NCBI RefSeq assembly: GCF_016862375.1 | Contig: NZ_BOMV01000048.1 | Location: 62,001-126,000 of the forward strand | Direction: 5' to 3' | Origin: Paractinoplanes rishiriensis | Lineage (GTDB): Bacteria > Actinomycetota > Actinomycetes > Mycobacteriales > Micromonosporaceae | Length of the DNA: 64,000 nt | In this document: piece by piece, positions 1 to 64,000 of the stretch | How positions within the stretch are numbered: position 1 is the first letter of the stretch | Layout: each line of letters begins with the position of its first letter | The notes under the pieces: model-generated | What the model was told of the DNA's origin: nothing | Database searches by the model: none | Seen by the model: only the letters and a program-made list of their open reading frames with translations | Translations under genes and position numbers: made by a program

Positions 1-267
1 GGCGCCGTCGTCGTACGCGGTGACGAAAACGATCGCCGGCGGTCGCGCGAAGCGGCGCAGGATGCGGGCCAGCTCCATGCCGTCCAGGCCGGGCATGCGG
101 ATGTCCAGGAAGACCGCGTCGACCTCGGTGTCGCGCAGCACGCGCAGCGCCTCGGTGGCGTCGCCGGCGCGGTGCACGTGTGCGACCCGCCCGTCCGCGT
201 TCAGCAGATAGGCCAACTCGTCCAGGGCGGGCGGCTCGTCGTCGACGGCCAGGACCACCAGGCTCAT
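1..267 (-). CDS. Response regulator receiver domain (LytTR-type partner), cut by window edge
   Basis: Reading leftwards from an ATG at 267, the first 89 codons encode a CheY-like receiver: the acidic pair VDDE near residues 8-11, the phospho-acceptor region VFLDIRMPG with Asp near residue 54, and VFVTAYDDGA near the conserved Thr. The output domain lies beyond the window. The start overlaps the stop of the sensor kinase in an ATGA arrangement (267-264), so the pair is translationally coupled. LytS-class kinases normally pair with LytTR DNA-binding regulators, so that output is expected but unseen. Its short DNA footprint cannot be assigned here. Confidence 0.88.
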   Translation of the reverse strand, partial: MSLVVLAVDDEPPALDELAYLLNADGRVAHVHRAGDATEALRVLRDTEVDAVFLDIRMPGLDGMELARILRRFARPPAIVFVTAYDDGA

Positions 268-1457
268 GCCCGTACCCCGGGATGGAATTTCGGCACCCGC
301 ATGCTCACCTTCGTACCCGCGCCGGGCGCCGTCTCCACGACGAGCCCGAAATGGTCGCCGAAGACCGAACGCAACCGCTCATCCACATTTGTCAGGCCGA
401 CATGCTGGCCGTCGTCGGTCTCCGGAAGCCCGGGGGCGAAGACCGCCGGATCCATCCCGACGCCGTCGTCCTCGACCGTGATGTGACACTCCGCGCCCGC
501 GTCACGGGCTTCGATGCTCACCATACCGACGCCCGGCTTACGGGACAGTCCGTGCCGCACCGCGTTCTCGACCAGGGGTTGCAGGCACAGGAACGGCAGG
601 CCGACCGGCAGCACCTCGGGCGCGATCTGCAGCCGGACCTGGAGCCGGTCGCCGAAGCGGGCCCGCTCGATGGTCAGGTACCGGTCGATCGAGCGCAGTT
701 CCTCGGCCAGCGTGGTGAAGTCGCCGTGCGCCCGGAACGAGTAGCGGGTGAACTCGGCGAACTCCAGGATGAGCTCGCGCGCCCGCTCCGGGTCGGTACG
801 CACGAACGACGCGATCGCGGTCAGCGCGTTGTAGATGAAGTGCGGGCTGATCTGTGCCCGCAGCGCCCGCACCTCGGCCCGGGCCAGCCGCTCCCGGGAC
901 GAGTCCAGCTCGGCCAGCGCGATCTGTGAGCCCGCCCAGCGCGCCGCCTCGGCGGTCGCCTGCACCAGGCCGGGCGCCGGCTGGTCGTCGGCCACCGCCA
1001 CCAGCGCCGCCGCGGCCCGGCCGTCGGGGCCGGACATCGGCGCCACCACGGCACCCCGGACCGCGCAGTCCACCCGGTCGCAGGGCAGGTCGGCGGGGGT
1101 CAGCACGACCGTCCGGTGGGTGCTGAGCGCGCGCTGGCAGGCGGCCGTGAACTGGTCGCCGTGGTGGCTGCCCCGGCCGTCGAAGGCCAGGCAGGTGTCC
1201 TCGTCGACGATCGTGAGGCCGACCGCGCCGACCAGCGCCCGCAGATGGCGTACGGCCTTGCCCGCACTGGCCTGGGTGAGCCCGGAGCGCAGCGGTTCGG
1301 CGGCCAGCGCGGCCGTGTGCAGCACGTCGTACGTGGCCCGCTGCATCGCCGTGGCGATGCCCCGCCGAGCCCGCAGCCGGAGCACCGCAACCACCGCGGC
1401 GGCGACGCCGGCGAGGACGGCGATCACCGCCAACACGCTTCCGACCTGACTCGCCAC
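264..1457 (-). CDS. LytS/YehU-type sensor histidine kinase
   Basis: Membrane-anchored sensor kinase of about 397 residues. An N-terminal hydrophobic segment (about residues 6-28) is followed by a GAF-like region, the LytS-family H-box ISPHFIYNAL (phospho-accepting His), and a GHKL ATPase with N-box LVENAVRHGL and G-box DDGVGMD. The GTG at 1457 is chosen because it places the membrane helix at the N terminus and a CAATAT -10-like hexamer sits 7 nt upstream; an in-frame ATG at 1523 would add 22 hydrophilic residues. It feeds the receiver gene that overlaps its stop. The signal is not deducible. Confidence 0.88.
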   Translation of the reverse strand: MASQVGSVLAVIAVLAGVAAAVVAVLRLRARRGIATAMQRATYDVLHTAALAAEPLRSGLTQASAGKAVRHLRALVGAVGLTIVDEDTCLAFDGRGSHHGDQFTAACQRALSTHRTVVLTPADLPCDRVDCAVRGAVVAPMSGPDGRAAAALVAVADDQPAPGLVQATAEAARWAGSQIALAELDSSRERLARAEVRALRAQISPHFIYNALTAIASFVRTDPERARELILEFAEFTRYSFRAHGDFTTLAEELRSIDRYLTIERARFGDRLQVRLQIAPEVLPVGLPFLCLQPLVENAVRHGLSRKPGVGMVSIEARDAGAECHITVEDDGVGMDPAVFAPGLPETDDGQHVGLTNVDERLRSVFGDHFGLVVETAPGAGTKVSMRVPKFHPGVRA

Positions 1458-1502
1458 GCAGCAGATATTGGCGCGTGAGGCGGGTCGCGTCCAGTCGTCC
1501 AT

Positions 1503-1549
1503 ACCTTGTTGGCAGGTAGCCAATTGGTATTACCGCGCAGTAACAAGGT
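1503..1549. promoter_or_regulatory. Long dyad between kinase and cutinase genes
   Basis: Perfect 8-bp arms ACCTTGTT (1503-1510) and AACAAGGT (1542-1549) flank a CCAATTGG palindrome (1520-1527) and a TTAC/GTAA dyad (1530-1543). It lies in the divergent spacer between the kinase operon and the secreted hydrolase and may be an operator for either. No matching regulator is identifiable. Confidence 0.35.
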
Positions 1550-1642
1550 CATCAATAATTCATGAAGTTCAATTTTGTCCGCGCGGGCCTCACCCACCGT
1601 TGCGGACTCCGGTTCACACACCCACACCCCTGGGGAGTGCCC

Positions 1643-2524
1643 ATGTCCGTTTCCACCACATTCCGGAGAGCCTTCGTCTCCCTGCTCGCCGTCGCCGCCC
1701 TCACCCTCGGGTCGGTCGCGTCGGCACCGGCGGCCCTCGCCGCGGCCAACCCGTACGAGCGCGGCCCCGCGCCCACCACCGCCAGCATCGAAGCGTCCCG
1801 CGGATCCTTCGCCATCGCCCAGGTCACCGTCGCCCGGTCCAGCGTGAGCGGATTCGGCGGCGGCACGATCTACTACCCCACCAGCACCGCCTACGGCACC
1901 TGGGGCGCGGTCGCCATCTCGCCCGGGTTCACCTCGTCGCAGTCCGCCGTCTCGTGGCTGGGCCCGCGCCTCGCCTCACAGGGCTTCGTCGTCATCACGA
2001 TCGACACGAACAGTGTCTACGACCAGCCGGACAGCCGCGGCACCCAGCTGCTGGCCGCGCTCGACTACCTCACCGGGCAGAGCTCGGTCCGCACCCGGAT
2101 CGACGGCACCCGGCTCGGGGTGATGGGTCACTCAATGGGCGGCGGCGGCAGCCTGTCCGCGGCCCGCACCCGTACGTCACTGCAGGCGGCCATCCCGCTG
2201 ACGCCGTGGCACGGCACCAAAAGCTGGACCGGCGTGCGCACCCCGACCCTGATCATCGGGGCCGAGAACGACACCGTGGCCTCGGTCACCTCGCACTCCG
2301 AGCCGTTCTACACGAGCCTGCCGAGCACGCTGGACAAGGCGTACCTGGAACTCAACAACGCCAGTCACTCCGCGCCGACCTCCACCAACGTGACCGTCGC
2401 GAAGTACAGCATCTCGTGGCTCAAGCGGTTCATCGACAACGACACCCGCTACGAGCAGTTCCTCTGCCCGGCACCGACCGGGACGGCCATCCAGGAGTGG
2501 CGGCAGACCTGCCCGCACTCCTGA
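1643..2524 (+). CDS. Secreted type I cutinase / PET hydrolase-like polyesterase
   Basis: Extracellular alpha/beta hydrolase of 293 aa. Residues 1-35 form a Sec signal peptide ending ALAA-AN. The mature part follows the Thermobifida/LCC cutinase pattern: oxyanion and aromatic loop SPGFTSS (F96), nucleophile elbow GHSMGGGG (S164), LTPWH (W189), acid in ENDT (D210), His in NASHSAP (H242), conserved IDNDTRY, and a C-terminal Cys pair (C275, C290). The residue after the catalytic His is Ser (S243), where Thermobifida cutinase and LCC carry Phe and Ideonella PETase carries Ser. ATG 1643 has GGGGAG 5 nt upstream; the longer in-frame start at 1562 would put a non-signal sequence in front. Substrates are probably cutin-like or other polyesters. 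Confidence 0.93.
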   Translation: MSVSTTFRRAFVSLLAVAALTLGSVASAPAALAAANPYERGPAPTTASIEASRGSFAIAQVTVARSSVSGFGGGTIYYPTSTAYGTWGAVAISPGFTSSQSAVSWLGPRLASQGFVVITIDTNSVYDQPDSRGTQLLAALDYLTGQSSVRTRIDGTRLGVMGHSMGGGGSLSAARTRTSLQAAIPLTPWHGTKSWTGVRTPTLIIGAENDTVASVTSHSEPFYTSLPSTLDKAYLELNNASHSAPTSTNVTVAKYSISWLKRFIDNDTRYEQFLCPAPTGTAIQEWRQTCPHS

Positions 2525-2531
2525 TCTGAAA

Positions 2532-2568
2532 GGAGAAGGGCGGCCCCGTCGCCAGGGCCGCCCTTTCT
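2532..2568. terminator. Bidirectional intrinsic terminator
   Basis: The stem agaagggcggccc / gggccgccctttct sits between the convergent cutinase and symporter genes. It has A/T-rich flanks on both sides, so it can serve both strands. Confidence 0.8.
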
Positions 2569-4289
2569 CATAGCCGTGGATAGGAGTTTCGGGACGGGTC
2601 GTCGGCCGGCGGCCGGCCGTTGCCGTGCCGCGGCCCGATCGGGACGAAGAACGAGCCACCCGGCGGAGCCGCCGGAGTCACCGGTTCGCCGTCCAGGATC
2701 TCGGTCATCCGGCGCACCGTGGGATCGCCCTCGTCCGCCACGTAGTCGTGCTCGCGAGTGTGATCCCGGCCGTCGCGCACCCCCATCAGCCGGAACAGCG
2801 GAGTCACCAGCACGACCACCAGCAGGTTGACCGCCAGCGCCACGATGCCGACGTAGATGCTGGCCTCGCTTTCGATGCCCAGGTTGCTGAGCGGCCAGGC
2901 CGACCCGCCGAAGTGCTCCCGCACGACCTCGCGGCCGTCCACCCCGCCGTACTTGGGCACCTGCCAGAGCATCACGAGACCGGTCACCAGGCCGGCGCCG
3001 ATGCCGACCGCCAGCGCCGACCGGTGGAACCAGTTGGTGTAGAGGCCGAGGGCCACGGCCGGCAGCGTCTGCATGATCACCACGCCGCCGATCAGCTGGA
3101 GGTCGATCGCGAACTGCGTGTTCAGCAGCAGGATGACCAGCAACGCGCCGAACTTGACGGTCAGCGACACGGTCTTGCTGACGTACGTCTCCTCCTTGCT
3201 GGTGGCGTCCGGCCGGATGTATTCGCGATAGATGTTGCGGGTGAACAGGTTCGCCGCGGCGATCGACATGATCGCGGCCGGCACCATGGCACCCACGCCG
3301 ATCGCGGCGAACGCCAGCCCGGCGCACCAGTCCGGGGCGTTGTCGTTGAACCACTGCGGCACGACCGTGTTGCTGTTGCCGCCGACCGGGGCGGTCTTGC
3401 TGAACAGCGCCGCGAACCCGAGCAGCATGAGGATGCCGAGGGTGAGCGTGTAGAGCGGCAGTGCGGCCAGGTTGCGGCGCAGCACGCCACGGTTCCGGGC
3501 GGCCAGCACGCCGGTGAGCGTGTGCGGATAGAGAAACAGCGCCACCGCCGAACCGAGTGCCAGCGTCACGTAGTTGAGCTGGCTCGCCGACGAGAGCAGC
3601 AGCCCGTCGTCGGTGCGCGGGGTGGCGGCGTACCGGTCGGCGGCCAGCCGGAACACCGGCTCCCAGCCGCCCGGGATCATCGCGACGATCAGCACCACGG
3701 CGAGCACCGCCCAGAGCACCAGCGCGTCCTTGATGATCGACACCAGTGCCGGGCCGCGCAGGCCCGAGTTGAACGTGTAGAGAGCCAGCACGATGAACGC
3801 CACGGTCAGCGGCCAGCCCTTGGGCAGGCCCATCACCTCGAAGACGGCCTCGATGCCGATCAGCTGGAGGGCGATGTAGGGCATGGTGGCGACGATGCCG
3901 AGCACCGCCACCAGGGTGCCGAGGCCGCGCGAGCCGAACCGGGAGCGGACGAACTCGGCCGGCGTCACGAAGCCGTGCACGTGGCACACCGACCAGAACC
4001 GGGCCAGCACCACGAACAGCATCGGATAGACGATGACCAGGAACGGCACCGGGAAGAACCCGGCGGCGCCGACGCCGTACACCAGGGTGGGCACGGCCAC
4101 GAACGTGTAGGCCGTGTAGACGTCGCCGCTGAGCAGGAAGAACGTCACCCAGTTGCCGAACGCCCGGCCGCCCAGGCCCCACTCCTCGAGGCTGTGGATA
4201 GAGTCCGGCTTGCGCCACCGGGCCGCGGCGAACCCCATGATCGTGACGGTGCCGAAGACGAGGACGAAGACCGTCAGCTGCACCGACAT
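2568..4289 (-). CDS. Sodium:solute symporter (SSS family), monocarboxylate/acetate-type
   Basis: Polytopic membrane protein of 573 aa with about 13 hydrophobic segments. SSS-family landmarks include the N-terminal EEWGLGGRAFGNWVTFFLLSGDVYTAYTF (function spread over residues 35-65) and the AAIGVGAMVPAAIMSIAAANLFTRNIYREY region. The hydrophilic tail after about residue 500 has no membrane segment. The gene starts 1 nt after the stop of the DUF3311 protein upstream, an association common for monocarboxylate-type SSS permeases. The exact substrate (acetate, pyruvate, propionate or other small acid) cannot be read from the sequence. Confidence 0.9.
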   Translation of the reverse strand: MSVQLTVFVLVFGTVTIMGFAAARWRKPDSIHSLEEWGLGGRAFGNWVTFFLLSGDVYTAYTFVAVPTLVYGVGAAGFFPVPFLVIVYPMLFVVLARFWSVCHVHGFVTPAEFVRSRFGSRGLGTLVAVLGIVATMPYIALQLIGIEAVFEVMGLPKGWPLTVAFIVLALYTFNSGLRGPALVSIIKDALVLWAVLAVVLIVAMIPGGWEPVFRLAADRYAATPRTDDGLLLSSASQLNYVTLALGSAVALFLYPHTLTGVLAARNRGVLRRNLAALPLYTLTLGILMLLGFAALFSKTAPVGGNSNTVVPQWFNDNAPDWCAGLAFAAIGVGAMVPAAIMSIAAANLFTRNIYREYIRPDATSKEETYVSKTVSLTVKFGALLVILLLNTQFAIDLQLIGGVVIMQTLPAVALGLYTNWFHRSALAVGIGAGLVTGLVMLWQVPKYGGVDGREVVREHFGGSAWPLSNLGIESEASIYVGIVALAVNLLVVVLVTPLFRLMGVRDGRDHTREHDYVADEGDPTVRRMTEILDGEPVTPAAPPGGSFFVPIGPRHGNGRPPADDPSRNSYPRL

Positions 4290-4290
4290 G

Positions 4291-4653
4291 TCACTTCACC
4301 CGCCGGTGCACGAACGTCATGATCACGCTGGCCAGGAACGCGAAGCCCAGCTGTGCCCAGTAGAAGAACGGGATGCCGATGAACGTCGGCTCGATGCGGT
4401 TGTAGAGCGCCGGCACCAGCGGCAGCACGATCGGGATCCACAGCAGCCAGTGCCAGCGGCTGGCGTCCTCGCGTTTACGGGACCGCCGCAGCCCGTGTTC
4501 GGGTGGCGCGGGCGGTGGCGCCGGACGAGCGCCTGGAACGGTGCGCCACTCCCCGGTGGCGTGTCGTGGGCCCGGACGGTGGGTGCGGCCCACCTGCTCC
4601 TGGGTCGGTACTGAGAGCGGCCACTGGGGCGGCCCGGATCGCAAATTCGACAT
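4291..4653 (-). CDS. DUF3311 small membrane protein, SSS symporter partner
   Basis: Protein of 120 aa whose C-terminal 60 residues hold two membrane helices (WHWLLWIPIVLPLVPALY and FYWAQLGFAFLASVIMTFV) typical of DUF3311. These proteins are regularly encoded just before sodium:solute symporters and probably act as an accessory subunit. The N-terminal 55 residues are Pro/Arg-rich and unconserved-looking, but ATG 4653 is kept because GGAGG lies 5 nt upstream. It is separated from the symporter by one base, so the two are surely cotranscribed. Confidence 0.82.
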   Translation of the reverse strand: MSNLRSGPPQWPLSVPTQEQVGRTHRPGPRHATGEWRTVPGARPAPPPAPPEHGLRRSRKREDASRWHWLLWIPIVLPLVPALYNRIEPTFIGIPFFYWAQLGFAFLASVIMTFVHRRVK

Positions 4654-4809
4654 GCCGGCCTCCGGAGGGTGCTGTACTGCCCACCGCGCGACATGCTTTC
4701 AGTGACTTGGATCACTCGTCACCAGGTGCACCGATCATGTTGACCGAAGCGTTATCTTCCGTGACTCAGCGCGAACATATTTAGATGGATGTCTGCGCAA
4801 AGTGACCGT

Positions 4810-6399
4810 TCAGTAAGCACCCTTGCGCTTGAGAACGACCCAAATTGTCCGCCAGAGGATGCCCAGGTCGTACGTCAGCGACCAGTTGTCGACGTAGTAC
4901 AGGTCGAGCCGGACCGCCTCGTCCCAGGACAGGTCGGAGCGCCCGGAGACCTGCCAGAGCCCGGTCATCCCGGGGCGCACCAGCAGCCGGCGCCGCACGT
5001 CGCCCAGGTAATCGCCGTCGTCGGCCGGCAGCGGCCGCGGACCGACCAGCGACATCTCACCCTTCAGCACGTTGATCAGCTGCGGCAGCTCGTCCATCGA
5101 GGTGGCCCGGAGCTTGGAGCCGAAGGAGAAGATCCGCGGATCCTCCTTCATCTTGAACATCATGCCGTCGGACTCGTTGAGCTCCTCCAGCGTGCGTTTG
5201 CGCTCCTCGGCGTCCACATACATGGTGCGGAACTTCCACACCCGGAAGGTGCGGCCCTCGTGGCCGACCCGGGGCTGCCGGAAGAACACCGGGCCCGGAT
5301 CGGAGATCCGGATGCCGATCGCGATGGCCAGCAGGAACGGCGTGAGCACCAGCAGCCCGAGCCCGGCGGCCACCCGGTCCAGCAGGTTTTTCACCAGCCA
5401 GCCGGGGCCGGACAGGGTCGGCTCCTCGACGTGCAGCAGCGGCAGGCCCTCGATCGGCCGGATGTGCACCCGGGGGCCGGCGATGTCGGTGAGCTGCGGC
5501 GCCACCACCAGGTCCACGCCGGTGCCCTCGAGCTGCCAGGCGAGCCGCCGCAACTCTCCGGGTTCGGCGCTGGCGGAACCACACACAGCGATGGTGTCCG
5601 CGCCTACTTCCCGTACCAGCGCGAGCACGTCGCGTCCCGCGTAAACGGGCACCGGGGTCTCGATGCCGCGGGCCGCCGCATAGCCGTCGGTGAGGTGGAT
5701 TGCCACCGGGATGAGGCCGGCCGCCGGGCTGCGGGTGACCGCGGTGTAGACCTCGAGCGCCTCGGGCAGCGTGCCGACCAGGACCATCCGGTGCGCGCCG
5801 TGGCCGGTGCGGCGGCGCGCGAGGTGCAGCACCTGGCGGGCGATCACGCGATCGAAGAGCAGGAAGATCAGGGCGCTGATCGAGACCAGGGCCACGGTGC
5901 CACGGGACAGCTGGGTCTTGGTGGCGAAGGCGAGCAGCGACACGCAGGCCACCACGGTGACCGAGGTGCGCACGATGCGCTTGAACTCCTCGCTGCCCAG
6001 GCCCAGGTAGCGGCGGTCGTACGTGCCGTTGGCCCAGAGCAGGGCCAGCCAACCCAGCGGCAGGACGATGTAGGCGAAGACGTAGAACAGTTCGGCGTCG
6101 TGCAGGAATAACAGGTCACGGTTCTGGAAGCCGGATTTTGCCTTCTCCAGGAAGGTCTCGGCGAGATAACTGGCCAGCAGGACCGAAACAAGATCAAGCA
6201 AAATCAGGATCGTCGTGTACGGGCGATGCCAGCGTGACAGACGCTTGTGCTGACGGTTCCACGCGGATCGGGGTACCCCGTTGCTCGGCGGCGGGTCCTG
6301 CTGCCACTCGAAGCTGTCGTACGGCACGGGTTTGCTCCGGCTGCTGTCGGTAACCGGGCGATGCAGGCTTGTCGTCACGTCGCCTACGTCCTCCCGCAT
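4810..6399 (-). CDS. Exopolysaccharide polyprenyl glycosylphosphotransferase (WbaP/CpsE-like)
   Basis: Inner-membrane initiating enzyme that transfers a sugar-1-phosphate to undecaprenyl phosphate. About 529 aa: four N-terminal membrane helices (roughly residues 55-190), a CoA-binding-like middle domain, a fifth helix near LLVLTPFLLAIAIGI, then the bacterial sugar transferase domain with the hallmarks RVGHEGRTFRVWKFRTM, SMDELPQLINVLKGEMSLVGPRP and RPGMTGLWQVSGRS. ATG 6399 is preferred because TAATCT lies 7 nt upstream, matching other leaderless genes here. GTG 6378 or ATG 6456 are alternatives. No polysaccharide cluster surrounds it. Confidence 0.9.
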   Translation of the reverse strand: MREDVGDVTTSLHRPVTDSSRSKPVPYDSFEWQQDPPPSNGVPRSAWNRQHKRLSRWHRPYTTILILLDLVSVLLASYLAETFLEKAKSGFQNRDLLFLHDAELFYVFAYIVLPLGWLALLWANGTYDRRYLGLGSEEFKRIVRTSVTVVACVSLLAFATKTQLSRGTVALVSISALIFLLFDRVIARQVLHLARRRTGHGAHRMVLVGTLPEALEVYTAVTRSPAAGLIPVAIHLTDGYAAARGIETPVPVYAGRDVLALVREVGADTIAVCGSASAEPGELRRLAWQLEGTGVDLVVAPQLTDIAGPRVHIRPIEGLPLLHVEEPTLSGPGWLVKNLLDRVAAGLGLLVLTPFLLAIAIGIRISDPGPVFFRQPRVGHEGRTFRVWKFRTMYVDAEERKRTLEELNESDGMMFKMKEDPRIFSFGSKLRATSMDELPQLINVLKGEMSLVGPRPLPADDGDYLGDVRRRLLVRPGMTGLWQVSGRSDLSWDEAVRLDLYYVDNWSLTYDLGILWRTIWVVLKRKGAY

Positions 6400-6568
6400 C
6401 CGGAAAAGATTACGCACCGCCACGAGCTTTCGGGTCGGGCCCGGGTCGGCCGCCACCCTTCCGCGCCGCGCTGGTCGCCTGGGACCGAGCCACTATACCG
6501 ATGGAACGCGCGTAAGGGAGCGTACGTCGGTCGCGCTATACCGCCCCGAGTGGGTCGTTTACGGACGG

Positions 6569-7471
6569 TTAGCGAATCAGCTTCGAGAGGCGGCGATCGG
6601 CCAGCGGCTTTCCGCCGGTCTGGCATTTAGCGCAATATTGCAGGCTCTTGTCGGCGAAGGAGACCTCACGCACCGTGTCGCCGCAGACCGGGCAGGGCAG
6701 GCCGGTGCGGGCGTGCACCCGCATGCCGGCCCGCTTCTCGCCCTTGAGCTCGGCGGCCTTCTGGCCCACCGACCGGGCGACCGCGTCGGTCTCGATCACG
6801 CGCATCGCCTCGTACAGCGTATGGAGTTGTTCGTCGGTCAGTTTGCCGGTGAGCGCGAAGGGCGACATCTTGGCCGCGTGCAGGATCTCGTCCGAGTACG
6901 CGTTACCGATGCCGGCGAGCACCTCCTGGTCGGTCAGCACGCCCTTGATCTGACCGTTCCGGGACCGGATCCGGGCGGCGAACTCGTCGGCCGTGACGGC
7001 CAGCGCGTCCGGGCCGAGCCGGGACACGCCGGGCACCTCGGCCGGGTCGCGCACCAGGTAGGCCGCCAGCGACTTCTGGGTGCCGGCCTCGGTGAGGTCG
7101 AACCCGGAGCCGTCGTCCAGCCGCATCCGGAGCGCGATGGGGCCGCTGCCCGGCTTGAGCGGGGCCGGCGACTTGAAGGTGTCGCGGTAGTGCAGCCAGC
7201 CGGCCCGGGCCAGGTGCACGATGAGGTGCAGGTCGTCCGCTGGACCCTCCCGCGGCGGAAAACCCGATGCAACCCCAGTCGAAAACCCGATGTCGAGGAA
7301 CTTGCCATGTCGGCCGGCCGCGGTCAGCGGCCGGCCGGCCACGGCCGAGGCGGGCGGATCGTACGTCTTGAGCGCGCTGAACGAGGACACCTCGAGGCGC
7401 TCCACGGTGTGGCCGACCGCCCGCTCGCGCAGATAGGCCGCGAGCGCCTCGACCTCGGGAAGTTCCGGCAC
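6569..7471 (-). CDS. Fpg/Nei-family DNA glycosylase
   Basis: Base-excision repair enzyme removing oxidised purines or pyrimidines, 300 aa. It begins PELPEVEALA after the initiator, giving the catalytic N-terminal Pro and Glu3. A conserved Lys is in RHGKFLDIGF, the helix-two-turn-helix is LAGIGNAYSDEILHAA, and the C-terminal zinc finger is CPVCGDTV...YCAKCQ. GTG 7471 is the only start that puts Pro at position 2. TACCGT lies 7 nt upstream, so the mRNA is probably leaderless. The start faces the glycosyltransferase start only 24 nt away. Whether it prefers 8-oxoG or oxidised pyrimidines cannot be told. Confidence 0.93.
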   Translation of the reverse strand: MPELPEVEALAAYLRERAVGHTVERLEVSSFSALKTYDPPASAVAGRPLTAAGRHGKFLDIGFSTGVASGFPPREGPADDLHLIVHLARAGWLHYRDTFKSPAPLKPGSGPIALRMRLDDGSGFDLTEAGTQKSLAAYLVRDPAEVPGVSRLGPDALAVTADEFAARIRSRNGQIKGVLTDQEVLAGIGNAYSDEILHAAKMSPFALTGKLTDEQLHTLYEAMRVIETDAVARSVGQKAAELKGEKRAGMRVHARTGLPCPVCGDTVREVSFADKSLQYCAKCQTGGKPLADRRLSKLIR

Positions 7472-7478
7472 GCGGTCA

Positions 7479-7488
7479 ACGGTAGCGT
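7479..7488. promoter_or_regulatory. Overlapping divergent -10 boxes (Fpg / glycosyltransferase)
   Basis: On the minus strand TACCGT occupies 7484-7479, 7 nt before the GTG at 7471. On the plus strand TAGCGT occupies 7483-7488, 7 nt before the GTG at 7496. The two hexamers share the TA at 7483-7484, and neither gene has a Shine-Dalgarno sequence. Confidence 0.6.
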
Positions 7489-7495
7489 TCCTCGC

Positions 7496-8683
7496 GTGAA
7501 CCGGCTGAAGGTCGTCGTTGCGCACAACCGGTACCGGGAGGCGATCCCGTCCGGCGAGAACGTCATCGTGGACACCGAGATCGCCCAGTTGCGGGCGGCC
7601 GGCGTCGAGGTGCTGCCGTTCCAGCGCAGTTCGGATTCGATCGGCGACCTGCCGGCGGCCCAGAAGGCGCTGCTGCCGCTCGCCCCGATCTACGGCCGCG
7701 AGGCGCAACGCGACCTGGCCCGGCTGCTCACCACGGAGCGGCCGGACGTGCTGCACCTGCACAACCCGTACCCGCTCCTGTCGCCCTGGGTCATTCGCAC
7801 TGCCCACGCTCATCAGGTGCCGGTGGTGCAGACCGTGCACAACTATCGCCAGGTGTGCGCCTCGGGGCTGTACTTCCGGGACGGGCACAACTGCCAGGAC
7901 TGCAAGGGCCGGCTGGTGGGCTGGCCGGCCGTCAAGCACCGCTGCTACCGCGGCTCGGCGGCGCAGAGCGCGCTGATGGCCACCACGCTCGCGGTGCACC
8001 GGCCGACCTGGCGCTCGGTGGACCGCTTCATCGCGCTGACCGACCGGATCGCGGCGCACCTGCGCGACTACGGCATCCCGGACGAGCGCATCGTGATCAA
8101 ACCCAACGGCCTGCCCGATCCCGGCGAACCGGATCCGCTGGGCGAGGGTTTCCTGTACGCCGCCCGCCTGTCCCCGGAGAAGGGCCTCGACCTGCTGCTG
8201 GACGCCTGGCGCCGGCACCCGGACGGCGCGCTGGGCCCGCTCCGGATCGCCGGCGACGGAGATCTGCGGCCGCTGGCCGAACAGGCGGCCGCCGAACGCG
8301 CCGACGTCAGCTATCTAGGGGTGCTGGACCAGGACGGGATGAGATCCGCCCGGCGCGCGGCGGCCGTCGTGATCGCCGTGCCGACCTGGAACGACGTGCT
8401 CCCCACGGTGATCCTGGAGGCGATGGCGAGCGGTCGCCCGGTGCTCGGGACGGCGGTGGGCGGCATCCCGTATCTGCTCGGAACCGATGCCGCGGGGTGG
8501 GTGGTGGCGCCGGAGGCGGCGGCGTTGGCTGCCGCGCTGCCGGTGGCGCGGACCGAGGCGGGGCGGCGCGGCAAGGCGGCCCGGGACCGTTACCTCCAGC
8601 ACTTCCACCCCGACGTGCTGACCGCCCGATTGATCGACATCTATAGCGAGATCACAGCAAACTCCAATCATTCGCCCAGTTAG
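7496..8683 (+). CDS. Glycosyltransferase family 4
   Basis: GT-B fold glycosyltransferase of 395 aa, cytosolic or peripheral at the membrane. The N-terminal Rossmann half contains RYREAIPSGENVIVDTEI and the acceptor-side HLHNPYPLLSPW. A Cys-rich insert CASGLYFRDGHNCQDCKGR near residues 120-140 is typical of one GT4 subgroup. The donor half shows RLSPEKGLDLLLDAW and the E-x7-E type site PTVILEAMASGRPVLGT. GTG 7496 is read directly after a TAGCGT -10, so it is probably leaderless. The product could be an envelope glycan or exopolysaccharide; the sugar is unknown. Confidence 0.9.
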   Translation: MNRLKVVVAHNRYREAIPSGENVIVDTEIAQLRAAGVEVLPFQRSSDSIGDLPAAQKALLPLAPIYGREAQRDLARLLTTERPDVLHLHNPYPLLSPWVIRTAHAHQVPVVQTVHNYRQVCASGLYFRDGHNCQDCKGRLVGWPAVKHRCYRGSAAQSALMATTLAVHRPTWRSVDRFIALTDRIAAHLRDYGIPDERIVIKPNGLPDPGEPDPLGEGFLYAARLSPEKGLDLLLDAWRRHPDGALGPLRIAGDGDLRPLAEQAAAERADVSYLGVLDQDGMRSARRAAAVVIAVPTWNDVLPTVILEAMASGRPVLGTAVGGIPYLLGTDAAGWVVAPEAAALAAALPVARTEAGRRGKAARDRYLQHFHPDVLTARLIDIYSEITANSNHSPS

Positions 8684-8713
8684 ATTTCGCGGCCGATCGG
8701 GAAGGCTGGGCGG

Positions 8714-10258
8714 GTGACGGAATCTCCCCGGGTCTCCCGCAGGAATCTGCTCCTCGGCGTGGGTGGCGCCGCTCTCGTCGGCGTGGCCGGCGGCGGCATC
8801 GGCTACGCCTTGGGCAACAAACCCGCCAAAACTGACCAGTCAGAAACGGCCGAGGGCGCCACCACGGCCGCCGACGCCGGACCACCCAAATACCGATCGC
8901 GCCCCGACCTGCGCACCCTCCCCGACGTTACGATCACCACGCAGGCGAACGGGACGGTTCCCGGCCTCATCTTCCTCACCCCCGCCTCCGGCGCCGGTCT
9001 GTGGGGACCGCTGGTGGTGGACGAGAAGGGCTCGCCGGTCTGGTTCAAGAAGGTGCCCGACCCGGCCACCGTGGCGATCGACTTCAAGGTGCAGCAGTAC
9101 CGCAACCGGCCGGTACTGACCTGGTGGGAAGGCACCATCGGAGGCACCGGCGGCCAGGGCGTCGGCCAGGGCGAGTTCGTGATCGCCGACCAGTCATACC
9201 GGGAGATCGCCCGGGTCCGGGCGGCCGGCACCGAGCAGGCCGACCAGCACGACTTCGTCGTCACGCCGCGCGGCAGCGCCCTGTTCTGGGTGTACGACCC
9301 GGTGCCGTACGACCTCAGCAAGCTGGGCGGCCCGGCCGACGGCGTGCTGCACGACGGCGTGATCCAGGAGATCGACATCGCCACCGGCCGGAAGCTGTTC
9401 GAGTGGCGCGCGCGCGACCACGTCGGCCTGGACGAGTCGTACGCGCCGCTGCCGCAGGGCGAGTCGGCGCATCTCCCGTACGACTACTTCCACGCCAACT
9501 CGGTGGGGCTCGCCGCCGACGGCAACATCATCGTCTCGGCCCGGCACACCTGGGGCTGCTACAAGATCGACAGCCGGACCGGGAAGATCATCTGGCGGCT
9601 GGGCGGCAAGAAGACCGACTTCCCGCTGGACGAGCGGTCCACCTTCTCCTGGCAGCACGACATCCGGCAGCGGCGGGACGGCACGTACGCGATGTTCGAC
9701 AACGGCGCCGGCATCACCAAGCAGCGCGAATACTCCCGCGGCCTGGTGCTGCGTCTCGACGAGAGCGCCCGCACCGCGACCTTCGTGGCCGAGTACGTGC
9801 ACCCGGACAAGATCTCGGCGCCCACCCAGGGCAGCTTCCGGGAGCTGGCCGACGGCGGGTCGTTCGTCGGCTGGGGCCAGATGCCGCACTTCACCGAGCA
9901 CAACACCGATGGGACCGTACGCCTGGCCGGTCATCTGCCACTGGACAACCAGTCCTACCGCGCCTACAAGGCGGAGTGGGCCGGCACCCCGCTCGACCAA
10001 CCGGCACTCGGCCTGCGGGTCGAGGGCGGCAACGTGATCGTCAGTGCGAGCTGGAACGGCTCGACCCGGGTGAGCAAGTGGCGGGCCCGCTCCGGCACCC
10101 AGCCGCGCGCGCTCGCCGGCGCACCGGTGGAGGCCGACCGGACCGGTTTCGAAACCACGCTCACCGTCCAGGGCACGCCGGAGTACGTGGTGGTGGATGC
10201 GCTGGACGCGAACGGCAAGGTGCTCGGCACCTCGTCGGCCATCCCGGTCCGGGTCTAG
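8714..10258 (+). CDS. Secreted arylsulfotransferase-family (ASST) protein
   Basis: 514 aa with a Tat-type N terminus (VSRRNLLLGVGGAALVG) followed by a low-complexity Thr/Ala linker. It then has the six-bladed ASST-like fold with recurring motifs such as GAGLWGPLVVDEKGSPVWFK, QHDFVVTPRGSALFWVYD, PYDYFHANSVGLAADGNIIVSARH, IIWRLGG and WQHDIRQRRDGTYAMFDN. The spaced His residues (QHD, DYFHAN, WQHD) match the positions used in PAQS-independent aryl sulfate sulfotransferases. Actinobacterial members are widely distributed and mostly uncharacterised. The stop overlaps that of the convergent CDP-alcohol transferase gene in a shared CTAG. Confidence 0.85.
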   Translation: MTESPRVSRRNLLLGVGGAALVGVAGGGIGYALGNKPAKTDQSETAEGATTAADAGPPKYRSRPDLRTLPDVTITTQANGTVPGLIFLTPASGAGLWGPLVVDEKGSPVWFKKVPDPATVAIDFKVQQYRNRPVLTWWEGTIGGTGGQGVGQGEFVIADQSYREIARVRAAGTEQADQHDFVVTPRGSALFWVYDPVPYDLSKLGGPADGVLHDGVIQEIDIATGRKLFEWRARDHVGLDESYAPLPQGESAHLPYDYFHANSVGLAADGNIIVSARHTWGCYKIDSRTGKIIWRLGGKKTDFPLDERSTFSWQHDIRQRRDGTYAMFDNGAGITKQREYSRGLVLRLDESARTATFVAEYVHPDKISAPTQGSFRELADGGSFVGWGQMPHFTEHNTDGTVRLAGHLPLDNQSYRAYKAEWAGTPLDQPALGLRVEGGNVIVSASWNGSTRVSKWRARSGTQPRALAGAPVEADRTGFETTLTVQGTPEYVVVDALDANGKVLGTSSAIPVRV

Positions 10259-11037
10259 TGCCCGCGCAGTGACTCGCGCGCCGAGAACATCGCGCTGGCC
10301 GCCAGGAAGGCGCCGTTCACCAGGGTGAACAGGCCGATGAACCAGATCGTCCACTGTGGCGAAACGGTGAGCACCAGGCCGGCCAGCGCGATCACCGCGC
10401 CGTAGTCGCGGACCAGCTTGACCAGCCGGACCGGCAGCGACCGGCTGCTCACCATGCTGGCCGCCTTGTCACCGGTCTGCATCACCGAGGTGACCAGGTT
10501 GACCATCCAGGTGCCGGCGAACGCGGCCAGCAGCCAGGCCGGAGTGTCCGGCACCTGGGCGGCGGCCACCGCGGCGACCGCCGAGACCAGGGAGATCTGC
10601 ACGGCTACGTCGCACAGGATGTCGAGCCGGGCACCGGCCAGGCTGGTCTGCCCGGTGACTCGGGCGAGCTGACCGTCGGCGCAGTCGAACGCGTACGCCA
10701 ACTGCCAACCGGCCAGCGCGAGCAGGCCGATCGGCCAGGCCCAGACCCGGCCGTCGGCCACCGGCCCGGCCGTGGCGATCACCACGAACGAGACCAGGCA
10801 GCCGAGACCGAGGTTGGCGACCGTGAGGACGGTCGGCGCGATCGACTTCTTGTGCGCCAGCACCGCGATCCGGGCGCCGACGTGCTGGCTCAGGCCCTCA
10901 CTGAACAGCCCGCCACCACGGTTGACCGCGTAGTAGTCGGCGGCGGTGGGCGGTGTGCCGGGGGTCTGTCCGGTCGAGTAGACCGACCCGGTGCCGGGGT
11001 TGCGCCCCGACTCAGCGCTCGGCGACGGCGTGGACAT
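10255..11037 (-). CDS. CDP-alcohol phosphatidyltransferase
   Basis: Integral membrane enzyme of 260 aa condensing a CDP-activated alcohol with a second alcohol. The full signature D-x2-D-G-x2-A-R-x8-G-x3-D-x3-D is present as DCADGQLARV plus LAGARLDILCD, including all metal-binding Asp residues. About six hydrophobic segments follow the family layout. The start overlaps the end of the glycerol-1-phosphate dehydrogenase-like gene by 26 nt. In this operon the CDP-alcohol may be supplied by the cytidylyltransferase-like gene two steps upstream, so the product could be an unusual phospholipid or a phospho-glycopolymer. The acceptor is unknown. Confidence 0.9.
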   Translation of the reverse strand: MSTPSPSAESGRNPGTGSVYSTGQTPGTPPTAADYYAVNRGGGLFSEGLSQHVGARIAVLAHKKSIAPTVLTVANLGLGCLVSFVVIATAGPVADGRVWAWPIGLLALAGWQLAYAFDCADGQLARVTGQTSLAGARLDILCDVAVQISLVSAVAAVAAAQVPDTPAWLLAAFAGTWMVNLVTSVMQTGDKAASMVSSRSLPVRLVKLVRDYGAVIALAGLVLTVSPQWTIWFIGLFTLVNGAFLAASAMFSARESLRGH

Positions 11038-12073
11038 ACTCGGCCAGCTTTCGGCGGATCTCGTCGGGGGTCATCGCGAGATGCTCCAGGATCGTGTAGC
11101 GGTCGGGTCGGGTCCGCGGTGCGAAGGCCACCGCGTTGGCGAACTGGTCGGCGTCCAGGCCGACGTCCTCGGGCAGGCGGGGCAGCTGGTGCCGGCCCAG
11201 GCAGTCGGACATCTGGGCGAACCGCCGCTCGTCGCCGCGCAGGAACGTGCAGAACAGCGCGCCCAGACCGGCCAGCTCACCGTGCGAGCCGGTGCCGGGG
11301 TAGAGCGAGTCGATGGCGTGCATGATCTCGTGGCAGCCGCCGCTGGCCGGCCGGCTGCTGCCGCACACCGCCATGGCCAGCCCACTGGAGATCAGCGACT
11401 CGGCCAGCACCGTGACGAACGCGTCGTCGCTCATGTCGCCGGGCATGTTGAGGATCGCCTCGGCGCCCATCCGGGCCAACGAGGCGGCCAGGCCGTCGAC
11501 CGGTTCGCCGCGCACCTCGCGGGCGAGCTCCCAGTCGGCCAGCGCGCTGATGTTGCTGATCACGTCGCCCACGCCGCCGCGGTTGACCCGGTCCGGGCCG
11601 TTCTCCACGAAGTCCAGGTCGACGATCACGCCGAACGGGATGTGCACCCCGTACGAGCCCTTGATGCCGTCGTTGATCAGGCTGGCCACCGGGGACGCGA
11701 TGCCGTCGTTGGCCAGGCTGGTGGCCACCGAGATCATCGGCAGGCCCCAGCGGTTGGCGGCGTATTTCGCGGTGTCGACGGTGGTGCCGCCGCCGATGCC
11801 GACCACCGCGTCGTAGGACCGGGCGCGCAGTTTCGCGGCCAGTTCGAGCGCCGCGTCCAGGGTGCCGCCGGTGGTGGTGTAGACGTCCGCGGAGCCGAGC
11901 GTCGGCCGGATCAGCTCGGCCACCTGCTCGCCGAGGCCCGGACCGACCACCACGGCCACGTCCCCGCCGGCCGAGACCCGGCCGTCGGCGAGGATCCGGC
12001 CCAGGTCGGCCACCGCGCCCCGGCGCACGTCGATGTGCAGCGGGGTCTGGATGCTGCGGGCTAGTAACGGCAT
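11012..12073 (-). CDS. Glycerol-1-phosphate dehydrogenase-like (AraM/EgsA) enzyme
   Basis: 353-aa member of the iron/zinc alcohol dehydrogenase superfamily on the AraM/EgsA side: nucleotide-binding VGIGGGTTVDTAKYAA, substrate loop SVATSLANDGIASPVASL, and metal ligands in DVISNISALADWELA (Asp), GGCHEIMHAID (His) and GTGSHGELAG (His). Such enzymes reduce dihydroxyacetone phosphate to sn-glycerol-1-phosphate. It overlaps its upstream neighbour by 13 nt and its downstream neighbour by 26 nt, so all three are translationally coupled. A 3-dehydroquinate-synthase-like role is less likely given SLANDGIASP. Confidence 0.85.
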   Translation of the reverse strand: MPLLARSIQTPLHIDVRRGAVADLGRILADGRVSAGGDVAVVVGPGLGEQVAELIRPTLGSADVYTTTGGTLDAALELAAKLRARSYDAVVGIGGGTTVDTAKYAANRWGLPMISVATSLANDGIASPVASLINDGIKGSYGVHIPFGVIVDLDFVENGPDRVNRGGVGDVISNISALADWELAREVRGEPVDGLAASLARMGAEAILNMPGDMSDDAFVTVLAESLISSGLAMAVCGSSRPASGGCHEIMHAIDSLYPGTGSHGELAGLGALFCTFLRGDERRFAQMSDCLGRHQLPRLPEDVGLDADQFANAVAFAPRTRPDRYTILEHLAMTPDEIRRKLAEYVHAVAER

Positions 12074-12792
12074 GCGATGTCCCGCGCCTTGGCCAGGTCG
12101 TCGTGGTTGTCGACCTCGACCCAGTCGACCTGGCCGATGGTGGCGGCGCGGACCTCGCCACCGCGGTTCGCGTACTCCTGGAAACCGTCCTCGTAGTACA
12201 GGTTCGGGTCGCGTTCCCAGGTGGTCTTGAGCGCGTCGGCCAGATCGGCCGCGGCGGACGCCTCGATGATGTTGGCGCCGATGTACTCGCCGAACGCGTC
12301 GGCCGGCTCCATCAGCTTCGTAATCTTGGTCAGCTGGCCATCTGCATTGAAGACGGTCTTCATCTCCTCGTCAGCCAGCTTCTTCAGATTGTCGATGGCC
12401 AGCAGAATGCTCGGACCACGACCGGCGAGGAGGGTCTGCTCGACGCTCACCGGGTGCACCGTGTCGCCGTTCACCATCAGCGCGCCCTGCGCGAAGTGGT
12501 CGCGGGCCAGCCAGAGCGAGTACGCGTTGTTCCACTCCTCGGCCTTGTCGTTGTGCACGAGGCTGATCCGGACGCCGTACTTCTCCTCGAAACCGGCCTG
12601 CCGCTTCTCGACGGCCTCGGCGCGGTAACCGACCACGATGGTGACGTCGGTGAGCCCGGCGGCGGCCAGGTTGCGGAGCGAGATATCCATGATCGTGGTG
12701 TCGCCGTCGACCGGGACGAGCGCCTTGGGCAGGGTGTCCGTGTAGGGACGCAGCCTGCGGCCGGCGCCGGCGGCGAGTACGAGTCCGATCAT
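12061..12792 (-). CDS. Nucleotidyltransferase, LicC-like sugar/alcohol-phosphate cytidylyltransferase
   Basis: 243-aa soluble enzyme with the nucleotidyltransferase start MIGLVLAAGAGRRLRPYTDTLPKAL spread over residues 1-25, metal-binding NGD in ALMVNGDTVH, and the N-x-x-SL element NNAYSLWLARDHF seen in LicC-type cytidylyltransferases. ATG 12792 has AGGAGA 8 nt upstream; the longer frame to 13023 is not supported. As first gene of the overlapping operon it most plausibly activates an alcohol phosphate such as glycerol-1-phosphate, inositol phosphate or phosphocholine as the CDP derivative. The substrate is inferred, not shown. Confidence 0.82.
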   Translation of the reverse strand: MIGLVLAAGAGRRLRPYTDTLPKALVPVDGDTTIMDISLRNLAAAGLTDVTIVVGYRAEAVEKRQAGFEEKYGVRISLVHNDKAEEWNNAYSLWLARDHFAQGALMVNGDTVHPVSVEQTLLAGRGPSILLAIDNLKKLADEEMKTVFNADGQLTKITKLMEPADAFGEYIGANIIEASAAADLADALKTTWERDPNLYYEDGFQEYANRGGEVRAATIGQVDWVEVDNHDDLAKARDIACRY

Positions 12793-12894
12793 GGGGTGCT
12801 TCTCCTGTCGCTGGGGGTGCCCCGCGAGGATAACGGTCCGTGTCTCATTGGCCGGACCGCCCAAGGCACCGAAAAATTCTATAGAGGCTGCTCG

Positions 12895-12900
12895 TAAGCT
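12895..12900 (+). promoter_or_regulatory. -10 box of a leaderless aminotransferase gene
   Basis: TAAGCT ends 7 nt before the ATG at 12908 and no Shine-Dalgarno sequence is present. Confidence 0.5.
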
Positions 12901-12907
12901 GTTGCGC

Positions 12908-14002
12908 ATGACCGCTGAGCAGCTGATCTCTTTCGCCCGTGGCGCTCCGTCGCTGGACATCATCGACGTCGAGGGCCTGAAGGCCGCCGCGGCGCGTGCC
13001 TTCGACGCCGACCCGGCCGGCATGACCGCTTACGGCACGTCCGTCGGCTATGTCCCACTGCGCGAGTGGATCGCGAACAAGCACGGCGTCTCGGCCGACC
13101 AGGTCATTGTGACGAACGGCTCGCTCCAGGCCGACGCCTTCCTGTTCAACCACCTGGTGCAGCCCGGCGACGACGTGGTGGTGGAAAAGCCCACCTACGA
13201 CCGCACCCTGCTCGGCCTGCAAAATCTCGGCGCCAAGGTGCACCAGGTCACGCTCCAGTCAGACGGCATCGACGTCGACGAACTGCGCACGCTGCTCGAG
13301 TCGGGGGTCCGCCCCAAGCTGGCGCACGTCATCCCGAACTACCAGAACCCGGCCGGCCTCACGCTGTCCGAGGAGAAGCGCCGGCAACTGCTCGCCCTCG
13401 CGGTCGAGTTCGGCTTCACCATCTTCGAGGACGACCCGTACGTGGACATCCGGTTCCGCGGCGACGCGCTGCCCTCGATGCTCTCCATGGACAGTGACAA
13501 CGCCGTGGTGCACGCCAGCAGCTTCACCAAGACGGTGTGCCCGGGCGTCCGCGTCGGTTACCTGGTCGGCCCGGCCGCGCTGATCGACGCGATCGCGAAG
13601 AAGGCCACCAACCTCTACATCTCGCCCGGCATGGTGTCCGAGGCGATCGTCCACCAGTTCTGCATCTCGGGCGACATCGAGCGGTCGGTCCGCACGGTCA
13701 GCGCCGCGCTCGGCGAGCGGGCCCAGGTGCTGGCGGAGTCGCTGCGCAAGCACATCCCGGGCGCGACCTTCACCGAGCCGGACGGCGGGTACTTCCTCTG
13801 GGTGGACCTGCCCGGCGACGTGGACGTCGACAAGCTCTTCCCGGCCGCCATGAAAAAGGGCGTGGCCATCGTGAAGGGCACCGACTTCCTGCTCGAGGGC
13901 GGGCGCAGCTCGGTGCGCCTGGCGTTCTCGGCGGTCACCGCCGACCAGATCGATGAGGGCGTACGCCGGCTGGCCGCCGCCATCGACGAGGTGCGCGGCT
14001 GA
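12908..14002 (+). CDS. PLP-dependent aminotransferase, class I/II (LysN/2-aminoadipate type)
   Basis: Cytosolic fold-type I aminotransferase of 364 aa without a GntR domain. It shows SFARGAPSLDIID at the N terminus, Y-G-T-S-V-G-Y-x-P-L-R-E, ITVTNGSLQADAFL-like cofactor loop (here VIVTNGSLQADAF), HVIPNYQNPAGLT, FEDDPYVDI, the Schiff-base Lys in SSFTKTVCPGVRVGY, and the C-terminal Arg in SSVRLAFS. This arrangement is typical of MocR-related transaminases acting on branched or aromatic amino acids or 2-aminoadipate. The gene runs divergently from the cytidylyltransferase operon, and its start is set by the TAAGCT box 7 nt upstream. Confidence 0.9.
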   Translation: MTAEQLISFARGAPSLDIIDVEGLKAAAARAFDADPAGMTAYGTSVGYVPLREWIANKHGVSADQVIVTNGSLQADAFLFNHLVQPGDDVVVEKPTYDRTLLGLQNLGAKVHQVTLQSDGIDVDELRTLLESGVRPKLAHVIPNYQNPAGLTLSEEKRRQLLALAVEFGFTIFEDDPYVDIRFRGDALPSMLSMDSDNAVVHASSFTKTVCPGVRVGYLVGPAALIDAIAKKATNLYISPGMVSEAIVHQFCISGDIERSVRTVSAALGERAQVLAESLRKHIPGATFTEPDGGYFLWVDLPGDVDVDKLFPAAMKKGVAIVKGTDFLLEGGRSSVRLAFSAVTADQIDEGVRRLAAAIDEVRG

Positions 14003-14108
14003 TCTCCCCGGCGCCGGGCAAGCGGACAGCGCGCCCGGCGCCGAACGGGGCGAGGGTGAAGTAGCCTGCCCCGGGCCCGTCGGGCCGGTCGGTGTGTGGG
14101 AGGTAGTG

Positions 14109-15236
14109 GTGAGCGAGCGCGAATCCAGCAGCTGGAGCCGGAACAAGCCGCTGTCCAGGGCGTTCGCCGCTCCGGTGCGGGCCATGAACAGGATCCTCGG
14201 CAGCCCCGCCGACGGCTCCGGCGACGCCGGCTCGGCCGCCGGCGCCCACCCCGCGGTGGTCGACTGTGCCATCTACGTGGCCGGCAGCCGGCTGCCCGGC
14301 GAGTTCACTCCCGACGAGGCGCTCCGGGTCGCCTGCGCGCGCGATGACGCGTTCGTCTGGCTGGGCCTGCACGAGCCCTCGCTGGACGAGATGACCGCCC
14401 TCGCGCAGACCTACAACCTTCACGAACTCGCCGTGGAGGACGCGGTCAAGGCCGAGCAGCGGCCCAAGCTGGAGCAGTTCGGCACGGTCCACTTCTTGGT
14501 CATGCGCACGGCCCGCTACGTGCCGCACTCCGAGCTCACCGAGACGTCGCAGGTGGTCGAGACCGGCCAGATGATGATCTTCGTAGGCGAGCAGTTCGTG
14601 ATCACGGTGCGGCACGGCGACGCGTCCGAACTCGGCTCGGTCCGGGCCGACCTCGAGGCCGAGCGCGCCGACCTGCTCGAGCAGGGCCCGTGGGCGGTGG
14701 CATACGCGGTCACCGACCGGGTGGTCGACCACTACCTGGCGGTCGCCGACCAGGTCGAGGCCGACCTCGACGTGATCGAGGAGAGCGTGTTCGCCCGCGA
14801 CAAGGGCCGCCCGATCCAGGCGATTTACCAGATGAAGCGGGAATTGGTGGAGTTCCGCCGGGCCGTGGTCCCGTTCCAGCGTCCACTGGCGATGCTCGTC
14901 ACGATCGTGCCCAAGCGGATCGGCAAGTACTTCCGGGATGTGCAGGACCACCTGACCCGTACGGTCGAGCAGGTGTCCTCGTACGACGATCTGTTGAATT
15001 CCATCCTGCAGGCCCGGCTGGCCCAGGTGACCGTCGACCAGAACAACGACATGCGCAAGATCGCGGCGTGGGCGGCCATCGCGACGATCTGGACGGCGTT
15101 CGCCGGCATCGAGGGCATGAACTTCGAATACATGCCGGAGCTGGACTGGAAGTACGGCTATCCCGGCGTGCTGACCGTCATGCTCGGCGTCTCGGTGCTG
15201 CTCTATCGGGCGTTCCGGCGCAACGGCTGGCTGTGA
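14109..15236 (+). CDS. corA: CorA-family magnesium/divalent cation channel
   Basis: 375-aa inner-membrane transporter: a long cytosolic alpha/beta and coiled region, then two C-terminal helices. The first carries the pore signature as EGMNFEYMPE (the GMN triad); the second is VLTVMLGVSVLLYRAF with a basic tail RRNGW. GTG 14109 is supported by GGGAGG 5 nt upstream; the open frame extends to 13953 without a start signal. An N-terminal acidic and Gly/Ala-rich extension of about 55 residues precedes the CorA domain. The gene stands alone. Confidence 0.93.
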   Translation: MSERESSSWSRNKPLSRAFAAPVRAMNRILGSPADGSGDAGSAAGAHPAVVDCAIYVAGSRLPGEFTPDEALRVACARDDAFVWLGLHEPSLDEMTALAQTYNLHELAVEDAVKAEQRPKLEQFGTVHFLVMRTARYVPHSELTETSQVVETGQMMIFVGEQFVITVRHGDASELGSVRADLEAERADLLEQGPWAVAYAVTDRVVDHYLAVADQVEADLDVIEESVFARDKGRPIQAIYQMKRELVEFRRAVVPFQRPLAMLVTIVPKRIGKYFRDVQDHLTRTVEQVSSYDDLLNSILQARLAQVTVDQNNDMRKIAAWAAIATIWTAFAGIEGMNFEYMPELDWKYGYPGVLTVMLGVSVLLYRAFRRNGWL

Positions 15237-15279
15237 GGGTTGCCCCCTGCGCATCGACGTAGACCCCTAGAGTGACACC

Positions 15280-16668
15280 GTGCCGTCGCGTCAGGACCAG
15301 TTGCATTCATACCAGTACTCGCTCCAGCGGGTGGTGGCTGCGCTGGTCACACACGACCCCGACCCGTCCCGGTCGCCGCTGCGCCGGGCCGGCATGACGG
15401 CCATGGTCAGCTTGCTGATCGCGGCCCTCGCGGTCGGCGCCGCGGCGATCTACGGCCTGCTCACCGGACACACCAATGTGAACCCCACCGACCCGAACGT
15501 GGTGTTCCAGGAGAAGGGCTCCGGCGCGCGCTACGTCTACCTCGACTCGGACGACAAGCTGCACCCGGTGCTCAACTACACGTCCGGACTGCTGCTGGCC
15601 GGTTCCGAGGCACCGCAGCTCAAGAGCATCTCGGCGGACAAGCTGGCCGGTGTCCCGCTGGGCCCGCCCCTCGGCATCCCGGACGCGCCCGACTCGCTGC
15701 CGCGCAAGAACGCGCTGCTCACCGAGCGCTGGTCGGTCTGCACCGACAACCAGGCCGACGACGGCGCGCCGCGGGCCACCCTGCTGGTCGGCGAAAAGAT
15801 CACCGACGGCACCGTGGCGGCCACCGCCGGCAAGGCGCTGCTGGTGCGCGAGCCGAGCGGGCAGACGTCGCTGGTCTTCAACAACCGGCGGTTCGTCATC
15901 CCGGCCGATCGCCTGGTCGCCTCGCTGCGGGCGCTGGGCTGGGCCGACCAGCAGCCCTGGGCGGTCTCGGTGGCCTGGGCCAACGCCGTGCCGCGCGGAC
16001 CCGACCTGGCCGCGCCGGGCATTCCCGACCTCGGTGACGAGTCGGACGCGGCCGAGTTCGCGGTCGGGCAGCTGGTGGTCGACAACGGCGGCCAGTACTA
16101 CGTGGTGCTGCGCGACGGCGTCGCGGCGCTGACCGACATGCAGGCCAAGCTGATGCAGGCCGCGGGTGCCGGCCGGGTCGAGGAGATCGGCGCCGAGTTC
16201 GTCCAGATCCCCGAGTCGAAGACCCGGGTGAGCGACGCGAACAGCGCGGACGGCCTGCCCGCCGACATCCCGGCGCTGACCGAGGGCACCCCGGCGCGGG
16301 TCTGCATGACGCTGCCGGTCGACCCCAAGACCGGCGACGGCATCCGGATCAATCCCACCGTGCCGGCCGGTGCCCTGGTGACCGCCGAGCGCGAGACTCC
16401 GAACAGCGTGCTGGCCGACTACGTGCACGTGGCCCGCGGCCGTGGCGTGCTCGCCGTCTCGGCGGCCTCGCCCAGTGCGCCGGTCAGCACCGGCACGGCC
16501 ACCGTCGTGACCGACACCGGGCTCGGCTATCCGCTGGCCAACCGCACCCTCATCACCAAGCTGGGATACGGCGGGGTCAAGCCCCGGCAGATCCCGGCCG
16601 AGCTGATGACGCTGCTGCCCAAGGGCCCGTCCCTCGATCCGCAGCGAGCCCGCACCGCGCTCCAGTAA
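15280..16668 (+). CDS. eccB: Type VII secretion protein EccB
   Basis: 462-aa single-pass membrane protein. A short cytosolic N terminus SRQDQLHSYQYSLQRVVAAL and a helix at about residues 38-60 (AMVSLLIAALAVGAAAIYGLL) lead to a large periplasmic domain with the family features VYLDSDDKLHPVLNYTSGLLL, two Cys at about 149 and 342, and GYPLANRTLITKLGYGGVKP near the end. EccB is a core subunit of the ESX/T7SS membrane complex. No eccC, eccD, WXG100 or mycosin gene is nearby, so it is an isolated copy here. The GTG lies 6 nt after a TAGAGT -10, so it is probably leaderless. Confidence 0.92.
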   Translation: MPSRQDQLHSYQYSLQRVVAALVTHDPDPSRSPLRRAGMTAMVSLLIAALAVGAAAIYGLLTGHTNVNPTDPNVVFQEKGSGARYVYLDSDDKLHPVLNYTSGLLLAGSEAPQLKSISADKLAGVPLGPPLGIPDAPDSLPRKNALLTERWSVCTDNQADDGAPRATLLVGEKITDGTVAATAGKALLVREPSGQTSLVFNNRRFVIPADRLVASLRALGWADQQPWAVSVAWANAVPRGPDLAAPGIPDLGDESDAAEFAVGQLVVDNGGQYYVVLRDGVAALTDMQAKLMQAAGAGRVEEIGAEFVQIPESKTRVSDANSADGLPADIPALTEGTPARVCMTLPVDPKTGDGIRINPTVPAGALVTAERETPNSVLADYVHVARGRGVLAVSAASPSAPVSTGTATVVTDTGLGYPLANRTLITKLGYGGVKPRQIPAELMTLLPKGPSLDPQRARTALQ

Positions 16669-16698
16669 GCGCGCTGCGGGCCCGGCTGGGAACCGTGT

Positions 16699-17301
16699 TT
16701 ACCGAGGGGCCTTCTGGTCCTTGTCGGCCACCGTGCCGTTCGGCGTGGTGTACGCCGAGGGCTCGGCCGGCTCGAACGCGGCGTCGTCCGCCCCGCCGAC
16801 CGGGTCCGAGCTGATCGGGGCCGGGTCGTACTCGTCCCACTGCGCGGCCCGGCGGCGCTTGGCCACGTAGGCAGCGCCGACGCCCAGGGCGGTGCCGAGG
16901 AGCGCGTACCCGAGCAGCCGCGACCCGCGCCGCTTGCTCTTGTTACGGCCGATCGCGGCATTGGCCCGCTTCTGGAGCTTCTTCGCCTGCTTCTTGTTCT
17001 GCTTGGCCGTCTTCCTGGCCGACCGCTTGCTCACCTTGCCGGCCTGCCGGACGTTGTCGGTCGCGGCCGCGACCAGCGGCGTGAGCGTTGCCAGGGCGCT
17101 GTCCCAGCCGCTGGACGCGGCATCCTTCGCCTTCACGGCGGCCGGTTGCACCCGGTCGACCGCAGCGGCGAGCGTGGGCCCCACGGTCGCGCTGGTCTCC
17201 TGAGCCGCGAGCGAAGCCGCGCGCTTGAAGTGATCAACGGACTGGCCGAGCTCATTCTTCATCCGCCGGCTACGGCTCCTGCGGCGCATCGTTGCGAACA
17301 C
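16699..17301 (-). CDS. Membrane-anchored hypothetical protein, DUF5324-like
   Basis: 200-aa protein with an Ala-rich amphipathic N-terminal half (LAAQETSATVGPTLAAAVDRV...), a strongly basic Lys/Arg stretch (KRSARKTAKQNKKQAKKLQKR), one membrane helix LLGYALLGTALGVGAAYVA near residue 130, and an acidic disordered tail. The layout resembles DUF5324 proteins of actinomycetes; the assignment is by look only. GTG 17301 has GGGAGG 9 nt upstream. It converges on eccB. Confidence 0.6.
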   Translation of the reverse strand: MFATMRRRSRSRRMKNELGQSVDHFKRAASLAAQETSATVGPTLAAAVDRVQPAAVKAKDAASSGWDSALATLTPLVAAATDNVRQAGKVSKRSARKTAKQNKKQAKKLQKRANAAIGRNKSKRRGSRLLGYALLGTALGVGAAYVAKRRRAAQWDEYDPAPISSDPVGGADDAAFEPAEPSAYTTPNGTVADKDQKAPR

Positions 17302-17468
17302 CAGTGCCCACCTCCCTGTGGTTCTCTCCCACCGTCATGTTGCCCTCTACCGGTACCCCCGCGCTGCCGGATCAGACACATGGGGGAGGATCCGAAATGC
17401 AAAAGGAACTGTCCCATCGCTCCCAAGAGGTAATTCGGGAGCGACCGCGACACCAGACAGGAGTACCC

Positions 17469-17999
17469 GTGGCCGAGACGCTTTACGCCACCCTGCACAC
17501 CAACCATGGGCCGATCCGGGTCCAGCTGTTCCCGGATCACGCCCCGGAGACCGTGCGCAACTTCGTGGGGCTCGCCGAGGGCACGAAGGACTACGTCGAC
17601 CCGCGGACCGGTCAGCCGGGCAACGGGCCGTACTACGACGGCACCATCTCGCACCGGGTGATCGCCGGCTTCATGGTCCAGATGGGCGACCCGACCGGCA
17701 CCGGCCGGGGCGGCCCGGGCTTCCAGTTCGGCGACGAGTTCCACCCGGCGCTGGCGTTCGACCGTCCGTACCTGCTCGCCATGGCGAACGCGGGCCCGGG
17801 CACCAACGGCTCGCAGTTCTTCATCACGGTCGGCCCGACCCCGCACCTGAACCGCCGGCACACCATCTTCGGCCAGGTCGCCGACGAGGAGTCGGCCAAG
17901 GTCGTGGACTCGATCGCGACCACCAAGACCGGCCCGGGTGACCGGCCGATCGAGGACGTCGTCATCGAGCGCGTGCAGATCGACCGGGTGGCCGGCTGA
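17469..17999 (+). CDS. Cyclophilin-type peptidyl-prolyl isomerase
   Basis: 176-aa cytosolic PPIase that accelerates prolyl cis-trans isomerisation. Cyclophilin landmarks are present: YYDGTISHRVIAGFMVQMGDPTGTG spread over the catalytic region, GFQFGDEFHP, LLAMANAGPGTNGSQFFITVGPTPHLN and HTIFGQV. GTG 17469 is preferred because AGGAG lies 5 nt upstream and the protein then begins directly with AETLYATLHTN. The in-frame ATG at 17398 would add 24 residues with no homology-like content. Confidence 0.94.
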   Translation: MAETLYATLHTNHGPIRVQLFPDHAPETVRNFVGLAEGTKDYVDPRTGQPGNGPYYDGTISHRVIAGFMVQMGDPTGTGRGGPGFQFGDEFHPALAFDRPYLLAMANAGPGTNGSQFFITVGPTPHLNRRHTIFGQVADEESAKVVDSIATTKTGPGDRPIEDVVIERVQIDRVAG

Positions 18000-18013
18000 C
18001 GTACCTTTGATGC

Positions 18014-18922
18014 ATGAGTGAGGCTCCCTCGACGGCTCCGGTCTGCTACCGCCATCCGTCGCGGGAGACCTACATCCGGTGCACCCGCTGCGAACGGCCG
18101 ATCTGCCCCGACTGCATGCACGAGGCCTCGGTCGGTCACCAGTGCCCGGAATGCGTCGCCGAGGGCAAAAAGAGCCAGCGGCCGGCGCGGACAGCCTTCG
18201 GTGGCAGCCGCGCCGGCCGGGCCGGCTATGTGACCCGCACGCTGCTCGGCATCAACATCGCCGTGATGGTGCTGTCGGCGATCGTCGGCGGCTCGCGGGC
18301 GATGGCCGGCTCCGGCGGGTGGTTCGGTCTGATGGGCTCCGGCACCGAGGTCACCCGATGGGGTGAGGTACTGGGGTATGCACCGTACGTGCTCGGCGGC
18401 GAGGTGCACGGCATCGCGGCCGGCGAGTGGTGGCGGCTGTTCACCGCCATGTTCCTGCACTACGGCCTGCTGCACCTGCTGCTCAACTCGATGCTGCTCT
18501 GGCAGCTGGGCAACTACCTCGAGGAAAAGCTGGGCCCGCTCCGGTTCCTGGTCCTCTATCTGCTGGCCGGTCTCGGCGGCAACGTCGCGGCGTACGTCTT
18601 CACCGCCCCCAACCAGCCGGCGGCCGGCTCCTCCACCGCGATCTTCGGCCTGGTGATGGCCATGTTCGTGATCAACCGGCGCCTCAAGCTGGACATCAGC
18701 GCGCTGATCCCGCTGCTGGTGGTCAACCTGCTCTTCACCTTCACGATCCCGAACATCTCGGTGGCCGGGCACCTGGGCGGGCTGGTGGTGGGCGGCGTGG
18801 TCGCGCTGGTGCTGGCGTACGCCCCGGCCGGTCGCCGCACCATGGTGCAGGCCGTCGGGTGCTCCGCCGTCTTCGTCTTCCTGATCGTGGTGGCCGCCCT
18901 GCGTACCGCCGCCCTTCTCTAA
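18014..18922 (+). CDS. Rhomboid-family intramembrane serine protease with N-terminal zinc-binding module
   Basis: 302-aa membrane protease. Residues 10-55 carry a B-box-like Cys/His cluster (CYRHPSRETYIRCTRC...CPDCMHEASVGHQCPEC). Six helices follow, with WWRLFTAMFLHYGLLHLLLN (conserved HxxxxHxxxN region), catalytic GSSTAIFG (Ser in helix 4) and VAGHLGGLVVG (His in helix 6). This zinc-module architecture is the usual actinobacterial rhomboid type. ATG 18014 follows TACCTT by 6 nt, so the mRNA is probably leaderless. It lies 14 nt after the cyclophilin stop. Confidence 0.92.
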   Translation: MSEAPSTAPVCYRHPSRETYIRCTRCERPICPDCMHEASVGHQCPECVAEGKKSQRPARTAFGGSRAGRAGYVTRTLLGINIAVMVLSAIVGGSRAMAGSGGWFGLMGSGTEVTRWGEVLGYAPYVLGGEVHGIAAGEWWRLFTAMFLHYGLLHLLLNSMLLWQLGNYLEEKLGPLRFLVLYLLAGLGGNVAAYVFTAPNQPAAGSSTAIFGLVMAMFVINRRLKLDISALIPLLVVNLLFTFTIPNISVAGHLGGLVVGGVVALVLAYAPAGRRTMVQAVGCSAVFVFLIVVAALRTAALL

Positions 18923-18935
18923 GGCGAGCCCTTCT

Positions 18936-19355
18936 TCAAAGCGAGGTCAGCCGCAGGTCGGCGAGTTCGGCGGCGACATCCTCCGGCAGCGCCCCCAACT
19001 CGTGCGCGCTGAACAGATAGATCGAGTCGCCGGCGTCGAGTTCCAGCAGTTCGCTGCGCAGGCCGCGGTGGGTGCGGCGGTCCACGCGTACCCGCTCCAC
19101 CTGAGGCCAGGGCAGATGCCGGCGCCGGGCGAACCCGGTGATCACGGTGACGCCGGTGCTGTCCGCCGCGAGGCGGACCGGCGCGATCAGGTCGCGCACC
19201 GCCCACACGATCAGCGCGACCGCGGCGACGGCGGCCAGGACCCAGCGCACCGGATCGCGCCCGCTGAAGGCCACGGCCAGGACGATCACGGCGACTGCAC
19301 CCATCAGCTTGGTGACCGGAAGGACCGGCTTGATACGCCACTGCATGCGAAACAT
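18936..19355 (-). CDS. PH-domain membrane protein
   Basis: 139-aa protein with two closely spaced N-terminal membrane helices (LMGAVAVIVLAVAF and WVLAAVAAVALIVWAV) followed by a bacterial PH-like domain (GVTVITGFARRRHLPWPQVERVRV...ELLELDAGDSIYLF). Such proteins are common and uncharacterised in actinobacteria. ATG 19355 or 19346 are both possible; neither has a Shine-Dalgarno sequence. It is divergent from the thiolase gene across 27 nt. Confidence 0.72.
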   Translation of the reverse strand: MFRMQWRIKPVLPVTKLMGAVAVIVLAVAFSGRDPVRWVLAAVAAVALIVWAVRDLIAPVRLAADSTGVTVITGFARRRHLPWPQVERVRVDRRTHRGLRSELLELDAGDSIYLFSAHELGALPEDVAAELADLRLTSL

Positions 19356-19370
19356 GATGGCATTTCGGGC

Positions 19371-19376
19371 TACCGT
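19371..19376 (+). promoter_or_regulatory. -10 box of a leaderless thiolase gene
   Basis: TACCGT ends 6 nt before the ATG at 19383, and there is no Shine-Dalgarno sequence. Confidence 0.5.
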
Positions 19377-19382
19377 CGGAAC

Positions 19383-20513
19383 ATGCGCGATGCGGTGATC
19401 GTCGGCGCCGTCCGAACCCCGGTCGGCCGGCGTAAGGGTGGCCTGGCCGAGATCCATCCGGTGGCGCTCTCCGCGCACGTGCTGCGCGCACTCGCCGAGC
19501 GCAGCGGGTTCGAGCCGGCCGAGGTCGAGGACGTGATCTGGGGCTGCGTGTCGCAGGTCGGCGAGCAGTCCTGGAACGTGGCCCGCAACGCGGTGCTCGC
19601 GGCCGGCTGGCCCGAGACGGTGCCCGGCACCACGCTCGACCGGCAGTGCGGGTCCAGCCAGCAGGCGCTGCACTTCGCGGCCGCGACCGTGCTCGCCGGG
19701 CACGCCGACCTGGTGGTGGCCGGCGGCGTCGAGTCGATGACCCGGGTGCCGATGGGCTCCAGCGCGATCGGCCAGGACCCGTACGGCGCCGCGATCCGGG
19801 AACGCTACGGGGTGACCTCGTTCGACCAGGGCGTCGGCGCCGAGATGGTGGCCGAGCGGTGGCAGCTGTCCCGTGCCCGGCTCGACGACTATTCGCTGGC
19901 CAGTCACGCGGCGGCGGTCCGGGCGCAGGACGCCGGCGAGTTCGACGCCGAGATCGAGCCGATCGCCGGGGTCAAAATCGATGAGGGGGTACGCCGCGAC
20001 ACGTCCCGGGAAAAGCTGGCCGGCCTCAAGGCGCCGTTCAAGACGGGCGGCGTGGTCACCGCCGGGTCGGCGTCACAGATTTCGGACGGTGCCGCGGCGC
20101 TCGCGGTCACCACGTCCGAGCACGCGGCGGCGCGCGGCCTGCGTCCGCTGGCCCGGGTGCACACCGCGGTGGTGGCCGCCGACGACCCGGTGATCGTGCT
20201 GACCGCGCCCATCCCGGCCACTGCCAAGGCGTTACGCAAGGCGGGTCTCACCCTGAGCGACATTGGGGTGTACGAGGTGAACGAGGCGTTCGCGCCGGTG
20301 CCGCTGGCCTGGCTCGCGGAGACGGGTGCCGACCCGGCCCGGCTCAACCCGAGGGGCGGGGCGATCGCGCTGGGTCACCCGCTCGGCGCCTCGGGCGCGC
20401 GCATCATGACCACGATGGTGCACCACATGCGACAGACCGGCACCAGGTACGGGCTGCAGACCATGTGCGAAGGCGCCGGAATGGCCAACGCAACAATTGT
20501 CGAGCTTCTGTAA
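19383..20513 (+). CDS. Acetyl-CoA C-acyltransferase (thiolase)
   Basis: 376-aa thiolase acting in fatty-acid beta-oxidation or acetoacetyl-CoA formation. The acyl-accepting Cys is in LDRQCGSSQQAL, the His in NEAFAPVPLAW and GGAIALGHPLGASGAR, and the C-terminal Cys in TMCEGAGMANAT. The length is slightly below the usual 390, with a short loop domain. It is a single-gene unit with no HAD or enoyl-CoA hydratase beside it, so the chain length preference is open. Confidence 0.93.
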   Translation: MRDAVIVGAVRTPVGRRKGGLAEIHPVALSAHVLRALAERSGFEPAEVEDVIWGCVSQVGEQSWNVARNAVLAAGWPETVPGTTLDRQCGSSQQALHFAAATVLAGHADLVVAGGVESMTRVPMGSSAIGQDPYGAAIRERYGVTSFDQGVGAEMVAERWQLSRARLDDYSLASHAAAVRAQDAGEFDAEIEPIAGVKIDEGVRRDTSREKLAGLKAPFKTGGVVTAGSASQISDGAAALAVTTSEHAAARGLRPLARVHTAVVAADDPVIVLTAPIPATAKALRKAGLTLSDIGVYEVNEAFAPVPLAWLAETGADPARLNPRGGAIALGHPLGASGARIMTTMVHHMRQTGTRYGLQTMCEGAGMANATIVELL

Positions 20514-20571
20514 TTTGACATTCATCGCCCGGTGGCCGATGCTTCCCCGCCCGGCCACCGTTAAACGCCAC

Positions 20572-21009
20572 ATGGACGTGTTCTCCCGTACGTTCCTCCC
20601 CGCCGCCGCCGAAGCCGGTGTGGCCATCCCCACCGTGAGCCGGCACATGCCGATCTTCCGCCGCTGCGTCGAGCCGGACGACACCACCGTGCTGGTGAGC
20701 CGCTGTTACCGCCCGGACGCCCCGCTTTCCGGCGAGTTCATCCTCCTGCTGACCCGGCGCCGGCTGGTGGTCACCCAGGAGACCAAGGTGTTCCACCGGC
20801 TCCGGCTGCATCTGAACGCCAACCTGCGGCACCTCAGCAACGTCACCTGGAACCCGGACGCCACCCGCTCGGCAGTCGAGGTCACGGCGACCGCGGTGGA
20901 CGGGGTGCGCGAGCGGTTCCGGCTGCGGCTGGCCGAGCCGGAGGCCGTCTGGCGCTTCGACTCGCTGCTCCAGCACGTGTTCCGGTCGCCGCGCGCCGCC
21001 GTCGCCTAA
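20572..21009 (+). CDS. Conserved hypothetical protein (possible PH-like fold)
   Basis: 145 aa, no signal peptide or helix. The pattern of short beta stretches (DDTTVLVSRCYRPD, GEFILLLTRRRLVVTQETKVF, SAVEVTATAVDGVRERFRLRL) with a final amphipathic helix (WRFDSLLQHVF) looks like a PH-type domain, but this is inference. ATG 20572 is chosen because upstream codons look noncoding. It converges with the transketolase genes, and the two stop codons overlap. Confidence 0.6.
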   Translation: MDVFSRTFLPAAAEAGVAIPTVSRHMPIFRRCVEPDDTTVLVSRCYRPDAPLSGEFILLLTRRRLVVTQETKVFHRLRLHLNANLRHLSNVTWNPDATRSAVEVTATAVDGVRERFRLRLAEPEAVWRFDSLLQHVFRSPRAAVA

Positions 21010-21875
21010 AGGAACGCGTCGATCGACGCCCGCAGGCCGGCCGGATCCAGGCCGTGCGCCCGCGCGTGGTCCCGCCAGGTGCCGTAGCGGCGAATCTCGG
21101 CCCGGCCGACGCCCAGGTGCAGTGCCCGGTGCGGCCGGCCGGCGAGCGCGTCGGAAACCTGCCGGGCCGACGTGCCGGCCAGGTACGGCTCGACCACGAC
21201 GATCTCGCTCTCGGTGATCTGGCGCAGGCCCTCGGCGTCCAGCGGCCGCGGGGTGTTCGTGTAGGCGACCGTGACGTCCAGGCCGCGGGTGGCCTCCAGC
21301 ACGGGGTCGAGCATCGGGCCGACCGCCAGCACGAGCGGTCCGCCCCGGCGCAGCACCCGCAGGCGGCCGCTGTCCGGATAGGCCCGGTCGTTCTCCTGCA
21401 CGCTGAGGCGTACATAGACCCGGTCGTCATGCCGGGCCGCCGCGCGCAGCAGGGGCGGTACCTCGTCGTGGTGGCCGGGCACGTGCACGGTCCAGTGGTC
21501 GAGGGTGTCCAGCAGAGCCACGTCGCCCGGCGACTGGTGGGTGTAGCCCGCGGACGCGCCGTCGTACGAGGCCCCGATGCTGACCAGCACCGCACCCGCG
21601 TCCTGGTGGCCGAGGTCCAGCTTGATCTGCTCGTAGGCCCGGTCGACCACGAACGGCGCATAGGAGTGCACGTACGGGCGCAGCCCGGTGAGCGCCAGCC
21701 CGCCGGCCACCCCGGTCATCAGCTGCTCGCGGATGCCGACGTTGAGCACCCGGTCGGGATGCCGCCGCATGGCCGGCACGAACGCGTCGGCCGAGATGTC
21801 GGCCAGCACCAGCGCGGTCCGCGGGTCCTCGGCCAGCAGTTCGGTGGTGGCGGCCACGAATGTCTCGCGCATCAT
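21006..21875 (-). CDS. Transketolase C-terminal-half protein (pyrimidine-binding subunit)
   Basis: 289-aa second half of a split transketolase: pyrimidine-binding domain from about residue 3 (ETFVAATTELLAEDPRTALVLADIS, VGIREQLMTGVAGGLALTG with the catalytic Glu, SYAPFVVDRAYEQIKLDL) and C-terminal domain (GGPLVLAVGPMLDPVLEA...EIVVVEPYLAG). It follows the partner gene after 5 nt, with GGAG near the start. Split transketolases like this often serve sugar or secondary-metabolite pathways rather than the main pentose phosphate pathway. The substrate is unknown. Confidence 0.87.
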   Translation of the reverse strand: MMRETFVAATTELLAEDPRTALVLADISADAFVPAMRRHPDRVLNVGIREQLMTGVAGGLALTGLRPYVHSYAPFVVDRAYEQIKLDLGHQDAGAVLVSIGASYDGASAGYTHQSPGDVALLDTLDHWTVHVPGHHDEVPPLLRAAARHDDRVYVRLSVQENDRAYPDSGRLRVLRRGGPLVLAVGPMLDPVLEATRGLDVTVAYTNTPRPLDAEGLRQITESEIVVVEPYLAGTSARQVSDALAGRPHRALHLGVGRAEIRRYGTWRDHARAHGLDPAGLRASIDAFL

Positions 21876-21880
21876 GCCGG

Positions 21881-22564
21881 TCAGCTCCACTTCGGTTCGA
21901 CGGTGGCCACGACCAGGTTGGGCCGGTCGTGGTGGCGCCTGGCCAGCGCCCGTTCGATCTGATCGCGGTCGCGTCCGTCCACCACGGACACCACCCAGTC
22001 CGGGAAGCGGGCCGGGATGCCACCCGGCCAGCCGTGCGTCGCCGACTGGTTGTCGATCACGATGGCGGTCAGCGGCAGCCGGATCGCCGCCGCGTACGCG
22101 ATCGCCTCGTGGTTGCTGCCCTCGTCCAGTTCCGCGTCGCCGAGCAGGACGAACGTGCGGGTGCCGAGGAGGCCCTGGGCGCGCAGGCCGAGCGCCACAC
22201 CGACCCCGATGCCGAGACCGTGCCCCAGCGAGCCGGTGCCGATCTCGACGCCCGGGATGCGGATCCGGTCCGGGTGGTGGCCGAGCGGGCTGTCCCAGCC
22301 GCCCAGGTCGTCGAGCCACTCCACCGGGATGAAGCCCTTGGCGGCCAGCACCGCGTAGTAGGCGGCCGGCCCGTGGCCCTTGGAGAGCAGGAAGCGGTCA
22401 CGGTCCGGTGCGTCGACGCTCTCCGGGCTGATCCGCAGTATTCGGTCGTAGAGCACCCACAGCACGTCGAGCGTCGAGTTGGCGCTGGGCAGGTGCTTTT
22501 CGTCACCGGTCAGCCGCCGGAGCAGCGGTTCAAGCCGGTCGGTCCGGTTCGCGGTAAGAGTCAT
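21881..22564 (-). CDS. Transketolase N-terminal-half protein (TPP-binding subunit)
   Basis: 227-aa first half of a split transketolase with FLLSKGHGPAAYYAVL, GSLGHGLGIGVGVALGLRAQG and the TPP/Mg site as GDAELDEGSNHEAIAYA...IVIDNQS. The usual GDG of the motif reads GDA here; the family norm is GDG-x(about 26)-N. ATG 22564 is taken as start; the ORF extends to 22591. It runs divergently from a SoxR-type regulator only 45 nt away, with a dyad between them, so redox control of the pair is possible. Confidence 0.87.
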   Translation of the reverse strand: MTLTANRTDRLEPLLRRLTGDEKHLPSANSTLDVLWVLYDRILRISPESVDAPDRDRFLLSKGHGPAAYYAVLAAKGFIPVEWLDDLGGWDSPLGHHPDRIRIPGVEIGTGSLGHGLGIGVGVALGLRAQGLLGTRTFVLLGDAELDEGSNHEAIAYAAAIRLPLTAIVIDNQSATHGWPGGIPARFPDWVVSVVDGRDRDQIERALARRHHDRPNLVVATVEPKWS

Positions 22565-22571
22565 GCGGATA

Positions 22572-22600
22572 GGCTGCAAGTTAAAGTTCACTTCAGCTCA
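22572..22600. promoter_or_regulatory. Candidate SoxR/MerR-type operator
   Basis: An imperfect dyad (AAGTTAAA / GTTCACTT, 6 of 8 arm positions matching) lies in the spacer between soxR and the transketolase genes. Read on the minus strand it falls between TTGAGC and CAGCCT hexamers with 19-nt spacing, as MerR-family activator promoters require. The left half CAAGTTAA also appears in the known enterobacterial soxS operator. Confidence 0.35.
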
Positions 22601-22609
22601 AGGGTGCGG

Positions 22610-23044
22610 ATGGAGACTCTCGCCATAGGCGACTTCGCGGCGCGCAGCGGTGTCGCCCCCTCGGCCCTGCGCTTCTACGAGCGCGAGGGCCTGATCAGAT
22701 CCACCCGGACCGGCGGAAACCAGCGGCGGTACGAGCGGTCCGAACTGCGCCGGGTGGCCTTCATCAAGATCGCCCAGCAGGTCGGGGTGTCGCTCGACGA
22801 GATCCGGTCGGCGCTGGCCCAACTGCCCGAGAACCGCACCCCGACCAAGGCCGACTGGGCCCGGCTCTCCGCACACTGGCGCCGCAACCTGGACGACCGG
22901 ATCGCGCTGCTGGAACGGCTGCGCGACCAGCTCACCGGCTGCATCGGCTGCGGCTGCCTGTCGCTCCAGCGCTGCCACCTGATCAACCCGTCCGACCAGC
23001 TAGCCGAGCTGGGCGCCGGCCCACAGGCGTTCCTCAACCCGTGA
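22610..23044 (+). CDS. soxR: SoxR redox-sensing MerR-family regulator
   Basis: 144-aa MerR-type activator: HTH IGDFAARSGVAPSALRFYEREGLI, wing GGNQRRYERSELRRV, a dimerisation helix and the [2Fe-2S] ligand set CIGCGCLSLQRC (C-x2-C-x-C-x5-C) that defines SoxR. Oxidation of the cluster by redox-cycling compounds switches the promoter. A GTG six bases upstream (22604) is an alternative start. The neighbouring divergent transketolase pair is a candidate target; actinobacterial SoxR usually controls enzymes that act on endogenous redox-active metabolites. Confidence 0.92.
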   Translation: METLAIGDFAARSGVAPSALRFYEREGLIRSTRTGGNQRRYERSELRRVAFIKIAQQVGVSLDEIRSALAQLPENRTPTKADWARLSAHWRRNLDDRIALLERLRDQLTGCIGCGCLSLQRCHLINPSDQLAELGAGPQAFLNP

Positions 23045-23126
23045 CCTGACGGTGATCCACGGGGCTGCCGTGCAGTGACTCCACTCGATAAGGTGTCGCG
23101 GCTGTCAACCACGGGGAGTTCTCGTC

Positions 23127-24431
23127 ATGAAGTTGTTGATGCGCGCGGCGGCCGCCGCAGCGTCCGTCGTCGCATTCGCGGTTCCGGCCCCGGCGCAGGC
23201 CGCACCTACATCCGTGACCTTGGCGGCGGTGACTGAACTCAACGCCGCCGGCAAGCCGGTCGCCTACCCGGTCAAGCCGGGCGAAACCGGCAAGGCTGTG
23301 CTGGGCGTCGTCAACCTCGCCGACGAGCCGCTAGCCGGCGTCGTGGTGGAAGTGCGCGTGCTCAACGACATGGACCTTCCGCGGGTCTACACCAACTGCC
23401 AGTACTACGTGGACGCCAACGTCGAGGGCGCCTGGTGCGAGTTCGACCGCGAACTGGTCAAGGGCGAAACGGTCGCGACCGACTTCGCGGTGGCCGCCGC
23501 GCCGTCCGCCGATCCGGCCAACTGGTCCCGGGTCATCACCCGCTGGTTCCCGAAGTCCTACGCGGACGAGCGCGGCGGCATCGCCAAGCTGGCCGAGCTG
23601 GACAACGTCGGCGCCTCGAAGCCCGGTCCCGGCACGGGCGGCGGAGCCGTGACGCTGGCACCGAGACCGCTGCCGATCCCGGCCGCGCCCAGTGGAGTCG
23701 GCTTCACCGACCTCAAGCTGATGGTCACCAGGCTGGCCGCCCTGAACGCCCGCGACGCCGCCGGCAAGCCGCTCGTCTACCCGATCAGCCGGGGCGAGAC
23801 GATCGGCCTCAACCTGGGCGTGGCCAACCTCGGCACCGCACCCGCGGAGGGCGTGGTGCTCCGCGTCCGGGCCTACGACGACCTGGACCTACCCAGGCTG
23901 TTCACCAACTGCCAGTACTACGTGGACGCCAACCTGGAGGGCGCGTGGTGCGAGTTCCCCCAGACCGTCCCGGCCGACCGCAGCACGTACGCCCTGACGC
24001 AGTTCAAGGTGGCCGCCACCGCTGACGCCGAGGCCAAGACCACCAAGACCACGCAGGTCGAGTGGTTCCCCAAGGAGTGGTCCGACAGGCAGGGCGGCAT
24101 AGCCGAGATCGCCAAGAAGCACAGCGGCCAGGGCACCACTCCCGCCGCGGGCACCGAGTCGGCCCTGACCCTGACCCCCGCCGAGATGACCATCCCGGCC
24201 GAGACGAGCCACGCCATCTTCGTCCACACCAACCTGGTGACCACGCCGTCGTCACCCACCCCGGCGCCGTCGTCCTCCGGCCCGGCAATTGCGGCCCCCG
24301 GCACGCCCGAGGAACTCGTCATCACCGGCAGCGCAACCACCGCGGTGGTCGCCGTCGGCGGCGCGCTGGTGCTGGCCGGCGTCCTCGGCCTGGTGGTGGC
24401 CCGTCGGCGCCGCACAAGCTTCACCGCCTGA
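23127..24431 (+). CDS. Secreted, membrane-anchored tandem-repeat protein
   Basis: 434 aa. Signal peptide 1-26; two homologous repeats of about 150 residues (about 27-165 and 193-335), each with LNAAGKPVAYP-like start, NCQYYVDAN-x-EGAWCEF (Cys 91/104 and 262/275, likely disulfides) and WFPK-x-W/Y-x-D-x-x-GGIA end. A Pro/Ser linker precedes LVITG at 397-401, a hydrophobic helix and RRRR, resembling a sortase signal in which the usual Pro is Val. Function unknown; cell-surface or adhesion role is only a guess. GGGGAG lies 8 nt before the ATG. Confidence 0.75.
   Translation: MKLLMRAAAAAASVVAFAVPAPAQAAPTSVTLAAVTELNAAGKPVAYPVKPGETGKAVLGVVNLADEPLAGVVVEVRVLNDMDLPRVYTNCQYYVDANVEGAWCEFDRELVKGETVATDFAVAAAPSADPANWSRVITRWFPKSYADERGGIAKLAELDNVGASKPGPGTGGGAVTLAPRPLPIPAAPSGVGFTDLKLMVTRLAALNARDAAGKPLVYPISRGETIGLNLGVANLGTAPAEGVVLRVRAYDDLDLPRLFTNCQYYVDANLEGAWCEFPQTVPADRSTYALTQFKVAATADAEAKTTKTTQVEWFPKEWSDRQGGIAEIAKKHSGQGTTPAAGTESALTLTPAEMTIPAETSHAIFVHTNLVTTPSSPTPAPSSSGPAIAAPGTPEELVITGSATTAVVAVGGALVLAGVLGLVVARRRRTSFTA
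23391..23957 (+). repeat. Internal gene duplication, 54-bp near-identical core
   Basis: The segments 23391-23444 and 23904-23957 both encode TNCQYYVDAN-x-EGAWCEF and are almost identical at DNA level. They mark a duplicated domain inside the surface-protein gene. Confidence 0.8.
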
Positions 24432-24440
24432 CGCCCGACC

Positions 24441-24471
24441 TCAGCGCGCTGATCACCTCAGCGCGCTGAGC
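24441..24471. repeat. Paired palindromic repeats
   Basis: Two adjacent copies of tcagcgcgctga, each self-complementary, lie just after the surface-protein stop. They may form a tandem hairpin that ends transcription. The rest of 24432-24736 shows no gene. Confidence 0.4.
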
Positions 24472-24677
24472 GCGGCGGCATTCTCAACCGTCGCCGCCGA
24501 GGAACCGAAGGCAACGATGCGCCGAGCCGAGCCGGACGGCGCGGCTGGGGATCGCCGCCGCGCTCAGCAGGGGAGAGCACGGGGGGAGTAAGCCGAGCTT
24601 TGCCGCGTATTTGCCGCAGCGAGCGAGATCGAGTGGTCCGCCGCGAGATCGAATGACACTGACGGCTTAGCGAAGGC

Positions 24678-24718
24678 AACCCCCGCTGATCTGCGTTCGC
24701 GCAGGTCGGCGGGGGTTT
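24678..24718 (-). terminator. Hairpin downstream of tRNA-Ser
   Basis: Outer stem AACCCCCGC/GCGGGGGTT and inner stem CTGCG-TTCG-CGCAG form a strong hairpin. It begins about 18 nt past the 3' end of the minus-strand tRNA and is likely its terminator. Confidence 0.6.
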
Positions 24719-24736
24719 CTGCGATTCGTCGGGGAG

Positions 24737-24821
24737 CGGAGGGCGTGGGATTCGAACCCACGATGAGTTTCCCCATACCGGTTTTCAAGACCGGCGCCAT
24801 CGGCCACTAGGCGAGCCCTCC
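24737..24821 (-). tRNA. tRNA-Ser(TGA)
   Basis: Acceptor stem GGAGGGC/GCCCTCC with discriminator G, a long variable arm, T-arm GTGGG-TTCGAAT-CCCAC and anticodon loop CTTGAAA (anticodon TGA). No encoded CCA. Confidence 0.95.
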
Positions 24822-24949
24822 CGTGCTGCGGTCCCAGTTTGCCAGACCGCCTCCAGGCGTCGGCACGGCGTCTGCAACAAAACTTGAATTAAGCGCGTTA
24901 AAAGGTGGCTGGCCTGCGCAAACATGGCTGCAACGAGGGCGGACGGTGG

Positions 24950-24980
24950 TTGACAGCCGATCGACCTCGGTGTTTATTGT
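24950..24980 (+). promoter_or_regulatory. Promoter of the GH30 gene
   Basis: TTGACA at 24950-24955 is followed by TTTATT (17-nt spacing) or TATTGT (19-nt spacing) at 24973-24980. A TTAAGCGCGTTAA dyad at 24890-24902 lies just upstream and could be an operator for a sugar-responsive repressor (inference). Confidence 0.5.
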
Positions 24981-25037
24981 TCACTGTCTTACCAGTCCCG
25001 CCTATGGCCCCCACCTACGGCAAGGGAGTCCCCAACC

Positions 25038-26852
25038 ATGAAGAAGGCGCTCCTGGGCGTTGTCATCGTCGTCGCCAGTGTTGCGGTCGCTGCTCCCCGG
25101 GCGTTCGCGGCCGGTGAGACGGTCGACGTCTATCTCACCACCACCAGCGACAGCGGCGGCCGCACGGTCACGCGTGGGCTGCAGCAACAATCCCCGATCG
25201 CGTTCGCGAGCAGCAGCGGAGCCGGCAACCAGACGATCACCGTCAACGAGCAGACCACCTACCAGCCGTTCGAAGGCGCCGGTGCGTCCATGACGGACAC
25301 CGCGGCGTTCAATATTCGCACCCTCGCCGCCGGCACCCAGAACGACGTGCTGACCAAGTTGTTCAGTCCTAGCGCGGGCATCGGGGTCAGCGCACTGCGC
25401 AACGTCATCGGGTCGTCCGATCTGGCGCAGAACAGTTACTCGTACGACGTCACCTGCTGTGACCTCAACGACTTCTCGCTCAGCCGGGACGCCGACATCA
25501 TGGCGCTCACCAAGCAGGCGCTCGGGCTCAACCCGTCGATGTTCGTGATGGCCTCGCCCTGGTCGGCGCCGCCGTGGATGAAGGACAACAACGCGTACAG
25601 CCAAGGATGGTTGCAGTCGCAGTACTACGGCACGTACGCCCAGTACTTCGTGAAGTACATCCAGGGTTACCAGGCTCAGGGCGTACCCATCCGATATGTC
25701 ACCGAGCAGAACGAGCCGACCTGCTGTGCCGGTTACCCGTCGATGCAGTGGAACACCGCCGGCCTGCAGTACTTCGCCAAGACCAACCTGCTGCCAGCGT
25801 TGCAGGGTGCCGGGCTGAACACCAAGGTGCTGGTCGGTGACTGGAACTTCGACACGTACCAGACCTGGGTTTTGCCTTTGCTTTCCGACACCGCGATCCG
25901 CAACCATCCGAACTTCGGCGGCGTCGGGTGGCACGACTACGGCGGCAGCCCGTCGACGATGACCACTGTGCACAACGAGTTCCCGGGCGTGAACCAGTAC
26001 TTCACCGAGCACTCCGGCGGCACCTGGGTCAGCAACCAGCAGACCGAGGACATGCTCGACCTGATCGAGTACTTCCGGAACTGGGGTCGCAGCTGGACGA
26101 AGTGGTCGCTCGCGGTGGACGAGGCGCGGGGGCCGCACAACGGCGGATGTGGCACCTGTACGGGGCTGATCACCGTGCACCGCAACGACAGCCGGCGCGG
26201 GCAGGTCGACTACACGATCGAGTACTACACGATGGGCCACCTGACCAAGTTCGTCCGGCCGGGCGCGGTGCGGATCGACTCGACGGCCAACGGCACGGTG
26301 CCCAACGTCGCGTTCCGGAACCCCGACGGGTCCAAGGTGCTGATCGCCTACAACACCGGCAGCAGTACGCAGAACGTCAAGGTCAACTGGGGTGGGCAGT
26401 CGTTCACGTACAGCCTCCCCACGAAAACCTCGGCCACCTTCACCTGGGCAGGCGGACAGACCGGAGCCGGAACGAGCATCACCGGACTCGGCGGTAAGTG
26501 CCTGGACGTCACCGACGGCTCCACCGCCAACGGCAACCAGCCGCAGCTCTGGGACTGCACCGCCGGCAACACCAACCAGCAGTGGACCGCCGGCGGCGAC
26601 GGCACGATCCGCGGCCTCGGCAAGTGCCTCGACGTGGCGAACAACTCCACGGCCGACGGCGCGACCGTGCACCTCTGGGACTGTCTGCCCGCGGTGGCCT
26701 CGCAGAGGTGGACGGCCACCGGCGGCACGCTGGTCAACGCGGCGTCCGGCAAGTGCCTGGACGTCCGGGACAACAATGCCGCGAACGGGGCGAAGCTCCA
26801 GATCTGGTCCTGTACGGGAGCCGCAAACCAGCGGTGGACGGTACCGGGGTAA
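25038..26852 (+). CDS. Secreted GH30 glycoside hydrolase with C-terminal ricin-type lectin (CBM13)
   Basis: 604 aa. Signal peptide about 1-28. The GH30 (beta/alpha)8 catalytic domain begins with the glucosylceramidase-like QPFEGAGASMTDTAAF; the acid/base Glu is in YVTEQNEP and the nucleophile Glu in QYFTEHSGG. A beta-sandwich follows to about 475, then a ricin B trefoil with three repeats, each GKCLDV-x-(D/N)-x5-G-x3-LWDC-like with QW motif. Likely releases beta-linked glucose or xylose from extracellular glycans; the lectin targets polysaccharide. A strong promoter lies upstream. Confidence 0.92.
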   Translation: MKKALLGVVIVVASVAVAAPRAFAAGETVDVYLTTTSDSGGRTVTRGLQQQSPIAFASSSGAGNQTITVNEQTTYQPFEGAGASMTDTAAFNIRTLAAGTQNDVLTKLFSPSAGIGVSALRNVIGSSDLAQNSYSYDVTCCDLNDFSLSRDADIMALTKQALGLNPSMFVMASPWSAPPWMKDNNAYSQGWLQSQYYGTYAQYFVKYIQGYQAQGVPIRYVTEQNEPTCCAGYPSMQWNTAGLQYFAKTNLLPALQGAGLNTKVLVGDWNFDTYQTWVLPLLSDTAIRNHPNFGGVGWHDYGGSPSTMTTVHNEFPGVNQYFTEHSGGTWVSNQQTEDMLDLIEYFRNWGRSWTKWSLAVDEARGPHNGGCGTCTGLITVHRNDSRRGQVDYTIEYYTMGHLTKFVRPGAVRIDSTANGTVPNVAFRNPDGSKVLIAYNTGSSTQNVKVNWGGQSFTYSLPTKTSATFTWAGGQTGAGTSITGLGGKCLDVTDGSTANGNQPQLWDCTAGNTNQQWTAGGDGTIRGLGKCLDVANNSTADGATVHLWDCLPAVASQRWTATGGTLVNAASGKCLDVRDNNAANGAKLQIWSCTGAANQRWTVPG

Positions 26853-26873
26853 TCCAGCTGGCAAGCTGAACCC

Positions 26874-27836
26874 ATGCAGGCGATCACGATCGAAGACAGG
26901 CAGCTGGTTCCGCGCGAGGTGGCCGATCCGGTGCCCGGCGAGGGCGAGGTGCTGGTCGACGTCACCGCGGCCGGGGTCAACCGGGCCGACGTGTCGCAGC
27001 GGCAGGGCCACTATCCGCCGCCGCCGGGTGCCTCGGAGCTGCCGGGGCTGGAGTGCGCCGGCGTAATCGGCGCGGTCGGACCGGGCGTGACCGAGCACCA
27101 TGTCGGCGAACGGGTGGCGGCCCTGCTGTCCGGCGGCGGCTACGCGGAGCGGGTCGCGGTGCCGGTGGGCCAGTTGCTGCCGGTGCCGGCCGGTCTGTCC
27201 GTGCAGGAGTCGGCCGCGCTGCCCGAGGTCGCCTGCACGGTCTGGTCGAACGTGGTGGACCGCGACCGGCTGCGTAAGGGCCAGACCCTGCTGGTGCACG
27301 GCGGCGGCAGCGGCATCGGCACGTTCGCGATCCAGCTCGGCAAGGCGCTGGGCGCGACCGTGGTGGCGACCGCCCGGGCCGGCAAGCACGACCGGCTGCG
27401 CGCGCTCGGCGCCGACCTCGTCATCGACTACACCGAGACCGACTTCGTGACCGCCACCAAGGACTTCACCGGTGGTGCCGGGGCCAACGTGGTGCTCGAC
27501 ATCGTCGGCGCGAAGTATCTGGCCCGCAACATCGACGTGCTGGCGCCGAACGGGCGGATCACGGTGATCGGCTTCCAGGGTGGCCGCACCGCCGAGCTCG
27601 ATCTGGTCGCTCTGATGGCCAAGCGCGGTTCGGTCTCGTCGACGTCCCTGCGGGCCCGGCCTCCGGCCGACAAAGCCAGGATCGTTTCGGGCGTACGCCG
27701 TGACGTGTGGCCGCTGGTCGAGGCCGGCGCGGTGAAGCCGGTCATTCACACCACCATGCCGCTGGCCGCAGCCGCCGACGCGCACCGCCTCATGGAGTCC
27801 AGCGACCACCTCGGCAAGATCCTGTTGCTCCCCTGA
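26874..27836 (+). CDS. NAD(P)H:quinone oxidoreductase, zinc-independent MDR family (PIG3-like)
   Basis: 320-aa cytosolic medium-chain reductase. N-terminal catalytic half with GVNRADVSQRQGHYPPPPGASELPGLECAGV; cofactor-binding VHGGGSGIGTFAIQLGKALGATVVATA; no zinc-ligand Cys/His set, as in quinone oxidoreductases of the TP53I3/PIG3 type. A CAAGCT hexamer ends 6 nt before the ATG and there is no Shine-Dalgarno sequence, so the message may be leaderless. It follows the glycosidase by 21 nt but probably has its own promoter. Confidence 0.9.
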   Translation: MQAITIEDRQLVPREVADPVPGEGEVLVDVTAAGVNRADVSQRQGHYPPPPGASELPGLECAGVIGAVGPGVTEHHVGERVAALLSGGGYAERVAVPVGQLLPVPAGLSVQESAALPEVACTVWSNVVDRDRLRKGQTLLVHGGGSGIGTFAIQLGKALGATVVATARAGKHDRLRALGADLVIDYTETDFVTATKDFTGGAGANVVLDIVGAKYLARNIDVLAPNGRITVIGFQGGRTAELDLVALMAKRGSVSSTSLRARPPADKARIVSGVRRDVWPLVEAGAVKPVIHTTMPLAAAADAHRLMESSDHLGKILLLP

Positions 27837-28013
27837 CCGCCGTAACGTACCACTTTCGAGTGTTTTAAGGCGGAGTTTACGCACTGATTAGCCCGATTTG
27901 CGGCGCGTCGCACCGCCGTCGCACCCGGAGTGCGCCGAGCATGGTGGCCGCGTTCGGGCTCGGGGAGCCGGGAGCCCGTCCGCCGCAGTCGCCGACCCGG
28001 TTCGGGAGCCACC

Positions 28014-28637
28014 GTGCCCGCCCTGCCGCCACACCACACGCCATCCGCGGAACCAGCGCGCCGCCCGCGGCGGCCTCGCTGGCCCTGGGCCTTGGCCGGT
28101 GCACTTGCGGTGATCGCGATCGGCTCCGGCGCGTACGCCATGCGCGGAGTGAGCGACACACCCACCGCAACCCCGGCGGGAATGCCGTCGGCGGCGGCGA
28201 GCGGGGGCGGCGCCGGTGAGCTCGAGTCCGGCACCGACCTGGCGACGCTGGACCGGACCGGGGCCGAGGGCGTCTTCATGGTCACCGTGACCGGCGTGCG
28301 CTGCGGCGTCGAGGAGGTCGGCCCGGCCGATCTGCGGCAGCCGGCCAAGGGCGAATTCTGCCTGGTGGAGGTCTCCGCCGAGAACGCCGGTGGGGAGGCG
28401 CACCTGCTCGACGGCGGCGCGCAGCGGGCCGTCGACACCCAGGGCCGAGCGTACCCGGTCGATGATCGGGCCGCGGCCTTCGTGAACGATCGGAACCCGA
28501 CCCTGCTCGAGGAGATCGCCCCGGGAGCGACCGTCACCGGCGTGTTGCCGTTCGACGTGCCGGCCGGGACCAGGCTGGCCACGCTCGTGGTGCACGAGTC
28601 GCCCGGCAGCCGCGGGACCAGGGTTTCCCTGTCCTGA
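28014..28637 (+). CDS. Membrane-anchored DUF4352-like extracellular protein
   Basis: 207 aa. A Pro/Arg-rich cytosolic N terminus, one helix WALAGALAVIAIGSGAYAM (about residues 22-40), an Ala/Gly linker and an immunoglobulin-like domain with FMVTVTGVRCGVEEVG, GEFCLVEVSAENAGGEAHLL and PGATVTGVLPFDVPAGT, as in DUF4352 (telomere-binding-like Ig fold) proteins. GTG 28014 is set by GGGAG 5 nt upstream; the open frame from 27930 lacks support. Function unknown. Confidence 0.75.
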   Translation: MPALPPHHTPSAEPARRPRRPRWPWALAGALAVIAIGSGAYAMRGVSDTPTATPAGMPSAAASGGGAGELESGTDLATLDRTGAEGVFMVTVTGVRCGVEEVGPADLRQPAKGEFCLVEVSAENAGGEAHLLDGGAQRAVDTQGRAYPVDDRAAAFVNDRNPTLLEEIAPGATVTGVLPFDVPAGTRLATLVVHESPGSRGTRVSLS

Positions 28638-28804
28638 TCACGGGACGATCACAGGAAAATCTCGGAAATAGAAATGCGGCGATCGACACCTCAAAGCTCA
28701 TTCTTTTCGAAAATATCCGGGGTTGATTGTGTGAAACATCCCCCAAAGCATTCCGGATCTGTGTTGGCATGGTCGACGGAAATGACGAGTAGTCCGGGTT
28801 CCCA

Positions 28805-29731
28805 ATGCCGTCCAATGACGGTCGGCACCGGCGCGGCAGCAGTAATGGCCAACCCGGACGGGATTCGCGCGAGTGCCCCGGGCCGATTTCGGAGGCAACG
28901 CTGCACCGTCCGTCCGCGAGCCGGGCACTGACCGCCGGCGCCATCGCGCTGGCTGTCGTCACGCCGGCCCTTGAACCCGTCGAGCAGGCCACCGCGACCG
29001 TTCCGGTGCACACCGAGTCGGTCACCGAACCGGCCCGTTCCGAGGTCGCCACGCTCGATCCCGACTCCGCATTCTCGGCGCGGGCGATAGCCGCCCAACG
29101 CGCCTCGCGTGCCGTCATCCGGCGCGCTACCGGGGTCCGCCCGGTCACACCGACGGCACCCCGCCGTCCCGCCGCGGCTCCCGCCCGGCCCGCGCGTAAT
29201 GCCGCCACCGCGGCCGTGACCAGGCGTAGCGAGCCGGTCCGGAATGCGGCGGCACGGCGTACGGCCGACGAGGCCCGCGCCGGCGCCACGCACCGCACGG
29301 TCCGGGTCCGCAAGGCCCGCACCGTCAAGCGCACGGTTGTCCGAGCCCGTACGGTGACCCGGCCCGCCGCCAAGCCACGCACCCAGAAGGTGATGCGGCT
29401 GGGCAACATGACCGCGGTGATCGCGTACGCCCGCTCCCAGGTCGGCGCGCGCTACGTCAGCGGCGGGGAGGGCCGGGGCGGCTTCGACTGCTCCGGGTTC
29501 ACCAAGCGCGCGTACGCCCAAGCCGGTATTCGCCTGCCGCATTCGTCCGGCGGTCAGGCGGCCCGCGCCAAGCGCATCGCGCGCGGCAAGGCACGGCCCG
29601 GAGATCTCGTGGTCGGCCGCGGGCACGTGGGTATCTACATGGGCAACGGGATGATGATCGACGCGGGTAACCGCCGCACCGGAGTGGTGTATCGAAAGCT
29701 CTATTCCGGGCTCAGCGTGGGGCGCCTCTAG
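28805..29731 (+). CDS. NlpC/P60 cell-wall peptidase
   Basis: 308-aa secreted or membrane-tethered peptidoglycan endopeptidase. A long N terminus has one hydrophobic stretch (LTAGAIALAVVTPALEP) and an Ala/Arg-rich linker of about 110 residues; the C-terminal NlpC/P60 domain has the nucleophile in GGFDCSGFT, His in GRGHVGIYM and the third polar residue in MMIDAGNR. No Shine-Dalgarno sequence precedes ATG 28805. The 167-nt upstream region is unusually AT-rich for the window and may carry regulation; no ydaO-type riboswitch could be recognised. Confidence 0.85.
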   Translation: MPSNDGRHRRGSSNGQPGRDSRECPGPISEATLHRPSASRALTAGAIALAVVTPALEPVEQATATVPVHTESVTEPARSEVATLDPDSAFSARAIAAQRASRAVIRRATGVRPVTPTAPRRPAAAPARPARNAATAAVTRRSEPVRNAAARRTADEARAGATHRTVRVRKARTVKRTVVRARTVTRPAAKPRTQKVMRLGNMTAVIAYARSQVGARYVSGGEGRGGFDCSGFTKRAYAQAGIRLPHSSGGQAARAKRIARGKARPGDLVVGRGHVGIYMGNGMMIDAGNRRTGVVYRKLYSGLSVGRL

Positions 29732-29772
29732 GAACAGCCGGGGAAATTACGGCGATTCGATAAATAGTGCGG

Positions 29773-29805
29773 GATGCCGGCTTCGCATCGAGCGAGGCCG
29801 GCATC
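29773..29805. terminator. Convergent terminator hairpin
   Basis: GATGCCGGC / GCCGGCATC stem with a 15-nt loop between the convergent peptidase and histidine kinase genes. It includes the first bases of the kinase stop codon. Confidence 0.6.
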
Positions 29806-31006
29806 AGCGACGCGGCAGGGTGAGCCGTACGGTGGTGCCGACTCCCGGCTTGCTGTCGAGATGCACGCTGCCGTGGTGCGCGTCGATGATCGACTTCACG
29901 ATGGCCAGCCCGAGCCCCGGGCCCTGCACCGCCATCACTTCGGCCGACGGGCAGCGGTAGAACCGGTCGAACACGTGCGGCAGGTCGTCCGACGGGATGC
30001 CCACGCCGGTGTCCGTGATGATCAGCTGCGGCTCGCCGTCCGTGGTCGCGTCGATGGTGATCTCGCCGCCCGCCCCGGTGAACTTGATCGCGTTCACCAC
30101 CAGGTGGTTGAGCGCCTGGGCGAGCCGTTTCCCGTCGCCCCGGGCCGGCACCGGCCCCCCGCTGCGGTCGTGCAGCCCGACCTCCTTGTGCTCGGCGAGC
30201 GGCCGGCACGCGGCGATCACCTGGTGGACGAGCTCGGCCAGGTCGAGCTCGGCCGGCTCCAGCTCGATGCTCTCCTCGGTGAGCCGGGCGACCAGCAGCA
30301 GCTCGTCGATGAGCCGGAGCAGGCGGTCCGAGTTGCGCTGCATCACCGACAGGAACCGCCGCGAGGTCTCCTGGTCGAAGTCGCTCTCCAGCAGCATCTC
30401 CAGGTAGCCGCGGATGGTGGACAGCGGCGTGCGCAGCTCGTGGCTCACGGTGGCCAGGAACGAGTCCTTCATCCGGTCGAGCTGACGCAGCCGGTCCGCG
30501 ACGTCCCCGGCATGGCGAGCAAAACGACGCAATTCAAGCTGTACGGCCGCATGCCGGGCCAGGCTGCGCAGCGCGCGCCGCTGTGCGTCGCTGAGCTCAC
30601 GCGGCACCCGGTCGACCACACAGACCGTGCCCACGGCGTGCGTGCCGTCCAGCACCACCGGTGCCCCCGCGTAGAACCGGATACCCTCCTCCGCCTGGAC
30701 GTACGGATTGTCGGCGAAGCGCCGGTCGACCGTCGCGTCCGGCACCTCGAGCAACTCGTGTCCGTGGATCGCGTACGCGCAGAACGACAGCTCGCGCCGG
30801 GTCTCGTCGAGATCGACACCGACCTTGGCCTTGAACCACTGCCGGTTCTCGTCGACCAGGCTCACCAGCCCCATCGGGGTTCCGCAGATCTCCGAGGCGA
30901 GCAGCGCGATGTCGTCGAAGTCCTCCTCCGGCGCGGTGTCGAGCACGTTGGCCTCGTGCAGCGCTGCCAGCCGGGCGTGCTCGTCAGCGGGCAGCGGCGC
31001 TTTCAC
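29804..31006 (-). CDS. GAF-domain sensor histidine kinase
   Basis: 400-aa cytosolic kinase without membrane helices. The GAF domain (about 10-165: LVDENRQWFKAKVGVDLDETRRELSFCAYAI over residues 45-75) resembles those at the N terminus of many soluble actinobacterial sensors. HisKA H-box is ATVSHELRTPLSTIRGY; HATPase has NHLVVNAIKFT, DTGVGIP and GPGLGLAIVKSI. GTG 31006 is supported by GGGAG 9 nt upstream. No response regulator lies next to it. Cys and His in the GAF (FCAYAIHGHE) could bind a cofactor, unproven. Confidence 0.85.
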   Translation of the reverse strand: MKAPLPADEHARLAALHEANVLDTAPEEDFDDIALLASEICGTPMGLVSLVDENRQWFKAKVGVDLDETRRELSFCAYAIHGHELLEVPDATVDRRFADNPYVQAEEGIRFYAGAPVVLDGTHAVGTVCVVDRVPRELSDAQRRALRSLARHAAVQLELRRFARHAGDVADRLRQLDRMKDSFLATVSHELRTPLSTIRGYLEMLLESDFDQETSRRFLSVMQRNSDRLLRLIDELLLVARLTEESIELEPAELDLAELVHQVIAACRPLAEHKEVGLHDRSGGPVPARGDGKRLAQALNHLVVNAIKFTGAGGEITIDATTDGEPQLIITDTGVGIPSDDLPHVFDRFYRCPSAEVMAVQGPGLGLAIVKSIIDAHHGSVHLDSKPGVGTTVRLTLPRR

Positions 31007-31327
31007 TCCCAAATGCTCCCACCGCGGGCTTGACCGATGGCCGCATTCCCTCAGACAGCAGTCGGCACCCGCCCGATGGGAACGAGTGCCGACTTGCTGG
31101 CCGTAGCGACCTATCGCCACCGGGCACGGGGATCTCTGCCACACGCACCCGGTCGGATGTCAGACAGAAGCATCGCCCGGCCCCTCAGAACCCGTGCGCA
31201 CCATCTGTGCGTTTCCCCGATCGGGTGACCGGCTGCCTGCCCGGCGGCGAACCTACCGACCGGTTACTCTCGGCGTTGGTTTCCGAATGCAGAGAAGATC
31301 TTCTCCACCTCGCCGGAGGACTTCGCC
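31007..31327. other. Divergent intergenic region without gene
   Basis: This 321-nt spacer lies between the kinase and PEBP genes. No coding or RNA feature was recognised; it must hold promoters for both. Confidence 0.5.
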
Positions 31328-31858
31328 ATGAGTCTCGACCGCCCACTCGCCCCCGATCCGTACGATCTGCTGCCGCCGGTCCCGTCGTTCACCGTGACCA
31401 GCGCGGACGTCACGGACGGACAGCCGCTCGACGAGGTGTTCGCGCACCCCAGCGCCGGCGGCAAGAACCTGTCACCCCAGCTCTCCTGGTCGGGTTTCCC
31501 CGACGAGACCCGCGGCTTCGTGGTCACCTGCTTCGACCCGGACGCGCCCACCGGCAGCGGCTTCTGGCACTGGGTGCTGGTAAATCTGCCGGCCACCGTG
31601 ACCGAACTGGCCCGCGGCGCCGACCCGCTGCCCGGTGACGCGTTCTGCGTCCGCAACGATTACGGCGAGCGCAACTACGGTGGTTCCGCGCCGCCGCCCG
31701 GCGACCGCCCGCACCGGTACGTGTTCGCGGTGCACGCGATCGACGTCGACAAGCTCGAGGTCGGCCCGGACGCCTCGCCGGCGTACGTGGGCTTCAACCT
31801 GGCCTTCCACACCGTGGCCCGGGCAACGATCCGCCCCACCTTTCAGGTGGGTGGCTGA
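31328..31858 (+). CDS. YbhB/YbcL-family PEBP (Raf kinase inhibitor-like) protein
   Basis: 176-aa cytosolic protein of the phosphatidylethanolamine-binding fold. The anion-binding motif is split as LSWSGFPDETRGFVVTCFDPDAPTGSGFWHWVL and the second signature is GERNYGGSAPPPGDRPHRYVFAVHAID. ATG 31328 has GGAGG 9 nt upstream. Bacterial members have no agreed function. A perfect terminator follows. Confidence 0.9.
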   Translation: MSLDRPLAPDPYDLLPPVPSFTVTSADVTDGQPLDEVFAHPSAGGKNLSPQLSWSGFPDETRGFVVTCFDPDAPTGSGFWHWVLVNLPATVTELARGADPLPGDAFCVRNDYGERNYGGSAPPPGDRPHRYVFAVHAIDVDKLEVGPDASPAYVGFNLAFHTVARATIRPTFQVGG

Positions 31859-31867
31859 GCCGTCACG

Positions 31868-31901
31868 CAGAGGCCGCCGGGCAGGTGCCCGGCGGCCTCT
31901 G
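31868..31901. terminator. Perfect 16-bp terminator stem
   Basis: CAGAGGCCGCCGGGCA, a 2-nt loop, and its exact complement lie between the convergent PEBP and methyltransferase genes. Confidence 0.8.
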
Positions 31902-31909
31902 ACATTTCT

Positions 31910-31939
31910 GGTACGGGATCAGCCGGTACGCGATCAGCC
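31910..31939. repeat. 15-bp direct tandem repeat
   Basis: GGTACG(G/C)GATCAGCC occurs twice head to tail, the second copy running into the end of the methyltransferase gene. Confidence 0.6.
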
Positions 31940-32647
31940 GGGCGTCCGCGCCACGACGAAGACGGACTGGCCGAACGGCGGCTTCACGATGCTCTCGGCC
32001 GCCTTGGTCAGCGGCAGCACCAGCGAGTCGTACACCTTGACCATCGGACCCTCCTTGGGCGCCAGCTTGAAGATGCTGGTGGCGCCGTAGTAGCCGATGA
32101 GGCCGAGGGCGTTGGCGTAGTGCAGTTTCTCGATCTGCAGGCCGGCCTCTTCCATGGCGGCCCGCATGGTCTTCTTGGTGTACCGCCGGATGTGCCCGGT
32201 CGCGATGTCGACCTGGCTCATGGCGAACATGAACGCCGGCACGATCAGGATGACCCGCCCGCCGGGGCGGACCAGGTCGGCCATGCTGCGCAGCGCCCCG
32301 ACGTGGTCCTCGATGTGCTCGAGGACGTTGTACGAGACGGCGGCGCTGTACTCCCCGTTGGCGTCCGGCGAAGGCAGCAGCATCTGCCGGACGTCGATGT
32401 TCGGGTGGTCGGCCATGCGCTCCTTGAGCTGCACCAGCCGGTCTGGATCGGCTTCCGTCGCCGTGAACCGCGGAAGGTGCTCCGCCCACTCGAGCGCGTA
32501 GAGACCCAGACCACTCCCGATCTCGATCGGGTTGTCCCCGAGGTACGGGAGTGCGAGCTCGACGAACCACCGGCGGTGGTTCACGGCCGTGGCAAGGCCT
32601 TCGAGCACTTCGGACTGGATCCGCTGGTCTCCAGTGATGTCTGCCAT
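31934..32647 (-). CDS. SAM-dependent methyltransferase
   Basis: 237-aa class I methyltransferase: motif I IEIGSGLGLYALEWA, acidic motif TEADPDRL, motif post-I VSYNVLEHIEDHVGALRS and GGRVILIVPAFMFAMS. Such enzymes are often found with lipid- or glycan-linked membrane proteins, and it is divergent from a large GT-C-like membrane protein. ATG 32647 has GAGGGA about 10 nt upstream; an in-frame start at 32704 adds 19 residues. Substrate unknown. Confidence 0.83.
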   Translation of the reverse strand: MADITGDQRIQSEVLEGLATAVNHRRWFVELALPYLGDNPIEIGSGLGLYALEWAEHLPRFTATEADPDRLVQLKERMADHPNIDVRQMLLPSPDANGEYSAAVSYNVLEHIEDHVGALRSMADLVRPGGRVILIVPAFMFAMSQVDIATGHIRRYTKKTMRAAMEEAGLQIEKLHYANALGLIGYYGATSIFKLAPKEGPMVKVYDSLVLPLTKAAESIVKPPFGQSVFVVARTPG

Positions 32648-32908
32648 AAGTAAGGTTCCCTCGTCTTGCCGATCGCTGACAGCGGGACCGAACGAGTTAA
32701 CCATCCGGCACGCGTAACCGAAAGTTGAGCGGCCCCTAGCCGCCCATTATTTGCCTGATTGAGACATAGGCGGTCGGGGTACTCGGTGAGCTTCTGTCCA
32801 TGTCCGTGACGCTGCCGATGCCCGGAATACAACGTTCATATCGGCTCGATCACGCCTTGGCTCCTCGACACAACAACGTTACCAACCTCGGTTAGGCTCG
32901 CCGATGCT

Positions 32909-34897
32909 ATGACGATTACGGGTATTGACTCGACAGGCCAGTCGGCCGGCGGCAACGTTCTGCCGCCCCGTCAAGTGACCGAGACCGACGACCTGGACGC
33001 CGAGCTTCGGAGCCTGAGGGACGACGTCGCGACGACCGCTCCGGTCTCGCCCGTCCCCGCCGTCGAGGTCGCCCCTGAGCAGCACACGGAGCCACCAACG
33101 CAACGCCGAGCGTGGCGTTCGCTCACTTGGCGGGACGCGGTTGCGATAGCGACGTTCATCGCTGTATCGCTCTACCTCACGTGGCCGCTGTGGTCCAACC
33201 TTGGTCACGGGATGGCCGACGATCCGCAGGATCAGGCTTTCTTTGAGTGGATGTTGGCGCACGGCGCTCGGGTCGTCACGGATGGCGCCTATCCGTTCTT
33301 CTCGGATCGCATGAATTACCCCGACGGGGTGAACATGATGGCCAACACCTCGGTGCTGGCCGTTTCCATCCCGATGACACCGGTGACTCTGCTCTTCGGT
33401 CCGCATGTGGCGTTCAACGTATTTCTTACTCTTGCGTTGGCACTCACCGGCATCTCGTGGTATTTCGTGCTCTCGCGTCAGTTCGTCGGCTCGCGACTTG
33501 CCGCTTGGCTCGGTGCGATGTTCTGCACGTTCGCACCCAGCATGGTGTCGCACGCCGGCGGCCACCCGAATATCGTCTCGCAGTTCCTGGTCCCGCTGAT
33601 CATCTGGCGTACGCTGCGGCTGCGCGCCCCCGGACGGTCCCTGCGCAACGGGTTGATCCTCGCCGCGCTGCTGATCTGGCAGGCGTTCATCAACCTGGAA
33701 ATCCTGTTCATGACCGCGGTCGGACTCGGCTTCTTCTGCGCGTTCATGGCACTGGCCCGGCGTAAGCGGCACCGGGGTGAGATCCGCGCATTCCTCCGTG
33801 CTCTTCTGGTGGCCGGCACGGTCACCGTCGCGGTGCTGGCGTATCCGCTCTCGGTGCAGTTCTTCGGCCCGCAGGCCTACCACGGACTTCCGGAGTTCGT
33901 TCGCAACTTCGGTGCCGACCTCGCGTCGTTCACCGCTTATGCGACCCGGTCCATCGCGGGTGACGCGGTGCTCGCCGAGCGGCTCGCCCAGAACCCCCAG
34001 GAGGAGAACGCATTCTTCGGGTGGGGTCTGGTCATTCTGTTCTTCGGCCTGATCGTCTGGATGCGCCGCACGCCCGCGGTCCTCGCGGTCGGCCTGGTGA
34101 CCCTGATCTTCGCCGCGATGTCGCTCGGCCCGCGCGTGATGATGGACGGCATCAACACCGGGGTGACCGGCCCGTGGGCGCTGCTGCACAGCGTCCCGGT
34201 GCTCAACTCGGCGGTGCCCACCCGCTGGGCGATGGCGATCGCGCCGGCGGTCGGCATCCTGCTGGCGCTCGGCGTCCAGCGCGCCGTCGACCTGGTCAAG
34301 TCGCAGCCGGCGGCCCGCGGCCCGGTCCGGGTGGCGATGGTCACCGCGGTGGCGATGGCGCTGGTCCCGCTGGTGCCGACCCCGCTGCCCACGCTGCCGC
34401 AGGTGCAGGCGCCCGAGTTCATCGCCTCCGGCGAGTGGCGCCGGTACGTCGACGACAACCACACGGTCGTCACGCTGCCGCTGCCCGACTCCAGCTACCC
34501 CGACCCGCTGCGCTGGAGCGCCGCCACCGGCCAGGACATGCGGATCGCCGGCGCCTACGCCCTGCTGCCCAACCAGAACCCGCTGAACCCCGCGGACCGC
34601 ACCGCCCTGTTCTCGCCGCCGTGGCGCCCCACCAGCGGCCTGATGGCCTCGATCCGCCAGGGCAACCCGATCCCCGAGATCACCGACACCCGCCGCGAGA
34701 TGACCCTGGCCGACCTCCGCTACTGGAAGGCCGGCGCCATCATGCTCACCCCCCAGCCCCGCGACACGGAGATGCTGCGCGCCATGACCGGCCTGCTGGG
34801 CGTCGAGCCGACCTGGATCGGCGGCGCCTGGGTCTGGGACGTCCGCCAGCTTGTCGACGACCCGGCCGCGGTCCTGACCGGCCCCGACATCAGCTGA
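32909..34897 (+). CDS. Large polytopic membrane protein, GT-C glycosyltransferase-like
   Basis: 662 aa. An acidic cytosolic N terminus of about 75 residues, then some ten membrane helices, with a periplasmic loop after the first helix containing MADDPQDQAFFEWML (an Asp pair at the place GT-C enzymes use to bind the metal or lipid sugar donor) and FFSDRMNYPDGVNMM. The soluble C-terminal domain from about residue 490 is periplasmic. The GT-C assignment rests on this topology and the acidic loop. It may act with the divergent methyltransferase in glycan or lipid modification. Confidence 0.7.
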   Translation: MTITGIDSTGQSAGGNVLPPRQVTETDDLDAELRSLRDDVATTAPVSPVPAVEVAPEQHTEPPTQRRAWRSLTWRDAVAIATFIAVSLYLTWPLWSNLGHGMADDPQDQAFFEWMLAHGARVVTDGAYPFFSDRMNYPDGVNMMANTSVLAVSIPMTPVTLLFGPHVAFNVFLTLALALTGISWYFVLSRQFVGSRLAAWLGAMFCTFAPSMVSHAGGHPNIVSQFLVPLIIWRTLRLRAPGRSLRNGLILAALLIWQAFINLEILFMTAVGLGFFCAFMALARRKRHRGEIRAFLRALLVAGTVTVAVLAYPLSVQFFGPQAYHGLPEFVRNFGADLASFTAYATRSIAGDAVLAERLAQNPQEENAFFGWGLVILFFGLIVWMRRTPAVLAVGLVTLIFAAMSLGPRVMMDGINTGVTGPWALLHSVPVLNSAVPTRWAMAIAPAVGILLALGVQRAVDLVKSQPAARGPVRVAMVTAVAMALVPLVPTPLPTLPQVQAPEFIASGEWRRYVDDNHTVVTLPLPDSSYPDPLRWSAATGQDMRIAGAYALLPNQNPLNPADRTALFSPPWRPTSGLMASIRQGNPIPEITDTRREMTLADLRYWKAGAIMLTPQPRDTEMLRAMTGLLGVEPTWIGGAWVWDVRQLVDDPAAVLTGPDIS

Positions 34898-34931
34898 GGA
34901 GGGCGGTCCCCGGACCGCCCTCCGACCTTTT
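34898..34931 (+). terminator. Intrinsic terminator
   Basis: GGAGGGCGGTCC / GGACCGCCCTCC perfect 12-bp stem with a 2-nt loop, followed by cgaccTTTT, directly after the stop of the membrane protein. Confidence 0.85.
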
Positions 34932-35074
34932 CGGTGGTGTGCGTGCCACGATCCGGTTGTGGGCCGGGGGCGGGCGGCTGCTGGTGGGTCGGGCACAGCC
35001 CGGTGGCTGCGCGCGGAGCCGGCGATGCAGCTAGCCGGGCGAGAGACCGTCCGGCCCGGCTTTACCCGTACCTT

Positions 35075-35872
35075 CTAAGGCTTGATGCAGCAGCCCTTGC
35101 AAACCTTGGGCTGCGGGAGCGTGAAAGCCAAACAGCACGTCTTGCGCTGCACATCCAGCTTGCCGCTGCGGTCCGGGACCAGTTCGATCAGGTCGGCCAC
35201 GCCCAGGGCCTCGAGCAGGCGGTCGATGGTCTCGGCGGACGGGCCGGGCAGGGCGTCGGCGGAGCGGAGGACGCCGTAGGCGACGCCCGACGACAGGGAA
35301 CCCAGCAGCGTGCGCGTGCCCAGCCGGACCCGGGTGTGGATGGCGTTCAGCAGCGGCGTCAGGTGTTCGTCGAGCAGGGTGCGGCGGAACTCGGCCAGCA
35401 AGGTCTGCTCGTCCGGGACCACGCGCACCTGCGGCAGGCCGCTCAGCGCCAGGGGGTCGGTGGGCAGGACGGCCACCGGGATGTCGGCGCGCAGGCCCAG
35501 GGTGACCAGCGGGCGGGGGTCGTTGAAGTGCATCAGGACGTCGGCGCCGGTCATCAGGGGAACCCGGCGGGCCGAGGCGAAACCCAAAACCGCGGGCAGG
35601 GCCAACCAATAGGTGTACGCCTTCCAGGCCAGCGCCGCGGCGGCGTGGGGCTGGGCGTTCCAGCGGCGGCCGGCTCCGGAGAGCAGGAGATCGAGGTGGT
35701 CCTCGGCGAGCCGGGCGGCGGGCTGCCAACCGGTGGGGTCGTGCACCAGGAGGTCGGGAGCCAGGCCCGGTAGCTCGGTGCTGGTGCCGAACATGGCGCG
35801 CAGGGTGGCGGTCACCGGTGCCAGGAGCTGGGGGGCGGTGGGACGAGTCAGGGGGACGAGGGCGGTGGTCAC
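35075..35872 (-). CDS. FhuF-like ferric-siderophore reductase ([2Fe-2S])
   Basis: 265-aa protein ending in the FhuF-type cluster ligands CC-x10-C-x2-C (C246, C247, C258, C261). These reductases release iron from ferric siderophores in the cytosol. The body (residues 1-240) has the usual helical ferric-reductase fold with WKAYTYWLALPAVLGFASARRVP. A near-consensus iron box lies 115 nt upstream, so the gene should be derepressed in iron starvation. No siderophore transporter is adjacent. Confidence 0.86.
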   Translation of the reverse strand: MTTALVPLTRPTAPQLLAPVTATLRAMFGTSTELPGLAPDLLVHDPTGWQPAARLAEDHLDLLLSGAGRRWNAQPHAAAALAWKAYTYWLALPAVLGFASARRVPLMTGADVLMHFNDPRPLVTLGLRADIPVAVLPTDPLALSGLPQVRVVPDEQTLLAEFRRTLLDEHLTPLLNAIHTRVRLGTRTLLGSLSSGVAYGVLRSADALPGPSAETIDRLLEALGVADLIELVPDRSGKLDVQRKTCCLAFTLPQPKVCKGCCIKP

Positions 35873-35986
35873 TGACGGCTACCACTCCGCGGTGACTCTG
35901 TGTTCCAGATCACCGCTCTCACCTCGCCATACCTTCGTCCGGGACCACTGTGTCCCGAGCCGCCAACGACGACTCACCGTACACCT

Positions 35987-36005
35987 CTAAGGCTAGCCTA
36001 ACCAA
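35987..36005. promoter_or_regulatory. IdeR/DmdR iron box
   Basis: CTAAGGCTAGCCTAACCAA, whose complement reads GGTTAGGCTAGCCTTA, matches the 19-bp actinobacterial iron-box consensus (TTAGGTTAGGCTAACCTAA) closely around GCTAGC. It lies between the FhuF-like gene and the XRE-deformylase gene. Confidence 0.8.
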
Positions 36006-36170
36006 CCCAGGAAGCCTGAACTTTCGGGCGAATACCCTCGGCCAGGGTTACCTAACCGTGAGTTGAGCCGTTGCCGGATTCGTCAAGGTATCTGTCGGCA
36101 ACGCGCTACTAGCACCTTGCGGACATCGGGCGGCGGTGACACTGAAGTTCTCGTCGCGAAGGGGACATCG

Positions 36171-37703
36171 ATGATGACCACCTCACCCGTCGAGCGGGCC
36201 GCTGACCAATTTGTTACGGCGCTGGCGCACTGGCGGGTCGAGCGCGGAATGAGCAAGAAGCAGCTTGCCGCGCGTATGGGTTTTGACCCCTCCTATGTCA
36301 GCCACGTGGAAGGGCGGCGGCACAAGCCTACCGAGGACTTCGCCCGCCGGGCCGAGGCGGTCCTGGGCGCCGGCGGGCTGATCTGGCAACGCTTCCAGGA
36401 GTACGACGAACTGCGCCACGCGCGCGGCTCGACGCTGCACCGCGACCCGCCGGTGCCGGTCCAGTGGCTGCCGCCGGGCACCGGGCTGATCGTCGAGCAG
36501 GAGGTCGCCGAGCTGGCCTACGCGGACGGCGGCTACCGCTGCCGGGTGCGGCGCTCGCTCTACAACGCCGGCGCCGAGCCGGTCACCCGCTACCTCGTGA
36601 AGATCTCGGTGGACCGCTACCCGCACGACCCGGCCGGCTCCAACCGGCACCACCGGGAGCACCCGCTGACCTTCGAGGAGATGGCCCTGGAGGCGTTCGC
36701 CGGCGAGGGCGGCGCCGTCGAGCCGATGCACTCCCGGATCAAGCTCGACCGGGACGCGGCCAAGGAGGTGTGGCTGCTGTTCGCGAACGAGCGGGGGCAG
36801 TTCCCGCTCTATCCGGGGCAGCGCACGGTCATCGAGTACGCGTACACGGTCGGCGTGGAGAAGTGGGGCCAGTGGTTCCAGCGCGCCGTGCGCCTGCCCA
36901 CGCGGAGGCTGACCGTCCGGCTCGACTTCCCGGAGAGCTTCGACCCGCAGGTGTGGGGCGTGGAGACGTCGCTGGCGGCCGAGGTGCCGGTGCGCTCGCC
37001 GCTGGAACGGCACCGCGAGAACGACCGGGCCATCTTCGAGTGGTCGACCGACGCGCCGCTGCTGAACGCCCGGTACCGGCTGGAGTGGCGGTTCCGCGGA
37101 GTGGGGGCGCCGTCGTACGCCGAGGTGGCGCCCGCGTCGCCGAACCTGCGCCGGGCCTCGCACCGGATGCGCGGGATCGGCATCGTGCAGCGCGGCTCCG
37201 ACCTGCTGCGGCAACGCGCCCGGCACTTCCAGCTGCCACGCGAGGACGCCGCGGCCCGCGAGGCGGTCACCGCGCTGCTCACCTCGCTGACCCGGCTCGA
37301 GGAACTGCACGACTTCAGCAAGGGCGTGGGCCTGGCGGCGCCGCAGATCGGCCGGTCGGTGGCCGCCGCGGTGGTGCGTCCGCCGGACCGGAACGCCGAC
37401 CCGGTGGTGCTGCTCAACCCGCGGGTGGTGGGTGAGTCGGCCGACCGGGACGAGCAGTACGAGGGGTGCCTGTCCTTCTTCGACTACCGGGGGCTGGTGC
37501 GCCGGCCGCTGCGGATCGAGGTGGAGCACGCCCGGTACGACGGGACCCGGGTGATCACGACGTTCGACCGGGCGATGGCGCGGCTGGTGGCCCACGAGAT
37601 CGACCACCTGGAGGGCCGGCTGTACGTGGACCGGATGACCGCCGAGTCCAACCTGGTGCCGGTCGCGAACTACCACCAGTCCGGGCGGCCCTGGGATTAC
37701 TAG
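36171..37703 (+). CDS. XRE helix-turn-helix / peptide deformylase fusion protein
   Basis: 510 aa in three parts. Residues about 10-70 are an XRE HTH (ALAHWRVERGMSKKQLAARMG, SYVSHVEGRRHKP). Residues about 100-335 form a beta-rich domain of unknown function. Residues 345-495 are a peptide deformylase with all three motifs: GVGLAAPQIG (385-394), EGCLS (C433) and HEIDH (H475, E476, H479), so catalysis is possible. Deformylases are normally stand-alone enzymes of about 170-200 aa. ATG 36171 (or 36174) has AAGGGGA 6 nt upstream. Role may be regulated deformylation or a deformylase fold used as a sensor; both are inference. Confidence 0.88.
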   Translation: MMTTSPVERAADQFVTALAHWRVERGMSKKQLAARMGFDPSYVSHVEGRRHKPTEDFARRAEAVLGAGGLIWQRFQEYDELRHARGSTLHRDPPVPVQWLPPGTGLIVEQEVAELAYADGGYRCRVRRSLYNAGAEPVTRYLVKISVDRYPHDPAGSNRHHREHPLTFEEMALEAFAGEGGAVEPMHSRIKLDRDAAKEVWLLFANERGQFPLYPGQRTVIEYAYTVGVEKWGQWFQRAVRLPTRRLTVRLDFPESFDPQVWGVETSLAAEVPVRSPLERHRENDRAIFEWSTDAPLLNARYRLEWRFRGVGAPSYAEVAPASPNLRRASHRMRGIGIVQRGSDLLRQRARHFQLPREDAAAREAVTALLTSLTRLEELHDFSKGVGLAAPQIGRSVAAAVVRPPDRNADPVVLLNPRVVGESADRDEQYEGCLSFFDYRGLVRRPLRIEVEHARYDGTRVITTFDRAMARLVAHEIDHLEGRLYVDRMTAESNLVPVANYHQSGRPWDY

Positions 37704-38815
37704 CCCATCTCCGAGAAGCTGTCGTACCGGATCCGGATCGACGGCACCTGGAGTTCGGCGAGCGTCTTGAGGGTCGCCTTGACCATCGGGCCGGACCCCG
37801 AGACGAAGAAGTCGTGGTCGTTCCACGGTCCGTACCGCGCCACGACCTCGGAGATGTTGCCCTGCTCGCCCGGGAAGGTCGGGTCGTCGCTGCACGCGGT
37901 CACCACCGAGAGCCAGGGGTAGCGCGCCGCGAGCCGGTTCAGGTCGGCCAGGTCGTACAGGTCCTCCCGGTTGCGCGCCCCGAAGAAGACGTGCACCCAG
38001 CGGGTCCTGTTGTACCGGGTCAGCTCCTCCAGCAGCGACTTGATCGGGGCCAGCCCGGTGCCGCCGGCGATGAACACCGCGTCCCGGGTGGAGCGCCGGT
38101 CCAGGTTCATGGTGCCCATCGGAGCGGCCAGCTTGACCATGTCGCCGACCTGCAACCGGCGGACCAGGGAGCTGGACACCCAGCCGGCGCCCAGCGCGCG
38201 TACGTGGAACTCCAGGGTGTTGTCCCGGCGCGGGGCGTTGGCCACCGAGTAGGTGCGCCACAGCCGGGGCTGAAACTTGGGGCACTCCAGGCTGAGATAC
38301 TGCCCGGCGCGGAACTCGAGTTGCTGCATCGGCTGCACCGTGAAGACCGCGATGTCCTTGGCCCGGCGCTCGTGCGACACCACCTCTGCGTACCAGTAGG
38401 GCGGGTTGGTGTCGGCCTCGGCGCCGGCCATCATGCGTGCGGCGATGACCGCGTACGCGTCGGCCCACGCCTGGTCGTACTCGACGCCCCACTGCTCGCC
38501 CGCGTACGCCCGCATCGCTTCGATCAAGGCTCCACCCACCACCTCGTAGTGATCTGGTTCCACGTGGAACTTGCGGTGATCCCGGCCCAGGCCCCTGAGG
38601 TAGTCGTCGAACTTCTCCGGGTCTTCCAGGGTCTGCACGGCGGTCACGATCGCGCTGAGCAGCCGGGAGCGCTGCACATCCATGTGGACCGGGAACAGAT
38701 CGCGAAGGTCGGGGCGGGACAGGAACATCCGCGCGTAGAAATATCCGGCTACCTTGTCCTGATGCTCCTCGACGAGACTCCAGCTCTCTTTGAGCAAGCG
38801 TGCGAGGTCTCCCAT
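37700..38815 (-). CDS. Flavohemoprotein-like globin with FAD/NAD reductase domain
   Basis: 371 aa. Globin domain 1-135 with B10-like YFYARMF and proximal His in GRDHRKFHVEPDHYEVVG; then ferredoxin reductase with FAD motif RTYSVANAP and NAD motifs GGTGLAPIKSLLEEL and VSGSGPMVKA. This architecture detoxifies nitric oxide (NO dioxygenase) using NADH. ATG 38815 begins at the globin A helix; an in-frame GTG at 38854 would add a Cys-rich stretch (SDCCDHPEC). Neither has a clear Shine-Dalgarno sequence. Its stop overlaps that of the deformylase fusion by 4 nt. Confidence 0.9.
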   Translation of the reverse strand: MGDLARLLKESWSLVEEHQDKVAGYFYARMFLSRPDLRDLFPVHMDVQRSRLLSAIVTAVQTLEDPEKFDDYLRGLGRDHRKFHVEPDHYEVVGGALIEAMRAYAGEQWGVEYDQAWADAYAVIAARMMAGAEADTNPPYWYAEVVSHERRAKDIAVFTVQPMQQLEFRAGQYLSLECPKFQPRLWRTYSVANAPRRDNTLEFHVRALGAGWVSSSLVRRLQVGDMVKLAAPMGTMNLDRRSTRDAVFIAGGTGLAPIKSLLEELTRYNRTRWVHVFFGARNREDLYDLADLNRLAARYPWLSVVTACSDDPTFPGEQGNISEVVARYGPWNDHDFFVSGSGPMVKATLKTLAELQVPSIRIRYDSFSEMG

Positions 38816-38947
38816 GCATTCAGGGTGGTCACAACAGTCAGAAGCACGACGCACGAAAAGTGCGACTCGTCTCAGTCTGCGGCGCGTCGCTTGCCCTGAT
38901 AGGTCCGTTTATGCTTAGCCGGCCGTCCCCGTTCGGGTGATCACCCC

Positions 38948-38953
38948 TACAGT
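38948..38953 (+). promoter_or_regulatory. -10 box of a leaderless CPBP protease gene
   Basis: TACAGT ends 6 nt before the GTG at 38960, with no Shine-Dalgarno sequence. Confidence 0.5.
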
Positions 38954-38959
38954 TGTCGC

Positions 38960-39718
38960 GTGACTGCTGCCGTCAGCCGCCGGTTCCTCTCGGCCGAGAT
39001 CGTCATCGTTCTGCTGCTCTCGCTCGGGCAGTCCGCGTTCTATGCGGTGGTGTCGCTGATCGCCAAGCTCACCGCCGACAAGCCGCTGAGCCAGCAGTCC
39101 GCGGTGCTCAACGCGTCCCAGTCGTCCCGGCCGTACCTGGACCTCACGTACCAGCTGCTCGGGATCTTCTTCTCCCTGGTGCCGGTGGCGCTGGCAATTC
39201 ACCTGCTGATGCGCGACCGCATCAACCCGTGGCGCACCCTCGGCCTCACGGCCGATCGACCGGGCTTCGACGCGGGCTGGGGCACGTTGCTGGCCGCCGG
39301 CATCGGGATTCCCGGGCTGCTTCTGGTGTACGCGGCGTCCGCGCTGGGCGTCAACGCGCAGATCGTCCCGGCCGCGCTAGAGCAGGTGTGGTGGGCGATC
39401 CCGGTCCTCATCCTGGCCGCCGTCGAGAACGCGGTGCTGGAAGAGGTGATCGTCGTCGGCTACCTGATGACCCGTTTGCGCGAGATGACCGTGCCGATCG
39501 GCTGGATCATCGTCTGCTCGGCCGTGCTGCGCGGCTCGTACCACCTCTACCAGGGCTTCGGCGCGTTCGTCGGCAACGCGGTGATGGGCGTGGTGTTCGC
39601 CCTCTTCTTCCTGAAGTACAAGCGCGTGATGCCGCTGATCGTCGCCCACACGATCCTCGACGTGGCGGCGTTCGTCGGCTACACCCTCCTGCCGAAGTCC
39701 TGGCTCACCTGGCTGTGA
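38960..39718 (+). CDS. CPBP-family intramembrane metalloprotease (CaaX-type/Rce1-like)
   Basis: 252 aa, about eight membrane helices. Rce1/CPBP motifs: ENAVLEEVIVVGYL (catalytic EE with Arg downstream), RGSYHLYQG (His) and AHTILDVAAF (H..D). Bacterial CPBP proteases process lipidated or membrane proteins or confer bacteriocin immunity; no such partner is next to it. Its end overlaps the EcsC-like gene by 14 nt on the opposite strand. Confidence 0.9.
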   Translation: MTAAVSRRFLSAEIVIVLLLSLGQSAFYAVVSLIAKLTADKPLSQQSAVLNASQSSRPYLDLTYQLLGIFFSLVPVALAIHLLMRDRINPWRTLGLTADRPGFDAGWGTLLAAGIGIPGLLLVYAASALGVNAQIVPAALEQVWWAIPVLILAAVENAVLEEVIVVGYLMTRLREMTVPIGWIIVCSAVLRGSYHLYQGFGAFVGNAVMGVVFALFFLKYKRVMPLIVAHTILDVAAFVGYTLLPKSWLTWL

Positions 39719-41387
39719 CTTTGTAATGGGCGTGGGCTCTCGCCGCAACGGCTTGGGCCGAGGCGTTACCGCTGAGGGCGGCCGCCAGCAGACTCGTGCC
39801 CGGGAAGTAGTGATTAGCCACCCGAACCACCGTCCACGCACCGGTCTGAACCGCCAGCAGACGCCCGAACCGCCACACTGCGCCGGATACGCCACTTTCG
39901 TCCTCGTAGGGCGGCCGGCTGGCAGCGGCGAGGGCCGCCTCGGCATCCGCCAGAGTCGGATGGACCCGCGTGATGACCAGCAGGTCGGCCGCTCGCTGCG
40001 GGTGGGTGGGGTCTTGCCCGTACGCCGCAGCGAGGTGCAGAACAAGTTCCGCGTGGGTGAGAGCCGCCGTCCCCACCAGGGCGGCCGGCGCAACGGACCC
40101 GGCCACCGCGCCGAGCACGCGGGTGAGCCTGCCGAACCGGGTGAACTGCTCCGTGGCCAGGCGGGCCAAGGCTTGGGGGGTGGCGGTGGGGTAGGAGTGC
40201 CTGGTCTTGGCGGCCCAGGTTTGGGCTCGGGGGCCGAGGACCTGGACCGCGGCGAGGGCCAGGAGTTCGGGGGCGTGCCCGGGGTCGGCGAGGAGCTTGG
40301 TCCAGGGGTCGTCGGGGGTTTCCACGGTCTCCTGCACCGTTGCCGGCCTCGTCGCTGCGACCTCCGGCTGGGCGGTGTCTTCCGCGACGGCGTCCGGCCT
40401 GGCGGCGCTTTCCTCGACCGTTTCCGGCTGGACGGCACCCTCTACGGCCGCCTCGGGCTGGGTCGGGATCTTTGCGGCCGAGTCGGGACGTGTCGGGCTT
40501 TCCCGTCTTTCGGCGGGGGTGGGTTCTCCCACTGGGGCAGGGGCTGGCCCGACGGCGGCTGCGGCTACCGGGGTAGGCGCCGGCGGCGTCGCGTCGGTCG
40601 GGACTGCCTTCCGCGGGGTGCGCTTCGCGGGCGTCGCCTTCTTGGCCTTACTTATAGGGGCGCTGCCCGCCTCGGTGGCGGCTGCCTTCTTCCTAGCCCG
40701 GCTGGGTGCGGCGGCCTTGATCGGTTCCGCGGACAATTTCGCCGGCTCTGTCCCAGTCGCGTCGCCGGTTCGCGGCGTTGCGGAGTTCTCCACGGCGGGT
40801 TTGGACGCCGGGGCGGGCGGCTGTGCGCCGGCCGCCGGCCGCGCGGCGGGTTCGGCCGGCGGGGCGGGCGACTGCGCGGGGGGTTCGGCCGGCGGGGTGG
40901 GCGACTGCGCGGGGGGTTCGGACGCTGGGGCGGGCGGCTGCGTGGCGGAGTGATCAGCGGTCGGCGGCTGCGTCTTGGCAGGTTTCGGTGCCGGGGCGGG
41001 CGGCTGCTTGGCGGCGGGCTCGGGTGCCGGGGCCGGCGGCTTGGGGCTGCGGCGGGCGGGTTGAGCCGGAATGTCCCGAGGCGGCGCGGCGGCGTCCGTG
41101 CCGGAAGCCGGGGCCTGCTCCCGGGGCTTCCGGGGGTTGACCTTGGGGTCGGCCGCGCGGGCGGGTTCCGGCGCTCGGCGCGGACGGGATGGTGCCGTCC
41201 CCCGATCGGGGTGATCCTCGGCACTCGGCGGTTGAAAAGTCACCGCCGGCGCCGCCTTGGTGGCGCGGCGTGGCGCACGCTGGGCCGGCTTCTCCTCCGG
41301 CTCGGACTGCTCGGGAGCGCTGAACGCGGGCCGTGCAGAACGAGCGCGCGGCGTGCCACGGCGCTCCGAGGGCGGCTTCTCCTCCAT
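39705..41387 (-). CDS. Pro/Ala-rich protein with C-terminal EcsC-like domain
   Basis: 560 aa. Residues about 20-365 are low-complexity Pro/Ala/Glu/Lys sequence with imperfect repeats (PPAPAPEP, PPAQSPTPPAEP, PPAQSPAPPAEP) and basic islands (RKKAAATEA, KRTPRKAVP). The C-terminal 190 residues (DPWTKLLADPGHAPELLALAAVQVLGPRA ... LVGTAALTHAELVLHLAAAYG over 380-490) look like an EcsC-family domain, which is membrane-associated. The function is unknown. The repeats are GC-biased and may vary in length between strains. Confidence 0.7.
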   Translation of the reverse strand: MEEKPPSERRGTPRARSARPAFSAPEQSEPEEKPAQRAPRRATKAAPAVTFQPPSAEDHPDRGTAPSRPRRAPEPARAADPKVNPRKPREQAPASGTDAAAPPRDIPAQPARRSPKPPAPAPEPAAKQPPAPAPKPAKTQPPTADHSATQPPAPASEPPAQSPTPPAEPPAQSPAPPAEPAARPAAGAQPPAPASKPAVENSATPRTGDATGTEPAKLSAEPIKAAAPSRARKKAAATEAGSAPISKAKKATPAKRTPRKAVPTDATPPAPTPVAAAAVGPAPAPVGEPTPAERRESPTRPDSAAKIPTQPEAAVEGAVQPETVEESAARPDAVAEDTAQPEVAATRPATVQETVETPDDPWTKLLADPGHAPELLALAAVQVLGPRAQTWAAKTRHSYPTATPQALARLATEQFTRFGRLTRVLGAVAGSVAPAALVGTAALTHAELVLHLAAAYGQDPTHPQRAADLLVITRVHPTLADAEAALAAASRPPYEDESGVSGAVWRFGRLLAVQTGAWTVVRVANHYFPGTSLLAAALSGNASAQAVAARAHAHYKVTAR

Positions 41388-41529
41388 GCCGTGGCAGCCT
41401 AGCCGTTTCGACCGCGTTTCACCTGTTGGAGGCGCTCCCCAAACCCGGCGACGCGCGGACCCCTAACCTCTTTGTGCGGCCCGCAACGGGTCCGGTATCC
41501 TCAAGCGTCGGTGGTCCCAGGGCCACCGG

Positions 41530-41620
41530 GGAGACTTCGCCTAGTCTGGTCTATGGCGCCGCACTGCTAATGCGGTTGGGGTTTTAAAGCCCCTCCCGGG
41601 TTCGAATCCCGGAGTCTCCG
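41530..41620 (+). tRNA. tRNA-Ser(GCT)
   Basis: Acceptor GGAGACT/AGTCTCC, discriminator G, anticodon arm CCGCA-CTGCTAA-TGCGG (anticodon GCT), long variable arm and T-arm CCGGG-TTCGAAT-CCCGG. Confidence 0.96.
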
Positions 41621-41656
41621 CGTGTTCGGCCGGTGTGTATGCTGGCGGAGCACTGA

Positions 41657-41729
41657 GCGCCCGTAGCTCAATGGATAGAGCATCTGACTACGGATCAGAA
41701 GGTTAGGGGTTCGAGTCCCTTCGGGCGCG
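41657..41729 (+). tRNA. tRNA-Arg(ACG)
   Basis: Acceptor GCGCCCG/CGGGCGC, discriminator G, anticodon arm TCTGA-CTACGGA-TCAGA (ACG). The integrase remnant begins about 110 nt downstream, so this tRNA may have served as an attachment site. Confidence 0.96.
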
Positions 41730-41836
41730 CTTGATTGTTTGGGGCCTGAACTGCGGAAACGTGGTTCGGGCCTTTCGCGTTGTCCGGCCTGTGTGGAGGT
41801 TGGGTGGCGTGTGGGTGGCAAATGGGTGTCGTCACC

Positions 41837-42112
41837 TTACGTGACGGTACGAGTGGCAGCGGCTTCGTGACCTGCGGCTTCGCTTCTTGCCGGTGGGTCG
41901 TTTCTCCGAGGGTGTTTCTTTTCGCCACGTCCTGCGGGCCGGTTCTTGGCGGCTTTCTCCTTGATGCGTTTGCGTGTGCCGGGCTGCGGCCAGCACCAGC
42001 GCGGCGGTGGCGTCCGCGCAGCGGCGCTGCGAATCGGGCAGCACGCTGGTAGGTGTCGGCGGTGACCACGATGCTGGAGTGCCCGAGTAGATCTTGCAGG
42101 GTAGAAGATCAA
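41837..42112 (-). pseudogene. Tyrosine site-specific integrase, frameshifted C-terminal remnant
   Basis: In minus-strand frames the sequence reads LQDLLGHSSIVVTADTY (the C-terminal box with catalytic His and Tyr). It then continues in a second frame as TSVLPDSQRRCADATAALVLAA and in a third as RKRIKEKAAKNRPA, which together form a normal integrase tail. The frame changes near 42053 and again near 41960, and a stop lies just upstream of the box. The N-terminal catalytic part is absent. This is a decayed integrase next to tRNA-Arg, the usual position for such genes in integrative elements. Confidence 0.7.
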
Positions 42113-42326
42113 AGACCTGAAGTCGGCGACGACGTCTAGTACATCGACCCCGAAACCGGCGAAGAGGGCCCTCCGCAAGATCACCCACGTCTGGGTCCAC
42201 AACGACGCCCTCTACACCCTCACCATCGGCGGCCGGCGCTCGACCACAACGGAGGACCATCCTTTCTGGAACGCGCCGACGCCCTCGACAAGGGTGACGC
42301 TCTCCTGACGCCGGACGGTGCCCACG
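42105..42326 (+). pseudogene. Hint-domain (polymorphic toxin / intein-like) remnant
   Basis: Spread over three frames the plus strand encodes KIKDLK, then VGDDV-stop-YIDPETGEEGP, then RKITHVWVHNDALYTLTIGG...TTTEDHPFW, then ERADALDKGDALLTPDGA. In order these match the Hint block found at the C-terminal side of RHS and related polymorphic toxins (VGD...TDPETG...V-x-H...TTEDHPFW...A..L..GD.L). One internal stop and at least three frameshifts make it nonfunctional. No toxin or immunity gene is left beside it. Confidence 0.65.
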
Positions 42327-42604
42327 CCAGGTCGTCGGCTTCATCCTCGCAACTCAGTGGTCGTGTTCATGCCGGCGCCGCTCGACGGCGCTGAGCGCCA
42401 CACCCAGGCGTGGACCAGCCGCGATTGCGTCGCGCACGCGGTCGAGGCGGGTCGAGGCGGTCGCTCTACCATAGGGCCGCCAGCTCGTCGCATTAGCGAA
42501 CGGCGGCCCGCAACGTGCCCGGCTGCCGCACGATCGTGCGCAGACACCACATGTGCGTGGTTTCCAGCGCATCGGTGACGCCACAATCGTCCTGCCCGCC
42601 GGCG
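42327..42604. other. Scar region, no gene recognised
   Basis: About 280 nt between the Hint remnant and the ArsR-type regulator. Short open frames exist on both strands but none has a start signal or recognisable content. Confidence 0.4.
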
Positions 42605-43219
42605 TTAGTTGTCGCCGTCGGTCGGCCTGGTCGCGGCGGCATCCTCGTCGACGTCGGGAAAGGCTAGGAACCGCAGTAGCACCTGCCGGGCCCCGTCTGC
42701 AGGCTCCCGCGTCTCGTCGGCGTAGCGCTGGAAAAGCGCCATGTAGTCGTTCCAAAACCGCAGCAGTTCCTCGGGCGTGAGCCGTAGCGCGCCGCGGGCG
42801 AAGAGGAGCGCGTCGCCCCACTCGCCCAGTGTGTCGCGCCGCTGCTGGAAGTGGGTGAACGCCTCGACGTCGGCGGCCACCTCCAGCCGTCCCAGCTCGG
42901 CGAACGCGTCGCGGGCGGCTGCGCTCATGTGACTGCGCCGCCCGAAGCGGATGTCCTGCCTCGGCGCCTCCCACCAACGCTCCCGCCCGTTGCCCCGCTC
43001 CGGCAGCTCCTGCACGAAACCGTGCTCGGCCAGGCGTCGCAGGTGGTAGCTGGTGGTGCCGGTGCTCTCGGCGAGCGCCCGCGCCAGGGAGGTCGACGTC
43101 GCCGGCCCGTCGCGCCGCAGCCGCCTGAGGATCTGCTGCCGGATCGGGTGCCCGAGCGCCTTCAGGGCGGCGGGATCGGTGAGTTCTCGGGGTTCTCCCT
43201 GATCCGCCATCGCGCTCAC
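42605..43219 (-). CDS. ArsR-type winged-helix regulator
   Basis: 204 aa. The N-terminal winged helix is ELTDPAALKALGHPIRQQILRRLRRDGPATSTSLARALAESTGTTSYHLRRLAEHGFV spread over residues 13-70; the C-terminal 110 residues are a helical ligand or dimer domain of the type seen in larger HTH_20/ArsR regulators. GTG 43219 follows GATTCT by 6 nt; ATG 43210 is an alternative. It is divergent from a membrane-anchored hydrolase, with a 28-bp palindrome between them, so it probably represses both genes. No metal-binding CxC motif is visible. Confidence 0.82.
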   Translation of the reverse strand: MSAMADQGEPRELTDPAALKALGHPIRQQILRRLRRDGPATSTSLARALAESTGTTSYHLRRLAEHGFVQELPERGNGRERWWEAPRQDIRFGRRSHMSAAARDAFAELGRLEVAADVEAFTHFQQRRDTLGEWGDALLFARGALRLTPEELLRFWNDYMALFQRYADETREPADGARQVLLRFLAFPDVDEDAAATRPTDGDN

Positions 43220-43231
43220 GATAGCAGAATC

Positions 43232-43259
43232 ATATTTGCAAAGAAGTCTCTGCAAATAT
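43232..43259. promoter_or_regulatory. 28-bp palindromic operator
   Basis: ATATTTGCAAAGA, 2 nt, TCTCTGCAAATAT: the arms match at 12 of 13 positions. It adjoins the ArsR -10 and lies 20 nt before the hydrolase start, as expected for an autoregulated repressor. Confidence 0.7.
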
Positions 43260-43279
43260 TCCTCTGTGGAAGGACGGCC

Positions 43280-44656
43280 ATGTTGCCCATCGGAGTGGCA
43301 CTCGCGGCATTGACGCTGGCGCTGGCGCCCGCCGTGCCCGCCCGTTCGCCGGATGCACCAGGCGTCGCGGAGGTCGCGCTGAGCGTCCCGACCAGCGACG
43401 GGCTCACGCTCGCGGCGACGCTGTACGTCCCCGAGCAGGCCGCGTCGGGCAGGCCCGGCCTGGTCCTCGTGCACGGCGCCGGGCCCGGCCCGCGCGAGAA
43501 GTACCGGGCGGAGGCCGTCGCGTTTGCGCGGGCGGGCATCGCGACGCTCGCCTACGACAAACGCACCGCCGGCTACTCGCTCATGCAGCGCTCTTACAAA
43601 CAGCTCGCAGATGACGCCGCCGCAGCGGCCGCGGTGCTGCGCGGACGGCCCGAGGTGGCCCCGTCCGCCGTCGGGATCTGGGGGTTCAGCGAAGGCGGCT
43701 GGGTTGCCCCGCTCGCCGCCTCCCGGGCACCCGAAACCGCGTTCGTCGTGGTCGTCGGCGCCAACGCGGTGGCACCGCTGCGCCAGCAGACCTGGGCCGA
43801 CGTGGCCAAGATGCACCACGCCGGCGTCGAGGGCTCGCTCGTCGACGCGAGCACACGCACGTTCTACCGGATGATCTCCGGCCTCGGGATGTTCCCCGAG
43901 CCGTACCACGACCCGGCGCCGCCGATGCGGGCGCTGACCGTGCCCCTGCTCGGCGTCTGGGGTGCGAAAGACCGGCTGACGCCGCCGGTCGAGAGCGTCG
44001 CCGGCTTCCGGGCTGCGCTCGATGCCGGCGGGAACCGGCATTACACCCTGCGCACCTTCGCCGACGCCGAACATTCTGTGCGGACGACGGCCACCGGGTT
44101 CGACAAGGGCACCGATTTCGCGCCGGGCTATATCGAACTCGTGACGTCCTGGGTCGTGGCCGTCGCGGCGGGCGCCGCCCCGCCGAGTTCCGTGGCGGGC
44201 ACCGGAGACCAGCCGAGCCCGACCACCGAGGTGCCGCCGCTGGCCTGGTACGAGTCGGCGTGGGTGCAGATGGGCATGCTCGTCGTGATGCTTGCCGGGT
44301 TCGGCGGGTTCTGGCTGGTCACCGGATGGCGTGCGGTGCGCCGCCGGGGATCGGCGGCCCCGCGCTCGGCCAAGCTGCTTGCTGGCGCGGGCCTCATCGC
44401 GATGCTCGGCGGCCTCTCCTACCTCGGCTTCGTGCAGGCGACGCGCGGCCGCACCTTCGACCCGGGCCCGATGCTGGCCGGCCGCCCGGTCTCATGGCTG
44501 ATGCTGCAGGCGGTGGCCGTCGTCGCCGTCCTCGCGACGCTCGTGCTCGGTGTCCACTACTGGCGCGACCGGCGCGACGGCGTTCTCCTGCTCCCGCTAA
44601 CGGCTGGAGTGCTCTTCGTCCCGTGGGCCGTGTACTGGGGGCTGCTCCTGCCCTAG
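43280..44656 (+). CDS. Alpha/beta hydrolase with C-terminal membrane helices
   Basis: 458 aa. Signal sequence 1-22, hydrolase core 30-300 with HGAGPGPREKYR, DKRTAGYS, nucleophile in GIWGFSEGGWVAPLAA, Asp in GVWGAKDRLTP and His in FADAEHSVR. A linker leads to four or so helices (about 325-455). Fusion of an exported hydrolase to a membrane domain of this type is often seen beside ArsR-like regulators. The ATG has GGAAGGA 5 nt upstream. Substrate unknown. Confidence 0.8.
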   Translation: MLPIGVALAALTLALAPAVPARSPDAPGVAEVALSVPTSDGLTLAATLYVPEQAASGRPGLVLVHGAGPGPREKYRAEAVAFARAGIATLAYDKRTAGYSLMQRSYKQLADDAAAAAAVLRGRPEVAPSAVGIWGFSEGGWVAPLAASRAPETAFVVVVGANAVAPLRQQTWADVAKMHHAGVEGSLVDASTRTFYRMISGLGMFPEPYHDPAPPMRALTVPLLGVWGAKDRLTPPVESVAGFRAALDAGGNRHYTLRTFADAEHSVRTTATGFDKGTDFAPGYIELVTSWVVAVAAGAAPPSSVAGTGDQPSPTTEVPPLAWYESAWVQMGMLVVMLAGFGGFWLVTGWRAVRRRGSAAPRSAKLLAGAGLIAMLGGLSYLGFVQATRGRTFDPGPMLAGRPVSWLMLQAVAVVAVLATLVLGVHYWRDRRDGVLLLPLTAGVLFVPWAVYWGLLLP

Positions 44657-44717
44657 GTCAATTCAAGCGGTCTGCGTGCTGATGCGCCGTCAGCCAACGC
44701 GTCCGACGCGGCTGTGC

Positions 44718-44723
44718 TATGTT
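44718..44723 (+). promoter_or_regulatory. Putative -10 of cspA
   Basis: TATGTT would start the transcript near 44730, leaving a leader of about 160 nt before cspA. Confidence 0.4.
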
Positions 44724-44729
44724 GGTCGC

Positions 44730-44807
44730 GTTGCAGTTTTGATTTCCGTAGACGTTTTCGGCGCCTGATGGGTTATCACTACCCGTACAGGCGCTTTTCG
44801 TTTTTCG
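44730..44807 (+). ncRNA. cspA leader with terminator-like hairpin
   Basis: The stem GCGCCTG (44761-44767) / CAGGCGC (44788-44794) contains an inner GGGT/ACCC stem and is followed by TTTTCGTTTTT. It therefore looks like an intrinsic terminator about 80 nt before the cspA start. A second hairpin AGAGTCCG/CGGACTCT (44845-44867) ends 14 nt before the ribosome-binding site. The pair could form a temperature-dependent switch; this is inferred. Confidence 0.55.
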
Positions 44808-44889
44808 TGTCGGTTCCGACGCGGGTGATCAACGCGGCGGCGAAAGAGTCCGTACGGTGCGGACTCTGACAGCCTGCGAAGGAGCAGAC

Positions 44890-45093
44890 ATGGCTACCGG
44901 TACCGTGAAGTGGTTCAACGGCGACAAGGGCTTCGGCTTCATCAGCCAGGATGGCGGCGGCGCCGACGTTTTCGCCCATTTCTCGGCGATTTCCGCGAGC
45001 GGCTTCCGCAGCCTCGAGGAAAACCAGCGCGTGGAGTTCGACATCGCCCAGGGCCAGAAGGGCCTGCAGGCGGAAAACATCCGCGTGATCTGA
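44890..45093 (+). CDS. cspA: Cold shock protein (CspA family)
   Basis: 67-aa OB-fold RNA/DNA-binding protein. It has the RNP1 motif KGFGFISQD and RNP2 motif DVFAHFSAI, preceded by [12 protein letters not shown] 44890 has GGAG 6 nt upstream. The long structured leader suggests post-transcriptional control. The fold melts RNA structure at low temperature or in stationary phase. Confidence 0.97.
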
Positions 45094-45439
45094 TTCACTT
45101 TCTGCCGAACGGCGACCCGACTGGTTCAGCGGGCCGCCGTTTCGGCATTTCCGGCGAGCTGTTGGAGATCTGCAGCGGCCGACGGTCACATCAGCGTCGC
45201 CGGTCAACACCTCGTCCAGGCGCAGCGCGAAACACGGTGGCCGCGGGTCGCCGCGCCGCGTCTCGATCCGGGGCCGGCGCATCGGCTGGTTCTGACTCAG
45301 GTTCGTGCACGCGCTGATGCAGCCCGTCAGCCTTTTCCCGCAGCTGCCGCAGGGTGACCTCGTCGCGCTCGCCGACCAGTTCCACCTCGATGCGGCAAAA
45401 CTGATCACAAGGGTATTCGACGACGAACGTCGCCTGCGG

Positions 45440-45540
45440 GCCGACGGTCATCGCACGCCCCGGTCGCTGCCACCCGAAAAGCATGCACCGTGGCGTTCGA
45501 GAGAGCTTCGCATAGCGCCATCGTAGTAGCGGACGGGACC
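45440..45540 (-). pseudogene. Anti-sigma/RsbW-type ATPase N-box fragment
   Basis: One minus-strand frame reads MALCEALSNATVHAFR, matching the N-box of RsbW-like serine kinases (E-A-x2-N-A-x2-H-A). The frame then loses similarity and stops. No upstream ATPase half or downstream G-box is present, so it is probably a fragment. The rest of 45094-45543 shows no gene. Confidence 0.3.
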
Positions 45541-45543
45541 GGA

Positions 45544-47178
45544 CTAGCTGCGGTGGGACGGGTTGCGAGGTAATTCGACACGGATGGTCGTACCGGGACG
45601 ACCGTCCGCCGGGCTGATCGTGATGGTGCCGTGGTGGCGTTCGGCGATCAGTTTCGCGATGGCCAGTCCCAGGCCCGCGCCGGGAATGGCCAGGTCGGTG
45701 GCCACGGCGCCGCGGTAGAAGCGGTCGAACACGTGCGGGCGTTCGTGCTCCGGTATTCCCAGCCCGGTGTCGGTGACGTCGACAACGGCGGTCGTGTCAT
45801 TCCCGGAGACGGTCACGCTGACGGCACCGCCCCGCGGGGTGTAGGTGATCGCGTTGTCCAGAAGCTCGGTCGTCAGCTGGGTGAGCCGGCGCGCGTCACC
45901 CTGCATGGGCATGCGAGCCGGGGTGGTCTGGGTGAGCCTGATGTCTTTGGCCCGGGCGTGTTCCTCGGCGGCACAGCTGGCGCTGGTGACGACGGTGATC
46001 AGGTCGATGTCGGCGACCGTGAGCTCGGTGCGGCCGGCGTCGAGGGCGGACAGGTCCAGTAGGGCCTCGACCAGGCGTCGCAGCCGTTCGCTGCCGCGCC
46101 GGGCCGCGTCGATCATCGGGAACAGGTCGGCGGCGGGGGCGTCAGGTTCGGTGGCGCTCATCAGCTCGAGGTAGGAGGCGATGATCGTTACCGGGGTGCG
46201 GAGTTCGTGGCCGACCAGGTTGAGATATTCGTCCTTGGCGCGGCTGAGCATCTGCTGGAGGTGTTCGGCGTGGCGGGCCTCGGTGATGTCGTGGAAGACC
46301 GCGACGGCGCCGAGGCGTCCGCCCTGCCGGTCGGTGATCGGGTGGGCGTTGACTCGCACCAGGCGGCGGCCGTCACGGGTGTGCAGCGCGAACTCGGTAC
46401 GGCGAACGTCGGTGCCGTACAGCGCTCGCCGGAGAGGCATTTGAGCTCGGTCGACCGGGTTGCCGTCCGGGGTGGTGATCGGTAGCCACGCGGCCCATTT
46501 CTCGAGGTCGGTCACCTCCGCGGGCAGGTTGAGGCGCTCGCGCAGGGAGCGGTTGACCAGCACGAGCCGCTCGTCGGCGGCGCAGGCGGCGACGCCGGTG
46601 TCGAGGCTGTCCAGCATCGTGTCCAGGTAGCGGCGCTGCTGGTGTTCGGCTTCGTGGGCGCGTTGTTCGGCGACGAACGCGGCACACGCCTGGGCGCCGT
46701 TGTCCACGGCGGTCAGTTCGTCGGGTTGCCAGTGCCGGGTCTGGTAGTCCATGACGGCGCAGACGCCGACGATCTCTCCGGCCGGGTCGCGTACGGGAAA
46801 CCCCGCGTAGGAGCGGATGCCCACGGCTCGCACCGGCGCGTCGGGCGGGACGCGGTCGTCGGCCTCCACGTCGCTGATCACCAAGGGGAAGCCGGTCCGC
46901 AGGAGCAGTCCCGCCAAGGTGGACGACATCGGCACCTGCTGCATCGGCTCGAAGCCCGGCGGCAGGTTGTGCCCACCGATCAGTCGCATGTTGCGGCCTT
47001 CAGCCAGGTGGATCATCGCGCACGCCGCTCGTGCCCCGCCCTCGGTCAACGCGGCCAGGCGGTCCGCAGCGACTCGCGACATGCCCCCAGGGGTCATCTC
47101 CATCACCGGCGCAGGGACCTCTGCCGACACTGGTTCGTCGATCAGGACGCCGCGCTCGGGTACTGGACGGAAGTCCAT
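45544..47178 (-). CDS. GAF-PAS sensor histidine kinase
   Basis: 544-aa soluble kinase. GAF domain about 35-175 (GIRSYAGFPVRDPAGEIVGVCAVMD), PAS domain about 190-310 (GVAACAADERLVLVNRSLRERL ... GAVAVFHDITEARHAE), HisKA H-box NLVGHELRTPVTII, and HATPase with ELLDNAITYTP, DTGLGIP, GAGLGLAIAKLI. No transmembrane segment or adjacent response regulator. It belongs to the same general type as the kinase at 29804-31006, but that one has no PAS domain. Confidence 0.87.
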   Translation of the reverse strand: MDFRPVPERGVLIDEPVSAEVPAPVMEMTPGGMSRVAADRLAALTEGGARAACAMIHLAEGRNMRLIGGHNLPPGFEPMQQVPMSSTLAGLLLRTGFPLVISDVEADDRVPPDAPVRAVGIRSYAGFPVRDPAGEIVGVCAVMDYQTRHWQPDELTAVDNGAQACAAFVAEQRAHEAEHQQRRYLDTMLDSLDTGVAACAADERLVLVNRSLRERLNLPAEVTDLEKWAAWLPITTPDGNPVDRAQMPLRRALYGTDVRRTEFALHTRDGRRLVRVNAHPITDRQGGRLGAVAVFHDITEARHAEHLQQMLSRAKDEYLNLVGHELRTPVTIIASYLELMSATEPDAPAADLFPMIDAARRGSERLRRLVEALLDLSALDAGRTELTVADIDLITVVTSASCAAEEHARAKDIRLTQTTPARMPMQGDARRLTQLTTELLDNAITYTPRGGAVSVTVSGNDTTAVVDVTDTGLGIPEHERPHVFDRFYRGAVATDLAIPGAGLGLAIAKLIAERHHGTITISPADGRPGTTIRVELPRNPSHRS

Positions 47179-47763
47179 CTCCTCAGTGTCACCTCCGCTG
47201 CTGCGCTAGGAGCATGGAACATGCAAGTCGAAGAAATCGGGAGCTCGGCACCAGGCCGAGAAAATCTATGGCCAAGTCACTAGACTTTCTCGCCAGGACC
47301 GATTAATGTTCCTGGTGTTGACAACGAGATCGTGTGGAGACGCCGACGAGAGTGACCGAGCGTCAAGCAGGGCCCGGACCCATGTCGCGGGCTCGCTCGG
47401 CACGCTGAGAGGTTAAGACCCTGCCTGGCAGGGGGCCTGTCGCACGTGTTCGAGGCCATGAAGTTGCGTGGGGCTTCGACACCGACGGGCAGCACCGCAA
47501 GACCGCAGCACTGCAAGACCGCAGTACAAGAGCACGACAGCACGACAGATGTTGGAAGCAGAGGAAAGGGAGGGCTAGACACCGTTGGATCGCCCGCTTT
47601 CAGGACGCAGTTCCGGCCCTGGGCGGTCACCGCAGTTTCCATCGAACGAGAGGTGGTCTCCGGTCACGCTTAAGCGATCCTCGCACCGCATGCCGATCGC
47701 GGCTGGTGCGGATATGACAACCCGACGAACTTGTCGGTAGATGGTGTATTAACCCGTAGCCCT
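47179..47763. other. Long intergenic region without gene
   Basis: About 585 nt. It contains short direct repeats (GCAAGACCGCAG twice near 47500-47526) and a CCGAC/GTCGG dyad near 47722-47737, but no supported ORF or RNA. Confidence 0.45.
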
Positions 47764-47791
47764 GGGCCCCGGCGCTTCTGCGCCGGGGCCC
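47764..47791 (+). promoter_or_regulatory. Perfect 12-bp leader hairpin upstream of MerR-like gene
   Basis: GGGCCCCGGCGC-TTCT-GCGCCGGGGCCC ends 7 nt before the GGAGA ribosome-binding site. It has no U-tract, so it is more likely a leader structure than a terminator. Confidence 0.5.
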
Positions 47792-47810
47792 TCGTCATGG
47801 AGAGATGTGT

Positions 47811-48140
47811 ATGGCGCAACCCGATGACATGTTTGGCGACGACGACTATCCGGCCTACACGATGGGCCGTGCCGCGGAAATCACCGGCGCCTCGCAGGAT
47901 TTCCTGCGCCGGCTCGACGAGGCAAAACTGATCACCCCGTTCCGATCGGGCGGCGGGCACCGCCGCTACTCCCGTTACCAGCTGCGCCTCGCCGCGAGGG
48001 CCCGGGAGATGGTCGAGCGCGGCACCGCGCTGGAAGCCGCCTGCCGGATCATCATCCTCGAGGACCAACTGGAAGAAGCCCTCCGGCAGAACGAGGACTA
48101 CCGACGCGGGCAGGAAAGCCGGCAAGAAAACGGCGCCTGA
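47811..48140 (+). CDS. MerR-like helix-turn-helix regulator
   Basis: 109 aa: an acidic N terminus, then the MerR HTH YTMGRAAEITGASQDFLRRLDEAKLITPFRSGGGHRRYSRYQLRLAARARE, and a C-terminal coiled helix (AACRIIILEDQLEEALRQNED). It has no effector domain, so it may act as a small transcriptional repressor or heat/stress regulator. ATG 47811 has GGAGA 7 nt upstream. The strong hairpin in the leader suggests control of translation. Confidence 0.82.
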   Translation: MAQPDDMFGDDDYPAYTMGRAAEITGASQDFLRRLDEAKLITPFRSGGGHRRYSRYQLRLAARAREMVERGTALEAACRIIILEDQLEEALRQNEDYRRGQESRQENGA

Positions 48141-48602
48141 TCAGCGCCGGCTGAGCTGCGGCGCCGGAAAGATCTCGCGCAGGTGGAACGCCTCCGGCGT
48201 GGGGCCGTCGGCCTCCAGGCGGCCCAGCCGGGAGATGGCCTGCCGCAGCGTCGGCAGCCTGCCGGCCGGGATCCACCACAGGACCAGCGACGCGTGGTGG
48301 CCGTGCGGGACGAACCATTCCCGCCGGCGCCGCAGGTAATCGAGGTGATCGGACTGGTAGGCGTACGCCCGCAGGTGTTCGGGGGATTCCCAGACCGACA
48401 GGGTGTAGATCCGGCTCGGGTCGGTGGGTGCGGCGATCGTGCCGTCGCCGTTTTCGTCGGTCAGGCGCCAGACGAAGCCCGGTGAGCGGTCGGCCAGGGC
48501 GTTCATCAGGGCGATGCCCTCGGCGAAATCGGTCATCGAGGGGTCTTCCAGCGGGGCTCGGAGGCGGGCGGTGTTCATCTGGGCCAGGTGGAAGTCGCTC
48601 AT
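48141..48602 (-). CDS. DUF3291 domain protein
   Basis: 153 aa of the ABM-like DUF3291 family: FHLAQMNTARLRAPLEDPSMTDFAEGIALMNALADRSPGFVWRL and RIYTLSVWESPEHLRAYAYQSDHLDYLRRRREWF spread over residues 4-105. Members resemble heme-degrading monooxygenase folds, but no biochemical role is established. Its stop directly abuts that of the MerR-like gene on the other strand. Confidence 0.85.
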   Translation of the reverse strand: MSDFHLAQMNTARLRAPLEDPSMTDFAEGIALMNALADRSPGFVWRLTDENGDGTIAAPTDPSRIYTLSVWESPEHLRAYAYQSDHLDYLRRRREWFVPHGHHASLVLWWIPAGRLPTLRQAISRLGRLEADGPTPEAFHLREIFPAPQLSRR

Positions 48603-48642
48603 CGGCTCAGCTCACCAGCCCTCCGGTCTATTGTCAATGGGA

Positions 48643-49281
48643 TTACTTTTTAGAGAGCGTCACGCAGCAGCGGCCCGACGCCGCCTCGATCCGGGCGGCC
48701 CAGGTGTCGTCCAGACCGGCGCCGTCCAGCAGGCCCGCGATCATGGCCAGGTTCATGCCGCAGATCAGAGGCGGGAACTGCTCCGCCAGCAGGTGGAACG
48801 GGCAGTTGCGCAGCTCGATCCGGTCGGGGCCGGCCGCCACCGGTGCGTAGCCCCGCCCGGCCAGCAACTCGGTCACCTCGGGGCAGGCCGGCGTGCGGCG
48901 GCCGTGCCGCCGCGCCACCTTGTAGAGGGTCTCCTCGGCGCCGGCCTGCTCGATCGCCTCGGCGAGCAATTCGGCGGCCGACCGATAGGCGCGCGGCGGC
49001 ACGCTCACCGCGTGCTCCGCCGCGGCGACCTGGTAGAGCTTGGCGGGCCGGCCGGCGCCGGGGCCGGTCTTTCCGGACCTTCGGGCGTACGAGACCTCGA
49101 GCAGCCCCGCCGCCACCAGTTTGTCCAGGTGGAACGCGGCGAGCGTGCGTCCGACGCCGAGCGTCTCGGCTACCTGGTCGCGCCCGACCGGTCCGGCGCC
49201 GTCCGCGACCACCTGGTACGCCTGCCGTCGCACCCGGTCGGTGAGGCTGGCCAGGGCGTCGAGGTCGTCGAGGTTCTGCAC
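48643..49281 (-). CDS. Winged-helix regulator with Cys-containing sensor domain (SufR-like)
   Basis: 212 aa. N-terminal wHTH with GPVGRDQVAETLGVGRTLAAFHLDKLVAAGLLEV; C-terminal sensor domain with ELRNCPFHLLAEQFPPLICGMNLAMIAGLL and a CC near the end (ASGRCCVTLSKK). The Cys set NCPF-x11-C...CC matches regulators in which Cys bind an Fe-S cluster or zinc. DNA target unknown. The gene precedes DUF3291 on the same strand, separated by 40 nt. Confidence 0.8.
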   Translation of the reverse strand: MQNLDDLDALASLTDRVRRQAYQVVADGAGPVGRDQVAETLGVGRTLAAFHLDKLVAAGLLEVSYARRSGKTGPGAGRPAKLYQVAAAEHAVSVPPRAYRSAAELLAEAIEQAGAEETLYKVARRHGRRTPACPEVTELLAGRGYAPVAAGPDRIELRNCPFHLLAEQFPPLICGMNLAMIAGLLDGAGLDDTWAARIEAASGRCCVTLSKK

Positions 49282-49312
49282 TTCCCCATCGTATTGCCAA
49301 CGAGGCTTGTTG

Positions 49313-52069
49313 CTAGAAGCTGGACCTCAGCTTGACGTGGATGTCGGTGGCGCCCTGCTGGTCCTGTTCGTCGAGGATGTCCACCGCCGCCTGCCACGCC
49401 ACCCGGGCCGCCTTGGCGTCGCCCGCCGCGTCGTGGGTGTCGCCAAGGCGGTCCAGGGTGTCCGCCTCGCCGCGCCGGTCGCCGAGCCGGCGGTAGAGGT
49501 CGATGGCCCGGCCGTAGTCGGCGATCGCATCCGGGTATTCGCCCAGGTGGTGCCGGGCGTAGCCGAGGCTGTCCCAGGTCGCGGCCGCGCCGGGCAGGTT
49601 GCCGATCTCCTCGTCCAGGACCAGGGCCTGCTTGCAGATGGTCAGCGCCGACTCGTGCTCGCCGCGCTGGATGTGGCACCAGGCGGCGGCGCTCAGGGCG
49701 TCCGCCTCGCCGGCTCGGCGGCCGTTGGCGCGGTACAGGGCGATCGCCTGGCCCAGGCTGTCCAGCGCCGTGTCGTACTCGCCCTGTTCGGCATAGCTGT
49801 GCGCCAGCGTCATGTGCGCGAACGCGGCGAGAGGGCCGGCGCCCAGTTCACCGGCCAGCGCGATGGTCTGCCGCAGGTGCGTACGGGCCTCGTCGAGACG
49901 GCCGAGCCGGATCGCCGCGGTGGCCAGGAACCGGTGCCCGTGCACCTGGCCGGTCCGGTCGTCCGCGTCGCGGGCGGCCGCCAGACCGATCTGCTGTGCC
50001 GCGAACCATTCCTGCCAGTGGCCCTGGCGTTCCATGAAGGTGGCCAGCGCCCAGACGAGCTGCCAGGAGTGCACGGGAAGCCCGATCGCGGCGGCCTGTT
50101 CCACCGCGGCGAGCAGCACCGCGCGCTCGGCGACGAACCAGGTCAGGGCTTCGGCGTGGTCCGTGAAGCGTTCCGCCGTCACGCCGGGGTCGGCCGCCAC
50201 CAGCGCGATCTGATTCCGGTGGCGATTGAGCAGCATGGTGGCCGCGCTTGCCGAGTGCAGGAGATGACCGAGTACGCGGCGCTGCGCCGCGAGCCGGTCG
50301 GCCGGGGCGTCCAGCGACCCCGAAAGCTCGGTCGCATAGGCGCGCAGCAGGTCGTGCATCGCGTACCTGGCCTGGGAATGCTCAGCCACGAGATGAGCGC
50401 GAGTGAGCTCCACCAGCAGTGGCCGCACCTCGCTCGTCGGAACGCCGGCCAGACTGGCCGCGGCGGCGAGCGAGAGATCGGGGCCGGCCCGCAGCCCGAG
50501 CAGGCGGAACAGCCGGCCGGCCGCGGGACTGAGGATGCGGTACGACCAGGAGAACACCGCGCGGACGTCGGCCACCCGCTCGCCGCCGTCGAACGCGTCG
50601 AGCCCACCCAGGTCCGCGGCGAGCACGCCCAGCGACCGGACCGGGTTGGTGACCGCGCGGGCCGCCACGATCGCCAGGGCCAGCGGCAGTCGCGCGCAGG
50701 ACGCGGCGATGCGGTCCACGGCTTCCGGCTCGGCCGCGGCGCGAGTCGTGCCCAGCCGGCCGGCGAGCAGTTCCCGGGCCTCGTCCGCCGGCAGCAGGTC
50801 GAGCGGCACCGGGTGCGCGCCCTCGATGGCGACCAGCCCGGACAGCTGGTCGCGGCTGGTCACCACGACCAGGCAGCCGGGCGTGCCGGGCAGCAGCGGG
50901 CGGACCTGCTCGGCCTCCCGGGCGTTGTCCAGCACCACCAGCACCCGGCGGCCGGCGAACATGCTGCGGTACAGGCTTTCCTGCGCGGCCGGCGAGCTCG
51001 GGATCCGCTGCGGCGGCACCTGCCAGCCGTCCAGGAAGGCGCGGACCGCCTCGGCCGGCCGCATCGCCGAGCCGCCCGGGTCGAAGCCGCGCAGGTTCAG
51101 ATAGAGCTGCCCGTCCGGGAAACGCGCGGCGACCTGATGGGCCCAGTGCACGGCCAGCGCGGTCTTGCCCACGCCCGCGGTGCCGGACACCACGCAGATC
51201 GGCACGGCGGGTGGCGTGCTGCCGGCCAGGACCGCGTTCAGCTCGGCCAGCGCCTCGGTGCGGCCGGTGAACCCCCGCACGCCTACCGGCAGCTGGGCGG
51301 GCACGTCGGCCCGGGGCTTCGCCGGCGACTCCAGGTCGCCGCGGAGGATCGCCTGGTGCAGTTGCCGCAGCTCAGTGCCCGGATCGGTGCCCAGCTCCTC
51401 GGCCAGCTGCTGCCGGACGGTCGTGTAGTGGTCGAGTGCCTCCGCCGCGCGCCCGGCCGCGTACTGTGCCCGCATCAAGGCCGCTGCCAGCGGCTCCACC
51501 AGCGGATACTCGGTGACCAGCCCGCTCAGCCGGGCGATCACCGCGCCCGGGTTTCCGGCCCGGGTCTCGGCCGGTCCCCAGTCCACGACGGCGTCCAGCC
51601 ACTGCTGCCGCCAGCTTTCCCGCATCCGGTCGGCCCAGGCTCCGGTGAGTCCGGCGAGAGGTTCGGAAGACCACAGATCCAATGCCGTACGCAGCAGCAC
51701 TGCGCGCTCCGGATCGTCCGGGTCGAGCCGGCGTGCCCGGTCGACGAGGCGCTGGAACCGGTGCAGGTCGACGGTGTCCGGCTCGGTGTCGAGCAGGTAG
51801 CCGCCGGCCCCGCGCAGCAGCCGGACCGGTTCGGCACCGTCCGCCGCCGCCTCCAGCAACCGCCGGATCCGGGTGATGTGCGTGTGCAGCGTCCGGCGGG
51901 CCTGCGGCGGCGGCTGCCCGTCCCAGACCCGGTCGACCAGCGTGTCGACCGGCACCGCCCGCCCGGCGTCGACCACGAGGACGGCCAGCACCGCGAGCTG
52001 CTGCCGGCGCGCCGCCTGACCGCACACGAGGGTGTCAAGCGGGCCCAGAATCCGGAAATCCATCCTCAC
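49313..52069 (-). CDS. SARP/AfsR-type transcriptional regulator with NB-ARC and TPR domains
   Basis: 918 aa. OmpR-like winged helix (residues about 3-95), BTAD domain (about 96-245), NB-ARC ATPase with Walker A GTAGVGKTALA and RVLVVLDNA as Walker B, and C-terminal TPR repeats (HMTLAHSYAEQGEYDTALDSLGQAIALYRANG, ALDEEIGNLPGAAATWDSLGYARHHLGEY type). Such SARP proteins activate secondary-metabolite or morphological genes. The GTG is chosen with an AACTAT -10-like element 6 nt upstream. It is divergent from a secreted DUF2690 protein. Confidence 0.92.
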   Translation of the reverse strand: MRMDFRILGPLDTLVCGQAARRQQLAVLAVLVVDAGRAVPVDTLVDRVWDGQPPPQARRTLHTHITRIRRLLEAAADGAEPVRLLRGAGGYLLDTEPDTVDLHRFQRLVDRARRLDPDDPERAVLLRTALDLWSSEPLAGLTGAWADRMRESWRQQWLDAVVDWGPAETRAGNPGAVIARLSGLVTEYPLVEPLAAALMRAQYAAGRAAEALDHYTTVRQQLAEELGTDPGTELRQLHQAILRGDLESPAKPRADVPAQLPVGVRGFTGRTEALAELNAVLAGSTPPAVPICVVSGTAGVGKTALAVHWAHQVAARFPDGQLYLNLRGFDPGGSAMRPAEAVRAFLDGWQVPPQRIPSSPAAQESLYRSMFAGRRVLVVLDNAREAEQVRPLLPGTPGCLVVVTSRDQLSGLVAIEGAHPVPLDLLPADEARELLAGRLGTTRAAAEPEAVDRIAASCARLPLALAIVAARAVTNPVRSLGVLAADLGGLDAFDGGERVADVRAVFSWSYRILSPAAGRLFRLLGLRAGPDLSLAAAASLAGVPTSEVRPLLVELTRAHLVAEHSQARYAMHDLLRAYATELSGSLDAPADRLAAQRRVLGHLLHSASAATMLLNRHRNQIALVAADPGVTAERFTDHAEALTWFVAERAVLLAAVEQAAAIGLPVHSWQLVWALATFMERQGHWQEWFAAQQIGLAAARDADDRTGQVHGHRFLATAAIRLGRLDEARTHLRQTIALAGELGAGPLAAFAHMTLAHSYAEQGEYDTALDSLGQAIALYRANGRRAGEADALSAAAWCHIQRGEHESALTICKQALVLDEEIGNLPGAAATWDSLGYARHHLGEYPDAIADYGRAIDLYRRLGDRRGEADTLDRLGDTHDAAGDAKAARVAWQAAVDILDEQDQQGATDIHVKLRSSF

Positions 52070-52175
52070 CCATCGATAGTTAACAAATGGTCAAGCGTTC
52101 GGCCCACACATCCGTCGCAAGGTTTACATCGGCGGAGCCACGGGGGTTCCGCCGACTCGTGAGGGGAACACCACC

Positions 52176-52694
52176 ATGAAGTGGTTCCGCCTACCGCTCG
52201 CTCTGCTCAGTTGTCTCGCCATGGCCGGGGCCGCCGCCACCACCGTCGTCGTCGCCACGGCCGGCCCGGCCAGCGCCGCGACCTGCTCCGGCAACGGCTG
52301 CAACGGCACCGACCCGCAGGCCACCGGCTGCTCCGCGAACGCCATCACGCTGTCCTCGGCCCGCATGATCACCATCCGTACCGGCGACGACGTCGGCTCG
52401 ATCGAGATGCGCTACAGCCGCACCTGCCGCACCCAGTGGATCCGGGTGACGAGCCGGATCACCGACTGCTCGGGCGACCCGTGCACGAACATGGCTCGCG
52501 TCCGGCGGCCCGCGGGCGCCGACGGCGGGGCGATCTCGTACCAGGACAACGGGCGGCCCAACTCGGGCGCGGTGAGCCAGTGGTCCCGGCAGGTCTACAC
52601 CCCGAACACCCGATCGTGCGGGACGGGCGCGATCGATACCGGGAACGACACCGGTGTTCCCAACCGCGTGAACGGCGCGGAGATCTGCGGCTGA
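52176..52694 (+). CDS. Secreted DUF2690 family protein
   Basis: 172 aa. Signal peptide about 1-36, mature domain with eight Cys, starting CSGNGCNGTDPQATGCSAN, as in DUF2690 proteins that often accompany XRE or SARP regulators in actinobacteria. ATG 52176 has GAGGGGA 8 nt upstream. It is the only gene of the spacer shared with the SARP regulator, so it may be its target. Function unknown. Confidence 0.85.
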   Translation: MKWFRLPLALLSCLAMAGAAATTVVVATAGPASAATCSGNGCNGTDPQATGCSANAITLSSARMITIRTGDDVGSIEMRYSRTCRTQWIRVTSRITDCSGDPCTNMARVRRPAGADGGAISYQDNGRPNSGAVSQWSRQVYTPNTRSCGTGAIDTGNDTGVPNRVNGAEICG

Positions 52695-52899
52695 CCGGCC
52701 GGGGGGGGGTCACGCCGGCCGGAGCCTGCCACGAGCGGGCCCCGGCCGGCGGCTGTCAGATTGTCCACAGTAGAGAATTGGACGGGTTACGCGAAAGGCC
52801 AGGTCAGGCGCATCCTTTCGGGTACCCGACCCGTTGTACCGCCGAGTAGTCACCGACCTGGACAAAAAGGAGAGCCTTTCAGGGGTTCCCTCAATCATG

Positions 52900-52915
52900 A
52901 TCCAAATTGGATACT
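52900..52915 (+). promoter_or_regulatory. Palindrome overlapping the -10 of the NB-ARC/TPR gene
   Basis: ATCCAAATTGGAT (52900-52912) is a perfect inverted repeat around a single A. GATACT (52910-52915) lies 6 nt before the GTG and overlaps it. A repressor bound here would block a leaderless promoter. A copy (ATCCATATTGGAT) lies at 56138-56150. Confidence 0.6.
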
Positions 52916-52921
52916 CATCGG

Positions 52922-55915
52922 GTGAAAGACTCGGCGCGAGTATCCGCTGAGGCCGGCCGCGACGCTTTGGCGCGCCTGTTGGCCGCAGTTCCAGCAGCCC
53001 AGTTGGCAGCCGTCGCGCGCGACATCTTCCCGTTCCTGCCACTCCCAGCGGCGTTCGACTGGACCGACGGCCGGGTCGTCGTTGACAAGATCGCCTCGCT
53101 GGACCCGCCGTTCACCGGCGTGCCCCCGCTGGTGGCCTATGCGACGCGCCTCTCGCACGAGGTCGGGCGGCTGGACGCGGTAGGCCTCGGGCGCTGGGCC
53201 GACGCGGCCGGGCGTGAGGCCGGCATGAGCGAGGAACGGGTCCGGCAGCTGTACGCCGAAACAAGTCCCGCGAGTCGAAGTCCCGATCCCGCCCTGTCCG
53301 CAACCGCAGAAGGTTATCCTACTAAAGGCCATAAAACGGACATAGATTCGCGGAGCGAGGACTTGGTGTCACCCCTCAGCACGATTTCCGGCTCCGCCAC
53401 CGCTGCGGTGGAGCAGTCGGACTCCGGGCGCATCTGGGGCAACGTCCCACCGCGCAACCCGGACTTCACCGGCCGAGAGAGCCTTCTGCTCAACCTGCAG
53501 CGCTCCCTGGAGGCCAAATCCAAGGCGTCGGTGCTGCCGCACGCGCTGCACGGCTCGGGCGGGGTCGGCAAGACCCAGCTGGCCGTCGAGTTCGCGTACC
53601 GGTTCGGTGAGCGCTACGACCTGGTCTGGTGGATCCCGGCGGAGCAACAGACGCTGGTGCTGCAGTCACTGGCCGAACTCGGCCAGAAACTGCGCATCCC
53701 GGGCACCCAGGAGTTCACCCAGGCGGCCTCGCTGGTGATCGAGGCGCTGGCCCGCACCGACCTGCGCTGGCTGCTGGTCTTCGACAACGCGAACGACCCG
53801 AACGAGCTGGCACACCTGATCCCGTCGTCGGGCGGGCACGTGATCCTGACGTCGCGGAACCCGGCGTGGCTCGACGTCTGGGACGCGGTCAAGGTCGACG
53901 TCTTCGACCGGCCGGAGAGCATCGAGCTGGTTCAGCGCCGGGGCACCGACATCACCGATGCGGACGCCGACCGGCTGGCCGAAAAGCTCGGCGACCTGCC
54001 GCTGGCCCTCGACCAGGCGGCGTCCTGGCAGACCGCCACCGGGATGACCATCACCGAATACCTCGACCTGTTCGACCAGCACCACGGTGAGCTGGTCGCG
54101 CGCGGACGCGACATCAACTACCCGGTCAGCATCGCCGCGCTGGTCAAGCTGGCGCTGGAGCGGCTGCAACGGGACTCGCCGGCGCTCGCCCAGCTGCTCG
54201 AGATGTTTGCGGTGTTCGGTGCCGAGCCGGTCTCCGTCGGCCTGCTGCGCCGGGGCCGGCTCGGTGACATCGCCCCACCGCTCGGCCGTGCCCTGCGTGA
54301 CTCGACCAGGCTCGACCGGATGGCTCGTGACCTGCGAAAATTCGGACTCGCCAAGGTCGACGTCGAAAACCGGATCCAGGTGCACCGCCTGCTGCAGGTG
54401 GCGCTGCGCGACGTCCTCGACGGCGAGCGGCTCAACCGGGCCCGGACGAACGTCCACCGGCTGCTCGGTGCGGCCAACCCCGGTGACCCGAACGTCGACA
54501 GCACCCTCGAGCTGCACGCCGAGATCGCCCCGCACGTCAACCCGTCGGGCCTGATCTACGCGGCCGAGGAGGACAGCCGCCGCATCGCCCTCGACCAGAT
54601 CCGGTACCTCTGGATCATCGGTGACAACGAGGGTTCCCGCCGGTTGGGCGAGGCCGCGGTCAAGGCCTGGCGCGAACGGGCCGACCAGCCCGATCTCGGC
54701 CCGGACGGCGAGCTGACGCTGCTCGCGACCCGGCACCTGAGCACCACGCTGCTCTCCCTGGGCATCAACGACCGGGCGCGGGAGCTGGCGGAATCGACCC
54801 TGGACCGGCTCCGCAACAATCCGGACTTCGGACCGGACCACGAGCACACGCTCTGGACCGCGGCCACCGTCTCGGCGGCGCTGCGGGTGGCGGGCGAGTT
54901 CCAGAAGGCGCTCGAACTCGAACGCGAGAACGTCGAGCTGTACGTGGAGGTCTTCGGCGCCGAGGACGTCCAGACGCTGCGTAACCGGGGCAACCTCGCG
55001 GTCAACCTGCGCATGCTCAGCGACTTCCAGGGCGCCTTCGAGATCGACGAGGAGATCGTCCAGCGGCTCGACGAGACGCTGACCGAGCAGGCCCGTCCGC
55101 TGCTGTTCGCCCAGTCCAACCTCGTGCGCGACCTTTACGGCCTGGGCAAGTACGACGAGGCACTGGCGCTGCAGCGGCGCACTCTGCCGACGTACCGCCG
55201 GACGATGACCGACCGGCACCCGGAGGTCCTGCTCGCGACCCGCACCTTCGCCATGGCGCTCCGCAAGACCGGTAAGTACGACGAAGCCCTCCAGGTCGCG
55301 CGGGACAACTACCGCGACTGCGTGGCCCGGTACGGCGAGGCACACCAGCACGCGCTGGCCGCGACGATGACGTACGCCAACACGTTGCGTGTCGCCGGCA
55401 GCCTGAGCGAGGCCCGCGGCCTGGCGATGGACGCGCTGGCCCGATACCGCCGGACCTTCGGCGACCGGCACCCACTGACCCTGGTGGCGCAGGTCAACGC
55501 CGCGGTGATCCAGCGCAGCATGAAAAACCTGGCCGAGGCGCAAAAGCTCGACAGGGACGCGTACGAGGCCATGGCCGACATCCTGGGTGTCAACCACGGT
55601 TACACGCTGTGCGCGGCGAGCGGGCTGGCCAACGACCTGGCCCTCGTCGGCGATGTCCAGGGCGCCTACCGCTGGTCGAGCGAGACGTTGGGCATCTCCC
55701 AGCAGTCGCGCGGTCCGGACCACCCCTACACGCTGCTGTGCGCGGTAAACGCCGCCTTCGACCGGATCGAGGTCGGCGAGGCCGCGGAGGGCGAGGAAGA
55801 CCTGGCCACGGCGGTCGAGGCGCTGGGCGAACTGCTCGGTGCCACTCACCCCGAGACCCTCGACGCCCGGATGGGCCGGCGCGCCGAGTGCGACATCGAG
55901 CCGCCGCCCACCTGA
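52922..55915 (+). CDS. NB-ARC/TPR protein, FxSxx-system FxsT-like
   Basis: 997 aa. Residues about 1-115 form a helical adaptor-like domain (VAYATRLSHEVGRLDAVGLGRW), followed by an AT-rich linker (DNA 53310-53350). NB-ARC begins at NVPPRNPDFTGRESLLLNLQRSL, with P-loop GSGGVGKT at 211-218 and LRWLLVFDNAND as Walker B. TPR repeats fill about 560-980. The C terminus is CDIEPPPT, nearly the same as in the second TPR gene (CDIEPPPF). The FTGR...VWWIPAEQ pattern is that of FxSxx-COOH TPR proteins. Role may be regulation or chaperoning of peptide maturation; inference. GTG 52922 is read as leaderless. Confidence 0.85.
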   Translation: MKDSARVSAEAGRDALARLLAAVPAAQLAAVARDIFPFLPLPAAFDWTDGRVVVDKIASLDPPFTGVPPLVAYATRLSHEVGRLDAVGLGRWADAAGREAGMSEERVRQLYAETSPASRSPDPALSATAEGYPTKGHKTDIDSRSEDLVSPLSTISGSATAAVEQSDSGRIWGNVPPRNPDFTGRESLLLNLQRSLEAKSKASVLPHALHGSGGVGKTQLAVEFAYRFGERYDLVWWIPAEQQTLVLQSLAELGQKLRIPGTQEFTQAASLVIEALARTDLRWLLVFDNANDPNELAHLIPSSGGHVILTSRNPAWLDVWDAVKVDVFDRPESIELVQRRGTDITDADADRLAEKLGDLPLALDQAASWQTATGMTITEYLDLFDQHHGELVARGRDINYPVSIAALVKLALERLQRDSPALAQLLEMFAVFGAEPVSVGLLRRGRLGDIAPPLGRALRDSTRLDRMARDLRKFGLAKVDVENRIQVHRLLQVALRDVLDGERLNRARTNVHRLLGAANPGDPNVDSTLELHAEIAPHVNPSGLIYAAEEDSRRIALDQIRYLWIIGDNEGSRRLGEAAVKAWRERADQPDLGPDGELTLLATRHLSTTLLSLGINDRARELAESTLDRLRNNPDFGPDHEHTLWTAATVSAALRVAGEFQKALELERENVELYVEVFGAEDVQTLRNRGNLAVNLRMLSDFQGAFEIDEEIVQRLDETLTEQARPLLFAQSNLVRDLYGLGKYDEALALQRRTLPTYRRTMTDRHPEVLLATRTFAMALRKTGKYDEALQVARDNYRDCVARYGEAHQHALAATMTYANTLRVAGSLSEARGLAMDALARYRRTFGDRHPLTLVAQVNAAVIQRSMKNLAEAQKLDRDAYEAMADILGVNHGYTLCAASGLANDLALVGDVQGAYRWSSETLGISQQSRGPDHPYTLLCAVNAAFDRIEVGEAAEGEEDLATAVEALGELLGATHPETLDARMGRRAECDIEPPPT
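53310..53350 (+). other. AT-rich linker in the NB-ARC/TPR gene
   Basis: Within the gene, the codons for GYPTKGHKTDIDSR are much AT-richer than the surroundings. They fall between the N-terminal domain and NB-ARC, which fits a domain fusion point. Confidence 0.4.
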
Positions 55916-55931
55916 CGGCCGTTCGCGACGT

Positions 55932-55958
55932 TCCCGCAGGCTGATCCGGCCTGCGGGA
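55932..55958 (+). terminator. Terminator hairpin after NB-ARC/TPR gene
   Basis: TCCCGCAGG / CCTGCGGGA stem with a 9-nt loop, 17 nt after the stop. Confidence 0.6.
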
Positions 55959-55976
55959 CCTCATCGCGCCCGCTTC

Positions 55977-56005
55977 ACGGGTCCGTAACGACGCTACGGA
56001 CCCGT
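55977..56005. terminator. Second hairpin
   Basis: ACGGGTCCGTA / TACGGACCCGT perfect 11-bp stem. It may be a back-up terminator. Confidence 0.6.
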
Positions 56006-56119
56006 TCCATCGCTCAAGCGCTGCCGACTTCCAGGAATGCGGAAGCCGCCAGGCTGCCCTCTCGCGAAGCCGTCCCCACCTGCGCATATGCGGGTCGCGG
56101 ACGAGCATGTGCGCTTCGC

Positions 56120-56213
56120 GGGGTTCCTGCCTCATGATCCATATTGGATAATTGGTTGAGGCGTCCAGCGGTGTGATCCGCCGCTGAGGTTGACCGCGAC
56201 GCTTTGGCGCGCC
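56120..56213 (+). repeat. Diverged copy of the NB-ARC/TPR promoter and first codons
   Basis: This 94-bp segment matches 52882-52976: GGGGTTCC, TCATGATCCA-x-ATTGGATA, ATCCGC, GAGG and CCGCGACGCTTTGGCGCGCC occur in the same order. The copy carries GATAAT at 56147-56152, a better -10, but lost the reading frame. It is a partial duplication that could drive the next ORF. Confidence 0.7.
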
Positions 56214-56214
56214 A

Positions 56215-56259
56215 GCTCCCGATGGACGGGAGCGACCCCCCGGCCAGGAGGTCGCTCCC
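56215..56259 (+). promoter_or_regulatory. Mutually exclusive hairpins (attenuator-like)
   Basis: GCTCCC/GGGAGC (56215-56233) and GGGAGCGACC/GGTCGCTCCC (56228-56259) share the GGGAGC. They cannot form together, and they precede a short membrane ORF. Confidence 0.4.
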
Positions 56260-56274
56260 TGTCCGCACGAATCC

Positions 56275-56583
56275 ATGACAAGGCCCGCAGAAGACCAGTC
56301 GACAAGATACGGACGGAATATGGGCACGGTATCGAAACAGGATGACCCGAGCCAAGGGAACGACCACAAGAGGCAGGTGGTCACCTTGGTGATCACCCTC
56401 GGTTTCGTGGTCCTCGTGGTGGTCGCGGGCACCGCGTTCGGGCTCAGCGGCACCGACATCGGCGCGATCCTCGCCGGAACGGGAGCCCTCCTCGCAGCCC
56501 TCATCGGCACCGGCATCCATCAGGGCCGGGGCGGCGGAAACGGCGCGCCGCGAGGGGCGACCGACGGGCGTGGTGACCGCTGA
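56275..56583 (+). CDS. Small single-pass/hairpin membrane protein
   Basis: 102 aa. Hydrophilic N terminus, two adjacent hydrophobic segments (VVTLVITLGFVVLVVVAGTAF and GAILAGTGALLAALIGTGI), Gly/Arg-rich tail. No family recognised. ATG 56320 is an alternative start giving 87 aa. It follows the duplicated promoter and an attenuator-like leader and lies just before the convergent RiPP operon, so it may belong to the locus. Confidence 0.6.
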   Translation: MTRPAEDQSTRYGRNMGTVSKQDDPSQGNDHKRQVVTLVITLGFVVLVVVAGTAFGLSGTDIGAILAGTGALLAALIGTGIHQGRGGGNGAPRGATDGRGDR

Positions 56584-56639
56584 GGCGGACGACCTCCGCG
56601 TGCCGGCCCGTGCCGGCGGTGCAGGGCGTCACCGTGAAG

Positions 56640-56669
56640 CCGCCTACCCAGCGTTACCGAGGTAGGCGG
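56640..56669. terminator. Terminator between membrane ORF and RiPP operon
   Basis: CCGCCTACC / GGTAGGCGG 9-bp stem with 12-nt loop, placed 34 nt after the last gene of the minus-strand operon. Confidence 0.65.
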
Positions 56670-56703
56670 CCGATCGGTCAGGCCCGGGGTGACCAGCCAG
56701 AAA

Positions 56704-56886
56704 TCAGGGCGCGTTGCCGAACGCTGCGTATTTCTCGTCCTTCGCTGCTTCTTCGGTCACGCGGCGTACAGAATTCCCGAGGACGTCGCCGCTGTTATTC
56801 AGTAACTCTTGTAAAGATTCGGCGGAAACGTTGAGAAGCCGTGGGGAGTCGTTCGATTCCGGCGACGGTGGAACGTTTTCGGACAT
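56704..56886 (-). CDS. RiPP precursor-like peptide ending FGNAP (FxSxx-type variant)
   Basis: 60 aa. The leader holds PRLLNV (15-20), like the PRLLDV of the next peptide. The C terminus is KYAAFGNAP with F56-G57-N58 five residues from the end. In FxSxx-COOH precursors the rSAM enzyme FxsB links the aromatic residue to the third residue of F-x-S; here Asn replaces Ser, which is still among the residues used by three-residue cyclophane enzymes. GGAGG lies 4 nt before the ATG. Small, well-formed, last in the operon. Confidence 0.8.
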   Translation of the reverse strand: MSENVPPSPESNDSPRLLNVSAESLQELLNNSGDVLGNSVRRVTEEAAKDEKYAAFGNAP

Positions 56887-57015
56887 GCTGCCTCCACTGC
56901 CTTTGCGGCGACCAGCGGCTCAACACCCGACAACCTCGGCGACCTCGGCGAATGCCGGCGCGATGTGCCTCCCGACTGCGACGCAACCGCCGCCCGGAGA
57001 CCTGGCGGCATCGCA

Positions 57016-57291
57016 TCAGCGTGGCGACCCGTCCGACTCCGAACCCCACGATACTTTGACGTTCAGCTCTTTCCCACCCCTCGCCTGATCCGGTGTTTCG
57101 GTCGGATCCATAACGGGACTGCTGCTGTGCGCCGCGTAGTTCTGTGCCCCGTACGACGCCTCTTGCCGGACCCGCTCAACCGCCCTGTCGAACGCGGTGT
57201 CTTTACGGTCGATAAGGTTTTCCAGCGGGACGTCAAGTAGTCGCGGGAGTGCGGTCACCTCATCGTCGAGGGGACGGTCGGAAGATGACAC
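57016..57291 (-). CDS. Second RiPP precursor-like peptide with HSSSP core and extension
   Basis: 91 aa from GTG 57291 (AAGGA 6 nt upstream; a TTG-initiated form reaches 57339). PRLLDV (16-21) and NYAAHSSSP (51-59) align with PRLLNV and KYAAFGNAP of the neighbouring peptide, with His replacing Phe and Ser replacing Asn. A tail of 32 residues follows, with another aromatic three-residue motif W82-G83-S84. Candidate core crosslinks are H-S-S, Y-G-A or W-G-S. Whether the tail is removed is unknown. Confidence 0.75.
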   Translation of the reverse strand: MSSSDRPLDDEVTALPRLLDVPLENLIDRKDTAFDRAVERVRQEASYGAQNYAAHSSSPVMDPTETPDQARGGKELNVKVSWGSESDGSPR

Positions 57292-57470
57292 GATGATCCT
57301 TTCCGAGCTCGGCGATCGCCCGTGCAGGCGACCGGACAACGAGGTCGTATGAAAGGCGTTCCGGCTCTGGGAATCCGGGACGCTCGATGTACACAGCTAC
57401 GAAGAGGCCGACGTGCTAGATCACAAGGATGACGCACGTTTTGCTTCTGGTGTTGCCGCTTGGGTAACGA

Positions 57471-58691
57471 TCAGCAGGGCCCGGCGCGCCCGGGGGTGAC
57501 CGGCGCGTCGAGAAGCCGTCGCAATGAGGTACCCAGGACCTCCACGAACTCGGCGCCGGCCACGGTCAGCTCTCGTGAAGCCGCCAGTGACCGGTAGGCG
57601 ACGCTTACCTGCTCGCGCAGTTCAGTGAACTGGGCGCACGCCACCTCGGCCAAGTCGGGCTCGGCGGCGAGGCGCCGCCACGCCTCGGCGACGTGCAGGA
57701 AGGCGAAGACTCCTTGGAAGAGCCCCGAGGTGGGTCGTTTGTCCTTCTTCCAAGGAGCGTGGTGCCGTTCGGTACCGCCCGGCCGGTAGAGCGGCTCGAC
57801 GTCGATCACCGCGCTCAGCTTGGAGTGGGCGAACTCGTGCACGATCGTGACGGCGAAGTCCTCGGCTGAGGCCGGCCGGCTCACCCCCATGGCGCCGACC
57901 GACTCGCGGGCTGTCGCGCTGCGTGACGACCGGTCGCGCATGTCGGCAAGCGGCACCACGGCCCGTAACCCGAGCGCGATCTCGGTGGCGCGTTCCGGCA
58001 GGTACCGGCAGATCAGCTGCCAGGCGCGGTCGAACTGTTCCTGCCAGTAGGCGGCCTCGGCGTCGTCGAGCCGCTCGCTGGGGGGCGCGTGGTAGCCGTC
58101 GCGATACGGACTCGCGTCCTCAAGGCGTACCGAACACTCCTGTCCGCCGTGCCGGGCGCGCAACCGGCGCAGCGGCCACCACGTGACGCCCTCGACGAGG
58201 GCGGTGGCGACACCCGAGGCACTCGTCACCGTGAGGCCGCCCGAGGTGTCGATGCGGACCGGCCCGGACGCCTCGTCGTCGAGAACGGCCGTACCCAGGG
58301 TGGGCAGCACCATCCGGCCCCGGTGCGCCCAGCCGGTCACCCGGCAGCCGCGACCGGACTCCACGGCGGCGGCCGCGGCGAGGTTGCCCAGCTGGAGGAA
58401 TTCCCCCGGACGAGATTTCTCCCGGCTTGTCCGGCTCAGCCACGCGCCGACCATCGGGTCGCCGATCAGCCGCGCGATCCGGTCCGGGTCGGCGTCCTGG
58501 CAGGCGGCCAGCACGGCCACCGCGGTGTCGCGCTCCGCCGGCTCGCCGAGCCAGCTTCTGACGATGTGGACGAGAAGCAGCAGGTGAATGCTGACCCGGC
58601 TGGCATTCAGCTCGGCGATCGCCGATACGTCACCGGCGCCGCCGGCCAGTGCCGCGAGCTGATCCGAGGTCAGGCGGTGGTAGTCGTTCAC
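57471..58691 (-). CDS. HExxH-type peptide beta-hydroxylase-like enzyme
   Basis: 406-aa protein with HEFAH (H285, E286, H289), then PLYRPGG, HHAPWKKDKRPTSG and GVFAFLHVAEAW. This order (HExxH, PW..D.RP..G, AF..V) is the signature of HEXXH-domain proteins that accompany FxSxx systems. Related proteins are reported to be 2-oxoglutarate-dependent beta-hydroxylases of RiPP peptides rather than metalloproteases. GTG 58691 overlaps the rSAM stop (GTGA), so translation is coupled. The long form to 58736 is not needed. Confidence 0.82.
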   Translation of the reverse strand: MNDYHRLTSDQLAALAGGAGDVSAIAELNASRVSIHLLLLVHIVRSWLGEPAERDTAVAVLAACQDADPDRIARLIGDPMVGAWLSRTSREKSRPGEFLQLGNLAAAAAVESGRGCRVTGWAHRGRMVLPTLGTAVLDDEASGPVRIDTSGGLTVTSASGVATALVEGVTWWPLRRLRARHGGQECSVRLEDASPYRDGYHAPPSERLDDAEAAYWQEQFDRAWQLICRYLPERATEIALGLRAVVPLADMRDRSSRSATARESVGAMGVSRPASAEDFAVTIVHEFAHSKLSAVIDVEPLYRPGGTERHHAPWKKDKRPTSGLFQGVFAFLHVAEAWRRLAAEPDLAEVACAQFTELREQVSVAYRSLAASRELTVAGAEFVEVLGTSLRRLLDAPVTPGRAGPC

Positions 58692-59920
58692 GCCGGATCG
58701 TGCGTGGGAAGCCGTTCCAGGTCGGCGATGACACACGTCCGGATGTGCCGAATCAGCTCGAGCATGTCAGCACAGTAGACGGAAGGGTTTCGGAACCCGC
58801 GTCCGGCTCGGTACCTGTGCGCGTAGTGACCGCCGCCACAAATCTCACGTGACGGGCAAGCGCGGCAGGTGTCGCCGAGCGCGGCCAGACCGATCTGGCG
58901 AGCCACGATACCCGGGTGGTCGAGCGCCGCGTCGAAGGAGTCGGTCAGCACGTTCAGTCCGGTGTCGCAGGCGCCCGGGAAGGCCGACTTGAGCGAGTCG
59001 ACCTGCTCGATCGCGCCGTCCGTCTCGACCACGACGACCGCGACCGGGCTGAGACCGACCTGTTCGGACCGGCTCGTGCCGCCGAGGAGGAGCGCCAGCA
59101 CGTCCTCGAACAGGCGGATGCCGACCTCCTGCCGCGGCGCCCGATACCACCGATCAAAAACGGCGATCAACCAATCGGCGTACGGGGTGGGCCCGGCGCC
59201 CGGCGGGCGGGCCGGCGGTGTCTGCCAGTTGGCGTGCGGCAACAGAAGGTCAAGTGTCGGCGGCCGGTAGTCGAGCAGCGCCTCGTAGGTGGCAATCGGA
59301 TCGGTCGCCGGGTCGATCGTGCACAGCAACCCGGCGAACGAGTCGCGGTGTTCCTCGCCGGCGAGCAGACGCAGCGCGCGGTCCACGGCGTCGAAGCTGC
59401 CCCGCCCGTTGGCGTGGCGTCGCCGCCGGTCGTGATCGGCCCGGGCGCCGTCCAGGCTTACGCCGATCTCGACCCGGTGGTCCCGCAGCGCGTCCAGGGT
59501 GGCCCGGTCGAGCAGTACGCCGTTCGTCTGCATCTGGACCCGCAGATCGACACCGTCGCAGGCGGTCCGGAAGCCGGTGATCAGGGTCGCCAGCCGGTCC
59601 ATCCCGGTGAGCAGCGGCTCCCCACCGTGTAGCACGAGCCGCATCCGGTCGAGCCGATGCGTGCGGGCGAACGCGCCCATCCGGTCGGCGGCCGCCCGCC
59701 AGACCGGCTCCGCCATGAACACCGGCTTGGTGCGCCAGGACTGGTCGGCCATCTCGTACACGTAGCAGTAGTCACAGGCCAGATTGCAGCGCTGATGGAC
59801 CTTCAGCACCACGTCCCGGAAAGGGACCGGCGTGTGCCCGGCCGGGACGTCGAGCCCCCGGAACGGCCACTCGGATGCCCCGGTGACCAGGGGCAGCACC
59901 GAGGAACGTTCGGTGGGCAT
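58688..59920 (-). CDS. FxsB-family radical SAM/SPASM peptide maturase
   Basis: 410 aa. [4Fe-4S] SAM motif CNLACDYC (C45, C49, C52); VLHGGEPLL for SAM binding; C-terminal SPASM-like domain with CDTGLNV, CRACPSREICGGGHYAHRYRAG and NPSVYCADM. This layout is FxsB-like. Such enzymes crosslink an aromatic side chain to the beta-carbon of the third residue in a three-residue motif (cyclophane/triceptide). ATG 59920 has GAGGGA 6 nt upstream. It shares its end with the HExxH gene, with both precursor-like genes downstream. Confidence 0.9.
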   Translation of the reverse strand: MPTERSSVLPLVTGASEWPFRGLDVPAGHTPVPFRDVVLKVHQRCNLACDYCYVYEMADQSWRTKPVFMAEPVWRAAADRMGAFARTHRLDRMRLVLHGGEPLLTGMDRLATLITGFRTACDGVDLRVQMQTNGVLLDRATLDALRDHRVEIGVSLDGARADHDRRRRHANGRGSFDAVDRALRLLAGEEHRDSFAGLLCTIDPATDPIATYEALLDYRPPTLDLLLPHANWQTPPARPPGAGPTPYADWLIAVFDRWYRAPRQEVGIRLFEDVLALLLGGTSRSEQVGLSPVAVVVVETDGAIEQVDSLKSAFPGACDTGLNVLTDSFDAALDHPGIVARQIGLAALGDTCRACPSREICGGGHYAHRYRAGRGFRNPSVYCADMLELIRHIRTCVIADLERLPTHDPA

Positions 59921-59975
59921 GATGTCCCTCTCTGGCCGTCGGCGTCCGATTAGAGCTTACGGGCGGCGGTCCATG

Positions 59976-62819
59976 CTAGAACGGCGGCGGCTCGATGTCG
60001 CACTCCCCACGTTCCCCCCGCGCCGCCGCCCGCACCTGCGGATGCTCCGGGCCCAGCGCCGTACGCAGAGCGTTGAGAGCGGGCTCGAGGAGCGCGTTGG
60101 CGCCCTGCGGGTCCTGCTCCCGGGTGATGATCCCCAGGTTGATCGCGCAGATGAGCATGTCGGGGTGCTGGTCGCGCTTGGCCGCGCGGGCGTTCTCCAG
60201 CGTGGTGCGCAGCAGCCGGGCGGCCCCCTCGACGTCGTTGTTCACCACCAGGTCGTTCGCGAGCCCGACCGCCGCGGCGTGCACGTACGGGTGGCTGACG
60301 CCGACCCCGTCCAGCAGCTGCCGGTACGCGGACTCGCAGGTGCGGCGGGCGGTGTTCCGCTCGCCCATCATCCGCAGGATGATCGCGTGGTTGACCGCGG
60401 CGGCCAGGGCCACCGGGTTGGTCTCACCGAACCGGGCGCGATAGGTGTTCACCGTGCGCAGGCTGGTGGTGTACGTGAGCAGAGGTGCATCGGGCAGCCG
60501 GGCGGCCACCGCAACCCGGACCGCGTTCGCGTACGACATCGCGGCGGCCAGGGTGTTGCCGTTCTCGGAGCCCCACTCGCCCTGGCAGATCAGGTGATGC
60601 TGCTGGCTGGCCTTCAGGGCCTCGGCGATCCGGCCGGCCTTACGCAGCGCGATCGCGGTCGTCCGCGCGGCCAGCATCACGCTCGGGTGCCGCTCGCCCA
60701 GCTGGTCGCGCATCGCCGGGAGCATGTCCTCCTGCAGCTGCAGCACCTGCTCGTACTTGCCGAGGCCGAACAGGTCGCGGGCCAGGTTGGAGATGGCGAA
60801 GTGGGTGCGGTAGTCGTTCTCGCCGTGCGCCTGCCGCCAGAGGCGTACCAGGTCCTCGTCGATCTCCCGAGCCTTGTCGAACTCGCCGATCGCGCGGTGG
60901 CACAGGGCCATGTTGCTCCGGGCGCGCAGCAGCTCGACGTTGTTCGCGCCGCGGGTCCGCTGGTAGTACTCGATGCGGTAGCGCTCCAGGTTGGCGGCCT
61001 TGCCGTAGCTGCCGAGAATCCGGCTCACCATGGCCACGCCGTTCGCGGTCCGGGCGGTCCGGTCGTTGTTGGCGCCGAACCTCTCGTGGTTGTTGAGCCG
61101 GGTCCAGGCCATGTCGTAGAGCCGTTCGGCCTCGGCGTAGCGACCGAGAGCGACCAGGTTGAGCGCGTACCGGTCGATGCAGGCGAAGGTCTCGTCGTCG
61201 TCCCAGACATCGCCGGGGCCGGCCCACGCGCGCCGGGCCTCCGCGGTCAGCCGCAGGCTGCCGTCGAAGTCGCCGAGCAGGTACAGGTACCGGATCTGGT
61301 CGAGCACGACCCGGCGCATCGGCCGAGCCGCGTTCTCCACCAGGCCGGTCGGACCGATGTGCTGGCCGATCTGGGCGTGCATCTCCCAGGTCAGCGGATC
61401 GTCGGGGTCGTGCGGGTTGGCGGCGACCAGCAGCCGGCGGGCGTTGTCGTAGGCGAGCTGCCGGTCCGGGCCGAGCAGCGAGTCGCGGACGACCAGCTGG
61501 ACCAGCCGGTGTACCTGCACCTTCTGGCCGCCGTCGGCCGCGGTGAGCAGGCCGTACCGCTCGAGCAGCTGCAGCGCCGCCTCCAGCTGGGCGTCCTGGG
61601 CGAGCACCCGGCCCAGCGGCGGCGGGATGGAGTGCTCCGCCGCGGTACGCAGTAGGGCCGGCGAAACCGGCTCGGCGCTCAGGCAGGACAGCATCGCGAG
61701 CAGCTGGCCCGCACCCGCCGAGACCCGTTTCACCTCGTCGAACGCGAGGCCGAAGGCGCCGGCCACGGTCTCCGGGTAGTCCCGTGCCTGACCCTGGCTC
61801 AGCACCGCGGTGGCCTGGCGGTCGAGCCGTCGCAGGTATTCCGGCACCGAGACGTTGGTGGCCGCTCGCATCGCGGACGCCTGCTCGAGCGCCAGCGGCA
61901 GGTCGCCCAGCCGGTCGGCGAGCAGGTCGGCGTCGTCGAAGCTGATCCGGCTGTTGCGTTGCAGCAGGGCGATGCTGTCCTGCCGGGGCAGGACGCCGAC
62001 CGGCACGGTGCGGCCGTACTCGTTCCAGCTGCCGTCGCGGGTCGTCACGATCACGGTGCCCCGGCCGGCGGTCGGCAGGAGTTCGCGGATCTGCTCCGGC
62101 CCGATCGCGTTGTCGTAGACCAGCAGCCAGCTGAACGAGGCGCTCTCCAGCGCACCGAGGAGGTTGAGCACGGTCTGCCCGATGTCGGACTGGCTGATCT
62201 CGACCGTCTCGGACAGGCGGTCGGCCAGCGCCGCCAGCGCCGAGCGGGTCCGCGCCACCTGCTCGGCGACGATCCACCAGACCACGTCGTAGTGGTGACC
62301 CTCGCGGTGCACGAACTCGGCGGCCAGGCTCGTCTTGCCGACACCGCTGAGGCCGTGCAGGATCATCGGCCGCCAGGACTCGGAGTCGGACTCCGAGTCG
62401 GACTCCGGCGCGGACTTCATGCGTTCGAGCAGGTCCTCGCGGCCGGTGAAGCCGGGTTTGCGGGGCGGCACCGAACCGTTCGGCAGTTCCGTCGGGTGCG
62501 GTGTCTCGGGCTCGACAGTGGCGACCGGGCTCGGCGGCGCGCTGGCCCGGCTCTCGTTCCACAGGGCGAGGAAGCGCTGCACCTCGGCCTGCGGGTCGGG
62601 ACGGTGCGCGGCCATCTCGGCCAGCACCCGGACCACCGGCTCCACCTTGCTCCATTTCGGGGTGGCGGTGCCGCTCAGCAGACCGTTCACCGTTTCGTGG
62701 CTGACCTTCTCGGTCATCTCGTCCCGATCGCGGATTTCACCGCTGATCCGGCGGTACGACGGTTGACCGGCGGCCCGCCAGAGAATGCGTAACTGCGCAA
62801 CGAGATCTTCATGCGGCAC
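59976..62819 (-). CDS. NB-ARC/TPR protein with HTH-like N terminus, FxsT-like
   Basis: 947 aa. Residues 1-95 look like an XRE-type domain (LVAQLRILWRAAGQPSYRRISGEI ... HETVNGLLSG). NB-ARC from GSVPPRKPGFTGREDLLERM, P-loop GLSGVGKT at 156-163, WLLVYDNA as Walker B. TPRs about 450-930 (LGRYAEAERLYDMAW, RAIGEFDKAREIDEDLV, LGKYEQVLQLQEDML). C terminus CDIEPPPF. GTG 62819 has GGGGAG 9 nt upstream. First gene of the operon, 55 nt before the rSAM gene. May sense or regulate the peptide; FxsT function is not established. Confidence 0.88.
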   Translation of the reverse strand: MPHEDLVAQLRILWRAAGQPSYRRISGEIRDRDEMTEKVSHETVNGLLSGTATPKWSKVEPVVRVLAEMAAHRPDPQAEVQRFLALWNESRASAPPSPVATVEPETPHPTELPNGSVPPRKPGFTGREDLLERMKSAPESDSESDSESWRPMILHGLSGVGKTSLAAEFVHREGHHYDVVWWIVAEQVARTRSALAALADRLSETVEISQSDIGQTVLNLLGALESASFSWLLVYDNAIGPEQIRELLPTAGRGTVIVTTRDGSWNEYGRTVPVGVLPRQDSIALLQRNSRISFDDADLLADRLGDLPLALEQASAMRAATNVSVPEYLRRLDRQATAVLSQGQARDYPETVAGAFGLAFDEVKRVSAGAGQLLAMLSCLSAEPVSPALLRTAAEHSIPPPLGRVLAQDAQLEAALQLLERYGLLTAADGGQKVQVHRLVQLVVRDSLLGPDRQLAYDNARRLLVAANPHDPDDPLTWEMHAQIGQHIGPTGLVENAARPMRRVVLDQIRYLYLLGDFDGSLRLTAEARRAWAGPGDVWDDDETFACIDRYALNLVALGRYAEAERLYDMAWTRLNNHERFGANNDRTARTANGVAMVSRILGSYGKAANLERYRIEYYQRTRGANNVELLRARSNMALCHRAIGEFDKAREIDEDLVRLWRQAHGENDYRTHFAISNLARDLFGLGKYEQVLQLQEDMLPAMRDQLGERHPSVMLAARTTAIALRKAGRIAEALKASQQHHLICQGEWGSENGNTLAAAMSYANAVRVAVAARLPDAPLLTYTTSLRTVNTYRARFGETNPVALAAAVNHAIILRMMGERNTARRTCESAYRQLLDGVGVSHPYVHAAAVGLANDLVVNNDVEGAARLLRTTLENARAAKRDQHPDMLICAINLGIITREQDPQGANALLEPALNALRTALGPEHPQVRAAARGERGECDIEPPPF
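62378..62409 (-). repeat. Short SDSE-coding microsatellite
   Basis: GACTCGGAGTCG units encode ESDSESDSES in the second TPR protein. They lie in the linker ahead of the P-loop. Confidence 0.7.
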
Positions 62820-63339
62820 CTGTCACGCTCCCCATAAGTACGCCCGCCCGCCACGCCGGACCACCGCTCGTCAGCGGTTGCGAGGAGCGGATTGCCCGCC
62901 CTCGCCACTCCGTGCCAGAAACTGTCAAGTTCTGAAAAGCAGCATTCCACAAGAGAGCGTTCCGACGACAGCCCGTAAAGTTTCGGCAGTTAGCGATTAG
63001 GACGTCTCCGTTGACCGCCGTCGATCTTTGGTGGCGCTGATCACTTCGCTGGCCGGGCACGCTTCCTGCCGTCCCGACCAGGACTTTTCCCTCTGCTGCC
63101 GATCTTTCCGGCCGCCTTTTCGATCTCGGTTCGCAACAGAACCGGAGCGATTCCCAGAGCACCCTCGTTCGGCTCCTTCGGTACGTCCTGTGGTGGACGG
63201 ACGGGGGGTCGCCGGGCCGGGAAGGGCCTGGTCTCCGGTACTGAACGCCCGGACACTCGTCCCCCGCAACCCCGCGATGTCGGCCAATCGGGCAAATCAC
63301 GCCGACTGTCAAGCAACGACAAGTGGATGAGGGCGGCCG
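62820..63339. other. Divergent intergenic region
   Basis: This 520-nt spacer lies between the RiPP operon and the LRR gene. It holds a minus-strand TTGACA at 62928-62923 without a clear -10, and no supported ORF. Confidence 0.45.
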
Positions 63340-64000
63340 ATGCATGTGGACAGTCACCGGTACGGTCGGTGGGTGGTAGATGACTGGGCGTCCTCGTCCC
63401 GATTCGAGCAGGATATCCAGGCCGTCGCCGACGGCCGATCGGACACGCTCGATCTCGGCCGCAGTTACCACTATGGTGCGCCCCGCGAACTACCCGCCGC
63501 CGTTCGCCAACTGACCGGGCTGCGTACGTTGCGGCTGGGCGGCAGCGGCCTCACCGCGCTGCCGGGCTGGCTGGCCGAGCTGCCGGTGGAGACGATCGAC
63601 GCGCGTGGGTGCCCGCTGCAGGAGATGCCGCCGATGCCCTGGGTGCGGTGGGCGCTGGACGCCGGCAAGCTGTACGCGTTCCGCCGGCTGATCGACCCGG
63701 GCCGGGTGTACGGCGCGGCCATCGGGCCCGGTGACGACGCCCCGGCCATCGCGCACCTGGGCCGGTTGATCGGTGAGCGCCGGCTGAGCCTGACCGAGCT
63801 GGTGGTGGAGACGCCGCGGGGGATGCCGTCGGCGACCTGGGCCAACCTCGCGGAGGTGGACCGGCACCTGGACGAGTTGATCGCGGGGCTGCCGCGGCTG
63901 CGGATGTTCGGGATCGTGGACTGTCCGCTGGGCCGGGTGCCGGAGCCGATTCGCCGGTTGCGCCATCTGAGCAATCTGCGGTTGTCCGCGGTGCTGCCCG
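63340..64000 (+). CDS. Leucine-rich-repeat protein, truncated by window end
   Basis: From ATG 63340 an open frame of 220 codons continues to the window edge. Repeats: LPAAVRQLTGLRTLRLGGSGLTALPGWLAELPVETIDARGCPLQEMP, and later IAGLPRLRMFGIVDCPLGRVPEPIRRLRHLSNLRLSAVLP; the segments spell the LxxLxLxxNxL-type pattern. No signal peptide is seen. GAGGGC lies about 7 nt upstream. LRR proteins mostly mediate protein contacts. It begins 520 nt from, and divergent to, the RiPP operon. Confidence 0.8.
   Translation, partial: MHVDSHRYGRWVVDDWASSSRFEQDIQAVADGRSDTLDLGRSYHYGAPRELPAAVRQLTGLRTLRLGGSGLTALPGWLAELPVETIDARGCPLQEMPPMPWVRWALDAGKLYAFRRLIDPGRVYGAAIGPGDDAPAIAHLGRLIGERRLSLTELVVETPRGMPSATWANLAEVDRHLDELIAGLPRLRMFGIVDCPLGRVPEPIRRLRHLSNLRLSAVLP

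Follow-up and report, generated by a model that had tools for sequence, protein, structure and literature searches.

A predicted FxsB-family cyclophane RiPP operon with paired Phe- and His-type precursors in Actinoplanes and Paractinoplanes

A cluster of five genes in Paractinoplanes rishiriensis appears to be an Actinoplanes/Paractinoplanes operon for cyclophane RiPPs of the FxsB family, in which a single enzyme set would turn two precursor peptides into two products, installing cyclophanes and then hydroxylating them; from the analysis as a whole, we give this reading a probability of about 0.75. What is new is the class of precursors with a YAAH core, its pairing with a Phe-type peptide, and an LRR–Roco–TIR neighbor in three of three mixed operons. 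No description of a YAAH core in a radical SAM precursor peptide was found in the literature searched, and an earlier mention is possible.

The window analyzed is a 64,000-nucleotide stretch of DNA, in which the operon occupies the minus strand. In order along that strand are genes for an NB-ARC/TPR (STAND-type) protein of the FxSxx_TPR family (947 aa, 59976..62819), an FxsB-family radical SAM/SPASM peptide maturase (410 aa, 58688..59920), a predicted stand-alone alpha-KG-HExxH peptide beta-hydroxylase (406 aa, 57471..58691), the His-type precursor A2 (91 aa, 57016..57291), and the Phe-type precursor A1 (60 aa, 56704..56886). The initial annotation had recognized an FxSxx-like operon of five genes here, and all five lie where it placed them, strand included. 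For the HExxH gene the most likely start is GTG 58691, giving 406 aa (the longest ORF reaches 58736); this start overlaps the FxsB stop codon as GTGA, so that two separate ORFs share four bases. In A2, translation most likely begins at GTG 57291 and not at the far TTG (57339) of its longest ORF, because this start and a length of 91 aa match the nearest relative, G061. The A1 start (ATG 56886) is preceded by a Shine-Dalgarno-like GGAGG. A minus-strand hairpin behind A1 (56636..56676; fold z -5.0, and -5.5 for its G061 counterpart) is possibly the end of the transcript and is absent from the output of a T-run terminator scan. Between 56600 and 63400, terminator-like sites number two, equal to the shuffled mean, and no sigma-70-type promoters were found.

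The three large proteins all score above their NCBIfam cut-offs. The radical SAM enzyme, initially described as FxsB-like, scores 473.5 bits against TIGR04269 (FxsB; cut-off 370) and so does not fall outside that family; its CxxxCxxC motif (CNLACDYC) is at residues 45-52, and it matches ChlB (9gm3) at 245.7 bits. The NB-ARC/TPR protein, which contains the Pfam domains NB-ARC and TPR_12, and the HExxH enzyme were likewise correctly named, at 698.5 bits against NF040586 (FxSxx_TPR; cut-off 300) and 156.9 bits against TIGR04267 (mod_HExxH; cut-off 40), respectively. The HExxH motif (HEFAH in the window protein) is intact in 34 of 34 aligned sequences. A structure model of this protein (pLDDT 90.4) matches the structures of SjiH (22ob; Foldseek TM 0.86, E 8.8e-26) and ChlH (8s5f; TM 0.56-0.59, E 6.7e-12). 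The nearest relatives of solved structure are ChlB, ChlH and SjiH, the last being, by its record name, a HExxH enzyme fused to a radical SAM enzyme. The operon shares their two enzyme domains but carries them as separate, overlapping genes, and its score against the FxsBH model NF040587 (151.7 bits) is below the cut-off of 225; the comparison with these systems covers the enzymes. In PADLOC, FxsB matches pVip models (47.6 bits), taken as general radical SAM likeness, and neither the HExxH protein nor the two TPR proteins of the window gave a match.

A1 ends in the core YAAFGNAP-COOH, which is FxSxx-like with Asn for Ser, whereas the A2 core, YAAHSSSP (residues 52-59), is followed by a 32-residue tail, so that its H-S-S-S-P motif is not C-terminal. 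The leaders of the two peptides are homologous, and the cores follow the patterns [Y/F]-A-A-F-G-N-x-P and Y-A-A-H-x-S-S-P, both including an aromatic residue followed two positions later by Asn, Ser or the like (F-G-N, H-S-S), a motif that recurs in relatives. The operon thus resembles the FxSxx-COOH systems (FxsA/FxsB/FxSxx_TPR; MscB-type triceptides) in its FxsB and TPR proteins, both over cut-off, in its homologous leader, and in the Phe of A1 at -5 from the C-terminus; it differs in the Asn of A1, in the His and tail of A2, and in lacking a C-terminal F-x-S-x-x in either peptide. This agrees with the proposal of an FxSxx-COOH gene set with altered cores (F-G-N-A-P and H-S-S-S-P). The precursors had also been called divergent, and against FxsA (TIGR04268; cut-off 28) they reach only 23 bits (A1) and 18.1 bits (A2). 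On sequence grounds they are nonetheless judged genuine and not chance ORFs, because leader and core of both recur in G061 and G065, and because a profile of leader and core, seeded from peptides of this kind, gathers 54 of them in 63 stretches. The small ORFs are not missing from the nearest relatives that have the operon: Paractinoplanes aksuensis and Actinoplanes solisilvae each encode both peptides. Relative to G061, dN/dS is 0.42 for A1 and 0.39 for A2.

In the pathway that we propose, the shared leader would dock on FxsB, which would abstract a beta-hydrogen from residue i+2 and link the aromatic ring at position i to the C-beta of that residue. This would yield three-residue cyclophanes at Phe56-Asn58 in A1 and, in A2, at His55-Ser57, where the probable point of attachment is imidazole C2. 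Extracts of PMC11002830 describe precedents for both: MscB links Phe C4 to Ser C-beta, XncB/OscB link Phe C4 to Asn C-beta, and HaaB joins His C2 to Ala C-beta in H-A-A. The HExxH enzyme would next add a beta-hydroxyl to the cyclized core, a reaction that ChlH carries out on His and Asp; in the portion of PMC12636437 consulted, an rSAM-fused HExxH enzyme beta-hydroxylates Asp and His and requires a preinstalled cyclophane. As in the HaaB/ScaB and YhhB triceptides, His is predicted to serve as the aromatic donor of a three-residue cyclophane, but the motif here reads YAAH-x-[S/T], in place of H-A-A or a His-Arg link; the operon differs further in having a HExxH partner and in its low score against the HaaT model NF041717 (28.2 bits, cut-off 1125). 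The initial interpretation is supported. FxsB-type chemistry would be extended to a conserved His core, with H-x-Ser and H-x-Thr as predicted substrates (a H-x-Thr cross-link would sit on a more substituted carbon), one enzyme would have a natural Phe/His substrate pair, and assays of the HExxH partner should be simpler than those of fused enzymes, since it stands alone.

The YAAH class comprises 15 precursors from nine FxsB-HExxH operons, all in Micromonosporaceae. YAAH is invariant in all 15, with Ser (8), Thr (4), Asn (2) or Gln (1) at i+2, while the Phe-type peptides mostly retain F-x-[N/S]; one precursor (L064) has W in place of F. Order and phylum samples yielded no YAAH peptides outside the family, and one candidate there (G441) proved on reading to be Phe-type (ADFDN). 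A scan of genome contigs with the HExxH protein gave 28 pattern matches and no confirmed relatives; a second scan, with an alignment of eight His-type FxsBs, gave 314 related stretches, of which the best 80 were kept. In the wider set of peptides, the automatic core anchors of some weak matches (e.g. L198, L223, L224) are unreliable, and none of these was used. A further four peptides, three with YAAH and one with YAAR, are encoded at two other places in Phytohabitans maris (G244), with no FxsB, HExxH, TPR or Roco match within 16 and 19 kb around them; the notion that YAAH peptides always lie beside FxsB and HExxH was accordingly rejected.

These P. maris peptides, including the YAAR variant, count against the main reading, as do the sub-cut-off FxsA scores of both precursors and the internal position of the A2 motif. 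The same applies to Thr and Gln at i+2, which are not among the partners named in the parts of PMC11002830 and PMC12636437 consulted, to the lack of any protease or exporter family over cut-off among eight proteins scanned in the region, and to the FxsB tree, in which His-type enzymes do not form one clade. Their clustering on that tree (2 changes vs 8.6 with shuffled labels) speaks for the main reading.

The most serious alternative, although we consider it a minority prospect at about one chance in four, is a tandem double cyclophane in His-type operons, with Y-A-A and [H/F]-x-[S/N] both cross-linked (Tyr-Ala, then His-Ser or Phe-Asn). All 18 peptides counted from His-type operons carry an aromatic residue three positions before His/Phe, vs 1 of 35 from the other operons, a count whose rows are related, so that the test overstates independence (L056, a precursor with an unread stretch that could not be anchored, was left out). 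Tyr occupies the same place in four further P. maris peptides, and there is precedent: HaaB forms a His-Ala link in H-A-A and, following a His-to-Tyr change, ScaB forms a Tyr-Ala link (extracts of PMC11002830), and a title in the reference list of PMC12636437 terms ChlB a multiple cyclophane synthase. Against this, the Tyr of YAA may be a mere recognition or cleavage residue, and some Phe-type peptides of the wider set have W or F at -3 (WAGFDN in Actinomadura, FAAFQS in Asanoa), which weakens the idea that the feature is exclusive to His-type operons.

It is unlikely that the HExxH enzyme acts alone on A2, with no FxsB cross-link at His and with FxsB serving A1 and an FNSAV peptide encoded elsewhere. 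The genome does hold a second FxSxx locus, with a precursor ending FNSAV, a HExxH protein and a TPR protein, at which no FxsB was found, and at E<=1e-60 there is one FxsB-like match genome-wide; HExxH-type enzymes acting in systems without a described rSAM partner also appear in the consulted part of PMC12636437. However, six operons whose examined stretches showed no peptides other than those of the His type keep FxsB beside HExxH, and among relatives there are proven cases of His as cyclophane donor (PMC11002830, in extract).

The tail of A2 could hold a second core, W-G-S, which fits aromatic-x-Ser, and the final 14 residues are identical in G061. No such motif occurs in the G065 tail or in other His-type tails, and this idea was dropped as highly improbable, because the conservation is at the DNA level, with silent sites frozen in the last 20 codons (dS 0.106 vs 0.633 for FxsB, relative to G061) and near-identity extending about 40 bases beyond the stop codon (block 56977..57076, minus strand). 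A structured RNA in this block was also rejected, the fold of 56940-57090 being not unusual (z -0.9); Rfam gave one sub-threshold match over 52000-64000 (E 0.29), far from the peptides.

The host is a soil actinomycete of the Micromonosporaceae, and its peptide gene set lies beside genes resembling immune-type sensors. Convergent with the operon is a second FxSxx_TPR (NB-ARC/TPR) protein (52907..55915, plus strand; NF040586 875.2 bits), whose N-terminus matches VMAP-M0 (PF19916, 27.8 bits, cut-off 25.9) and whose homologs adjoin a number of FxsB-HExxH loci. On the other side, a divergent gene for an LRR-Roc-COR-TIR protein (1020 aa in full; L146:341-3403) begins at 63341 on the plus strand and runs out of the window at 64000. 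The earlier statement that the window has no FxsC-like gene is literally right and needs the qualification that this TIR-domain gene begins inside it; a profile search with FxsC (TIGR04276) found no match in the genome, and control genomes were silent too.

The LRR-Roco-TIR gene adjoins all three mixed (Phe plus His) operons, including those of G061 and G065. It was rejected as an obligate part of the operon: the available stretches of six pure His-type operons, a group with members in Phytohabitans and Asanoa, gave no match to it, and around its homologs in four other same-genus genomes there was no match to operon genes (the G057 stretch stops at a contig end, and three weaker matches were omitted from the comparison). 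From gene content, our guess is that both STAND ATPases use their TPR domains to read the products, which would probably be ligands of a cell-internal or quorum type. A bolder and rather doubtful extension is that YAAH precursors mature into a tandem bis-cyclophane with a hydroxyl group (Tyr-Ala, then His-Ser/Thr) that, with the Phe product in mixed operons, would be a ligand setting the state of an NLR-like module of NB-ARC/TPR ATPases and LRR-Roco-TIR, so that the RiPP would signal inside the cell in immunity or development. With NB-ARC/TPR proteins nearby and, in three genomes, LRR-Roco-TIR as well, the purpose of FxSxx peptides becomes testable by gene deletion. The G061 copy of the LRR-Roco-TIR gene contains one in-frame TGA.

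The five minus-strand genes of the operon lie in the order proposed in the initial annotation: an NB-ARC/TPR protein, an FxsB-like radical SAM/SPASM maturase, an HExxH enzyme, and the precursors A2 (His-type; core YAAHSSSP followed by a 32-residue tail) and A1 (Phe-type; 60 amino acids, core YAAFGNAP at the C-terminus). Assignment of the radical SAM enzyme to FxsB is borne out by the corresponding NCBIfam model (TIGR04269, 473.5 bits against a cut-off of 370); the HExxH protein scores 156.9 bits against TIGR04267 (cut-off 40) and the TPR protein 698.5 bits against FxSxx_TPR NF040586 (cut-off 300). The FxsB and HExxH genes overlap by GTGA, given an HExxH start at 58691. A2 most likely starts at GTG 57291 (91 amino acids), a choice guided by sequence comparison, as the nearest relative, Paractinoplanes aksuensis, shares both start and length. 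A stable hairpin 3' of A1 is present in the window and in P. aksuensis, and is absent from the output of a T-run terminator scan.

ChlB (9gm3, 245.7 bits) is the closest solved radical SAM enzyme to the window FxsB. Sequence searches with the HExxH protein retrieve 22nu/22ob (170.9 bits) and ChlH (8s5f, 41.1 bits); an AlphaFold2 model, computed from an alignment of 19 sequences from the window and other loci (mean pLDDT 90.4), resembles SjiH (22ob; TM 0.86, 32% identity) and the ChlH chains (8s5f; TM 0.56-0.59), with no other solved structure matching at E≤0.001. All 34 aligned sequences, the window's among them, share HExxH and, further downstream, A-P-W-x-x-D-x-R-P without variation; the alignment omits fragments under 300 amino acids and loci recorded as lacking this class of peptide. 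Given this invariance and the family and structure matches, both enzymes look intact.

The two small genes, annotated as divergent FxSxx-type precursors, match the FxsA profile TIGR04268 (A1, 23 bits; A2, 18.1 bits), yet fall under its cut-off of 28; their reality is backed instead by comparison with relatives (P. aksuensis, Actinoplanes solisilvae and profile members). P. aksuensis carries both peptides downstream of HExxH, with cores YAAHSSSP (plus tail) and FAAFGNTP. The A. solisilvae cores, YAAHGSSP and YAAFGNVP, each have a tail, and their genes lie on the opposite side of the operon, directly behind, and on the same strand as, an LRR-Roco-TIR gene.

A peptide-seeded profile gathered 54 members (E<0.003) across 63 stretches (the window, L009, L040-L079, L085 and L126-L145), including 15 His-type peptides from nine operons that span four genera if counted by genome code and five if counted by record name: one per operon in the window, P. 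aksuensis and A. solisilvae, and two per operon in G024, Asanoa siamensis (G084), Phytohabitans suffuscus (G201), P. flavus (G233), Virgisporangium aurantiacum (G219) and Phytohabitans maris (G244). Y-A-A-H is invariant in all 15, followed, with the His as position i, by S (7), G (7) or N (1) at i+1 and S (8), T (4), N (2) or Q (1) at i+2. FxsB and HExxH stand side by side in 9/9 His-type operons, the stretches having been chosen by a match to one or the other. Among the strongest remaining matches of a His-type profile, two places in Phytohabitans maris encode another three YAAH peptides and a YAAR peptide (longest ORFs L244:6919-7626 and L245:6563-6856, 13497-15803 and 14087-14269), and the retrieved stretches of 16 and 19 kb contain no FxsB, HExxH, TPR or Roco match; the YAAH class is therefore not bound to the operon, and these orphan peptides may be served in trans. 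An FxsA-like peptide of Streptosporangium pseudovulgare (L243:12475-12660) ends VAGHQSSV, with His replacing Phe in a canonical-looking FxSxx frame.

These enzyme kinds are common, as FxsB-like proteins occur in 94 of 200 relatives (E≤1e-60) and HExxH relatives in 175 of 250 family genomes (E≤1e-20). A first His-type profile matched 51 of 250 family genomes (E≤0.001), its weaker matches inside the stretches read (e.g. G010, G019, G021) being Phe-type. A larger one (E≤1e-6) matched 2/298 order genomes, the source genome and G441, whose peptide reads as Phe-type, and 1/396 phylum genomes, the source genome; other known His-type genomes were not drawn, as their absence from the matches indicates, so these counts are no measure of rarity. 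Some loci (L043, L044, L046, L047, L049 and others like them) encode relatives of the window FxsB, with identities as high as 68%, and show neither an HExxH match nor a recognisable FxSxx-type peptide nearby.

On a tree of 61 FxsB rows, including the nine His-type enzymes, the His-type label changes twice (shuffled mean 8.6; 0/500 shuffles as low). All nine fall inside a starred group of 21, with four Phe-type enzymes (genus g7, Catenuloplanes) and eight loci where no such peptide was found; the window, P. aksuensis and A. solisilvae sequences group together as a starred clade. No more than four columns, M81, M93, L95 and F117, are fixed in His-type and rare (≤3/26) in Phe-type FxsBs, every swap being conservative.

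This kind of system is already known. The InterPro entry of MscB is the FxsB family. Excerpts of PMC11002830 describe a Phe C4-Ser C-beta link for MscB, Phe C4-Asn C-beta for XncB/OscB and His C2-Ala C-beta for HaaB; in an excerpt of PMC12636437, an HExxH enzyme fused to a radical SAM protein beta-hydroxylates Asp and His once the cyclophane has formed. By analogy, A1 would acquire a Phe56-Asn58 and A2 a His55-Ser57 cross-link, with a beta-hydroxyl added afterwards; the genes, families and conservation are observed, and these steps and their order, as well as docking and any role of the TPR or TIR proteins, are inferred. A conserved YAAH core, a Phe/His pair in one operon, a stand-alone HExxH enzyme and a Roco-TIR neighbour were not found together in the open-access literature searched; prior notice is possible.

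A rival to single cross-links is a tandem bis-cyclophane in His-type operons, where an aromatic residue precedes the core His/Phe by three positions in 18/18 peptides (Y 17, F 1), versus 1/35 in other operons (Fisher p 3e-13, kinship ignored; L056, whose core was not anchored, omitted). It is kept as a rival because W or F also occupies position -3 in some Phe-type peptides at named loci beyond this set (Actinomadura, Asanoa). A W-G-S core in the A2 tail is unsupported, as silent sites there are frozen too and identity continues past the stop.

A2 and its P. aksuensis counterpart share their final 14 residues exactly, dS over the last 20 codons of A2 is 0.106 (whole A2, 0.377; FxsB, 0.633; A1, 0.847), and identity extends ~40 bases beyond the stop. 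Judged by its sequence, this near-identical block (56977-57076, spanning the A2 end and the first part of the A2-A1 gap), which contains no significant RNA fold, is a DNA-level element.

In RRNPP-type signalling, short peptides are read by TPR domains. A convergent gene (52907-55915) encodes a second FxSxx_TPR protein (NF040586, 875.2 bits; cut-off 300), counterparts of which adjoin a number of FxsB-HExxH loci. Both TPR proteins (52907-55915 and 59976-62819) end in ECDIEPPP(T/F), and the convergent one has an N-terminal match to VMAP-M0, a domain that PMC8195603 mentions in connection with predicted conflict systems. Immediately upstream of it lies a DUF2690 protein with a signal-like N-terminus (52176-52694, plus strand). 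Divergent from the operon, a gene at 63341-64000 (plus strand) that runs on beyond the window (L146:341-3403) encodes a 1020-residue protein with LRR, Roc (79.0 bits), COR-A (137.8), COR-B (104.3) and TIR_2 (45.0) domains. It adjoins the operon in P. aksuensis (82% identical; one in-frame TGA reported) and A. solisilvae (62%) too, and occurs in 10 of 67 genus genomes (E≤1e-60), with no match to operon genes nearby in four others fetched. PADLOC gave no match for the TPR proteins and weak matches for the TIR part (20.1 and 16.5 bits).

The same genome holds a second FxSxx locus (L009:8390-14374, on contig C35), comprising a canonical precursor ending FNSAV, an HExxH protein and an FxSxx_TPR protein; no FxsB was found there, and the window FxsB may serve it in trans. 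Elsewhere in the window, a low-complexity, Pro/Ala-rich ORF that contains tandem repeats (39705-41387, minus strand) lies where AT skew is strong, at 40-42 kb.
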